Positions 1-37,605 of a DNA stretch of 37,605 nt are shown here, piece by piece. The stretch comes from Sciscionella marina DSM 45152. GTDB taxonomy: Bacteria > Actinomycetota > Actinomycetes > Mycobacteriales > Pseudonocardiaceae. Below the pieces are notes generated by a model. The model searched no databases. It was not told where the DNA came from and was given only the letters and a program-made list of their open reading frames with translations. The translations under genes and the position numbers were made by a program. The first letter of the stretch is position 1, and each line of letters begins with the position of its first letter. The stretch is taken from assembly GCF_000379465.1 (NCBI RefSeq), contig NZ_KB905425.1, forward strand, positions 43,381 through 80,985. The letters are read 5' to 3'.

Positions 1-630
1 GTGCCGGGATTCGGCCGCCGGGCGTTCCGGCCACGGCAGTCCGAGACCGAACCAGTGCCCGGGAATCGTGACCGCCGCGAGGATGCCGGCCAGCACGAGA
101 TAGGTCGCCCGCCAGTCCAGAACGGCGGCGAGTGCGGCGGTCAGCGGGGCGAAGACGGTGCTGGCCAGCCCGGCGGCCAAGGTCAGGATGGTCAACGCCC
201 GGACCCGGTCGCGTCCGTGCCAGCGAGTCAACGCGGCGAACGCAGGCGGATACAGCACCGCTCCCATCGCCACCCCGACCAGCAGCCACGCGGAGAGGAA
301 CCACGCCAGGTTCTGCGCGGTGGCCACCGCCACGAGGGCGGGCACGGCCAGCACCGAGCCTGCGGTCATCACCCCGCGCGGCCCCCGGCGATCCAGCCAT
401 CGGCCGACCGGGATGCCGACCAGGGCGGCGATGAGCTGGCTAGCCGACAACGCCGCGGTGATCGCTGCGGTCGGCCAGCCCGTCGTCGCGGAGATGTCCC
501 CGGCCAGGACAGGAAAGGCGTAGTAGAGCACGCCCCAACTGGTGATCTCGGTGACGCACAAGGTCACCAGCACCCGCCGCAACCCCGCCCGGCTCACCAC
601 ATCCGACTGCGCGAGCGCTCCGGAGGACAC
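1..630 (-). CDS. MFS transporter, N-terminal part (runs off the window)
   Basis: Translation of the minus strand gives a continuous major facilitator protein of about 210 residues, open at the window edge, so the C-terminal half is missing. Hydrophobic helices alternate with short loops, and a loop reading GRWLDRRGPRG matches the conserved MFS loop between helices 2 and 3. The likely start is GTG at 630, 14 bases past the stop of the upstream oxidoreductase gene on the same strand, so the two probably share a transcript. Beside an ArsR-acetyltransferase fusion and an FAD oxidoreductase, export of an arsenical or a related toxic compound is a reasonable guess, but the substrate cannot be read from the sequence. 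Ribosome binding is weak, so the start is uncertain by a few codons. Confidence 0.8.
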   Translation of the reverse strand, partial: MSSGALAQSDVVSRAGLRRVLVTLCVTEITSWGVLYYAFPVLAGDISATTGWPTAAITAALSASQLIAALVGIPVGRWLDRRGPRGVMTAGSVLAVPALVAVATAQNLAWFLSAWLLVGVAMGAVLYPPAFAALTRWHGRDRVRALTILTLAAGLASTVFAPLTAALAAVLDWRATYLVLAGILAAVTIPGHWFGLGLPWPERPAAESRH

Positions 631-643
631 CGGCGTGCCCAGC

Positions 644-1978
644 TCAGCTCGTGGACGGCGCAGACACGGTCAGCGCCTCCGGCTCAGCCGGTGCGCCGCA
701 GCAGCCGCCAGCCTGCTCCTCGGCAGGAGCGTCGAAGACTCCAGCACCGCCGCACACCCCGGTTTCCGGCAACACCAACTCGACCCGCTCGGCGGACTCA
801 CGGTCGCCGGCCAGCGCGGCGGCGATCGAGCGCACCTGCTCGTAGCCAGTCATCGCCAAGAACGTCGGCGCGCGGCCGTAGCTTTTCATCCCCGCCAGGA
901 ACATCCCGGGCTCCGGGTGGGACAGCTCGGTGACCCCGTGCGGGTAGACCGTGCCGCAGGAGTGCACGTTCGGGTCGATCAACGGCGCCAGCGCCACCGG
1001 TGCCTGCAACGTCGCATCCAGGTTCAGCCGGATCTCGGACAGCCACGACAGGTCGGGGCGGAACCCGGTCAGGACCACGATCTCGTCGACCGACTCGACC
1101 CGCGCTCCCGCATCGGATACCAGGCCAAGTCGGTGTGCGTCGCGTTCGATCGCAGCGGTGCGGAAGCCGGTGACGACCTCGATTCGCCCGGCCTCGACGG
1201 CGGTCTTGGCCCGCTGGCCGAGCGCGCCTCGGGCGGGCAACTGATCGGCTTGGCCGCCTCCGAAGGTGTCGCCGACCTCGCCGCGGCGCAGCAACCACGT
1301 GATCCGCGTGTCCGGATGCTGGGCGGCCAGCTCATCGAAGGCGACCAGGGCCGTCAACGCTGAATGCCCGCTTCCCGCCACCACGACGTGCCGCCCCGCA
1401 TACCGCTGGCGGACCACCGCATCGGTCAGATCCGGCACCTGGTACACGATCTGCCCAGCCACAGCGTGCTCACCCACGGCGGGCAATCCGTCGCCACCGA
1501 GCGGATTCGGATTGCTCCAGGTACCCGAGGCATCGATCACCGCCTGCGCGGTCACCCGTTCCTCAGTGCCCGCAGCGGTGCGCAGGTGCACGGTCAACGG
1601 CTCGGTGTCGCGCCCGGCGTCGACGACCCGGTCCCGGCCACGTCGAGCCACGCCCACGACCTCGGCGCCGAACCGCACCCGCGCGCCCAGTGCGTCGGCC
1701 AACGGGCGCAGGTAGTACTCGGCCCACTCCCTGCCCGTCGGGTAGCTGGCCTCGTCAGGGACCTGCCAGCCCGTTGCGTCCAGCAGGCGGCGCGCGGCCG
1801 GGTCGATCAGCTCGGCCCAGCGGGAGAACAGGCGCACGTGATGCCACTCCACGACCGCGGCCCCTGCTTGATCGGCGCGCTCCAGCACCAGCGGTTCCAC
1901 CCCCTGCTCGACCAGCTCGGCAGCCGCCGCCAACCCGACCGGACCAGCACCGACCACCACTACAGGCGTCTCGCTCAT
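644..1978 (-). CDS. FAD/NAD(P)-dependent oxidoreductase, flavin monooxygenase-like, arsenic-island type
   Basis: A 444-residue flavoprotein. The N-terminal Rossmann motif GAGPVGLAAAAEL (about residues 11-23) binds FAD. A second dinucleotide motif, VAGSGHSALTAL, lies near mid-protein and suits NAD(P)H. A late TGFRPD motif is typical of the thioredoxin-reductase/FMO superfamily. The C-terminal tail is cysteine-bearing (VCGG, GGCCGAP), which could bind a metalloid; that is inference. Homologous flavoproteins often sit in actinobacterial ars operons next to an MFS gene. ATG at 1978 has a GGGAG ribosome site. It is divergent from the ArsR-GNAT gene and shares its operator region, so the regulator probably controls both directions. 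The reaction is not known; oxidation of an organoarsenical or a sulfur compound is possible. Confidence 0.82.
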   Translation of the reverse strand: MSETPVVVVGAGPVGLAAAAELVEQGVEPLVLERADQAGAAVVEWHHVRLFSRWAELIDPAARRLLDATGWQVPDEASYPTGREWAEYYLRPLADALGARVRFGAEVVGVARRGRDRVVDAGRDTEPLTVHLRTAAGTEERVTAQAVIDASGTWSNPNPLGGDGLPAVGEHAVAGQIVYQVPDLTDAVVRQRYAGRHVVVAGSGHSALTALVAFDELAAQHPDTRITWLLRRGEVGDTFGGGQADQLPARGALGQRAKTAVEAGRIEVVTGFRTAAIERDAHRLGLVSDAGARVESVDEIVVLTGFRPDLSWLSEIRLNLDATLQAPVALAPLIDPNVHSCGTVYPHGVTELSHPEPGMFLAGMKSYGRAPTFLAMTGYEQVRSIAAALAGDRESAERVELVLPETGVCGGAGVFDAPAEEQAGGCCGAPAEPEALTVSAPSTS

Positions 1979-1993
1979 CGCTCACTCCCTTCT

Positions 1994-2068
1994 ATCGATG
2001 TATCTCGATTGAGTTGAGCTGAATGTATCGAGCGTTCTCGATGGATGCAACCATCGATTTCAATCGAT
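1994..2068. promoter_or_regulatory. Divergent operator region with three ATCGA-type inverted repeats
   Basis: Between the divergent oxidoreductase and ArsR-fusion genes lie three inverted repeats built from the same half-site. They are ATCGA-N6-TCGAT (1994-2009), ATCGAG-N4-CTCGAT (2027-2042) and ATCGATT-N2-AATCGAT (2053-2068). ArsR/SmtB dimers typically bind such short palindromes over their own promoter, so this is the likely operator for both directions. Its position supports starting the regulator at 2080 rather than at upstream in-frame ATGs, which would place the operator inside the coding region. Confidence 0.65.
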
Positions 2069-2079
2069 ACACTGGCGGC

Positions 2080-2919
2080 ATGGCCATCGCACTCCGGCAA
2101 GCACAGGTCCTGCCCACCTCCGATGCGGCCACCTACGCCGACTGGTTCGCCTGCCTCGGCGAACCCGTGCGGGTGCGACTGCTGCACGCCGTGGCCACCA
2201 GCCCGAAGGGCATCACCGTGGGTGCGTTGACAAAGATCCTGGGCACCAGTCAGTCGACCTGCTCATTCCACGTGCGCAAGCTCGCCGACGTCGGCTTCGT
2301 CCGCCTGAGCAAGGAAGGCACCGCCACGATCGTCACGATCAACGAAGCCTGCTGCACCGGCCTGCCCCACGCCGCCGACGCGGTCATGGGGCTACTCGGC
2401 CCGCAGCCCTGCTGCCCGGACAACCTCCCGACCGACGTCACCGTCCGAGCACTGAGCGCCGATGACTGGACCGCGGTGCGCCGCATCTACGCCGAGGGCA
2501 TCGACACCGGCATCGCCACCTTCGAGACGACCGTGCCCAGCAAGGCGAGCCTCGACGCCAAGTGGCTGCCCGACCATCGCTGGGTCGCCGAACTCGACGG
2601 TGAGGTTGTCGGCTGGACCGCGGCCAGCCCGGTCTCACCCCGCGAGTGCTACGCCGGCGTCGCCGAGACCGCCGTCTACGTCGCCGACGGCTACCGCGGA
2701 CGAGGAATTGGAAAAGCCCTGCTGTACAAGCAAGTCACCGAGGCCGACGCCGCCGGACTCTGGACCCTGCAGACCGCGGTCTTCACCGACAACCGCGCCA
2801 GCATCGCCCTCCACCACGCCGCCGGCTACCGCACCATCGGCATCCGCGAACGCATCGCCCAACGCGACGGAACCTGGCACGACACCGTCTTCCTCGAACG
2901 CCGCTCACCCGTCAACTGA
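2080..2919 (+). CDS. ArsR-family repressor fused to GNAT acetyltransferase (ArsN-like)
   Basis: A 279-residue fusion. Residues about 15-90 form an ArsR winged helix with recognition segment [13 protein letters not shown]. From about residue 119 a full GNAT domain of the phosphinothricin/ArsN acetyltransferase type follows, with RRIYAEGI near its start and acetyl-CoA loop [12 protein letters not shown]. Cysteines C25, C61, the pair C91-C92 and the pair C111-C112 could form an arsenite-sensing site, although the classical ELCVCDL motif is absent. ArsN-type enzymes acetylate arsinothricin or phosphinothricin-like amines, so the protein may both sense and detoxify an arsenical. ATG at 2080 is preferred because 2023 and 2041 lie within the operator. 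Domain calls are strong; the substrate is inferred. Confidence 0.87.
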
Positions 2920-3013
2920 CCCAAAATCCCACCGCGACGTCGACGGCCCGCCACCAGCATCACAAACGTGGTTCGCATGAAGTAGCGATCGGTGCACAGT
3001 TCAAGAAGCACTC

Positions 3014-3181
3014 ATGCCCGACGACGCCGTCCGGCTCTACAACCAGGGCTGGCCACTGCCCCGGATCGCCGCACGCATGGACGTCGCCGCCGGCACCGTC
3101 CGCCAACGCCTGTACGAGCGCGACGTCCCGATCCGCGACACCCACGGGCAGACCCGGGCACACCAACAGCGCCGACGCTGA
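3014..3181 (+). CDS. Short helix-turn-helix protein, resolvase-tail-like (possibly a remnant)
   Basis: A 55-residue reading frame starting at ATG. It contains [20 protein letters not shown] followed by [19 protein letters not shown], the shape of a resolvase-type helix-turn-helix (approach helix, turn, recognition helix, arginine-rich tail). Such domains normally end a recombinase or sit in small plasmid regulators. Here nothing N-terminal is present, so this is either a tiny DNA-binding protein or a leftover from an element that has decayed. It stops just before the next small frame. Confidence 0.45.
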
Positions 3182-3188
3182 CTCAGGA

Positions 3189-3389
3189 GTGCCGCACGGT
3201 GAGGATGCTGATCCGCTGCGCGCAAAGGCATACCGGCTCGACGCCGAACACCGGAACCTGTACCAGCGTCCGATCTCCGCCGACACCCTCCGCCGCAAGC
3301 TCAGCATCGGATCGAAACGAGCCCGCGCCCTCACCCACCACCGCCGCCAGCAACGCCAACCCGGAGCGGTTCTGGCGGCGGTGGAATGA
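3189..3389 (+). CDS. Short basic protein or remnant resembling the tail of plasmid transfer (SpdB/DUF2637-type) proteins
   Basis: From GTG 3189 (AGGAG directly upstream but too close to be ideal) the frame encodes 66 residues, including [20 protein letters not shown] and [19 protein letters not shown]. This looks like the DNA-binding C-terminal segment seen in actinobacterial plasmid Spd/DUF2637 proteins, recalled from memory. The membrane part of those proteins is absent. Together with the preceding fragment it suggests debris of a mobile element between the arsenic island and the radical SAM locus. It may instead be a free-standing small regulator. Confidence 0.35.
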
Positions 3390-3545
3390 GCGCCGGACTC
3401 GCGATGGGGTGCCGGCCCCTCGGACAGTTGGTTGTGCGCGTGCGGTCCGGCACCGCTGCCCGCTCCAACTTCTGGATTGAGTGATCGTGTCGGTGTCCCC
3501 AGTCACACTATCCGTCGTTGAGTATTCGGCGAGCTGGAGGCTGGT

Positions 3546-4469
3546 GTGTCGGGAACATCGTTTCTGTGGCTGGAGATAACGGGGAAATGCCAGCTTGAGT
3601 GCGTGCACTGCTACGCCGAGTCCGGCCCGGCGGGCTCGCACGGGGTGATGACGCGGGCGGACTGGCTGCGGGTGCTGGACGAGGCCGCCGAGTTGGACGT
3701 GGGGATGGTGCAGTTCATCGGCGGGGAGCCCACACTACATCCGGATCTTTCCGAGCTGGTCGAGTACGCGAGCAGCCGCGGCCTCGCGGTGGAGGTGTTT
3801 TCCAACCTGGTGCATGTGCCACCACGGTTTTGGGAGGTCTTCGCCCTGCCCGGGGTGCGGTTGGCGTGTTCGTACTACTCCGACGACCCCGGCCAGCACG
3901 CCGCGATCACCAAGCGGCCCAGCCTGGAGCGCACGAGGGCGAACATCGCCGAGGCGGTGCGCAGGGCGATCCCCCTGCGGGTGGGCGTGGTCGACCTCGC
4001 CGACGAGCAGCGCAGCCAGCAGGCCGTCGCCGAGCTGGAATCCCTCGGGGTGAGCGAGGTGGGCTCGGATCGGCTGCGGCAGGTCGGCCGCGGCCTCCGT
4101 GATGAGCAGGCGAGCACGGACCAGCTGTGCGGCAACTGTGCGTCCGGGGTGCTGGCCATCACACCCACCGGGGAGGTGTGGCCCTGCGTCTTCGCGCGGT
4201 GGCTGCCGGTGGGCAATGTGCGTACTGGCCCGTTGGGCGACATCCTCACCGGCCCAGAGTTAGCACGGGTGCGTGGGCAGCTGTCCGCGCACTTCGAGCC
4301 AGTTGAGATGCCGTGCGTGCCGAGGATGTGTGATCCCCAGTGCGGGCCAAACTGCGGTCCGGCGTGCAGTCCGCAGGGCACGCGCCATCCGTGTGGTCCG
4401 CGCGGCGGGTGCCGGCAGAACTACCAACACGCCGTGGCCCCGGTCAGCGCGGAGCATTCTCGTCGGTGA
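3546..4469 (+). CDS. Radical SAM/SPASM-type enzyme
   Basis: A 307-residue protein starting at GTG, with GGAGG well placed upstream. The N-terminal motif CQLECVHC (C15, C19, C22) binds the radical SAM [4Fe-4S] cluster and FIGGEPTLHP is the SAM-binding GGE motif. The C-terminal third has CGNC, then a run of cysteines (CVPRMCDPQCGPNC and beyond) able to hold auxiliary clusters, as in SPASM peptide-modifying enzymes. Such enzymes usually act on a ribosomal peptide, but no convincing precursor gene is seen. A 30-codon frame at 3487-3579 overlaps the start and is only a weak candidate. The 3' end overlaps the convergent kinase gene by 26 bases. The substrate is unknown. Confidence 0.82.
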   Translation: MSGTSFLWLEITGKCQLECVHCYAESGPAGSHGVMTRADWLRVLDEAAELDVGMVQFIGGEPTLHPDLSELVEYASSRGLAVEVFSNLVHVPPRFWEVFALPGVRLACSYYSDDPGQHAAITKRPSLERTRANIAEAVRRAIPLRVGVVDLADEQRSQQAVAELESLGVSEVGSDRLRQVGRGLRDEQASTDQLCGNCASGVLAITPTGEVWPCVFARWLPVGNVRTGPLGDILTGPELARVRGQLSAHFEPVEMPCVPRMCDPQCGPNCGPACSPQGTRHPCGPRGGCRQNYQHAVAPVSAEHSRR

Positions 4470-5289
4470 GCCCGGCGAGGTGGCGCCGCAATGGGGTCTC
4501 AAGGTCCGGATAGTCGCCGCTGATGGTGATCCGCCGCAACATCCGTGCACCAGCGGCAAGCTGGGCGGTGCGCCCGTCGGGGCTACCCAGGAGGTCGGCG
4601 AAGACCTCCCACACCCGCCGGGCCAACTCCGGGACGAGCAGGCTGTGGCAGTACAGGCTGGCCGCGTCCAACCCGGCCGGGCCGCGGCCCCACAGCTCCC
4701 AGTCGAGAAGCCCGAAGGGGCCAGCGTGGAGGTTGGCCCAGTGCACATCGCCGTGCACGGTCTCCCACCGTCGCACCGGCAGCTCGACGCCGAGGCTGGC
4801 CTGCGTGCGATTGGTAAGGCGGTCCTGGTCGAGGTGCACCCGCTCTGTCGGTGCAGTGCGCAGCGCCTGCAGGGTGCGGCGCAGCTCGACCCACCATTCC
4901 TCAGACAGAACCACGTCATCACGGACGACCTCGGAACCAGACACCGGAGTGCCCGGCAGCCGAGTGGCCAGCTCGGCGCGTTGCCGCCGTCCGTCGTCGT
5001 CCCACTCGTCGATGTCCAGCACGTACGGTTTCGCAAGGGCTGTGAAGGTGTTGGCGTCGGCGTTGCCGGTCCACCCTTCACCGGTGGCGTAGTCGGGGTA
5101 TTCGGAGACCACCCGCAGCCATCGTTGCGTCCCGTCTGGCGTGGTGACCGGGGCGCCGATGGATCGCAGCCGCCATCCGAACACCGCCGGACCAGCCAGC
5201 AGCACCCCGAACCGACGCGCGGCGTTGGCAAGGTTGGCCCGTTGCCAGGCAGTGAAGACCTCATCGGAGTCTTCCATCGCCAACGTCAC
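4444..5289 (-). CDS. Aminoglycoside phosphotransferase-like kinase
   Basis: A 281-residue protein of the APH/choline-kinase fold. The catalytic loop reads HGDVHWANLH and the metal-binding motif is LLDWELW, so the Asp-Asn and Asp ligands are intact. The N-terminal lobe is divergent and lacks an easily recognised nucleotide loop. Start GTG 5289 overlaps the TGA of the ATPase gene (GTGA), so the two are translationally coupled. The family phosphorylates small alcohols, aminoglycosides, homoserine or macrolides; nothing here picks one. Coupling to an XRE/DUF397 operon suggests a role in regulation or secondary metabolism rather than classical drug resistance, but that is inference. Confidence 0.78.
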   Translation of the reverse strand: MTLAMEDSDEVFTAWQRANLANAARRFGVLLAGPAVFGWRLRSIGAPVTTPDGTQRWLRVVSEYPDYATGEGWTGNADANTFTALAKPYVLDIDEWDDDGRRQRAELATRLPGTPVSGSEVVRDDVVLSEEWWVELRRTLQALRTAPTERVHLDQDRLTNRTQASLGVELPVRRWETVHGDVHWANLHAGPFGLLDWELWGRGPAGLDAASLYCHSLLVPELARRVWEVFADLLGSPDGRTAQLAAGARMLRRITISGDYPDLETPLRRHLAGLTDENAPR

Positions 5290-6071
5290 GGTTCGTCACC
5301 GTCCTCGTCGAGCAGATGGTGCAGGAACTTCTCCGGAGCAGCGAGGAAGTCGCGGGTGAGTCGCACGGGTAGAGCCTGGTCGTAGTCGACGGTCTCGGCG
5401 GTGCCGTCCTCGTCGATTTCGACGATCCGCGCGCCGGGCAACGCGAGCAGGATCGGCGAGTGGGTGGCCACGAGGATCTGGCTGCCCAGTGCGGCAAGTT
5501 CGGACAGGCGCGCCAACAGGGCGAGGCAACCGCGCACTGACAACGCGGCTTCGGGCTCATCCAGCAGGTACAGCCCGCCGGGACCGAACCGATGGGTGAC
5601 CAGGTCGAGGAAACTTTCCCCGTGGGAACGCTCGTGCGGCGAGGTACCGCCATAGGCCGGCAGCAGCGGCGGCGAGCCGGGGTCTTGGTCGAGACGTTCG
5701 ATCTCACTGGCGACGTTGTAGTAGGACTCCGCACGCAGGAAGAACCCGGTGCGGGGTTTGCGGCCCCACCGCAGCACCAGATGCTCGCCGAGGCTGGACT
5801 CGGACGCGCGAGTGGTGAACCGGAAGGATTGAGACCCACCCTCGGGGTTGAACCCGGCCGCGACCGCGGTCGCCTCCACCAGGGTGGACTTGCCGGTGCC
5901 GTTCTCGCCGACCAGGAACGTCACCGGCGCGGACAAGTCCAACCCCCCGGAATCCCGTAGCCACGTCACCACCGGGAGGGTGAACGGGTAGCGCCCGGTG
6001 TCGGCGCCGGTCTCCAAGCGAACGTGGCGTAGGAACAAACCGGAGCCTGCGCGCGCGCCGGTGCGGCTCAT
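5286..6071 (-). CDS. AAA/RecF-like ATPase (ABC-type, stand-alone)
   Basis: A 261-residue soluble ATPase. It has Walker A GENGTGKST (about residues 53-61), Walker B with following acid LYLLDEPEAALS, and a switch-like ATHSP histidine motif near the C terminus. The order and spacing match small SMC/RecF/OLD-type ATPases that lack long coiled coils. ATG 6071 has GAAGGGA upstream. The gene lies third in the operon XRE, DUF397, ATPase, kinase and overlaps the kinase by four bases. Proteins of this type appear in defence systems, DNA repair and uncharacterised regulatory operons. No nuclease or TOPRIM partner is adjacent. Confidence 0.8.
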   Translation of the reverse strand: MSRTGARAGSGLFLRHVRLETGADTGRYPFTLPVVTWLRDSGGLDLSAPVTFLVGENGTGKSTLVEATAVAAGFNPEGGSQSFRFTTRASESSLGEHLVLRWGRKPRTGFFLRAESYYNVASEIERLDQDPGSPPLLPAYGGTSPHERSHGESFLDLVTHRFGPGGLYLLDEPEAALSVRGCLALLARLSELAALGSQILVATHSPILLALPGARIVEIDEDGTAETVDYDQALPVRLTRDFLAAPEKFLHHLLDEDGDEP

Positions 6072-6088
6072 CGCAGGCTTCCCTTCTA

Positions 6089-6484
6089 CTAGGCGGCCTG
6101 GCTGCTGCGTGCGAGCGATGTCGCGGTTCCCGGACGGTCGAACTCGCCGTCCGCGGCGCCAGCGACAAACGCTGCCCACTCAGACCTGGTGTAGGCGAGG
6201 GCGACGCTGCTGTCGAGGGCGTGAAGCTGGACGCCGCCGTCGGCACCGGCCTCGATCCGCATTACACGATTGCTGCCGGTATCGGCGTGCCCGAGTGCTT
6301 CGGCGAGCACAGCGGGCCAGTCCTCAGCGCCGATCGTGATCATTGGCCCGGCTCCGTCGTCCTTGGTGTCACGGATGTGGATGAAGTCACCGTCGAAGTT
6401 GACCTCAACGCATTCCTGTGACGGGTTGCTGAACGAGCTTTTGAACCAGCCTGTTGCCGGGCTGTGGGCGTGGGCGTTGCTCAC
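6089..6484 (-). CDS. Tandem DUF397 protein
   Basis: A 131-residue protein made of two DUF397-like units. The first is WFKSSFSNPSQECVEV followed by IHIRDTKD and a PMITIGAEDWPAVL segment. The second, more diverged, ends in VALAYTRSEWAAFVAG. Ordinary DUF397 proteins are about half this length with one unit, so this is an internal duplication. In actinomycetes DUF397 genes pair with XRE-DUF5753 regulators, as here, and some act as antagonists of the partner DNA-binding protein. Start GTG 6484 overlaps the regulator's TGA, so the two are coupled and probably made in fixed ratio. Confidence 0.85.
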   Translation of the reverse strand: MSNAHAHSPATGWFKSSFSNPSQECVEVNFDGDFIHIRDTKDDGAGPMITIGAEDWPAVLAEALGHADTGSNRVMRIEAGADGGVQLHALDSSVALAYTRSEWAAFVAGAADGEFDRPGTATSLARSSQAA

Positions 6485-7356
6485 GTCTGCGTCTCCATCT
6501 CTTTGCGGACCTCGTGAATGATCTCAAGCGAGGCGTCGAGGTCGAGCGCACGGTCGATGGCCTCATCGAGGCTGGCGCTCAACTCGCGGACGACATGGGG
6601 CTTGTCGATCAACGAGCCAGTGGTGACCGATTCCTGCCAGACCATGTCCGGCAGGAGCTGCGAGTGGAAGGACAGGATGGTCAAGCCGCCACCGATGACC
6701 GGGTGGGCGCCGGCGCTGTAGGGCATCACGTGGATCTTGATGTGCTCGCGGCGCTCCTCGCTGAGCTTTGCCAGGCGGGCGAGCTGGTGAATCATGGTCT
6801 CGCGGCTGCCGACTTCCTGCCGGAGGGCCGTCTGCCCGATGGCCACGGTGAGGTCGATCGGGTCGGGCTCGTCGAGCCGCGTCTGCCGGGCGAGTCGGGA
6901 CTCGATCCGCGGGCCGACATCGACAGGTTTGATGTAGGGCGAGCCGCCACGGATCATCGCTCGCGCGTAGTCGGCGGTCTGTAGCAGGCCCGGGATGGTC
7001 TCGGCCGCGTACTGACGGAAGGCGCGGGCGCCAGCCTCCAATCCGATGAACCGCAGGAATTCCTCGGAGTAAAGCCGGGCGTAGTCGTCCCACCACTCCC
7101 GTTGCTCAGTCTGGCTGCGTAGGGTCGCCAACTCGCTGAGCTGGTCGTCGGACAGTTCGTAGACCCGGGCCAGCTCTTCCAGCTTGGTCGCGGTGAGCTT
7201 GCGCTTGGCGATCTCGATCGACGACAGATTGTTGCCGCCGATACCGGTCTGCTTGCCCACCGCGTTCAGCGTCAAGCCCAGCTGTTCGCGGCGCTCGCGT
7301 AGCCGTAGGCCCAGTTCGAGTGCTTGCACCGTGCTCGATACCGGCGCGTTTCCCAT
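6481..7356 (-). CDS. XRE-family regulator with DUF5753 domain
   Basis: A 291-residue protein. Residues about 15-70 form a helix-turn-helix (LRERREQLGLTLNAVGKQTG, then SSIEIAKRKLTATKLEELAR). The rest is DUF5753, recognised by YAAETIPGLLQTADYARAMI and IHVMPYSAGAHPVIGGG. This is the standard partner of DUF397. It begins a four-gene coupled operon (regulator, double DUF397, AAA ATPase, kinase). ATG 7356 is chosen because the longer frame reaches back through the promoter region and its inverted repeat. It probably regulates its own promoter through the 10-bp arms at 7450-7485. Confidence 0.88.
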   Translation of the reverse strand: MGNAPVSSTVQALELGLRLRERREQLGLTLNAVGKQTGIGGNNLSSIEIAKRKLTATKLEELARVYELSDDQLSELATLRSQTEQREWWDDYARLYSEEFLRFIGLEAGARAFRQYAAETIPGLLQTADYARAMIRGGSPYIKPVDVGPRIESRLARQTRLDEPDPIDLTVAIGQTALRQEVGSRETMIHQLARLAKLSEERREHIKIHVMPYSAGAHPVIGGGLTILSFHSQLLPDMVWQESVTTGSLIDKPHVVRELSASLDEAIDRALDLDASLEIIHEVRKEMETQT

Positions 7357-7449
7357 CAGCGGCGCTCCCCACCTGTCCTGAGTACGCAGTGCCCTGGTCT
7401 CAGTATCACAGCCTGGAACCAGCAAGTACACACGATTGGAGCATACCGT

Positions 7450-7485
7450 CATGAGTACTCTCATTTTAGCGTGATAGTACTCATG
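7450..7485. promoter_or_regulatory. Inverted repeat CATGAGTACT-N16-AGTACTCATG, likely XRE operator
   Basis: Perfect 10-bp inverted arms at 7450-7459 and 7476-7485, separated by 16 bases of AT-rich DNA. The site lies about 95 bases upstream of the XRE-DUF5753 start and 62 bases before the plus-strand start at 7548, so it could act on both directions. The AT-rich spacer contrasts with the surrounding high-GC DNA, as expected for a promoter region. Confidence 0.55.
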
Positions 7486-7547
7486 AGCTTGTGTTGACCA
7501 AGCCGAGTAACGGACTGAGTAGCTGACGTGCGGTAGAGGTGATCTCA

Positions 7548-8009
7548 ATGGGCTCGTTCCCGCTGGTGCCTGAGAAGGCACCGCCCATTGGCCTGCCGCG
7601 GACGAGCCGGGGCAGCGAGCAGCGCCGGATGACCCGAGCACGCCGCGCCGGTGCCGCCGAACTTGACGGTCCGCTGGTCCAAACACGCTCGGCCGTGTCG
7701 CCCCATCGTGCTGACGGGCCGAGCCGCCGGCGGCGGGTGGCGCTGCGTCGAGTCGCCTTCCTGCACGCGACGACTCCGTGCGCTGCCCGCCGCCTTCTCC
7801 CGATGGCGCGGCTACCGCGCCCCGATCGTCCTGCCCGATCCGCTGCCTGCGCGGCGGTCCCCCGAACGGATCGGTCAGGGCTCGACCACGGTGGCTTCGC
7901 CGAGGCCCCGAACTCCGACGGGGCCGCCGTGGTCATAACTCCCGGTGGGCGGGCGTTGACCCCGACCTCCACCTGCCCACCGGGTTCGACAGTGGCAGGG
8001 GGCTCATGA
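7548..8009 (+). CDS. Hypothetical arginine-rich protein
   Basis: A 153-residue frame starting at ATG 7548 with GAGGTGA upstream. It begins GSFPLVPEKAPPIGLPRTSR and is rich in Arg, Ala and Pro, with no recognised domain, signal or membrane segment. Its TGA overlaps the ATG of the next gene at 8007 (ATGA), which supports translation. Third-position GC is high at both ends but weaker in the middle, where frame +1 (7651-7938) looks equally coding, so a frameshift inside an older gene is possible. Function unknown. Confidence 0.42.
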   Translation: MGSFPLVPEKAPPIGLPRTSRGSEQRRMTRARRAGAAELDGPLVQTRSAVSPHRADGPSRRRRVALRRVAFLHATTPCAARRLLPMARLPRPDRPARSAACAAVPRTDRSGLDHGGFAEAPNSDGAAVVITPGGRALTPTSTCPPGSTVAGGS

Positions 8010-8398
8010 GGCGGCGAAGGATCGCGAACACTGTGCTCGCGCTGCTGGAGCACGCCAGGTGGATGGCATCGGCCGACCGGATCGTGCGCTGTCGCGACGA
8101 CGGAGGCCGCAGGGCACAGCTGCGGGTTGGGGTGTCCACGGACGGGGCCACGATCGCCACGTCCTCGTCGAGGCGGCTCACGCTCACCGCTCCCGAAGCG
8201 GCGCAACTCCGAGCAGCCCTGCGTGACGCACTGCTTACCCGTGCGCCGCTCGTGTCTTGGAGCCGTCCGCGCCCCGCCGCGCCGGCACGCCTCGCGCCGC
8301 AGCGTTATCCGCGTCGGACAACGTCGCACACCCACAGCGCGCGTGGAGTTCCCCTCGCCCGTCTCTTCCCGCCCCAGACGAAGAATCGGAGTATCGCC
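8007..8398 (+). CDS. Small conserved-type protein, paralog of the 14959 gene; reads in frame into the next gene
   Basis: From ATG 8007 the frame gives MRRRRIANTVLALLEHARWM, later DDGGRRAQLRVGV and LTAPEAAQLRAALRDAL. The same plan occurs at 14959-15231: a start MRRS, then DERGRRACIAV and LDVERLRRALRSAV. The two are therefore diverged copies of one small-protein family that I do not recognise. The 14959 copy ends after about 90 residues, whereas this one has no stop and continues in frame through a low-complexity stretch into the gene starting at 8399. It could thus be translated as one 291-residue fusion ending at 8881, or the stop may have been lost. Confidence 0.5.
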
Positions 8399-8881
8399 AT
8401 GGCAAGCACGATGTACCGCGATGGCCCGACATCGACCCCGACCGCACCGGCCGCCGAACTTGACCTCGCCGCTGGCGTGGAGTTCTACCGCCGCTTGGGT
8501 TGGCCAAGCAGCCTCGACGCCCGTCGGCGTCGGCTCGTGCTGCATACCGGCGATGCGCTCGACGCGTTGATCCTTCCCGCACACTTGGCCAGCCCGGTCG
8601 CCACCGAGGTGAGCACGAGCCTGATGAACGGCCCCGTTAGCACCGACAGCGACCACCGGTGGTGGACTTTCCTGACGGCGCCGTGCCAGCGGGCCAATCT
8701 GGAGCTGCCCGCCGAGCTGCGAACGGCCAAGGTGCGTGCCGTCCCGCGCGGCGGTCATGTTGTCGTGCCGCACCCAGCAGATGCCGAGCGCTGGCGGCAG
8801 CGCCCGCAGCAGGACCGGACGCTGCCGCCCTGGAATGCGGTCGTGGCGATCGCCCGCAAGGTTCTCCAGGCGCGGCATTGA
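8399..8881 (+). CDS. Hypothetical protein, actinobacterial type (primase-polymerase-like resemblance only)
   Basis: ATG 8399 has CGGAG upstream at normal spacing and gives 160 residues: AAELDLAAGVEFYRRLGWPS, then RRLVLHTGDALDALILPAHL, WWTFLTAPC and LPPWNAVVAIARKVLQARH. The order of a strand-helix start and a WTFLTAP segment recalls proteins annotated as bifunctional primase/polymerase N-terminal regions in actinomycetes, but no catalytic motif can be verified, so function is left open. It is in frame with the upstream small gene (see 8007). The end is clean, with about 95 bases before the next frame. Confidence 0.62.
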   Translation: MASTMYRDGPTSTPTAPAAELDLAAGVEFYRRLGWPSSLDARRRRLVLHTGDALDALILPAHLASPVATEVSTSLMNGPVSTDSDHRWWTFLTAPCQRANLELPAELRTAKVRAVPRGGHVVVPHPADAERWRQRPQQDRTLPPWNAVVAIARKVLQARH

Positions 8882-8977
8882 CCAGCTGTACACCCATTTC
8901 CGGGTGCGGAATCGCCCTGCCTACCGAACACGGCAGTAGCACCACGTGCCCGGCCATCGTCGCCGAAAAGGTCCGTT

Positions 8978-9265
8978 GTGCGTATACCCCAGGACGAAGT
9001 CACCGCTGCAACGCCCTGCCCCGGCGTGCTTCGCGCGCGGACGAGGCACTTCCCACGGATGGCGTCCGGCAAGCCCGTCACGATGCCCTACCTCATTACC
9101 GGGCCGCTCGGTCGGCATCAGACCGTCATGCCGTCGCTGTGTGCCAGTGAGTACCTGCTCCCGCCGCGCTCCGACGAGATCGAGCCAGCCGAGCCGGTGT
9201 TGCGGAATGCCGGGGTCGGCTTGCGGCCCTGCACGAAGACCGCACTTCGCTTCGGCGGCGTGTAA
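8978..9265 (+). CDS. Hypothetical protein
   Basis: GTG 8978 with AAAAGG upstream gives 95 residues, including VTMPYLITGPLGRHQTVMPS and LCASEYLLPPRSDEIEPAEP, ending RPCTKTALRFGGV. Third-position GC is near 80 percent across the frame, which supports coding. No domain is recognised and there is no hydrophobic segment. It lies in a run of small plus-strand genes between two XRE-controlled loci. Confidence 0.5.
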   Translation: MRIPQDEVTAATPCPGVLRARTRHFPRMASGKPVTMPYLITGPLGRHQTVMPSLCASEYLLPPRSDEIEPAEPVLRNAGVGLRPCTKTALRFGGV

Positions 9266-9417
9266 GCACACTGGCCTGATCGACGTCACGCTCCGATGGA
9301 TGCCGGACTGCTGTGGGACGTCACGAACTCCGCGACAGCACGGGAAACCCAGTCACGCGCACATCTACCTCTGACCACAGTGGACGTCATAGCGCGGAAA
9401 CGATGGAGGCAACAACC

Positions 9418-9684
9418 GTGTCGTTCTTTGCCTTCGAGCGAGCACTCTTGGTCACTCCGACCGAAGAACTTCCGACAGTTCTCGACGCCTGCCCGGAGTG
9501 GCCGACAGTCGACATGGACGACCCCAACGTCAAGGCCGAAAGACAGCGCGCTGCCGACGTCGCAATCCAGCGACCACAATCGGGACGAGCGCCACAGCAA
9601 GGACCGGGTCAGTGGCAACCACCTATGACGGGGGACGAGCTAGCGCATGTTCTCGAACTAATGCGCAAGAAGTGGAATTTGTAA
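9418..9684 (+). CDS. Hypothetical small acidic protein
   Basis: GTG 9418 is preceded by GGAGG at eight bases, a strong ribosome site that decides this start over in-frame ATG 9403. The 88-residue product begins SFFAFERALLVTPTEELPTV, is acidic in its first half (CPEWPTVDMDDPNVKAERQR) and ends MTGDELAHVLELMRKKWNL, a likely amphipathic helix. No known domain. It is convergent with the kinase gene at 9727, 42 bases away. Confidence 0.6.
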   Translation: MSFFAFERALLVTPTEELPTVLDACPEWPTVDMDDPNVKAERQRAADVAIQRPQSGRAPQQGPGQWQPPMTGDELAHVLELMRKKWNL

Positions 9685-9726
9685 GGAGGTCTGCGTGCGA
9701 CATCCCAAAAGACCCGCGTCAGGTAG

Positions 9727-10323
9727 CTACTGCGCTCCGGACGCACCATTGCGTTTCGTCCACGGCGTGCAACTCTCGCTAAACGCCTCGCGCAGGACAC
9801 GGCGCACGGTGCCGTCCAGCGTGGATTCTTGAGGAATGACGCGCTCTTCGACGAACCCAAGCTGATCCGCTGCTCGATACCATCTCCGCATCTCGTCATA
9901 GCCAAACTCGGCGACCTGCGGCCGTGTTTCGTGGCGTCGTAAGGTCTCATCCCAGGAGACATCGAAGTAATAGAACATCGTGCTTCCGACATGGTCACGG
10001 CGTAGCTGGTCCAGCATGTCCCGGTACCGTGTCGCGTGCATGATGCCCTCGCAGACCACGTGCCACCCGCGGTCGAGTGCGAATCGCACAGCCGTGGAGA
10101 TCAGCTCGATGTTCGCCCCGCCGGGAACATCGCGTTCCTTGAGCACGATCCGGCGAAAGTAGTCCTGTTCGATCAGCGCGACATTGCGACCAAGATGCGC
10201 ACGCAACCGGTGTGCGGTCGATGACTTTCCCGAGCCGGAGGGACCGCGGAGCACAACGAGCCGTGAGTTCTCGGTTCCGGTTGGGCTCGTTGCCGACGAC
10301 GCCGATCCGTGACCGTCGATCAT
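9727..10323 (-). CDS. P-loop kinase, AAA/zeta-type small-molecule kinase
   Basis: A 198-residue protein with Walker A GPSGSGKSS near residue 30, then a base/acid segment LIEQDYFRRIVLKE and a lid-like stretch with RHETRPQVAEFG. This is the architecture of small P-loop kinases (adenylylsulfate, chloramphenicol or zeta-toxin-like). There is no antitoxin partner. ATG 10323 has GAAGGAAA upstream. It follows the cyclo-ligase gene by eight bases on the same strand, so the two form an operon. The substrate is unknown. Confidence 0.75.
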   Translation of the reverse strand: MIDGHGSASSATSPTGTENSRLVVLRGPSGSGKSSTAHRLRAHLGRNVALIEQDYFRRIVLKERDVPGGANIELISTAVRFALDRGWHVVCEGIMHATRYRDMLDQLRRDHVGSTMFYYFDVSWDETLRRHETRPQVAEFGYDEMRRWYRAADQLGFVEERVIPQESTLDGTVRRVLREAFSESCTPWTKRNGASGAQ

Positions 10324-10331
10324 GGTTTCCT

Positions 10332-11063
10332 TCAGCGGTGGTTCTGCAATGACTGCAGGACAGGCATTGCCGCGATCTGGTCTGCGCTCAAATCTTCCCA
10401 GTGGAGTCCGCTGGGGCGGCGCGGTGGCGCGCAGGCAATGACCTCGTCGGTCGTTACGATTACGTCGACGCTGAAGTCGTGGTTTGTCTCGGGGATGTCG
10501 TCCTCGATCACCTGGAGCGGATGCACGGTGGTGACGATCGTGGTCGTGGGACCGATCAGGCCGGCCTGCGCGAGAAGAGCGACTTCGATGTCTGAGTAGC
10601 CGGCGCCCTTGCCGATGCGCACGCCATTGCGGTTCACGGCGACACTGCCGCATACGATCAGGTCGACCGGTCGCAGCTCATCCAGGCCGACGTTGCGTGC
10701 GACCGATGGCGCGGTGCGGCTGGAGGCGGCGTCCTCGGCGGGAACGGTCAGTTCAGCGGGGTCGAGCAGGTAGAACGGCTGCGGTGGCGCGAGCTTGGGC
10801 GCGGCCATGTAGACCACCTTGCCCTCGCGCAAGGCGCGGGCACGGGCTGGGAGCTGGGCTTTGTCCGGCACGGCCTTGACGACGCTAGCGCCCTTCCAGG
10901 CCGACAGCGCGGCAAGTTGATCGGCCGCGGCCTCAGCGCCGATGAAGTTCGGGATGCGCCCACGCGCACTGGCTTCGCCCCCCACGGCACCCCGCTGGTC
11001 CAGCAGGTTCCACACCTGCCGACGGATGGAGTCCTTGCGCGCGTCCACCTCAGTCCTGGTCAC
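10332..11063 (-). CDS. 5-formyltetrahydrofolate cyclo-ligase family protein
   Basis: A 243-residue protein of the MTHFS family, which closes 5-formyl-THF to 5,10-methenyl-THF with ATP. Family marks include KDSIRRQVWNLL at the N terminus, a glycine-rich ligand loop RIGKGAGYSDIEVALLAQAG and a late TTVHPLQVIEDDIPETNHDF segment. It is somewhat longer than the usual 180-200 residues. GTG 11063 has GAGGAG upstream. It sits between an XRE-TPR regulator and a P-loop kinase on one strand, outside any folate cluster, so it may act on a different substrate or serve a specialised pathway. Confidence 0.8.
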   Translation of the reverse strand: MTRTEVDARKDSIRRQVWNLLDQRGAVGGEASARGRIPNFIGAEAAADQLAALSAWKGASVVKAVPDKAQLPARARALREGKVVYMAAPKLAPPQPFYLLDPAELTVPAEDAASSRTAPSVARNVGLDELRPVDLIVCGSVAVNRNGVRIGKGAGYSDIEVALLAQAGLIGPTTTIVTTVHPLQVIEDDIPETNHDFSVDVIVTTDEVIACAPPRRPSGLHWEDLSADQIAAMPVLQSLQNHR

Positions 11064-11079
11064 TGTGTGCGGCTCCTCG

Positions 11080-12258
11080 TCACGCCGTGGTCATCAGGGA
11101 GAGCATCCGATCGTAGATGTCGTGGACGACAGGTTCGCCACGCCAACGGCGGAGCTTGCGCACGGCGTTGGAGACGATGTTCAACCCACCGCCGCCGCGG
11201 GTGGCCTCCAGGACATCGATGGCGTCGTGCAGGCGCGCCGCAGCCACGTCGAGATCATGCTGATGCAGGTGGGCGAGGCTGAGGTTGCCGAGCACAATCG
11301 CGCGCGACTTACTCTGTGCGACCATGGCGTGGGCCGCTGTGTCGAGGATGCGCTGGGCGCGACGGTGGTCGCCGAGAAACAGGTAGCAGGAGCCGGCCAG
11401 CCGGTCGAACTGGGTTTCCGAGAACAGATGGGCGGCGTTGTCGGTGGCCCGGACGTTGTTGAAGCTGCATTCGGCGGCAGCCAGGGCTGACTCGCACTGC
11501 CGCGCGTCGCCGACCATGGCGTGGGCCTCGGCCGAGTGCAGTTGCGCCAGCCCAGTCAGGACGTTGCTGGCCGAGCGCGTGACCTCGGCTGTGCGCTCCG
11601 TCAAGCGCAGTCCAGCAACGGGATCGCGCTCGCCGTAGAGGGCGAGGTAGCTCGTGCGCAGCAGCGCGTGCCCCTCGGCGACCGGGCTGTCGATCTCGCG
11701 GGCGGCGTTGGTGGCTTGGGTGAAGTACTGCCGCGCGGTGCGGTGGTCGCGCCGCTGGGAGGCGTCCCACACCAGCTGCCCCATCAGCGTTGCCGCGGTG
11801 GCTTCGAGCGCGAGGAGGTCCCGCTGCAGGGCACCGTCCCCGCCGTGGCGGGCTAGGAAGCCGATCTGACCGACGGCTTGGCCCGTATCGGCCAACAGGG
11901 AGGTGGAGGGCAGCCGGTCGTATCGCTCGTCCAGGCCCTGGACTTCCCGCCACAAGCTCTCCACGGTTGCCGGGTCCGTGCTGGTTGGGCGCTGAAGGAC
12001 GTACCCGAGCCGTTCGTCATTGGTCCTCGGCTCATGCCGGCCAACTGCTGGCGCGAGGAGATCGATCAGTTCGGTCGGTGAGACACCGAGCACGCGGGCG
12101 AGCCGGGGCTGCTTGTGCGGAGGCGGGGTGATCTCTCCCGATTCCCACCGATAAACGTTCGATCGATCGGTGCCCATGCCTACTGCCGCAGCAAGCTGCT
12201 CTTGGGTCATCCCCATCGCACGGCGTCGTTGTGCAAGGCGCACCCGCTTGCCAGCCAT
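11080..12258 (-). CDS. XRE-family regulator with TPR-like C-terminal region (copy 1)
   Basis: A 392-residue protein with an N-terminal helix-turn-helix (MGMTQEQLAAAVGMG, then NVYRWESGEITPPP) and a long alanine- and leucine-rich helical domain of tetratricopeptide type (for example ATAATLMGQLVWDASQRRDH and SETQFDRLAGSCYLFLGDHR). Such regulators often sense a peptide or small molecule in the TPR pocket. ATG 12258 is chosen over an upstream TTG. It precedes the cyclo-ligase gene by 16 bases and is likely the first gene of that operon. It is paralogous to the regulator at 13253-14575. Confidence 0.82.
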   Translation of the reverse strand: MAGKRVRLAQRRRAMGMTQEQLAAAVGMGTDRSNVYRWESGEITPPPHKQPRLARVLGVSPTELIDLLAPAVGRHEPRTNDERLGYVLQRPTSTDPATVESLWREVQGLDERYDRLPSTSLLADTGQAVGQIGFLARHGGDGALQRDLLALEATAATLMGQLVWDASQRRDHRTARQYFTQATNAAREIDSPVAEGHALLRTSYLALYGERDPVAGLRLTERTAEVTRSASNVLTGLAQLHSAEAHAMVGDARQCESALAAAECSFNNVRATDNAAHLFSETQFDRLAGSCYLFLGDHRRAQRILDTAAHAMVAQSKSRAIVLGNLSLAHLHQHDLDVAAARLHDAIDVLEATRGGGGLNIVSNAVRKLRRWRGEPVVHDIYDRMLSLMTTA

Positions 12259-12351
12259 ACACGCGCCCCCCAATCGACCAAGTTTAGTTCCATGATCCCG
12301 ACCTAGTTTTCGCAGGTCAAGAATCGGTCTGGCGACACGGCAACGCAGTAC

Positions 12352-13239
12352 TCAGAACGCGGTCCACGTCCATGGCCGGGGGATCTCGCCCCGGAGACAT
12401 GCGATGCGGTGGCGGGTTTCGTTGGCCGCGCGGGAGCTGCTGGCGGCCTTGCCGAGGACGAAGACCACCCAGCGTAGCTCTTGGATGTCGGCGAGGTCGC
12501 GGAAGGCGCTGGTGGTCGTGACATCGTGGCCGCCATAAGCGGCGACGAAGTCGTGGTAGTCGCTGCTGGTCAGGCGGGCGAAGTCGGCATAGTCCACCGC
12601 GACGGGGATCAGGTCCCAGTCAGGGTGACCACGGGAAACGTGTTCGAGGTCCAGCAAGACCGGGGCGCCGGTCTCGGGAACCGCGACATTGCCTTGCCAG
12701 GCATCGCCGTGAACGACGCCGGGAGCTTGGTCGAGCCGCAGGTTGTCCAGCTGTTCCCGCAGATGCTCGACGCGTCGGGCCAGCCAGTTTCGATCATCCT
12801 CGGGCACGTACCGAGCTGCGGCAATGCGCTCGTCCAGGCCGGCGAAGGGGTCGAAATGAGGCAGCTCCGGGTGGGTTGGAGGGCTAAGAGCGTGCAACGA
12901 GCGCAGGACCGCGCCGAGTTCTTCCGTCGTGGCCGGGCGATGCTCCGGTAGCTGTTCCCACCAGGTCACCGGGCGCGTACCCACCATGGTCGGCTGAGGG
13001 ACGTCGTCGAGCGCCCTGACGACAGCCAGGCCGGCGCCGCTAAGCCAGCGAGCGACCTCGACCTGCCGCATGGCGTTGTTGTGGGTGTGCTCAGGCCCAA
13101 TCCTGGCAACGATGCCGTCGGGCAGCCGGTACATCACGTTGGAGCCATCGCGGATCATCGCCGCGTTCGTGGCATCAACACCCGCCAATTGGGCCGCGGT
13201 GGCGAGTACGTCGTCTGCCGTCTCCAGAGGTGCCGTCAC
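12352..13239 (-). CDS. Aminoglycoside phosphotransferase-family kinase
   Basis: A 295-residue APH-fold protein. The catalytic loop HGDAWQGN and the metal motif LLDLEHVSRGHPDWDLIP are intact. The N-terminal lobe carries RDGSNVMYRLPDGIVARIGP, a nucleotide-binding strand pair. The C-terminal half resembles actinobacterial homologues next to XRE regulators. GTG 13239 begins 13 bases after the stop of the second XRE-TPR gene, so they are co-transcribed. The substrate is unknown. The same pairing of XRE regulator and APH-like kinase occurs at 4.4-7.4 kb. Confidence 0.8.
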   Translation of the reverse strand: MTAPLETADDVLATAAQLAGVDATNAAMIRDGSNVMYRLPDGIVARIGPEHTHNNAMRQVEVARWLSGAGLAVVRALDDVPQPTMVGTRPVTWWEQLPEHRPATTEELGAVLRSLHALSPPTHPELPHFDPFAGLDERIAAARYVPEDDRNWLARRVEHLREQLDNLRLDQAPGVVHGDAWQGNVAVPETGAPVLLDLEHVSRGHPDWDLIPVAVDYADFARLTSSDYHDFVAAYGGHDVTTTSAFRDLADIQELRWVVFVLGKAASSSRAANETRHRIACLRGEIPRPWTWTAF

Positions 13240-13252
13240 ACTGCTGATGGTG

Positions 13253-14575
13253 TCAGGTCGCTGCCCGCCCCAAAGTGGCGATGTCGTGCCGCAGCTCGGC
13301 GACGTCGCCGAGCTGCACGTGAGGGGTGGCAGTCCGGGCAAGGCCGTGGAGTTCGGTCATCAGCCGTTTCGACCGTAGTGTGGCGGTGTCGATCACGGCC
13401 TGGCGGCCAATCGGCACGGCTTCCCGCGGGTACCCAGTCGCCATCATCAATGAGGCCAGCCGGACCCGGGAGAACGTCCGTGAGCGGGGATACTCGGCCG
13501 CTTGCAGACGGATCGCTGCGTCCAGCCGACCGGCCGCCAGCTCAGGGTTGCTGCGGGCCTGTGCGAGGGGGATCAACGCCTTCCCGGTGCTTCCTTGGTG
13601 CTCGGCAGCGTCGTAGTAGCACAGCCACGGCGGGTCCGCTTCGGGCTCATGGTCGGCGAAGTGGGCGTCCGCGCGGTCGACGTCCGCTTGGGCTTCGACG
13701 TACCGGCCAGTCAGTGCCAGCAGCCGGGCTCGGATCGTGGTCAGCATTGCCCGAGCCGTCGCGGTGATCCGATCGGAACGGACCTGGGCGAACTCGATCA
13801 GCTCCAAGGCGTCGTCGAGATCGCCCAGGTAGGCGGCCTTGCGTGCCATCTCCGCCAGCGTGTTCGCCCGCAGCGCCCACGAGCCGGCATAGTCGGCACA
13901 CCAGAGCGCGAACTCGAAGCACCGGTCGGCAGCGGCGTAGTTGGCGATGTCGAACGCGGAAAAGGCAACGACGCTGGCGAGGTTGCCGACTGCTTCAGCG
14001 ACGCAGCGGTGCACTTCGTTGGGGGCCTGAACCTCCAGCAGCTGTCCGGCCCAGCGCAGTTGCGCTGCCGCCGCCTCGCACGAGAGTCCACCGCCGAACA
14101 GGTTTTCCGACATCGCCACGGCACGAGTGGTCGCGCGGACGTGCTCCACCTCGGTCCAACCGAGCCGCGAAGGTAACGGGGTCTCGACGACGGTGCCGGC
14201 CAAGAAGTCACGCGGGCTTCCTCCGATGTCGATACGGCCCTGATAGTCGTGGGCGCGCCTGGGAACCGTCGCCTCGGTCAACGGCTGCCGAAAGCGGGGA
14301 TTTCCGCTTGTTACTGACGTCAGGGCCAGACGGCCCCGCGTTGTCGCTGGCGCGCCGCTGGGGTCGGAGTCGATCACGAGGAGGTTTGTCAACTCCGCCG
14401 GGGTCACGCTGAGCGCGCGTGCCAGCTTGGGCTGCATGTTCGGCCTCGGTGCGACTTCCCCGGACTCCCACCGATATACCGTCGAGCGTTCGACACCGAG
14501 CTGGACGGCGAGCTGTTCCTGGGTCATGCCCATGGCATGGCGTTGGCGCGCGAGCCGATCGCGCTTACCTGGCAT
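13253..14575 (-). CDS. XRE-family regulator with TPR-like C-terminal region (copy 2)
   Basis: A 440-residue protein: helix-turn-helix MGMTQEQLAVQLGVERSTVY RWESGEVAPRP at residues about 15-45, then a helical repeat region (YAAADRCFEFALWCADYAGS and ALELIEFAQVRSDRI among others). Its DNA-binding part closely resembles copy 1 (both read MGMTQEQLA and YRWESGE). ATG 14575 follows GGGGTGAAG. It is divergent from the operon starting at 14959, with 383 bases between them containing phased repeats, so it is the best candidate regulator of the QueC operon. Confidence 0.83.
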   Translation of the reverse strand: MPGKRDRLARQRHAMGMTQEQLAVQLGVERSTVYRWESGEVAPRPNMQPKLARALSVTPAELTNLLVIDSDPSGAPATTRGRLALTSVTSGNPRFRQPLTEATVPRRAHDYQGRIDIGGSPRDFLAGTVVETPLPSRLGWTEVEHVRATTRAVAMSENLFGGGLSCEAAAAQLRWAGQLLEVQAPNEVHRCVAEAVGNLASVVAFSAFDIANYAAADRCFEFALWCADYAGSWALRANTLAEMARKAAYLGDLDDALELIEFAQVRSDRITATARAMLTTIRARLLALTGRYVEAQADVDRADAHFADHEPEADPPWLCYYDAAEHQGSTGKALIPLAQARSNPELAAGRLDAAIRLQAAEYPRSRTFSRVRLASLMMATGYPREAVPIGRQAVIDTATLRSKRLMTELHGLARTATPHVQLGDVAELRHDIATLGRAAT

Positions 14576-14643
14576 GTCTTCACCCCTCGCAGTCGACCGA
14601 ATCTCTCTGATCTCGACAGCATCTTTGCAGGTCACGATGTTGC

Positions 14644-14673
14644 GTGCATCAACTGTGCAGCATCGGTGCAGCA
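14644..14673. promoter_or_regulatory. Three direct repeats of GTGCA(T/G)CA with exact 11-bp period
   Basis: GTGCATCA (14644), GTGCAGCA (14655) and GTGCAGCA (14666) lie in the divergent spacer (14576-14958) between the second XRE-TPR regulator and the QueC-side operon. The 11-bp spacing puts all three on the same DNA face, which suits cooperative binding by an HTH regulator. No clear -10 or -35 could be picked, and nothing else is evident in the 383-base spacer. Confidence 0.5.
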
Positions 14674-14958
14674 ATTCTGCTCTGGTTCATCGTGCACCCC
14701 GCCTGTTGACTTCCAGGTGAGCGCCCCACCGAAGCGGATAACGACCGCCCGGTGATCACGCGGTGCTCTGACCTGTGAATAAGGGGCTCGCTGCTTACGA
14801 GGAGACATCGTGACGCTCCCTCAGCGATTCGTGGGCGAAAGCGCACCACGATCCCGTTGCGTAAACCGGCGGCTCGCACCGCGAGCCATCTCGCATCGTC
14901 CGACCGGCGCCATATCGCCGCCCTCCGCGAATAGCGCGAGCGGGAGGAGCCGGTGCTG

Positions 14959-15231
14959 ATGAGACGATCGTTGGCGACCCGCTGTCGCTCGCTCTTGCGT
15001 CGCGAGAACGCAGATGTGCGTGACCGCGTCCCATATCGGGATGAGCGTGGACGACGCGCTTGCATCGCAGTCCGCGAGCTGCCGAGCGGGGATGTGCGGA
15101 TCGAATTCCCCCCGCACGGCCCCATTTCCGTGCAACCGCTCGATGTTGAGCGTCTGCGTCGAGCGCTCCGGTCAGCCGTCGCACCGTCCGAAGCGGCAAC
15201 GCGCACCCGGCGAGGTCGCTTCACCTCATAG
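14959..15231 (+). CDS. Small conserved-type protein, paralog of the 8007 gene
   Basis: ATG 14959 has GGAGGAG nine bases upstream, better placed than for GTG 14953. The 90-residue product has DERGRRACIAVRELPSGDVR, a likely beta hairpin, then LDVERLRRALRSAV, a basic helix. Its layout matches the small gene at 8007. No known domain. It is the first gene before QueC (118-base gap) and probably opens the transcript. The family's repeated position just before larger genes suggests an accessory or regulatory part. Confidence 0.6.
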   Translation: MRRSLATRCRSLLRRENADVRDRVPYRDERGRRACIAVRELPSGDVRIEFPPHGPISVQPLDVERLRRALRSAVAPSEAATRTRRGRFTS

Positions 15232-15349
15232 CTCTCCCGAACCGCCGCTGCCTCGGCTTCGCAGCCGCAGCGCACACAGGCCGCGGTGGAGGTGAAGCGC
15301 ACCCCGACCTTCACCTCCACCGCGTACCAACGACCAAGGAATCCGGAGA

Positions 15350-16117
15350 ATGAGCACCAGAATTGACACTGCTTCCTCGCACTCACACCACATCGAGACG
15401 GTGACTGCTCCGGGCAAGCCCGGCATTCACCGTCATCCTCGCCATGCGGTCGTGATCGCTTCCGGCGGCCTTGACTCGACCGTGCTTGCCTACTGGCTCC
15501 ACGCCCGCGGAACTCAGCTGACCCTGCTGTCCTTCGACTACGGCCAGCGCCATCGAGTCGAACTGCGCTACGCGGCGGCAACTGCGTCGGCCCTGGCGAT
15601 GCCGCATGAGGTGGTCGACCTTTCCGCGTTGGGGCGCGTGCTCCACGGATCGGCGTTGACCGACTCCGGCGTAGGGGTTCCGGACGGCCACTACACCGAC
15701 GAGACGATGCGGGCCACCGTGGTTCCCAACCGCAACGCCATCATGCTCGACATCGCGGTGGCTCTGGCGGTCGTCACGCAGGCCGACGCAGTCGCATTCG
15801 GTGCTCACGCCGGCGACCACCCGATCTACCCGGACTGCCGGGAGAGGTTTACGACGAGCTTCGCCCAGACGGCGCACGTGGCGAACGAAGGATTTCTCCC
15901 CAGCGACTTCCAGCTGGTGGTGCCATTTCTGGCCAGCTCCAAGACCGACATCGTGCGGCTGGGCGCCGCTCTTGGCGTTCCGTTCGAGCAGACGTGGTCC
16001 TGCTACCGCGGCGATGCGCGGCACTGCGGCACGTGCGGCACGTGCACGGAGCGCCGAGAAGCGTTCCATGACGCAGGCGTGACCGACCCGACGACCTACG
16101 CCGTGGAGCGCACGTGA
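15350..16117 (+). CDS. queC: 7-cyano-7-deazaguanine (preQ0) synthase, QueC family
   Basis: A 255-residue QueC. It has the PP-loop SGGLDST (residues 38-44) for ATP and a TVVPNRNAIML segment. The zinc site is CYRGDARHCGTCGTC (C218, C226, C229, C232), all four cysteines intact, followed by the ERREAF motif. Known QueC converts carboxy-deazaguanine to preQ0 with ammonia and ATP. The first 30 residues are a non-conserved extension. ATG 15350 has GGAGA upstream. No folE, queD or queE is near, so preQ0 precursors must come from elsewhere or the enzyme serves another acceptor; QueC-like enzymes also occur in antiviral systems (QatC, type IV CBASS). It overlaps the next gene by four bases (GTGA). Confidence 0.9.
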   Translation: MSTRIDTASSHSHHIETVTAPGKPGIHRHPRHAVVIASGGLDSTVLAYWLHARGTQLTLLSFDYGQRHRVELRYAAATASALAMPHEVVDLSALGRVLHGSALTDSGVGVPDGHYTDETMRATVVPNRNAIMLDIAVALAVVTQADAVAFGAHAGDHPIYPDCRERFTTSFAQTAHVANEGFLPSDFQLVVPFLASSKTDIVRLGAALGVPFEQTWSCYRGDARHCGTCGTCTERREAFHDAGVTDPTTYAVERT

Positions 16118-17097
16118 TGACGGCCGATACCCAGCCGAACGGCACAGGAAAACCTGAGTGGGGCCGTCTTTCCCGTCCCGACGCGCGTGTGCTGGGGTGC
16201 GCGTCCTTCTTGCGGGGTGCTGGGATCGTTCCTGCCACTCAGGCAATGTCGACTCTAGCGCATGTGGAGCCCGCAGCACCAGCGGGAAAGTCTGCCATTC
16301 CACAGTCGCACTCGTTGATGCCGTTGCTGCACGAGAAGCATCTCCGCCGAGCGCTACGCCAATGCGGGCGGCGGTCTTCCAGCCCTGGAGCTGATCGGAT
16401 GACCTGGGCGGATCTACGCCAGCATGCCGGAGTAGTGCTTCCGAATCTCGCCGCACAGCTCGCTGCCAGCACGTGGCGCCCCGGCCCGCTTCGCCAGCTG
16501 ACGATTCCCACCTATACCGGGAAGTCTATGCCGACCGCGATCCCCACCGTGGTGGATCGTCTCGTGCACCGAGCGGTGCGGAATGCGGTGGAGCCGATCC
16601 TGGAGGCACGAGCGTTCACCGACTGGGCCTCCGGCTACCGACCCCGGCGGAACCGCAACACCGCGCTTCGCCACGCGGATGGCCACTTGTCCGCCGGATA
16701 CCGATGCGTCGCCGATGTCGACGCCGCCAGGGTCTCCGAGGGCGTCGGTGTCGACGAAGCGGTGGACTGGTTCGCCGAGTATGTCCATGACGGAACATTC
16801 CTCCGTCTGCTCCGCACCCTGCTCGCAGGATTGCCCAGTCCCGTGGTGCCGGGGTCAGGACTCGCACCACTCCTGATCAACCTTCGTCTGTCGCAAGTAG
16901 ACAGGTTGCTGTCAGGTGCTCGTGTCGTGCGGTTCGCCGACAACTACTGCGCTTTCACCGAGACGACAGCGGACGCCGAGGAAGCGTTCTGGTGCATCAG
17001 CGACGCCATGGCCGCTGTGCGCCTGGAACCGAACGCGGCCAAGAGCCGTGTACGACGCAAGACCAATGCCGAAGACCTCTTCCTGATCGATGGATAG
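16114..17097 (+). CDS. Reverse-transcriptase-fold protein with altered catalytic motif
   Basis: A 327-residue protein matching group II intron/LtrA-type reverse transcriptase motifs in order: SSSPGADRMTW (RT0), IPTVVDRLVHRAVRNAVEPI (RT2), GYRPRRNRNTAL, motif A VADVDAARV with D201, and PGSGLAPLLINLRLSQVD in place of PQGxxxSPLLxN (motif B). Motif C is RFADNYC (residues 273-279) where YADD is normal. The second catalytic Asp is thus Asn277 and the PQG signature is lost. No maturase X domain or HNH endonuclease follows, and no intron ends are seen. DNA synthesis is doubtful; RNA or DNA binding, or non-standard nucleotidyl transfer, is possible. Coupled to QueC (GTGA) and overlapping the next gene region; start GTG 16114 or ATG 16117. 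Confidence 0.85.
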   Translation: MMTADTQPNGTGKPEWGRLSRPDARVLGCASFLRGAGIVPATQAMSTLAHVEPAAPAGKSAIPQSHSLMPLLHEKHLRRALRQCGRRSSSPGADRMTWADLRQHAGVVLPNLAAQLAASTWRPGPLRQLTIPTYTGKSMPTAIPTVVDRLVHRAVRNAVEPILEARAFTDWASGYRPRRNRNTALRHADGHLSAGYRCVADVDAARVSEGVGVDEAVDWFAEYVHDGTFLRLLRTLLAGLPSPVVPGSGLAPLLINLRLSQVDRLLSGARVVRFADNYCAFTETTADAEEAFWCISDAMAAVRLEPNAAKSRVRRKTNAEDLFLIDG

Positions 17098-17101
17098 CGC
17101 A

Positions 17102-17650
17102 ATGAGCGTCGATTGGATCGAGGTCCCGGGCGGCACCTGCATGTTCGGGGATCAAGCTCGTCCCATCACGGTGCCCACACTGCTGTGGACACGCACGCCG
17201 ATCACCCAAGCACAGCTGGGCTACGACCCACGTGAGCACCATCCGGCCACCAATGTTGATCAGCCCACGGCTGACCGCATTGCTTGCCAGTTCGGGGGAA
17301 GGCTGCCCCGCTCGGTGGAGTGGGAATGGATGGCGTCTGGACCCGAACGACGGGTGTGGCCATGGGGAAACGCGCACTGGAGTCCCGAATTGGCCAATCT
17401 CCGGGACTCAGGCTATGAGGCCAGGACTGACGTGACGGCCCACCCGGACGGTGCCACGCCGGACGGGATGCTCGACGTGGCAGGGAATGTCTGGGAGTGG
17501 ACCGCCAGCTCCACCATGGGCGATAGCTTCGTGATCCGCGGCGGCTCCTATGCCTCGCCGCCCTTGTACGCCCGATGCACGTTTCTCAACTCGGCACCTG
17601 CCGAACTCCATTCTCCCGGCATCGGGTTCAGGGTGGTGCGTGAGCCATGA
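17102..17650 (+). CDS. SUMF1/FGE-sulfatase-fold protein (compact)
   Basis: A 182-residue protein with the family's landmarks: WIEVPGGTCMFGD at the start, GGRLPRSVEWEWMASG, WPWGNA, MLDVAGNVWEWT, then IRGGSYASPPLYARCTF and the closing IGFRVVREP. Known members include formylglycine-generating enzyme, EgtB-like oxidases and the variable proteins of diversity-generating retroelements, all on a C-type-lectin-like fold. It is shorter than enzymatic members (about 250-300), and the paired active-site cysteines of formylglycine-generating enzyme are not apparent. ATG 17090, inside the reverse-transcriptase-fold gene, is an alternative start. The stop overlaps the next gene (ATGA). Confidence 0.83.
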   Translation: MSVDWIEVPGGTCMFGDQARPITVPTLLWTRTPITQAQLGYDPREHHPATNVDQPTADRIACQFGGRLPRSVEWEWMASGPERRVWPWGNAHWSPELANLRDSGYEARTDVTAHPDGATPDGMLDVAGNVWEWTASSTMGDSFVIRGGSYASPPLYARCTFLNSAPAELHSPGIGFRVVREP

Positions 17651-18102
17651 CTCCACCTGTTTCCGCCGAGCACGGCTTGATCGTCGCTGGCTGCTCTCGT
17701 CGGAAGAAGCCGGCCCCGGCACCGATCCCGGCCTTGGATCTCTACGAGGGCGGGTGCATACCCGGACTTCGGGATCGGCTGGGAGACAACGTTCAGTTGC
17801 GCCAGCGGATTCGGATCGTCTCGGCGCTCTACGGCTTGCTCCACGCGGACTCACCGATCATGCCCTACGACCGCCGCCTGACCGATGTCGCCGACGCCGA
17901 TGTCTTGCGCCAGCGCGTAGCTCCGCATCTCGACGGTGAGTTGGCTGCCGTGACGCACGTATTGGCAGTCGTCGAGCCCCTGTACCTACTCGCCCTGGAG
18001 CCGGTGGTGCAGCGCCTCGACTCGATCCGCCTGTATTGGATCGCTGCCCCACGGGATTGGCAGCGCGCCGCAACGGTCCTCGACACCTGGGGGTGGACAT
18101 GA
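17647..18102 (+). CDS. DUF6884-like protein
   Basis: A 151-residue protein: LIVAGCSRRKKPAPAPIPAL, LYEGG, then RIVSALYGLLHADSPIMPYD RRL. The GCSxRK start and the SALYGLL...PYD centre are the hallmarks of DUF6884 and related YaaA/archaeosine-transglycosylase-tail-like domains, recalled from memory. Function is unassigned, but relatives appear near deazaguanine or DNA-handling genes, which fits the QueC four genes upstream. It starts on an ATGA overlap with the SUMF1-fold gene and ends on one with the glycosyltransferase. Confidence 0.7.
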   Translation: MTPPVSAEHGLIVAGCSRRKKPAPAPIPALDLYEGGCIPGLRDRLGDNVQLRQRIRIVSALYGLLHADSPIMPYDRRLTDVADADVLRQRVAPHLDGELAAVTHVLAVVEPLYLLALEPVVQRLDSIRLYWIAAPRDWQRAATVLDTWGWT

Positions 18103-19115
18103 CTACGTCGCTCACGGGCACCTTGGCACTGCGCGAAAACGACCACACGACCTACACCCTGGAGTTCGAGCGAAGCGCTGGAGTCGCATGGCACCAGCCG
18201 GTTCCCGCCGGCTGGGTCGGCGGTCGGCGCCTGTCGGTGGTTCTTCCCGCACACAACGTCGCTTACTGCCTGCCGAAGGTGCTCGACGCGCTGCGGGCGC
18301 AGGCGTACGGGCGCGGCTTCGAGGTGATCGTCATCGACGACGCCTCGACCGATGCCACCGCGGAGATCATCGCTACGCATCCGGCCGTCACAGCAGGACT
18401 GCGGCTTCGCACACGCTGTGGCGCGGCCACCGCGCGCAACCTCGGCACCTACATCGCGCAAGGCGAGACCGTGCTCTACGCCGACGCCGACATGCTCCTG
18501 CCGCCCTCAACCGTGGCGGACCTGGCGGCGCGGGCCACCGACCACGCCGTGCTCACCGGATTCCGGCACAACCTGCCGCCGGACACTTCCTGGCCCGACA
18601 ACGGCCCCGAACTGACCGCCGACCATCGCGTCACCTGGCGACCACCAGTGAATACTCCCTTGCTCTACAGCGGCATCACCCTGCGAGAACCCGTCGTTGG
18701 CCGGCCACTGGAGCACACCCGCGACTTTCGCGATCTGGGGCACGGGCGGATGTACTACGACTGGGACTTGCCGCGCATGGTCGTCACCGCACTGCTCGCC
18801 GTGCCCCGCGCCGTAGTCCTCGACGTCGGTGGATTCGACGCCGAGTTCGGGCGCATCGGCTGGGGTATGGAGGACACCTATCTCGGCGCCTGCCTTATCG
18901 CCGCTGGGCTCCTGGTTATTCCACTGCGCCAAGCAGTCGGACTTCATCTCGATCCGCCCGACGCAGCCCAGCAATGGCAGCGCAAGCTCAGCACCTGGCC
19001 AGCCACCCTGGCGCGCTACCGAGCCCTGCTCAGCGAACCCGCCCGTTCCGGGCGGCGCGCTGCGCTCACTACCGCGATGAACTCCCTGTTGCACTCCTGC
19101 GAGGTCTTGCGATGA
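18099..19115 (+). CDS. Glycosyltransferase family 2 (GT-A fold)
   Basis: A 338-residue protein. After a 45-residue N-terminal extension come LSVVLPAHNVAYCLPKVLDA, VIVIDDASTDATAEII and the metal site YADADML, typical of GT2. A later segment GGFDAEFGRIGWGMEDTYLG matches the acceptor-side motif of galactosyltransferase-type C-terminal domains. No membrane segment is seen, so it is probably soluble and could glycosylate a small molecule or peptide made by the neighbours. ATGA overlaps at both ends. Confidence 0.85.
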   Translation: MTTSLTGTLALRENDHTTYTLEFERSAGVAWHQPVPAGWVGGRRLSVVLPAHNVAYCLPKVLDALRAQAYGRGFEVIVIDDASTDATAEIIATHPAVTAGLRLRTRCGAATARNLGTYIAQGETVLYADADMLLPPSTVADLAARATDHAVLTGFRHNLPPDTSWPDNGPELTADHRVTWRPPVNTPLLYSGITLREPVVGRPLEHTRDFRDLGHGRMYYDWDLPRMVVTALLAVPRAVVLDVGGFDAEFGRIGWGMEDTYLGACLIAAGLLVIPLRQAVGLHLDPPDAAQQWQRKLSTWPATLARYRALLSEPARSGRRAALTTAMNSLLHSCEVLR

Positions 19116-20089
19116 CAACCTTTCATTCCAGCGCGACCACCACCACAAACCGCGTCTTTGCCACCGGTGCGTGTGATAACACCCGCTTCGTCCATGACCC
19201 CCTGAGCGGGCTGACGCATCGCACCGAGGACTTGATCGCCCTCGGGCGAGCCCGCTTACCCAGCAGTTCGGTGGCTAGCTGGCCCACCATCCACCCCGGC
19301 GAGCTGGACCGCGAGGTTCCGGTCAGTGTCTGCTGGTCCCCACTGGTGCGCTGCAACCTCGCCTGCCCTCATTGTCTGGACGACAAGGCGGTGCCCGAAC
19401 TCGCCCGAAAGGAACGTCAGCGGATCGCCGCCCTGCTTGGTGAGTCCGGTGTTCTGGCCGTGGACCTCTCCGGAGGCGAGCCCTTGCTGCTGCGCGATCT
19501 CGGCGACCTCATGGCCACGCTCACCAGCGCCGGATGCGTGGTCAGCGTGACCACCAACGGCTGGCATCTGCAGCGGCGTGCCGAAGCACTGGCCGAACAG
19601 GTCGACGCCGTGCGGGTCAGCCTCGACGGTCCCGACGCCGAATCCCATGACCGCTGGCGCGGGCCAGGGAGTTTCCGCCGAGCCGTGGCTGGCGTCCGAG
19701 CCGCCGTCGCCCACGCTATCCCCACGCAACTGCAAACCGTCCTGATGGACTCCACCCGCGGCAACGCGCAGCGCATGGTCGACGTCGCTGCACAGCTCGG
19801 TGTCGACAGCGTGACCTTCCTGCAGATGCTCCCGATCGGCGAGGGTGCTGCGCTGGCCGGAGCCGAACAACTCACCGACGAGCAAGCCCACACCACCGTC
19901 GCCGACCTCGACGTCCCCGAGGCCGTCACCGTCCGACTGCGCACTCGCGACGACGCAGGAGGTTTCACGGTCATTCGAGCCGACGGGCGCGTGTGGCGCA
20001 ACGACTCTACCGCCGACGGCATCACCACCCTGCATACCTTGAACAGCCCCTCCGACCTAGCACTGACCGGCAGGGATGGTTCCGCATGA
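19112..20089 (+). CDS. Radical SAM enzyme (MoaA/PqqE-like core, no SPASM cysteines)
   Basis: A 325-residue protein. CNLACPHC (C81, C85, C88) binds the [4Fe-4S] cluster, SGGEPLL (from about residue 120) is the SAM motif, and VSLDGPDAESHDRWRG fits the core barrel. The C-terminal region (FTVIRADGRVWRNDSTADGI) resembles SPASM proteins but lacks cysteines, so no auxiliary cluster is expected. It is not a clear QueE: the glycine-rich QueE signature is absent and the protein is longer. A peptide- or nucleoside-modifying role is inferred. Coupled on both sides by ATGA. Confidence 0.83.
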   Translation: MTTFHSSATTTTNRVFATGACDNTRFVHDPLSGLTHRTEDLIALGRARLPSSSVASWPTIHPGELDREVPVSVCWSPLVRCNLACPHCLDDKAVPELARKERQRIAALLGESGVLAVDLSGGEPLLLRDLGDLMATLTSAGCVVSVTTNGWHLQRRAEALAEQVDAVRVSLDGPDAESHDRWRGPGSFRRAVAGVRAAVAHAIPTQLQTVLMDSTRGNAQRMVDVAAQLGVDSVTFLQMLPIGEGAALAGAEQLTDEQAHTTVADLDVPEAVTVRLRTRDDAGGFTVIRADGRVWRNDSTADGITTLHTLNSPSDLALTGRDGSA

Positions 20090-20679
20090 GCATCAGCATC
20101 GCCTCGTCCGTGCCAGACCGCGTCTTCGAGCATCACCGCCTGTGGCAACTGCACAGCTCCCCGATGCTGCAGGCGTGCGGTCTGCTGGCTGCCGCAGCTC
20201 GCCAGCTCACGTCCAGCACACATCTGGACGAGATCGGCGCCGTCATCGGGATCGCGCACGGTGGGTCCACTCCGGCCCAGCACATCGCCGGGCTACTGGG
20301 GTTGCCAGCTCACAGCATCCAGGCCAGCCACAACGCTACTGACGCGCCGTACAGCCCGGCGACCGGCGCCGTGACCTGTGACCTCAGCTCCTGGCAGCCC
20401 AGCGCGCCCACCCAGCTCACGGGAACTGTGCTGGTGGTCGATGACATCTGCGGAACCGGCGCCACCTTCACCGCGGTCCTCGATGCGATCCGGCCCTGGG
20501 CCGAGCCCGACGCCCATTTCCTCACCTGCGCGTTGTGCCGCAACCGCGGCGCGCCCATGCCCCCTGACCTCTACTGCTGGGACGTCGGCGACTGGGTTGT
20601 CTTCCCCTGGGAGAACGTTCCCGCAGGTCACCCGACCACGCCGCTCCCCTCCCCGAAGCAGGTGATCATGCGTGACTGA
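20086..20679 (+). CDS. Phosphoribosyltransferase (type I PRT fold)
   Basis: A 197-residue protein with the PRPP-binding loop VLVVDDICGTGATFTAVLDA near residue 120 and an N-terminal region ending IGIAHGGSTPAQHIAGLLGL, as in ComF/Xpt-like PRTases. It transfers 5-phosphoribose from PRPP to a base. Next to QueC, a 7-deazapurine acceptor is attractive, giving a nucleotide of preQ0, but this is inference. Starts on ATGA with the radical SAM gene and ends on GTGA with the truncated glycosyltransferase. Confidence 0.8.
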   Translation: MSISIASSVPDRVFEHHRLWQLHSSPMLQACGLLAAAARQLTSSTHLDEIGAVIGIAHGGSTPAQHIAGLLGLPAHSIQASHNATDAPYSPATGAVTCDLSSWQPSAPTQLTGTVLVVDDICGTGATFTAVLDAIRPWAEPDAHFLTCALCRNRGAPMPPDLYCWDVGDWVVFPWENVPAGHPTTPLPSPKQVIMRD

Positions 20680-20929
20680 AGCACCCGAACAGCCTCCGCT
20701 GACCGTGGCGTTCCTGCTCGCCTCCTACACACCCGACGCCCCAGCCGGTATGGAACGCGCTACTGCGGCCTTGGCGAAGGGCCTGCGCCAGCTCGGCCAC
20801 CGCGCGATCACCCTCACCGCAGCCGAGCAAGCAGAACCCGACCCCGACGTCATCCGGTTACTCGCGGAGAACCGGCGACACCTCATACCAGACCGCACGC
20901 GGCACCGAGGAGTTGTCCTCGTGTCGTAG
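20672..20929 (+). pseudogene. Truncated glycosyltransferase (GT4 N-terminal segment)
   Basis: GTG 20672 continues the coupled operon. The first 65 residues (LTVAFLLASYTPDAPAGMER ATAALAKGLRQLGHRAITLT) are the N-terminal Rossmann start of a GT4 glycosyltransferase. The frame then enters sequence antisense to the HxlR gene and stops at 85 residues, whereas GT4 enzymes run to 350-400. The rest was lost by recombination near 20860-20875, so no functional enzyme is expected. Confidence 0.75.
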
Positions 20930-21163
20930 TACCAGCTCCTCCCGCTCCATACGGGTCAGCGTCCGCGACAAGCTCTGCCGGGTGAGCGGTTTCGTTTTGT
21001 TTGACCACCGGTGCTGGATGCTACTATCCTGAATTTCCTTCAACAGATCCAGGAAGCGCTTTTGGCCGTCCCAGAGCACAACGACAATCTCCGGAACCCA
21101 TTCCCCCTGCTGCCAATTCACGGCATCGAACCAGTTCAGCACCTCGTCGGCGCTAATCCCCAT
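20858..21163 (-). CDS. HxlR-family winged-helix regulator, C-terminally shortened
   Basis: A 101-residue protein: GEWVPEIVVVLWDGQKRFLD LL is the HxlR entry helix-strand, then LTRQSLSRTLTRMEREELVL RHE is the recognition helix and wing, ending YEVSPVLRE. Most HxlR proteins continue with a 'YELTPLG' strand and helix, so the last residues look replaced at the same junction that cuts the facing glycosyltransferase. ATG 21163 has GGAAAGGAAG upstream. It may still bind DNA as the helix-turn-helix is complete, but dimerisation could suffer. Confidence 0.7.
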   Translation of the reverse strand: MGISADEVLNWFDAVNWQQGEWVPEIVVVLWDGQKRFLDLLKEIQDSSIQHRWSNKTKPLTRQSLSRTLTRMEREELVLRHEDNSSVPRAVWYEVSPVLRE

Positions 21164-21381
21164 GCCCGGCTTCCTTTCCCCGTATGCTCCTCGGTACCCT
21201 CGTGAGGCGAGGGCGACTCCCTTGTCTGCTCACCCACGCGGTCGGCGTCGGTAGCACCCCCGGACCGTCCATGGTCACTCCGATGCAGGCAGGTACGCCG
21301 CTCAAGCGCGCTATCCGGACCTATTGAGTGGTCAACTCCACCCGATCAGAGCAGCAGTTGATCTACGCAGTGTGACCCCAC

Positions 21382-21540
21382 GTGATCGCCCTGCTCATCT
21401 GCCTGCTCATCTTCCCACTCATCTGCCTGCTCATCTTCCTATTAAGCAGGAAGCCCGCCAGCGGTGCGTTGTCGCAGGTCAGCGCGTCGCTGGCCCTTCC
21501 TGAGTGCACCAAGCCTCGGTACCCCACGGGAACCGGTTGA
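21382..21540 (+). CDS. Possible small single-pass membrane protein with repeated LICLLIF
   Basis: A 52-codon frame from GTG 21382. Residues 2-21 are almost all hydrophobic, IALLICLLIFPLICLLIFLL, with the two LICLLIF units coming from the 22-bp DNA repeats at 21394-21439. The charged SRKPASG follows, positive on the cytoplasmic side if oriented N-out. No good ribosome site is visible, so it may be only an effect of the repeat. It lies 219 bases beyond the start of the divergent HxlR gene. Confidence 0.28.
   Translation: MIALLICLLIFPLICLLIFLLSRKPASGALSQVSASLALPECTKPRYPTGTG
21394..21439. repeat. Two 22-bp direct repeats, 24-bp period
   Basis: Two identical 22-base copies at 21394-21415 and 21418-21439, each built from CTCATCTGCC and TGCTCATCTTCC, separated by two bases. 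The CTCATCT motif is itself doubled within each copy. Sequence composition differs from the flanks (T-rich on this strand). Confidence 0.8.
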
Positions 21541-21803
21541 CGACTGAGAGGGAAGGGGCTGGCAACCGGAGTGGACTGGGGCGGTGGACGCGCGCGTAGG
21601 GTGGTGCAGTTTCTCTAAACTGCATTTTTCGACCTATTCTTACTTTCCAAAGGACCTTCCGAATTCGTGGCAAGAAGAGTCTCGAACGGCATCAGTTCAG
21701 CGCTCGCGACGTCCACTCGATTCACGCATATCAGTGCTGGCCAGGCTCGCGCAAAGCGACTCGGAACGTCAAAGAAAACCGCCAGAAAAACTATGATGCG
21801 ATG

Positions 21804-21833
21804 TTGTGTCGCGTGCGGCGCCGGCGTTAGGCT
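21804..21833 (+). promoter_or_regulatory. Possible promoter (TTGTGT-N18-TAGGCT)
   Basis: TTGTGT (21804-21809) and TAGGCT (21828-21833), 18 bases apart, match the vegetative actinobacterial pattern (TTGACN, TAGRNT). They lie about 115 bases before ATG 21949 in an otherwise gene-free spacer, so they may drive the accessory operon 21949-28751. This is a pattern match only. Confidence 0.35.
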
Positions 21834-21890
21834 AGAGCCATCGGAACACAGGGAAGAGAACCCAGGAAGTTCCGAGAAGAAAGAAATATT

Positions 21891-21922
21891 GCGGGTAGGG
21901 ATTCGCACCCCGCTATACCCGC
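21891..21922. promoter_or_regulatory. Inverted repeat GCGGGTA...TACCCGC before the accessory operon
   Basis: Seven-base arms at 21891-21897 and 21916-21922 with a further GGG/CCC pair inside, ending 27 bases before ATG 21949. It could be an operator or an mRNA leader hairpin. Confidence 0.4.
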
Positions 21923-21948
21923 AGCCGAAATCAGTGAGAGGAATTCTC

Positions 21949-22551
21949 ATGACCAGTGTGTCTGTTGAAGCGTGGTCGCACGGTGACGGGTATCTGACCG
22001 TGGACACGCAGGAATGGATCAACGATCGCGGCGAGTACGCGGATGATCTGACCGACGGCTTGCGCGAGTGGATGGACGCGAACGGCCACGAGTGGCCGCA
22101 CGATGACGTGATCGCGAAGTGGATCACCGATCGCACGGGTGAGCCTCCGGCCGGTCTGCACGGCGACGGGGGCCTGTGGCATCACAACCTGGTCAACTTC
22201 TCCGATCACCTGATCGATGATCTCGGGTTCGTGGTGCTGTCCTCGGCCGGATACGGCGATTTGATGATCACGGTGAGCGATCGCCTCGGCTTGTACGTCG
22301 CCCCGACCGTCTATCGCTCCACTGTGGACGCGCTGGAGGAGTGGGCCGACTACTCCGACGCAACGGGTGAATGCGTGAACGGGCATCGCTGGGAAACCCA
22401 CGACACGGTGCGCCTGCATGCGTGGGACGGCGCGGACATGACCACCTATCGCGTGCCTGACCTGGTCCGTGTGCCGTTCGACGACCGGTCCCGCGCTTAC
22501 GTGGCGTGCCCGACCTGCAGCAAAGCTGTGCGGTTCGCCTGCCGATTCTGA
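21949..22551 (+). CDS. Hypothetical conjugative-element protein with C-terminal zinc-ribbon-like cysteines
   Basis: A 200-residue protein starting at ATG with GAGAGGA upstream. It begins TSVSVEAWSHGDGYLTVDTQ, is acidic and aromatic-rich, and ends with CVNGH...CPTCSKAVRFAC, a probable zinc ribbon (C, then CPTC spaced about 50 residues later). No enzyme motif is recognised. A longer upstream in-frame extension is unlikely since it would cross the spacer features. First gene of a plus-strand series. Confidence 0.7.
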   Translation: MTSVSVEAWSHGDGYLTVDTQEWINDRGEYADDLTDGLREWMDANGHEWPHDDVIAKWITDRTGEPPAGLHGDGGLWHHNLVNFSDHLIDDLGFVVLSSAGYGDLMITVSDRLGLYVAPTVYRSTVDALEEWADYSDATGECVNGHRWETHDTVRLHAWDGADMTTYRVPDLVRVPFDDRSRAYVACPTCSKAVRFACRF

Positions 22552-22651
22552 ACCTCCGTGCGGCCGGCCGCGCCGCTGGTGCCGCGCGCGGCGGCTGGCC
22601 GTACCTCCCGCCTTCCCTTCCGTTTTGATCTTCCTTTCTGCGAGGTGCGTT

Positions 22652-23146
22652 GTGTTCGTGCTGTCCGCCAACGGCGAGATGATCTCTACCGACTACGACG
22701 ACGACTCTTCGGTGATCAGGTTCGAGAACGCCGAGGACACCGAATGGCGGTGCCAGGCGTGCGGCGAGTCCCTGTCCGAGGAACCGGACGGCTACGCCGA
22801 CGAATCCGGCTCGCTCATCTGCGACGCCTACGACCCGTACGAGGACCCCGACATTGACGACGTGGAGTCCGCGCCGGAGTTCCACGAGGGGCCGCACCGC
22901 CCGCAGCGCGTGCCGCTGTCCTGGGCCAACTCTGCCGCGATTCACACAGACCCGGACGAGGATTCGATCACGGTCACAGTGTCGGTCGGCGACCCGCGCG
23001 GCGCGTTCGCCATCACCGTGCGCCGCATTCCCGATGACGCGCCCGACAACGGCGGTCGGCTGATCATGCACACCCCGTACCCGGGTGAGCCCCTGCCTCA
23101 CGCCGAGCTGACCACCGCCCACACCGGAACCTACTGGGTCGGCTGA
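22652..23146 (+). CDS. Hypothetical acidic protein with CxxC motif
   Basis: A 164-residue, strongly acidic product (for example MISTDYDDDSSVIRFENAED). It has WRCQACGESLSEEPDGYADE SGSLICD, with CQAC paired to a later Cys, suggesting a metal-binding knuckle. The middle is a possible beta sandwich (DSITVTVSVGDPRGAFAITV). GTG 22652 has GAGGTG upstream. Unknown function. Together with the gene before it, it looks like an element-specific accessory protein. Confidence 0.65.
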   Translation: MFVLSANGEMISTDYDDDSSVIRFENAEDTEWRCQACGESLSEEPDGYADESGSLICDAYDPYEDPDIDDVESAPEFHEGPHRPQRVPLSWANSAAIHTDPDEDSITVTVSVGDPRGAFAITVRRIPDDAPDNGGRLIMHTPYPGEPLPHAELTTAHTGTYWVG

Positions 23147-23230
23147 CCCAGCAGGGGCGCCCGTGACGTACCCGGGCGCCCCCTCCGGACTTCCTTACCT
23201 CGCAACACCTTTCTATGGGAGGCATGCGCG

Positions 23231-24472
23231 ATGACCACCGCGACCCACACCACGACCGTGACCGCCGCCCCGTCCGGGGCGCCCGTGCTGTTCCGAACCG
23301 ACCGCGCCACGCTGGCGCACGCCTTGACCACGGTCGGTGTGGGACTGGCGCGGCGGCCCGCTCTGCCGATGCTGGGCGGAGTCCTGTTGGACGGGCGCGA
23401 CGGAGACCTGACCCTGACCGCGACCGACCTGGAAACCGTGGCAACCGTGCGTGTGCCGGCTGCCGCGCCCACCCCGGGCCGGGTCCTGATCGATCACACC
23501 GAGGCGACCAAGCTGCTCGGCGCGCTGGTCAAGGGCCGTCGCAAGCGCGACGCCGACGCCGCGCCGGTCACCGTGCGCACCACCGACGACGGGACGGCCG
23601 TCCTCGAACTGGGCGGCTACACCATGCCCGTGACCACCTATGCGGCGGAGGACTTCCCGACGCTGCCGGCGACCCCGCCCACCGTCGCCGAGGTCGACCG
23701 CGAGCGGTTCACCACCGACGCGCGGCGCGTGCTGGTCGCGACGGGCACCGACGACACCCTGCCGATGGCTATGGGCGTGCAGATGCACCTCACGTCCGGC
23801 ACGCTCACCCTCGCCGGGACCGACCGCTACCGGTTGGCCGTCGCCGAGCTGGCCGCGACCACCACGACCGACGAACGCGCGGTGTTCTTCCCGACGCCGG
23901 TCCTGTCCGCCGCGCTCAAACACGCGACCGCTGAGCGCGTGCGCGTCGGTATCGGGAACGACGGGGGCGCCGGCGAGTGGGTGTCGCTGGTCTGTGGCGC
24001 CCTGACCGTGATCACGCGCCCGGTCGAGGCGCAGTTCCCCGCCTATGAGCGGCTGTTCCCCGAGGTGACCGCCACCGCGCGCGCTGACCGCGACGCGCTC
24101 ACGCAGGCGACGGCACGCGCTGCTGCCGCGCTGGAGGCCAAGAAGCACACCAGCAGGGACAAGCACGGGCACCGGACGGCGGCGCAGGTGGCGCTGACCG
24201 TCGATCCCGCCGGCACGGTGTCGATCGCGCCCGTGCTCGGCGAGCACGCCGACGCGGTGACCGCACCCGCCCACCCGGCCGTGGTCGGCGGCGCCGGCGA
24301 ACCGATGCGCGTGCTGTTCTCCGCGCCGTACCTGCGCGACGCGCTCACCGTGCTCGACGGGGACACCGTGCTGTTCCAGCTCGCCACCCCGACGCATCCG
24401 GTGCTGCTCACTGGAGCCGGCGGACATGCATACCGGCACCTGTTGATGCCCGTCCGCCAGCCGAAGTCCTGA
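23231..24472 (+). CDS. DNA polymerase III beta-like sliding clamp (accessory DnaN)
   Basis: A 413-residue protein with the three-domain clamp pattern. The start region has LAHALTTVGVGLARRPALPM LGG, then LTLTATDLETVATVRV (domain I end), PMAMGVQMHLTSGTLTLAGT DRYRLAVAEL (domain II, matching the 'ATDGHRLA' motif) and a C-terminal HLLMPVRQ like the YLLMPVRL end of DnaN. Chromosomal clamps load polymerase; this extra copy could favour replication of the element or act with its own repair polymerase. It has an insertion of about 50 residues in domain III. ATG 23231, GGGAGG upstream. Confidence 0.82.
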   Translation: MTTATHTTTVTAAPSGAPVLFRTDRATLAHALTTVGVGLARRPALPMLGGVLLDGRDGDLTLTATDLETVATVRVPAAAPTPGRVLIDHTEATKLLGALVKGRRKRDADAAPVTVRTTDDGTAVLELGGYTMPVTTYAAEDFPTLPATPPTVAEVDRERFTTDARRVLVATGTDDTLPMAMGVQMHLTSGTLTLAGTDRYRLAVAELAATTTTDERAVFFPTPVLSAALKHATAERVRVGIGNDGGAGEWVSLVCGALTVITRPVEAQFPAYERLFPEVTATARADRDALTQATARAAAALEAKKHTSRDKHGHRTAAQVALTVDPAGTVSIAPVLGEHADAVTAPAHPAVVGGAGEPMRVLFSAPYLRDALTVLDGDTVLFQLATPTHPVLLTGAGGHAYRHLLMPVRQPKS

Positions 24473-24576
24473 GCCTACGGCGGTGGCCCCGGTCGTGACT
24501 CCCTCCATGCCCGGAGCCACCGCCCCAGCTAGACCGCTGTTGACCATACCCACTGTCCTCATTGGAGGGACACTGC

Positions 24577-25563
24577 ATGTCCTGCTTCGTTCTCCTGATC
24601 ACCGATCTGACCACGATGTGCCGCGAGATCGAGCAGTACGCACGAGGGGTGCGTCTGGTGGCACGCGCGCCGAACCAGCTCACTGGAGAGGAGTGGAATC
24701 GTGCCGCGTTGGTGCTGATCGACGCGCAGGCCGCGCCGATCCTGCGCGCCCGCCCGCACGAACTCGCTGCCCGTGACGCGGTGATGCTGCTTGCCGATCC
24801 CGAGGATGGGGACGAGCCCGACGTGTACCGACACGCCCTCGCTCTCGGCGCCGCCCACCTGGTCACGGTCCCGGACGGCTCCGGAGTGTTGCGAAAGCAA
24901 ATGTCGAGGCTCGCGGAGCACCCGGCCGTGGTGGTCGCGGTGCTTGATCCCGAGCCGTCGGGTGAGGTCGGCACAGCGAGTACCGCCAGCCTCGCCCTGG
25001 CCGGTACGGCAGCCGGCGAACACCTCGGCCTGATCGACGCGCGGCCCACCCGGCTCGGCCTGCACCGGGCACTCCTGCGCGCGCGGCACGACGCGCCCGC
25101 CGCCGGTTCGGGCAGCCTGCGCACGCTGTTCGTCACCGAGCAGCAGCCGCCCTGGCATGACGCGGTGCGGGAAGCCATGACCGATCTCGCCCGCCGGCAC
25201 GCGGTGACGCTGGCCCATCTCGACCCGCGCCAGGCCGACACGGTGGCCGTGCTCGGCGGTGTCGACCTGATCATCATTCCCGTTCGCGCCCGCTCGGTGA
25301 CGACGCAGGCCACGCGGAGCGTGGTCGCCGCCGCATGCCACGTCACCCCGCACGTCCACGTGCACGTCATCGGGGAGACCGTCGACACCGACGTGGTCGA
25401 CGCGGTCGCCGCAGGCATCGGAGCCGGTTACCCGAGCATGACCGGTCTCGCCCTGGGCGACGTGCCGCACGCGTCCGGGGACCTGGATGCTCAGCTCGGC
25501 GACACCAGCCACCACCAACGGCTTTGGGAGGTGGTGGCCCCGCACATCTCGCACCCAGTCTGA
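24577..25563 (+). CDS. CpaE/septum-site-determining (Ssd)-like protein with decayed P-loop
   Basis: A 328-residue protein. An N-terminal receiver-like part (VLLITDLTTMCREIEQYARG, ALVLIDAQAAPI) precedes a MinD/ParA-like part. Where the deviant Walker A GxxGGxGKST should be, the sequence reads DPEPSGEVGTASTASLALAG, with no GK(T/S), followed by LIDARPTRLGL. ATP use is therefore doubtful. Actinobacterial CpaE/Ssd proteins are tied to septum control or Tad pili; on conjugative elements, similar proteins accompany transfer genes. ATG 24577 is chosen over an upstream TTG (GGAGGG precedes both). Confidence 0.65.
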   Translation: MSCFVLLITDLTTMCREIEQYARGVRLVARAPNQLTGEEWNRAALVLIDAQAAPILRARPHELAARDAVMLLADPEDGDEPDVYRHALALGAAHLVTVPDGSGVLRKQMSRLAEHPAVVVAVLDPEPSGEVGTASTASLALAGTAAGEHLGLIDARPTRLGLHRALLRARHDAPAAGSGSLRTLFVTEQQPPWHDAVREAMTDLARRHAVTLAHLDPRQADTVAVLGGVDLIIIPVRARSVTTQATRSVVAAACHVTPHVHVHVIGETVDTDVVDAVAAGIGAGYPSMTGLALGDVPHASGDLDAQLGDTSHHQRLWEVVAPHISHPV

Positions 25564-25642
25564 CCAGCACCGGAACGACAACTACACAGTGCGAGCGGTA
25601 CGGGGCTGTGCGGTGGCGCAGTGAGCTACCCTGGCCGTGCCT

Positions 25643-25719
25643 CCCTTCGGGGACGGCAGCCCTTTCACAGGGTTTCGGCAGGCCGGCGGACCGTGCGAAC
25701 ACCCTTCGGGGTGGGTCCG
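25643..25719 (+). terminator. Paired UUCG hairpins after the Ssd-like gene, probable terminator
   Basis: CCCTTCGGGG occurs twice, at 25643-25652 and 25702-25711, each able to fold with a UUCG loop. The second is extended: CACCC (25700-25704) pairs with GGGTG (25709-25713), and CGGAC (25687-25691) with GTCCG (25715-25719). A T-rich run (CTCTTCTTTT) follows within 10-15 bases, as in an intrinsic terminator. The rest of the 294-base gap shows nothing else. Confidence 0.45.
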
Positions 25720-25857
25720 TCGGCCCTCTTCTTTTCCGGCCTCCCCGCGCCGCTCGCGTCGCCGCTGCGACCGAACTCCGCGACCGGCCAAGCCGAGTCC
25801 GCTGTTCGTATCCCTCCTTTGCTGCCGAGCTTCTTTCACTCCGTTGGGAGGCCACTG

Positions 25858-26127
25858 ATGAAAACCAGTTGCGAACGCCCGTACCGAATCCTGCTCGCCA
25901 CCGCCGGAGCGGTGCGTCAGCTGCCCGAACAAGCCACGGAACGGCATGTGCGCCGACTGGCTACCGAACTGGCCCATGCCGTGTTCGACCTGGACGCGCG
26001 CATGCGCGCCGGCCTCGATGCTCCCCGCACCTGGCAGGTGGTCTCGCCCCGCGCCGAAGCACACCAGGGGCACGATCCGTCCGACGCCCGCGCCCCGGAC
26101 AACCACTCCTCTCCCCGCAACGACTGA
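25858..26127 (+). CDS. Hypothetical small protein
   Basis: An 89-residue protein from ATG 25858 with GGGAGG upstream. It has a helical middle (QATERHVRRLATELAHAVFD) and a histidine/asparagine-rich tail, with no hydrophobic segment or known domain. It lies alone between the hairpin region and the next unknown gene. Confidence 0.5.
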   Translation: MKTSCERPYRILLATAGAVRQLPEQATERHVRRLATELAHAVFDLDARMRAGLDAPRTWQVVSPRAEAHQGHDPSDARAPDNHSSPRND

Positions 26128-26189
26128 TCCCGACGAAGCCCAAGCACCGACCACGACGCGCGCAGCCACGCGCAGGAAGGCCGATATCC

Positions 26190-26957
26190 ATGGACACCGA
26201 CGTCACACGCGCGCACACCCTGTTCGCCCTTGGCCGCGGCGCATTCGCCCAACCGCTCGGCGCGTTCGGCGGCTTCGTGACCCCCGATGACGTGGCGCGC
26301 TTTCCCATCGGACGGCAACTGCTGGCCTCCACCACGCCGGATGAGGTTCGCGACCGTTTCGCGCGGTTCGCGCTGGCCTGGGACGTGGCGGGATTCGACA
26401 CGTTCGCCCGGACATTCGGGAACGCTGCGGTCCCCGAGGCCACGATCCATCACGCCGATTGGGTGCCGCACAAAAACCGTTGCGACATCTACGCCTTCGA
26501 CGATGGCCAGTGGTTCCACTGGATCTCCACGGACCACTCGCAGTGGCTCCGCCTGACCCTCGCTGACGACGGCACCGTGACCGAGCAGCCTGTCGCACGC
26601 GTCTACGGCGCCGACTATGCCCGGACCAAAGGGCTGGACCTGGCTCCGCTTGCGGCTTGGATCATGGGCGCGGCCACGACCCGACTGGACCGCCCGGATC
26701 TGGTTCTCTCCGCCTACGTCGACACGGGCGCTGCGACCGGGGAACCGGTCATTCATCTCGTGGTCCATAACGGACAGCCCGACGAACTGGGCGTTATCTC
26801 GGCCGAGTTGGAGTCGATCGCCGAGTCCTGCAACTGGTCCAATCCCTGCGCCCCAGAAGACCGGCGCTTCGACTGGTGCGCCCCCTGCGTCGACCTTGTC
26901 GACGGAATGCAACCAGGCGAAATGGTAGTCGTAGCTGACCGGCTGGATGATGAATAA
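26190..26957 (+). CDS. Hypothetical protein with CxxC pairs
   Basis: A 255-residue protein. ATG 26190 follows GGAAGG. An N-terminal region (HTLFALGRGAFAQPLGAFGG) leads into a mixed beta part with tryptophans (FDDGQWFHWISTDHSQWLRL), then a C-terminal NPCAPEDRRFDWCAPC (cysteines spaced to bind a metal). Family not recognised. Similar proteins appear on actinobacterial conjugative elements, from memory. It is followed by an AT-rich gap and a 44-bp palindrome. Confidence 0.65.
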   Translation: MDTDVTRAHTLFALGRGAFAQPLGAFGGFVTPDDVARFPIGRQLLASTTPDEVRDRFARFALAWDVAGFDTFARTFGNAAVPEATIHHADWVPHKNRCDIYAFDDGQWFHWISTDHSQWLRLTLADDGTVTEQPVARVYGADYARTKGLDLAPLAAWIMGAATTRLDRPDLVLSAYVDTGAATGEPVIHLVVHNGQPDELGVISAELESIAESCNWSNPCAPEDRRFDWCAPCVDLVDGMQPGEMVVVADRLDDE

Positions 26958-27024
26958 AGCAATTCCTCTACCGCCACAACTCTCCGAGTTCTCCGTTTCT
27001 GAATTCTGATTCCTTCGCTCACAA

Positions 27025-27068
27025 CGCTTTCCTGTGTCGGGCACACGTGTGCCCGACACAGGAAAGCG
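27025..27068. repeat. Perfect 44-bp palindrome with no spacer
   Basis: Arms 27025-27046 and 27047-27068 are exact reverse complements: the left reads CGCTTTCCTGTG... and the centre is ACAC|GTGT. It lies 67 bases after the previous stop and 37 bases before GTG 27106. In RNA it forms a 22-bp stem with no loop bases spare; in DNA it is a cruciform or a symmetric protein site. There is no U-tract, so it is not a standard terminator. Confidence 0.95.
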
Positions 27069-27105
27069 CCGGGCACGACCGCCGCACACCGAGGAGGGCG
27101 GACAC

Positions 27106-28020
27106 GTGAGCCAATCCATCAAGCACCAGCACGCCCACCGCGACCCCGGCCAGCACGCCGTCGCCATCGCTGAAGCCGTCGACACCGCATGGAACAAGTC
27201 CAACCACTCGGGCCGCCGAGACGTGGCCCTGTCGGTTGTTGCCGCGTTGTCTCTACTCGGCCAGCGCGACCCGCACGGCCCCGACCTTGCCGAGCAGGTG
27301 CACGCCCAGAACGCCGAGGACTTCGCCGACACACTGCGCGAGATTTTCACCGCGCTGGTCAACGCCCGTCCGGACCTGACCCACCTCGTCTATCCGCTAA
27401 TGCACTGGGTCTTTGACGAGCCGCAACCCGCGATGCAGCGCGCCGCGAAGCACACCGCCGACGCCGCGCTGCAGGAAGGCCAGCTCGAACTCACCGGCAC
27501 GGACAACCGCTACGACACCGATCTACTCGGCGTCGTGCTCAGCCTGCTCAAGTCCGACTCGGCCGGCAAAGCGAACGCGCAGATCTACACCCCCACGCCG
27601 GTCGCGGACATGATGGCGCGCATGACCGTGCCCGAGGAAGGCAGCTCGGTATGCGATCCCGCCGTGGGCACCGGTGGGCTCCTACGCTCCGCCGCGCAAG
27701 CGATGCGCGAGCACGGCCGAGACCCCGCCACCGTGTCGTGGTACGGCGCCGACATCGACGACCTGGCGATCGCCGCGTGCGCCGTCAACAGCCTGCTGTG
27801 GCGACTCGGCCCGCGCATGCTGCTGTGCGTGGCCAACACGCTGACCGAAGGCGACTGGGCACGTCGTGCCGAAGCTCAGCGAGCCGAAATCCTGCAGCTT
27901 ACCGCGGCGATCCGCCGGGACAAGCTGATGATCAACGCCGTCCGCACCGCCCAGAGGCTCACCGAGATGGCCGCCGACGACGACCCCGACACCGATGACC
28001 AACGCGGTGATCAGGAGTAG
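27106..28020 (+). CDS. HsdM-like (N-6 DNA methylase fold) protein lacking NPPF/Y
   Basis: A 304-residue protein with the type I methylase architecture: IYTPTPVADMMARM (pre-motif), motif I VCDPAVGTGGLL (residues about 182-193), and GADIDDLAIAACAVN. After this, where the catalytic NPPF/Y should lie near residues 255-290, the sequence reads VANTLTEGDWARRAEAQRAE with no NPP. SAM may bind, but base methylation is doubtful. The N-terminal 150 residues are helical, unlike HsdM. No HsdS or HsdR is near. GTG 27106 follows GAGGAGGGCGG. The palindrome just upstream may regulate it. Confidence 0.78.
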   Translation: MSQSIKHQHAHRDPGQHAVAIAEAVDTAWNKSNHSGRRDVALSVVAALSLLGQRDPHGPDLAEQVHAQNAEDFADTLREIFTALVNARPDLTHLVYPLMHWVFDEPQPAMQRAAKHTADAALQEGQLELTGTDNRYDTDLLGVVLSLLKSDSAGKANAQIYTPTPVADMMARMTVPEEGSSVCDPAVGTGGLLRSAAQAMREHGRDPATVSWYGADIDDLAIAACAVNSLLWRLGPRMLLCVANTLTEGDWARRAEAQRAEILQLTAAIRRDKLMINAVRTAQRLTEMAADDDPDTDDQRGDQE

Positions 28021-28199
28021 CGTCGGTGGTGGCTCCGTGCTCCCGGTGACCCCCAGGCCGGTCGAGCACGGAGCCGACCTTGATGAATCCCACGATGGGC
28101 GCGAGACACCGAATTGGTATGTCGCTCGTTCGCGTGATTACCCCTTTGAGGTCGGCGCGTGTCCCCGCGGTCGGCAGGCGACAGGTCAAGGATTTCCGG

Positions 28200-28751
28200 A
28201 TGGGCAAGGGCAATCGTGTGAAGAAGCAGCGGCGAGAGACGACCGACCGGCTCCACTCGGCGAAGGCTGAGCTATCGCAGACTCGTGCTCCCGTAACACT
28301 GCCAGCAACGGCAGCAGCTGAGGTTCGCGACCATCCTCTTGCCGCCGTGCATCGAGCACTGATCGATCGCGGCTGGGTATACGACGACAACGAAGACAGC
28401 GCAGCGTGGCACGCATACCTTCCGCTTGAACCCTGGTGGTCTTATCCGCAAACTCTGGTCGGTAAGCTGGCAGATCCCGAGACCGAACCCGCCGCGATCA
28501 CATTCGGAGGCGGTCAATTCAAGGTCTACTTCGCCGGCCCCGATCCCCTCGATGACCAGATATGCGAGCGCCACCGGCCGCCCCAGCCCCGGACCTACGC
28601 GCTGACCGACGAAGGCGCTCCGGAACTGTTCGCTGCTCTGGCAGAAGTCGAGGCGCATGTCTTCGATACCGCTGAATTGGATCGTTGTGTAGAAGCTCCT
28701 GACGGTTGCTACGCCGACGAGGAGCCTCTGATCCCCGGTGAGCCGTTCTAA
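28200..28751 (+). CDS. Hypothetical protein
   Basis: A 183-residue protein. It starts MGKGNRVKKQRRETTDRLHS, a basic tail, then a folded part with WVYDDNEDSAAWHAYLPLEP WW and DEGAPELFAALAEVEAHVFD. No known domain or membrane segment. ATG 28200 follows AAGGA. A 179-base gap separates it from the HsdM-like gene, and it faces the cell-wall hydrolase gene with a 31-base gap. Confidence 0.62.
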   Translation: MGKGNRVKKQRRETTDRLHSAKAELSQTRAPVTLPATAAAEVRDHPLAAVHRALIDRGWVYDDNEDSAAWHAYLPLEPWWSYPQTLVGKLADPETEPAAITFGGGQFKVYFAGPDPLDDQICERHRPPQPRTYALTDEGAPELFAALAEVEAHVFDTAELDRCVEAPDGCYADEEPLIPGEPF

Positions 28752-28782
28752 CCGCGGTCGTCAATGCGCCGCATTGAAACAT

Positions 28783-29739
28783 TCATGAGCGGGGACGACT
28801 GGCTCCTGCGTAGTCGTCGCCCTTCCATCGGTAATCGTCCACTTTGACTGGTTGCCCGAAGTCCGGGGCATTGATCATCTTTCCGGCTCCGATGTAGATC
28901 CCCACATGGTGGATGTCGCCGGGCGTGCCGTAAAAGACCAGGTCGCCGGGTGCCAACGGGGCGCCGTTCGGCACCTGCGGTCCAGCGTTGTACTGCTCTT
29001 GCGCAGTTCTCGGGAGGTTCATCCCCGCTGCTTGGTACGCGGCCATCGTCAGGCCAGAGCAGTCGAACCCCTTGTCGCCGCGGTCAGGTCCATTCCCGCC
29101 CCAGACATACGGCAGCCCGAGTTGACCTTGGGCGTAGTTCACAGCTTGCTGGGCTCGTGGCGAGGGCTGTGCGTCCCCTCCAGAGTTGGCTTCCGCCTGC
29201 CTGTATTGGGCTGCCTGGTTGAGGACTTGGCTGACGTACCAGTCGGCATGGTTGTAGGAGAAGATCGCGCCGTAGATGTCGCGACCATCGCGAGCGCCGG
29301 ATTCGCACAGGTAGCCAGCAGCAGCATAGACGGCGTCGTGCGGGTTGTACCGCGAGGGCGGCGTGCTGCCGCCAGGAGGTATGGGGTGGCGCGCCACTAC
29401 GGAGTTGAATGTGGACTGGAGGAACTGCATCGGTCCACCCGCACCTGCAGAGTTCGCTCCACTATGGACACCGGGGAGGTCCGATCGGCCGTGGTTGGTC
29501 TCGATCTTTCCGATACCAGCCAGGATGGTCCAGTCCAGCCCCGGGCAGGTGGGGGCGGCGTGTCGGTACAGGGTCAGATAGGCGCCCGGAATATCGGCGA
29601 GGGCGGCTTGACTAGGTTGGCTCGCGCTCGCGGAGTCGCCCCCACCGAAGATGGCGGAGACGACCCCGGACACGGCGGCTCCGACCAGCACGATCAAGGC
29701 GACAGCGGCACCGAGGACCGTGGTGGCGAGCTTGAGCAT
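28783..29739 (-). CDS. Transglycosylase plus NlpC/P60 cell-wall hydrolase
   Basis: A 318-residue protein. Residues about 7-31 form a membrane anchor (LATTVLGAAVALIVLVGAAV). Next a lytic-transglycosylase domain has catalytic Glu in ILAGIGKIETNHGRSDLPGV and the FNSV...YAAAGYLC segment. From about residue 195 an NlpC/P60 domain has catalytic Cys in FDCSGLTMAAYQAAG and His in GDIHHVGIYIG. Two-headed hydrolases of this type open peptidoglycan for conjugative type IV systems in Gram-positives. It ends the transfer transcript, eight bases after the replication-relaxation gene. Confidence 0.9.
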   Translation of the reverse strand: MLKLATTVLGAAVALIVLVGAAVSGVVSAIFGGGDSASASQPSQAALADIPGAYLTLYRHAAPTCPGLDWTILAGIGKIETNHGRSDLPGVHSGANSAGAGGPMQFLQSTFNSVVARHPIPPGGSTPPSRYNPHDAVYAAAGYLCESGARDGRDIYGAIFSYNHADWYVSQVLNQAAQYRQAEANSGGDAQPSPRAQQAVNYAQGQLGLPYVWGGNGPDRGDKGFDCSGLTMAAYQAAGMNLPRTAQEQYNAGPQVPNGAPLAPGDLVFYGTPGDIHHVGIYIGAGKMINAPDFGQPVKVDDYRWKGDDYAGASRPRS

Positions 29740-29746
29740 GCACGAA

Positions 29747-30784
29747 TCACCCCAAGGGTTTCCAAGTCAGGTCGTGGTGCGCGAAGGGCGGCATTGGGGT
29801 CGGCGCGCTGAGCCGAGACACCGGACTGGTCTCTCGTGCACTGGGAGTGGCCTGGGAGCCGCTGGTGGGCTCGCCCACGTGAGGCCAGGCGGTGTGCAGG
29901 TCGGCCAGCCGAAACCGGCCTCCGTCGCGATCGGCCAGCGGCAACCAGACCCCGGCTGAGGCGGTCCCGGTGCGGTCCAGTTCCTCGGTCGTGGTGGTCG
30001 CGATCGGCAGGTCCTGCGGGCGCGGCTGGCTGCGCAGGTGCTCGGTCAGCAACCGGCGGGCGTGGGCTTCCCGGCCAGCGGTGGAGAACACGGCCAACAG
30101 CGGCGTCACGATTGCCGTGGTGGCGGCGAGTTCGAGGTAGTCGGGGATCTTGGCGACGAACCGGGACAGGTGGTACCTGCCCGTGTCCCACTCGATGAAC
30201 CATTCGATCTCGCGGTCGGCTTCGCGCCAGCGGCCGTAACCGTCGGGCCGCACAATGTCGCCGAAATGCCGAGCACAGCGAGCTTCGGACCACCACGCGG
30301 TGACCGCGCGGTCGTCGTGCGAGACGGCGCCGGCGATGAGCCTGGTGAACAGACTGTTGAGACCATGCAGGTGCGCCAGACGCAGGGAGTAGGCGATGCC
30401 GATCGACCGCTCGGCACGGAATCCCAGCTCGCGTGGGTCGATCCCGTCTTCGTGCGCAAGCAGGTGCGCGCCAGCCGTGTCGAGCACGTAGAACATGGGC
30501 GCCCGGCCGCGTCCGATGTAGGGCTGGAAGCGGTCCAGGACGCGCCACTGGTAGAGGCGCTGGAGCCGGTAGTTGGCCGCGCGCCGGGTGGGGAAGGCAA
30601 CTTCGGCGATCTGGGTGGAGGTCAGGGTGCGGTGCTCGGCGCACATGCGGGCGATCCACCGGTCGCGTTCGGTGAGGTGGGCAGCGACGGTGGCCTGGTG
30701 CTCGGTGGAAGTGGCCACGCGGGAGCTGGCGCGGGCGGGGATCGGTGTGCGCAGGTCGCGTTGGGGCGTACTGGGGTCGAGCAC
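29747..30784 (-). CDS. Replication-relaxation family protein
   Basis: A 345-residue protein of the replication-relaxation family. It has a winged-helix start (LTSTQIAEVAFPTRRAANYR LQRL, typical 'tsaQi..l.f' pattern), LDTAGAHLLAHEDGIDPREL, and the WSEARCARHFGDIVRPDGYG and IEWFIEWDTG restriction-like core. Family members act in plasmid replication or relaxation of conjugative elements. No classical relaxase gene is seen in the window, so it may take part in DNA processing. GTG 30784 has AAAGGAG upstream. Confidence 0.88.
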   Translation of the reverse strand: MLDPSTPQRDLRTPIPARASSRVATSTEHQATVAAHLTERDRWIARMCAEHRTLTSTQIAEVAFPTRRAANYRLQRLYQWRVLDRFQPYIGRGRAPMFYVLDTAGAHLLAHEDGIDPRELGFRAERSIGIAYSLRLAHLHGLNSLFTRLIAGAVSHDDRAVTAWWSEARCARHFGDIVRPDGYGRWREADREIEWFIEWDTGRYHLSRFVAKIPDYLELAATTAIVTPLLAVFSTAGREAHARRLLTEHLRSQPRPQDLPIATTTTEELDRTGTASAGVWLPLADRDGGRFRLADLHTAWPHVGEPTSGSQATPSARETSPVSRLSAPTPMPPFAHHDLTWKPLG

Positions 30785-30895
30785 TAATGGCTCCTTTCGG
30801 GCAATGCGGATGAGCAGGACGGCAAAGCGCAGAGAAAGGGGCAGGTCACGCCCTGGTGGCGGGTGTGGCCTGCCCCTGCTGCGAAGCGTTGGGTG

Positions 30896-33394
30896 TTAGG
30901 CGGCGCGACGAGGATCGGTTCCGGTGGACTCCGGTGCGGCTTGGTCGCGTCCTTCTTCGGCCGCGTTCGACAGCGGCTGGGTGTGACGAGCGGCGGCTTT
31001 GCGCACGATGCGTGCTCGGCCGCGGATCGCCGCGGGCAACGGCTGCGTGGCCAGGGTGAACGGCTGGGGTTCCTCCCCATTGACCACGAGCCGGGCGGCG
31101 GCGTGATACACGCCGAGGTGGGCAAGATCGTGCTCGCTGACCCGAGGTGCGGTGTGGCGTGCCAGTTCCCGGGCATCCTCGGGGCTGGCGTTGAAGAAGA
31201 TCTTCGACCGGGCGTTGGTCGAGATACCCTCCTTGAGGTCCTTGCCGAGCTGGCCGAGATGCTGGTGGGCCAGTGTCATGGACAACCGGTAGCCACGTGC
31301 TTCGGCGAGCATGTCCTCCATGGCATACGGCAAGTTCAAGAAGTTGTGTGCCTCATCCACGTACAGCGACGCGTCGAGGCGTTCGCGCTCCGGCAATGCG
31401 GCGCGGGCGGTAGCGGCCTGCCAGACCCGAGCCACGATTAGCGAACCGAGCAACCGGGTGGTGTCCTCGCCCAAGCTCCCCTTGGGGATGCGCACGAAAC
31501 ACAATCCACCGTCCAACGCCGCCGAAAGGTCCACCGTGGACTCTCCAGCCGAGACAGCCTTGACCACGAACGACCGCAACAGGAACGCACGCAGCTTGTT
31601 CAGCAGCGGCGCGATCGCCTGTGCCCGCGCGGCGTCACTCAGCTGCTCGTACCAGTCCCAGAAACCACGCAGGGTCGCATCGTTCTCGACCTTCTGACGA
31701 TGACGTTCACGGGTGGCCGCATCGGTGAGCAGCTGCGGCAACGCAGAAAGTTTCGGGGTGTCCGATGCGGCCCGCAGGGTCAGACAGGCGGCGCGCAGGA
31801 TGTCCTCGGTGCGCGGCCCCCACGCTGAGGAGAAAACCCGGGAGAACACCGACACGAGGTTGTCCACGGCCGCTTCCTTCGGCCCTTCCAGCGGGTTCAG
31901 GCACGGGGTCGTGCCGGGTGCGTCGGCGTCGAAGAGCACCACGCGCTCGGCGGCCTGCTCGGGAAGGCGCTTGAGCACGTCGGTGATCAAGTCCCCCTTG
32001 GGATCGATGACCACCGCGCCGCGGTGGTGCTCGGCGTCGGCGAGGATCATCCGTGCCAAGATCGTCGACTTCCCCGACCCGGTAGCGCCGAGCACGTGCA
32101 GGTGGTGGCGGGCATCGCTGACCTGCAGCCCTACGGGACGGGCGTGCCCGGTGTCGGAGACGCCGACCGGGCGAACCAATTCGCCCTCCGTGGGCGTGTT
32201 CGGCGGGGGCGGCACGGCCTTGGCGCCCGCCCGGCTCAACCCCGGCAGGGCCTCGTCGGTGGGCAGGTGGCAGATGCCGGCCAGTTCCGGCACCGACAGC
32301 AAGTCCCCACGACGCAGCCGCCGCCGGGCCAATGTCTGCTCGGGGGCGCGCAGTCGATGGCGGCGGTAGTGGTTGTGCTCGGTGAACCCGGAAAACGCGC
32401 TGGCGATCGCGTGGGCGCGGCCCCGGAGCTGATCGCGCACGCGTGCGACCTGTTCCGACGGTGTCTGTGCCGGCACGGTGGTTGCCACCGCATAGCGGAT
32501 CACGGTTTCCCATTGGCTGCCGCGCTGTTTGGCCACGATGGCGCGGTTCTGCGCCTGGTACTCCAGCGACGTTTGCGGGTCCAGCTTCGGCTGGCCGCCC
32601 GTCTGGGAGGTGGGTTTCGGCGTCGTGCCGGGTGTGATCAAGTCCAGCAGTCGGCCGACCGGGCGGGTCGAGCGACCGGCGTGCAGGTGACGGGCGGCGC
32701 GCCGGGCCTGCTTGACCCGCCGTCCGGTCACCGGGCGAGCCAACACCTGGACGCATGCTTGCTCGTGCACACCGAGTCCGGTGGGCGCGCCCAGCAGCGC
32801 ACGGATCGGGTCGGCATCGAAGTCACTGCGAATGGGCAGCGCCTCGGAGCGCGCCAGCCGGAGCACGCCCCCGGTGACCACCTGGCGACGGCCCTGATCT
32901 GCCTCCACCGCCAGCGGTGGGCCGGCCTGCTCGGTACGGGTGTGCGCGCCCGGCCACGCCGCCTCGACCGCGCGCTCGACCATCCCCGGTGGCACCGTTC
33001 CCGGAACCCACAGCCGGATCTGCACGCCGTCGTGGCCGAACACGTACTCCCACGCCAGGTGCGGCTGACCACCCACTAAACGAGCCCACATCGGGCGCAG
33101 CAAGCCCACGAGGTTCGACCACGCTGCTTCCGCGCCGTCGGGGTCCACGGTCGGTGGTGCCAGGATCGTCACGACGCGAGCTTGGTCGTGCAACCGCTCC
33201 TGGCAGCGATCGTTCCACCAGCGCCGCAGGCTGATCAGGCCGCTGATCGCAGTCAGTGCGACAGGGCCGACGATGGGTCCCCACATCTGTATCCACGACC
33301 AGGCAGTGTTTAGAACTCCCCGGATCGCTCCCCAGGGATCAGTGAGCAGCCCGCCCAGCGGACTATCCACAATGGATGCTTGCAACAGAATCAC
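30896..33394 (-). CDS. Type IV coupling protein, VirD4/TraD-like ATPase
   Basis: An 832-residue protein. Residues about 35-60 hold a membrane segment (WIQMWGPIVGPVALTAISGL). The motor domain has Walker A GATGSGKST, VVIDPKGDLITDVLKRL and Walker B YVDEAHNF. It links the DNA-protein substrate to the secretion channel in conjugation. Start GTG 33394 has AGGAGG nine bases upstream, whereas the longer frame reaches into the GP88 gene. The C-terminal tail after residue 780 is low complexity and acidic-basic mixed. Confidence 0.9.
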   Translation of the reverse strand: MILLQASIVDSPLGGLLTDPWGAIRGVLNTAWSWIQMWGPIVGPVALTAISGLISLRRWWNDRCQERLHDQARVVTILAPPTVDPDGAEAAWSNLVGLLRPMWARLVGGQPHLAWEYVFGHDGVQIRLWVPGTVPPGMVERAVEAAWPGAHTRTEQAGPPLAVEADQGRRQVVTGGVLRLARSEALPIRSDFDADPIRALLGAPTGLGVHEQACVQVLARPVTGRRVKQARRAARHLHAGRSTRPVGRLLDLITPGTTPKPTSQTGGQPKLDPQTSLEYQAQNRAIVAKQRGSQWETVIRYAVATTVPAQTPSEQVARVRDQLRGRAHAIASAFSGFTEHNHYRRHRLRAPEQTLARRRLRRGDLLSVPELAGICHLPTDEALPGLSRAGAKAVPPPPNTPTEGELVRPVGVSDTGHARPVGLQVSDARHHLHVLGATGSGKSTILARMILADAEHHRGAVVIDPKGDLITDVLKRLPEQAAERVVLFDADAPGTTPCLNPLEGPKEAAVDNLVSVFSRVFSSAWGPRTEDILRAACLTLRAASDTPKLSALPQLLTDAATRERHRQKVENDATLRGFWDWYEQLSDAARAQAIAPLLNKLRAFLLRSFVVKAVSAGESTVDLSAALDGGLCFVRIPKGSLGEDTTRLLGSLIVARVWQAATARAALPERERLDASLYVDEAHNFLNLPYAMEDMLAEARGYRLSMTLAHQHLGQLGKDLKEGISTNARSKIFFNASPEDARELARHTAPRVSEHDLAHLGVYHAAARLVVNGEEPQPFTLATQPLPAAIRGRARIVRKAAARHTQPLSNAAEEGRDQAAPESTGTDPRRAA

Positions 33395-33434
33395 AGGAAT
33401 GAACCTCCTGAACTCGTCCCGAGCGCCTGACGGG

Positions 33435-34256
33435 TTACGCGACCCGTCGGCTATCGGTGTGGTCTCGGCGGCGGACGGAGGGTGCGCTGGTGATCGCGCG
33501 AACGGCCGCGGTGCCCCGGTGGGTGTGCCGCTCGGCGTCGACTTCGGCCTGCCACTCGGAGAAACGGCGGCCGTCCAGACGCCGCAGGAAATGCGGGATA
33601 CGGTTCGCGGGCACACCCACTAGTCGCGGTCCCAGCACAGCCAGGAGATCCGAGGCTTCCTGCGAGGACCAGCCGGCCGCGGCGATGGACTCCTCGTCCG
33701 GGAACACGTCGGCGACCCGGTCCGTCTGCGGATGGATCAAGTGATCCTGCGTGCCGCCGTAGCTATAGACCCACAACAGGTTTTCGGGCGGGTCGGGTTC
33801 CACGAGTCGGCGGAACCGGTCGATTTCCTTGGTGTAGCAATAGAAGTTCACCTCGGGCCGGTGTCGCATGATGCGCAACCAGCGGCTGGTGTAGTCGTCG
33901 GAGAAGAAGTCGCCGCTGTCGTGAATCCTGATCCAACGGCCGGCGAACTTGGGGGCGGCAAGTTCGGCGAGCATGGCCTGCTGCCAGCCGTCCGGGTCGT
34001 CGAGCACGAATTGCAGGTTGGTGTGGTGCTTGGCGCGCACAGCCGGCCACAGGTAGGTGCCGTGCCGGGCGTAGCAGACCTGGCGGCAGATGCCGGCCGA
34101 GGGGCAGGTGTTGTAGGTGCGCCCGTCGGGCAATCTGCCGGCCCACGCGGGCAAGGTCCAGTTGTAGACGCCGATCTGTCTCATCTCGCGGTTCTGGGTG
34201 AGCAGGCGTCGCGGGCGTGCGGGTAGTGACCCGGACTTGGGTGCGGACGAAGACAT
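33435..34256 (-). CDS. GP88-family protein (mycobacteriophage gene product 88)
   Basis: A 273-residue protein with the GP88 pattern: GRTYNTCPSAGICRQVCYAR HG (three cysteines, CPSAGIC and CYAR), RIHDSGDFFSDDYTSRWLRI, FYCYTKEIDRFRRLV and WVYSYGGTQDHLI. The CxxxxxCxxxC region may bind a metal or cluster, resembling radical-SAM-like folds, though the spacing is not canonical. Phage and conjugative-element genes of this family are common but uncharacterised. ATG 34256, GGGAG upstream. Confidence 0.8.
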   Translation of the reverse strand: MSSSAPKSGSLPARPRRLLTQNREMRQIGVYNWTLPAWAGRLPDGRTYNTCPSAGICRQVCYARHGTYLWPAVRAKHHTNLQFVLDDPDGWQQAMLAELAAPKFAGRWIRIHDSGDFFSDDYTSRWLRIMRHRPEVNFYCYTKEIDRFRRLVEPDPPENLLWVYSYGGTQDHLIHPQTDRVADVFPDEESIAAAGWSSQEASDLLAVLGPRLVGVPANRIPHFLRRLDGRRFSEWQAEVDAERHTHRGTAAVRAITSAPSVRRRDHTDSRRVA

Positions 34257-34369
34257 AGGTGTACTCCCGAAGAATTGGGATGCGAGGTTGCGGCCAATCG
34301 CGCGGGCTCGACGAGCGGGAGGTCAGCCGCGGGTCAGCACGGCTGGATTGGCGCATGAGGCGCCGGATG

Positions 34370-34762
34370 TCAGGCCGACTCGTCGGGGCCTGGCTCGCCG
34401 TCGTCCGGGCGGTCGGTCGAGGCTGAACGGTCGGAACGCTGCTCGTGGCGGCGGCGGTAGTGATCCAGGTTGATGATCTTGGTGGTGACGCCGTCGGGGT
34501 GGACCGTGACGACCTGGGCGTACTCGGCGTTCCGGCGGCGCCGCACATGTCGGGCGCACGCACGGATCAGGGCGCGTGCGCCGACGAACGCCAGAGTGCC
34601 CAGGTAAGCACCGCAGCACGTCACAACAGCGCAGGCGAGCCAGATCACTGCCATCAGCCCGAAGGTCAGCGCCAAGGCGGGCAGCACATCGTGCAGAAGT
34701 GTGTGCCAGGCGGTGGGGTCTGCGCTATGTTGAACAGCGGCGACCGGGGTGGACACGGGCAT
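34370..34762 (-). CDS. Small membrane protein of the transfer locus
   Basis: A 130-residue protein. Two hydrophobic stretches (VLPALALTFGLMAVIWLACA, VVTCCGAYLGTLAFVGARAL) form a hairpin in the membrane, followed by a basic cytoplasmic tail (CARHVRRRRNAEYAQV) and a charged end. It is placed between VirB4-like and GP88 genes. Probably a small inner-membrane part of the type IV apparatus. ATG 34762 overlaps GGGAGGAA. Confidence 0.72.
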   Translation of the reverse strand: MPVSTPVAAVQHSADPTAWHTLLHDVLPALALTFGLMAVIWLACAVVTCCGAYLGTLAFVGARALIRACARHVRRRRNAEYAQVVTVHPDGVTTKIINLDHYRRRHEQRSDRSASTDRPDDGEPGPDESA

Positions 34763-34780
34763 TTCCTCCCTCCTGATGGG

Positions 34781-36613
34781 TCAGTCGTCGAGAACGAGGT
34801 CATGGCTGGCGCCGGCGGCGTATTCCTCGTCGTCGGCGGGCTCGGCGCTCATGGCGGCGAGTTCGGCCGGATCTGTGGTGATCAGCTTGTGCTCGGCGTC
34901 GGAGGCAATGGCCTGCATGGCTACCCGCTGCGTTCCGGTGGACAAGAGCCCCTGTCCCGTGCCCGCCGAGAGCAGGAACTGTCGCTCTCCTTCCGACAGG
35001 GCGAAGGTGCGCACTATGTCGTCGATCGCCTGCGGCGCCTGCCTGAGCAAGATCTGGGTTGCCGCGTTGCTGATGATCGCTTTACCCAGGTCGTAGCCGA
35101 GCACGTCGCCCACGTCCTGCGTGGCCACCGTCAAGCCACACCAGTGTTTGCGGGCAGACTTGGCCAGGCGCCACAGGAACTCCGCACCAGAGCGCTGCTG
35201 CATCAGCAGCCACGCCTCGTCAACCACGCACAGCCTTGGTCGGCGCGTGCTGGGGTTGGAGATCCGGCGCCAGACCCCATCCAGCGTCAGCAGCGTGCCG
35301 GCGGGCTTCAGCTCGTCCGGGAGATTCCGCAGGCTGAACACGAGTAAGTGTCCTTCAGGCGGGTTCGTGGTCGGCCCGGCGAAAAGACCGGAGAACGCGC
35401 CGTGGGTGAACGGGTGCAGCCGACTGGCAAGATCCCGGGAGGTCTCGTCGTCGGACTGGCTGAGCACTGCCCGGAGATCCGCCAGCAGTGGCGCCTGTCG
35501 TGTCCAGGTGCGGGCGTCCTCGGTAATACCCGCGGCACGGTAGGTAGCGGTGACTGCCTGATCCAACACCGCCCGCTCGTCCGCACTCAGCGATTGTCCG
35601 AAAAGGACAGATAGGAGGGTGTGGATGAAGAGCGAACGTCGAGTGAGCGCATCGGACGGGGCCGAGCGGCGCCCATCGGGCCGGGTGTGGATCGGCAAGT
35701 CCAGGGGGTTGAGCCGCACTCCCTCGCTACCAAGCGGGAAGTACGTGCCGCCGACGGCCCCAGCGAGACGGGCATACTCATCCTCGGGGTCGAGGATCGC
35801 GATCTCGGTGCCCTGGTACAAGCTCCGGATCGCTTCGAGCTTGACCAAATAGCTCTTGCCGGCCCCGCTGCGGCCGAGAATGACGGAGTTGAAGTTCTCG
35901 CAGGCGAATCGGTCCCAATGCACCAAGCCCTGACTGCCGAGATTCCAGCCGTAAAGCACGCCGCGAGCGGCCGACGCCGAGGTCGGGTCCGGCGGCGGCA
36001 GATCAGGGCTGGTAAACGGGAAGGCTGCCGACAGCGCTGCGGTATCGAACGATCGCGTCATCCGGACCTGATCCAGGCCCATCGGCAACACCGTGACCCA
36101 GCCCTGCAAGCTCCGGTACGTAGTGGGCTTGGCATCCATGAGCAGGCTCGCCGTCAACGCCCGTAGCGCGCTGACCTCCTCGACGAGCTCGTGCTCCGAG
36201 TTCGCATGGACCGTGAGATACAGGCCGACCCGGAACAAACGACCCTCACCGCGGGCGAGCCGGTCGGACAAATCGTGGGCGTCCTCGGTGGCCGCCTCGA
36301 CCTGCGGGTCGGCCAGCCTCCCGTGCGCGGCGGTGTGCCGTCTGCCGGACTCCAGGCGCCCCAGCTGCTTCCTCAACCGCTCGGCGGCCACCTGCGGGTC
36401 GATCGGTTCGATGTGCAGCGACACGTCCAGCCGGGCCGGATGGGTCAACAGGGGTTGCAGCCAACCCGCGTGGACCTCCCGCGGATAGCCCGCGACCGCG
36501 AAGCTGGCGACCCATTCGTCGCCGATCCGCAGGTGGCGCGGGTGCACCTCAACGGCATCGGGCGTGAAGGCAGCCGATGTCGGCGGGGAGGTCCGGCGGT
36601 TCCGGGTGAACAT
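34781..36613 (-). CDS. VirB4/TraC-like type IV secretion ATPase
   Basis: A 610-residue protein starting at ATG 36613, which overlaps the TGA of the PrgI gene (TGATG). The motor domain has Walker A GRSGAGKSY, then AILDPEDEYARL, Walker B LCVVDEAWLLMQQ and the TQDVGDVL segment. This is VirB4/TraC/TrwK architecture: it energises assembly of the conjugation channel. The N-terminal half (SLHIEPIDPQVAAERLRKQL) is the usual membrane-proximal region. Confidence 0.92.
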   Translation of the reverse strand: MFTRNRRTSPPTSAAFTPDAVEVHPRHLRIGDEWVASFAVAGYPREVHAGWLQPLLTHPARLDVSLHIEPIDPQVAAERLRKQLGRLESGRRHTAAHGRLADPQVEAATEDAHDLSDRLARGEGRLFRVGLYLTVHANSEHELVEEVSALRALTASLLMDAKPTTYRSLQGWVTVLPMGLDQVRMTRSFDTAALSAAFPFTSPDLPPPDPTSASAARGVLYGWNLGSQGLVHWDRFACENFNSVILGRSGAGKSYLVKLEAIRSLYQGTEIAILDPEDEYARLAGAVGGTYFPLGSEGVRLNPLDLPIHTRPDGRRSAPSDALTRRSLFIHTLLSVLFGQSLSADERAVLDQAVTATYRAAGITEDARTWTRQAPLLADLRAVLSQSDDETSRDLASRLHPFTHGAFSGLFAGPTTNPPEGHLLVFSLRNLPDELKPAGTLLTLDGVWRRISNPSTRRPRLCVVDEAWLLMQQRSGAEFLWRLAKSARKHWCGLTVATQDVGDVLGYDLGKAIISNAATQILLRQAPQAIDDIVRTFALSEGERQFLLSAGTGQGLLSTGTQRVAMQAIASDAEHKLITTDPAELAAMSAEPADDEEYAAGASHDLVLDD

Positions 36614-37605
36614 CACAGGTCGTCCTCCTCGTCGGGGTCCCAGCCCGCCCCGGCCGGGGTAGTGATCACTTCGTCGGCGCCGGCCATCTCCGGCGAGGGC
36701 GGCAGCGGGCTGTCTGGGTTCGCGGCGGCCGACAGCACAGCGGTGGCCTGCGCGGCATCCAGCGCAGTGACCTCGATGCCAGCCGGGGACAGCAGCTCGC
36801 TGGCCTCGTGCATGCGCCGGAGCAACCGAGAGGCCGCCGCCCGTCGCGCTCCCTCCGTGGGCTCGACGTCCTCCTCGCCGCCTGCATGACGTCGACGCAG
36901 TGGCCCGCGGCCGATCACCGAATCCGCCGGTACGCTGCGCACCGGCTCCCGGATCACCAGCAGGATCTGCCGACGCAGCAGCTCGGCGTGCCGACCCAAC
37001 TCGGCGAGGTAGTCGGCATGATCGAGAGCCGCGGTCTCCAACGCCGGGTGCGGCAAGCTGGCCGCACGCTCGCGCAGCTCGACGATCTGGCCAGAGAGGT
37101 CCAGCCGCTGGGCTCGGACTAGGATCTGCACACTCCCGGCGAGGCTGTGCAGATACCGGCCGAAGGCCGCGGTCAACGCTTCCTGCTCGGCCGGGGTGCG
37201 CAACGCGAAGTTCACTGTCGAACACGCGGCCACCAGTGCCACGCCGTCGTCGCCGAGATCGACGATGCCGGCTTCGGCGACCCCTTGGGCGGGCAGGTCG
37301 AGCCCGCCCGCGGCGACGTCTTCGTGCCCGTGGGCCACCCCGGACAGCCACTCAGGCACCTCGGCGGACTGCTGCCCGGACGCGATCCGGCGCCGCGGCT
37401 GGAGACGCTGCCGGAGCGCGGCCAGCAGCAGCCGATCCAGGGTCACGCCGTCGCGCCGCACCACGACCAGCACGGACACCGCGACCCCGATCGGGAGCGC
37501 GACCGCGACGTAGGCGATCACCGGGATCACGGCGCGGGTGGCTTGCCAGCCGCCGTAGAGCACCAGGCCGGTCACCGCCATCACCGCGACCTGACGGGCG
37601 GTGAA
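36613..37605 (-). CDS. PrgI-family membrane protein (N-terminus beyond the window)
   Basis: About 330 residues to the window edge; no start is forced inside. Residues near the edge form two membrane helices (AVTGLVLYGGWQATR, VIPVIAYVAVALPIGVAVSV). After DRLLLAALRQRLQPRRRIA comes a long soluble part (AACSTVNFALRTPAEQEALT). PrgI proteins are VirB3-like companions of VirB4, directly upstream of it as here. The TGATG overlap shows coupling. Confidence 0.85.
   Translation of the reverse strand, partial: FTARQVAVMAVTGLVLYGGWQATRAVIPVIAYVAVALPIGVAVSVLVVVRRDGVTLDRLLLAALRQRLQPRRRIASGQQSAEVPEWLSGVAHGHEDVAAGGLDLPAQGVAEAGIVDLGDDGVALVAACSTVNFALRTPAEQEALTAAFGRYLHSLAGSVQILVRAQRLDLSGQIVELRERAASLPHPALETAALDHADYLAELGRHAELLRRQILLVIREPVRSVPADSVIGRGPLRRRHAGGEEDVEPTEGARRAAASRLLRRMHEASELLSPAGIEVTALDAAQATAVLSAAANPDSPLPPSPEMAGADEVITTPAGAGWDPDEEDDL

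Follow-up and report, generated by a model that had tools for sequence, protein, structure and literature searches.

The seven genes at 15350–20679 of the window (the whole 37,605-nt stretch of Sciscionella marina DSM 45152 DNA that was analysed) make up the 5' portion of a metabolic operon that has spread horizontally. On sequence evidence, one of its conserved members is a domesticated reverse transcriptase (RT) palm of the group II intron type. The operon product is probably a sugar-decorated 7-deazaguanine nucleotide, judging by the enzyme families encoded. It is moderately probable that the operon makes and tailors a deazaguanine ribonucleotide, with the captured RT palm and a 5' nuclease as conserved parts of the pathway. 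Bacterial RTs are known from introns, retrons, diversity-generating retroelements (DGRs), CRISPR acquisition and defence, and metabolism would, if true, be a new role for a domesticated RT that is conserved in such an operon. No description of such an operon was found among the literature matches listed (titles and abstract openings of open-licence papers).

All seven open reading frames are intact and closely spaced on the forward strand, and Pfam confirms the families given in the original prediction. The first gene encodes QueC, a 7-cyano-7-deazaguanine (preQ0) synthase (15350..16117, 255 aa; PF06508 2.6e-63, and above the cut-off of NCBIfam TIGR00364). It is followed by the group-II-type RT palm protein (16114..17097, 327 aa; RVT_1 1.5e-9), a short FGE/SUMF1-fold protein (17102..17650, 182 aa; FGE-sulfatase 2.7e-20), a DUF6884/YaaA-like protein (17647..18102, 151 aa; DUF6884 3.6e-7), a GT2 glycosyltransferase (18099..19115, 338 aa; Glycos_transf_2 2.7e-20), a radical SAM enzyme (19112..20089, 325 aa; Radical_SAM 4e-17) and a purine-type phosphoribosyltransferase (PRTase; 20086..20679, 197 aa; Pribosyltran 8.7e-12). 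The genes had been described as joined by overlaps. This is correct for QueC/RT (GTGA) and for the FGE/DUF6884, DUF6884/GT2, GT2/radical SAM and radical SAM/PRTase junctions (4-nt ATGA overlaps), but RT and FGE are separated by a 4-nt gap, given an FGE start at the ATG at 17102. This start agrees with relatives; a longer frame begins at 17090. Gene calls are from a simple hexamer model, and starts and small genes are approximate. An eighth gene, for a GT4 glycosyltransferase (20672..20929, forward strand), starts with GTG at 20672, overlaps the PRTase gene by 8 nt and is broken off after about 63 codons, with homology lost at about 20860; the protein is 374 aa in locus L048. Thus, the seven-gene extent is right as a count of intact genes, but the operon is longer and the window copy is truncated at its 3' end. 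Complete copies, two of which are within the window's own genome, run on past PRTase with GT4, a polymerase I-type 5' nuclease and an LmbE deacetylase, and the last two genes are not present in the window. The two further copies in this genome have DNA identities to the window copy of 84%, and of 67–72% in three pieces.

The co-occurrence and order of the genes in other genomes agree with the proposal of a single coordinated system. Ten genes are found on a single strand in identical order in 39/49 loci, and the genes present are collinear in 45/49. All 49 loci were collected using RT as bait, and the sole independent check is a search with GT2, in which RT was also present in 29 of the 31 positive genomes. 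RT matches are found in 31/390 genomes of the window's family (E <= 1e-30) and 14/300 genomes of a second family (E <= 1e-40), with carriers including Saccharopolyspora endophytica, Actinokineospora terrae, Amycolatopsis species and Prauserella flavalba. The distribution is patchy and multi-copy. RT persists despite rearrangement of the genes in L113 and L114, each with its own layout, but one genome, G007, has QueC-GT2-radical SAM-PRTase-GT4 without RT, FGE, DUF6884, nuclease or LmbE in the 20 kb examined. RT distances are correlated with those of the nine other genes (r 0.88–0.95 across 38–41 loci, with the rearranged or decayed L077-L079, L113 and L114 excluded), and omega for RT is 0.20–0.25 in seven pairs, indicating purifying selection. 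Gene order, selection and co-divergence lead us to reject a recent insertion of RT, and the outcome that the original prediction had set against itself, a random insertion missing from most such operons, did not occur. In plasmids, the best 20 of 2601 records are headed by an Embleya megaplasmid locus (47.5%); the other 19 do not reach 35%, and many of them carry a group II intron RT annotation. Viral contigs searched with RT patterns contained no matching stretch.

The RT profile matches group II RT structures (5hhj 1.4e-39, 6ar1 5.6e-11), and its fingers and palm resemble those of group II intron RT/maturases in sequence and fold. However, unlike the intron proteins, it carries no thumb/X, maturase or endonuclease domain, the profile match stopping at the end of the palm, and it has FADN for FADD, a Ser steric gate and a fixed place in an operon. 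It scores 124 bits with TIGR04416, for which the cut-off is 300 bits. An active group II intron is rejected by the missing maturase domains and by the lack of any Rfam match to intron RNA in the window at gathering scores. Both catalytic aspartates, D203 of motif A and D276 of motif C, are invariant (43/43 each), with N277 next to the latter in 42/43. The steric-gate residue, Ser208, is kept in 41/43, the motif B Gln is replaced by Pro or Ala in 43/43, and the finger Arg is replaced by Met or Phe in 38/43. As the thumb is missing and the motif B Gln and finger Arg are replaced, the protein may not be a polymerase at all. With PADLOC, the general RT model PDLC01136 matches at 6.8e-39 and UG/Drt profiles at only 1.7e-5 to 7.6e-4, and membership of the UG class (DRT/UG defence) is therefore rejected. 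A DGR, or the remnant of one, whose variable target is the FGE-fold protein would fit the frequency of FGE-sulfatase domains among DGR targets (PMC8934634), and TvpA is found with EgtB, CalU17 and FGE among the PDB profile matches of the FGE-fold protein. This has been largely refuted and retains almost no probability: the match to DGR RT 8ub7 (6.9e-5) is far weaker than that to group II RTs, the C-terminal part of the FGE-fold protein is well conserved, and there is no repeat pair of at least 30 bases in 14500–22000, a search of limited sensitivity that a diverged TR/VR could escape.

The nucleobase theme of the original prediction is strengthened by the genes for preQ0 supply. QueC passes the NCBIfam equivalog cut-off (187.7 versus 150.3 bits). 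Within loci of about 20 kb or less, QueC is found in 46/49, QueD in 18/49, QueE in 18/49 and FolE in 13/49, and among the second family's 14 loci a QueE cluster is present in 14, QueD in 13 and FolE in 10. QueE is found in 29/30 operon-bearing genomes (G021 being the exception at the threshold used, and the match in G376 being partial) versus 5/30 operon-lacking genomes (Fisher p 1.2e-10, uncorrected for relatedness). In all 29 QueE-positive genomes the match is on the RT's contig, 6–68 kb away and at most 20 kb away in 22. The single QueE of the window's genome adjoins another copy of the operon (C5), not the window copy. FolE, QueD, QueE and QueC, the genes of the preQ0/CDG pathway, are thus clustered with the operon. 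A purine-type PRTase is found in 44/49 loci, and its profile matches purine PRTases best (4z1o 4.2e-17). The tRNA-guanine transglycosylase family (TGT, PF01702) is above cut-off in 14/14 controls and in 0/19 operon-bearing genomes, one of which, G1180, has a match below cut-off; therefore, the preQ0 is not for standard queuosine.

The same data bear on anti-phage defence through deazaguanine conjugation, akin to type IV CBASS or Qat, which had also been suggested. A QueC-family protein is common to these systems and the operon, where it is accompanied by RT and a radical SAM enzyme with a PADLOC pVip match of 1.7e-20, and patchiness with several copies would suit defence. In type IV CBASS (PMC11996544), Cap9 is QueC-like and Cap10 is of the TGT family. 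Here, however, TGT is missing above cut-off, the preQ0 pathway is nearby instead and QueC passes the standard preQ0-synthase cut-off, whereas QatC scores 30 versus 280 bits. PADLOC on the ten core proteins gave generic QueC and RT models, the viperin profile and weak UG/Drt and PDC-M57A matches, with no CBASS/Qat partner model beyond QueC/QatC. Type IV CBASS/Qat is thus rejected, as is prokaryotic viperin for the radical SAM enzyme (52.3 bits versus the 180-bit NCBIfam cut-off), and defence of this general kind is very improbable. The QueC-family paper PMC13329287 does not mention RT, radical SAM or glycosyltransferase.

The nearest solved relatives of the radical SAM enzyme are SkfB, BlsE-type cytosylglucuronate decarboxylase and MoaA. 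The GT4 profile matches 6tvp (8.9e-18), 3c4q (3.9e-15; presumably MshA) and the D-inositol 3-phosphate glycosyltransferase 7qsg (2.3e-12). GT4 and its neighbour of the PIG-L/LmbE family recall the MshA/MshB-type pair of mycothiol synthesis, but GT4 scores better with 6tvp, another GT4 enzyme, than with MshA. DegT and Gfo/Idh genes accompany the operon in the window's own clade. The FGE-fold protein is rejected as a formylglycine-generating or EgtB enzyme, as its alignment holds no conserved cysteine pair and its length leaves no room for a DinB domain, features that mark these activities. DUF6884 has no PDB sequence match, and its AF2 model (pLDDT 88.2; structure predictions were from alignments of only four sequences) has no significant Foldseek match; SMUG1 uracil-DNA glycosylases are 7 of the first 29 rows, with a non-significant best E of 0.21. 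The 5' nuclease carries the Pfam domains (5_3_exonuc_N 7e-32, 5_3_exonuc 3.7e-16) and acidic residues of the DNA polymerase I 5' nuclease/FEN family, the latter invariant in 8/8 aligned sequences (a ninth was left out), but here it is a stand-alone enzyme in a biosynthetic setting.

In the pathway that we propose, family knowledge suggests that GTP would be converted to preQ0 or its precursor CDG by FolE, QueD, QueE and QueC, and that the PRTase would couple the base with PRPP to give a 7-deazaguanine ribonucleotide. As a precedent, TubE of tubercidin couples CDG with PRPP (PMC6112128). The ribonucleotide would be tailored by the radical SAM enzyme, GT2, GT4 and the LmbE-type deacetylase, with DUF6884 and the FGE-fold protein binding base or product. 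Since RT keeps both catalytic Asp and has a small steric-gate residue, its substrate might be the deazaguanine ribonucleotide instead of a dNTP, and the acceptor of the transfer the end of an RNA or a second nucleotide. The 5' nuclease might trim or release the product. A direct biochemical prediction follows from the altered active site (Ser steric gate, FADN). That the palm builds a nucleotide- or oligonucleotide-type metabolite from this ribonucleotide on a nucleic-acid scaffold, with glycosylation en route and release by the 5' nuclease, is rather unlikely. If the pathway is polymerase-assisted in this way, metabolism would join introns, retrons, DGRs, CRISPR and defence as a setting in which RTs act.

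Alternatively, RT and the 5' nuclease could be a split polymerase I that exchanges a short patch of RNA or DNA for deazaguanylate, to be decorated afterwards by the glycosyltransferases. A nuclease whose acidic residues are intact and a palm with both Asp do share an operon with a base pathway, the weak SMUG1 matches of DUF6884 point the same way, and by-eye inspection of the recurrent gene clusters revealed no transporter that stood out as a core gene. No phosphatase stood out there either, and both negatives count against the proposed metabolite pathway. Such hypermodification is nevertheless doubtful, as RT lacks the thumb needed for processive synthesis, LmbE and the own-clade DegT and Gfo/Idh resemble small-molecule sugar chemistry, and the transglycosylase is above the PF01702 cut-off in 0/19 genomes, which also bears on dpd DNA modification, although PF01702 may miss DpdA.

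A modified nucleoside natural product is the best fit among the hypotheses first offered, given the preQ0 genes, purine-type PRTase and tailoring enzymes. The toyocamycin, tubercidin and huimycin clusters contain equivalents of FolE, QueD and QueE, as here; toyocamycin and huimycin also contain QueC, toyocamycin and tubercidin have a PRPP transferase, and huimycin has a glycosyltransferase (PMC7439116, PMC6112128). However, RT, 5' nuclease, FGE-fold and DUF6884 are core genes of the operon studied here. RT and exonuclease are unmentioned in PMC7439116, as is RT in the review PMC12648386. For genome mining, the operon offers a defined target in the actinomycetes named above, and its glycosylated deazaguanine product would probably be new.

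Upstream of QueC is an inverted repeat (15282..15324, forward strand) with a perfect 16-bp stem and an 11-nt loop; 25 nt separate its end from the start of QueC. It is a candidate operator or RNA hairpin (z -3.95), and the six related sequences have one-sided pair-keeping changes and zero compensatory changes. The hairpin and the altered RT active site would suit a non-catalytic role in which RT and nuclease bind RNA (leader hairpin, tRNA) for regulation or self-protection from the analogue. However, the hairpin is seen only in the window's own clade (six loci compared) and a comparison of the sequence ahead of QueC in the other clades did not reveal it, so it is rejected as a family-wide RNA partner of RT; both catalytic Asp of RT are moreover invariant, and this role has a low probability. 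Besides the metabolic operon itself, two genes on the reverse strand recur. An APH-like phosphotransferase (12355..13341) is an occasional neighbour, with tblastn matches in 12/49 loci, and an XRE-family HTH protein (13256..14674), with XRE-type matches in 33/49 loci that are not all orthologous, is a possible pathway regulator.

Ten genes on one strand, in the order QueC-RT-FGE-DUF6884-GT2-rSAM-PRTase-GT4-nuclease-LmbE, are found in 39 of the 49 operon loci compared, where RT is a group-II-type reverse transcriptase palm protein, FGE a SUMF1-fold protein, rSAM a radical SAM enzyme and PRTase a phosphoribosyltransferase. The RT was the bait; near-identical loci L061-L063 were dropped, and partial and decayed contigs kept. 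By tblastn, QueC, FGE, DUF6884 and the 5' nuclease are each present in 46 loci, GT4 in 45, GT2, rSAM and PRTase each in 44, and LmbE in 43, with the RT, as bait, in all 49. The window copy, L068, L074, L077-L081, L113 and L114 do not have the full ten-gene order, and the genes present are collinear in 45/49 loci. The co-occurrence and conserved order that the original prediction proposed to look for in other genomes are borne out by these counts. With start sites assigned by a simple rule, spacing is within -150 to 20 nt at most junctions considered (RT-FGE 42/46, FGE/DUF6884 42/46, DUF6884/GT2 41/42, PRTase/GT4 41/42, nuclease/LmbE 42/42). QueC-RT is this tight in only 25/45 loci, partly because second-family loci have other genes between the two. 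The layout is rearranged in L113 and in the Embleya plasmid locus L114, where a WbqC-like gene (Pfam match 3e-60 in L113) and a second GT4 occur alongside the retained RT and nuclease. In the decayed locus L077, a WbqC-like protein and the RT share one open frame (8849-10228, reverse-complement, in RT orientation), with a stop further on; this may be a real fusion or a product of decay. The GT2-rSAM-PRTase stretch carries some clade-specific inserts (L051, 14292-14789; L054, 12488-12802), coding for a small HTH protein and for a protein of 104 aa that has no Pfam match.

RT matches were found in 31/390 genomes of the window's family and 9/397 of the order sample (both E <= 1e-30), in 14/300 of a second family (E <= 1e-40), and in 5/396 of the phylum sample (E <= 1e-25), these being the window's own genome and four at 30-36%. 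One other genome of the window's genus has no RT match. Named records found with this bait comprise six loci in Saccharopolyspora, Amycolatopsis, Actinokineospora and Prauserella. As a guard against the circularity of the RT bait, GT2 was used independently on the same 390 genomes (E <= 1e-50). Comparison of the match lists shows that 29 of the 31 GT2-positive genomes are also RT-positive. Of the other two, G081 has a decayed copy that keeps a fragment of the RT and a remnant of FGE. G007 has QueC-GT2-rSAM-PRTase-GT4, and the 20 kb fetched from it show no RT, FGE, DUF6884, nuclease or LmbE, which counts against strict indispensability. The RT-positive, GT2-negative genomes are G069, where GT2 is lost, and G360, with a divergent decayed copy. 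Pairwise omega for the RT is 0.20-0.25 (seven pairs), within the range of the other operon genes (0.07-0.44), and nine other operon genes show pairwise distances correlated with its own (r 0.88-0.95, 38-41 loci, rearranged and decayed loci left out). The RT has co-travelled with the operon, and is not the random insertion that the original prediction had named as fatal to the idea of a single system.

Across different genera, around 100 kb surrounding the operon is 99.5-100% identical between genomes G264 and G088, with flanks of 92-95% on one side and a stretch of about 2 kb present in G264 only. Two more genomes have shorter contigs in agreement with this block. Its carriers (L060-L063, L117-L132) are G264, G088, G183 and G103, of three genera by genus label. 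Such identity points to recent horizontal transfer, with shared contamination less likely.

Genes for preQ0 (7-cyano-7-deazaguanine) accompany the operon. By cluster label, the 14 second-family loci have QueE (14), QueD (13) and FolE (10), usually ordered FolE-QueC-QueD-QueE-RT. Within the window's family, 29/30 operon-bearing genomes (30 of the 31 RT-positive ones) have QueE, versus 5/30 operon-lacking genomes, a non-random draw from earlier listings (Fisher p 1.2e-10, kinship ignored). All 29 have a QueE match on the RT's contig, 6-68 kb away (<=20 kb in 22), the near match in G376 being partial and the one in the window's genome lying by its C5 copy of the operon. Queuosine is not a likely purpose of this preQ0, since the tRNA-guanine-transglycosylase-type family (TGT) is over cut-off in 0/19 operon-bearing genomes (one sub-threshold match, G1180) versus 14/14 controls. 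The PRTase profile best matches archaeal purine PRTases, and the enzyme is similar in length to TubE of the tubercidin pathway (194 aa), which, in the excerpted account, couples the preQ0 precursor CDG with PRPP (PMC6112128). Huimycin, as excerpted, is a preQ0-derived base bearing N-acetylglucosamine (PMC7439116). The operon core is a variant of deazapurine clusters, which, in excerpts of three papers, have no counterpart of its RT and nuclease (PMC7439116, PMC6112128, PMC12648386). No description of the operon is among the open-licence literature matches listed (titles and abstract starts). On balance we lean towards a pathway that has captured an RT palm: the pathway, every reaction of which we infer, would yield a deazaguanine ribonucleotide, and the palm would take part.

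The best solved relatives of the RT are group II intron RTs (5hhj, 1.4e-39), and its predicted model matches 6ar1 by Foldseek (5.6e-11), with a fair palm and a mean pLDDT of only 54.5. The match stops at the palm end, and neither a thumb nor an X or endonuclease domain follows. D203 of motif A and D276 of motif C never vary across the 43 usable sequences; the second Asp of motif C is kept only in L075, the other 42 having Asn. Aligned with the Phe that we take to be the group II steric gate, 41 sequences have Ser, one Thr and one Ala; a small residue at a polymerase steric gate is expected to let ribonucleotides in. This active-site pattern is directly established for the operon, as are its content, linkage and selection. 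Reduced or changed catalysis is possible from the sequences, because Pro (38 sequences) or Ala (five) takes the place of the motif B Gln, and 38/43 have Met or Phe instead of a finger Arg. A non-catalytic RT and nuclease, in a regulatory or protective role, is an unlikely reading, partly compatible with the deazaguanine pathway. In the 5' nuclease, the acidic residues are kept in 8/8 aligned sequences.

Among the other proteins, FGE resembles the EgtB C-terminal domain, CalU17, FGE and the variable protein TvpA, and its alignment has no conserved cysteine pair. That the operon is a DGR is extremely improbable. The nearest solved relatives of the rSAM (window 19112-20089) are SkfB and cytosylglucuronate decarboxylase. 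It matches the PADLOC prokaryotic viperin profile (1.7e-20, 71.6 bits) and is far below the NCBIfam viperin cut-off. A defence system is very doubtful. GT4 matches include a glycosyltransferase of the mycothiol pathway. The confident DUF6884 model (pLDDT 88.2) has no significant PDB match, and recurring weak SMUG1 matches give only a hint of likeness. Nucleic-acid hypermodification is likewise a minor contender beside the deazaguanine pathway.

In the window, 15350-20679 holds seven genes, assigned by Pfam and NCBIfam as QueC, RT, FGE-sulfatase fold, DUF6884, GT2, radical SAM and phosphoribosyltransferase. As originally predicted they are intact, with 4-nt overlaps at 5/6 junctions, but RT and FGE are separated by a 4-nt gap rather than joined. 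The copy is 3'-truncated, because homology of the eighth gene, GT4 (start 20672), stops after about 63 codons and nothing past about 20860 matches downstream genes of other loci. The 8.5-Mb genome has two further copies (L007 and L006), both extending through GT4, 5' nuclease and LmbE. One of this pair, on contig C5, has 84% DNA identity to the window copy; the other is on the window's own contig, about 62 kb off, in three pieces with 67-72% identity. The C5 copy continues with DegT aminotransferase, Gfo/Idh oxidoreductase and methyltransferase genes (Pfam names taken from homologous genes of L048, a relative locus with full-length GT4), and QueD and QueE lie about 3 kb beyond.

Downstream, within a few kb of the truncated operon, a sliding clamp is encoded (23231-24472; DnaN-like, three Pfam domains); it may belong to an element or be a resistant copy of a target. 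An AAA/zeta-toxin-like kinase and a 5-formyl-THF cyclo-ligase-like protein are encoded at 9730-11063 on the minus strand, and several own-clade loci have the same pair on the upstream side of the operon. A perfect 16-bp inverted repeat (15282-15324), whose arms are SD-like and anti-SD-like by eye, ends 25 nt before QueC and has an RNA fold z of -3.95. Its main stem has three changes in six own-clade loci, all keeping G-U pairs, and a gap in L049 removes one stem pair.
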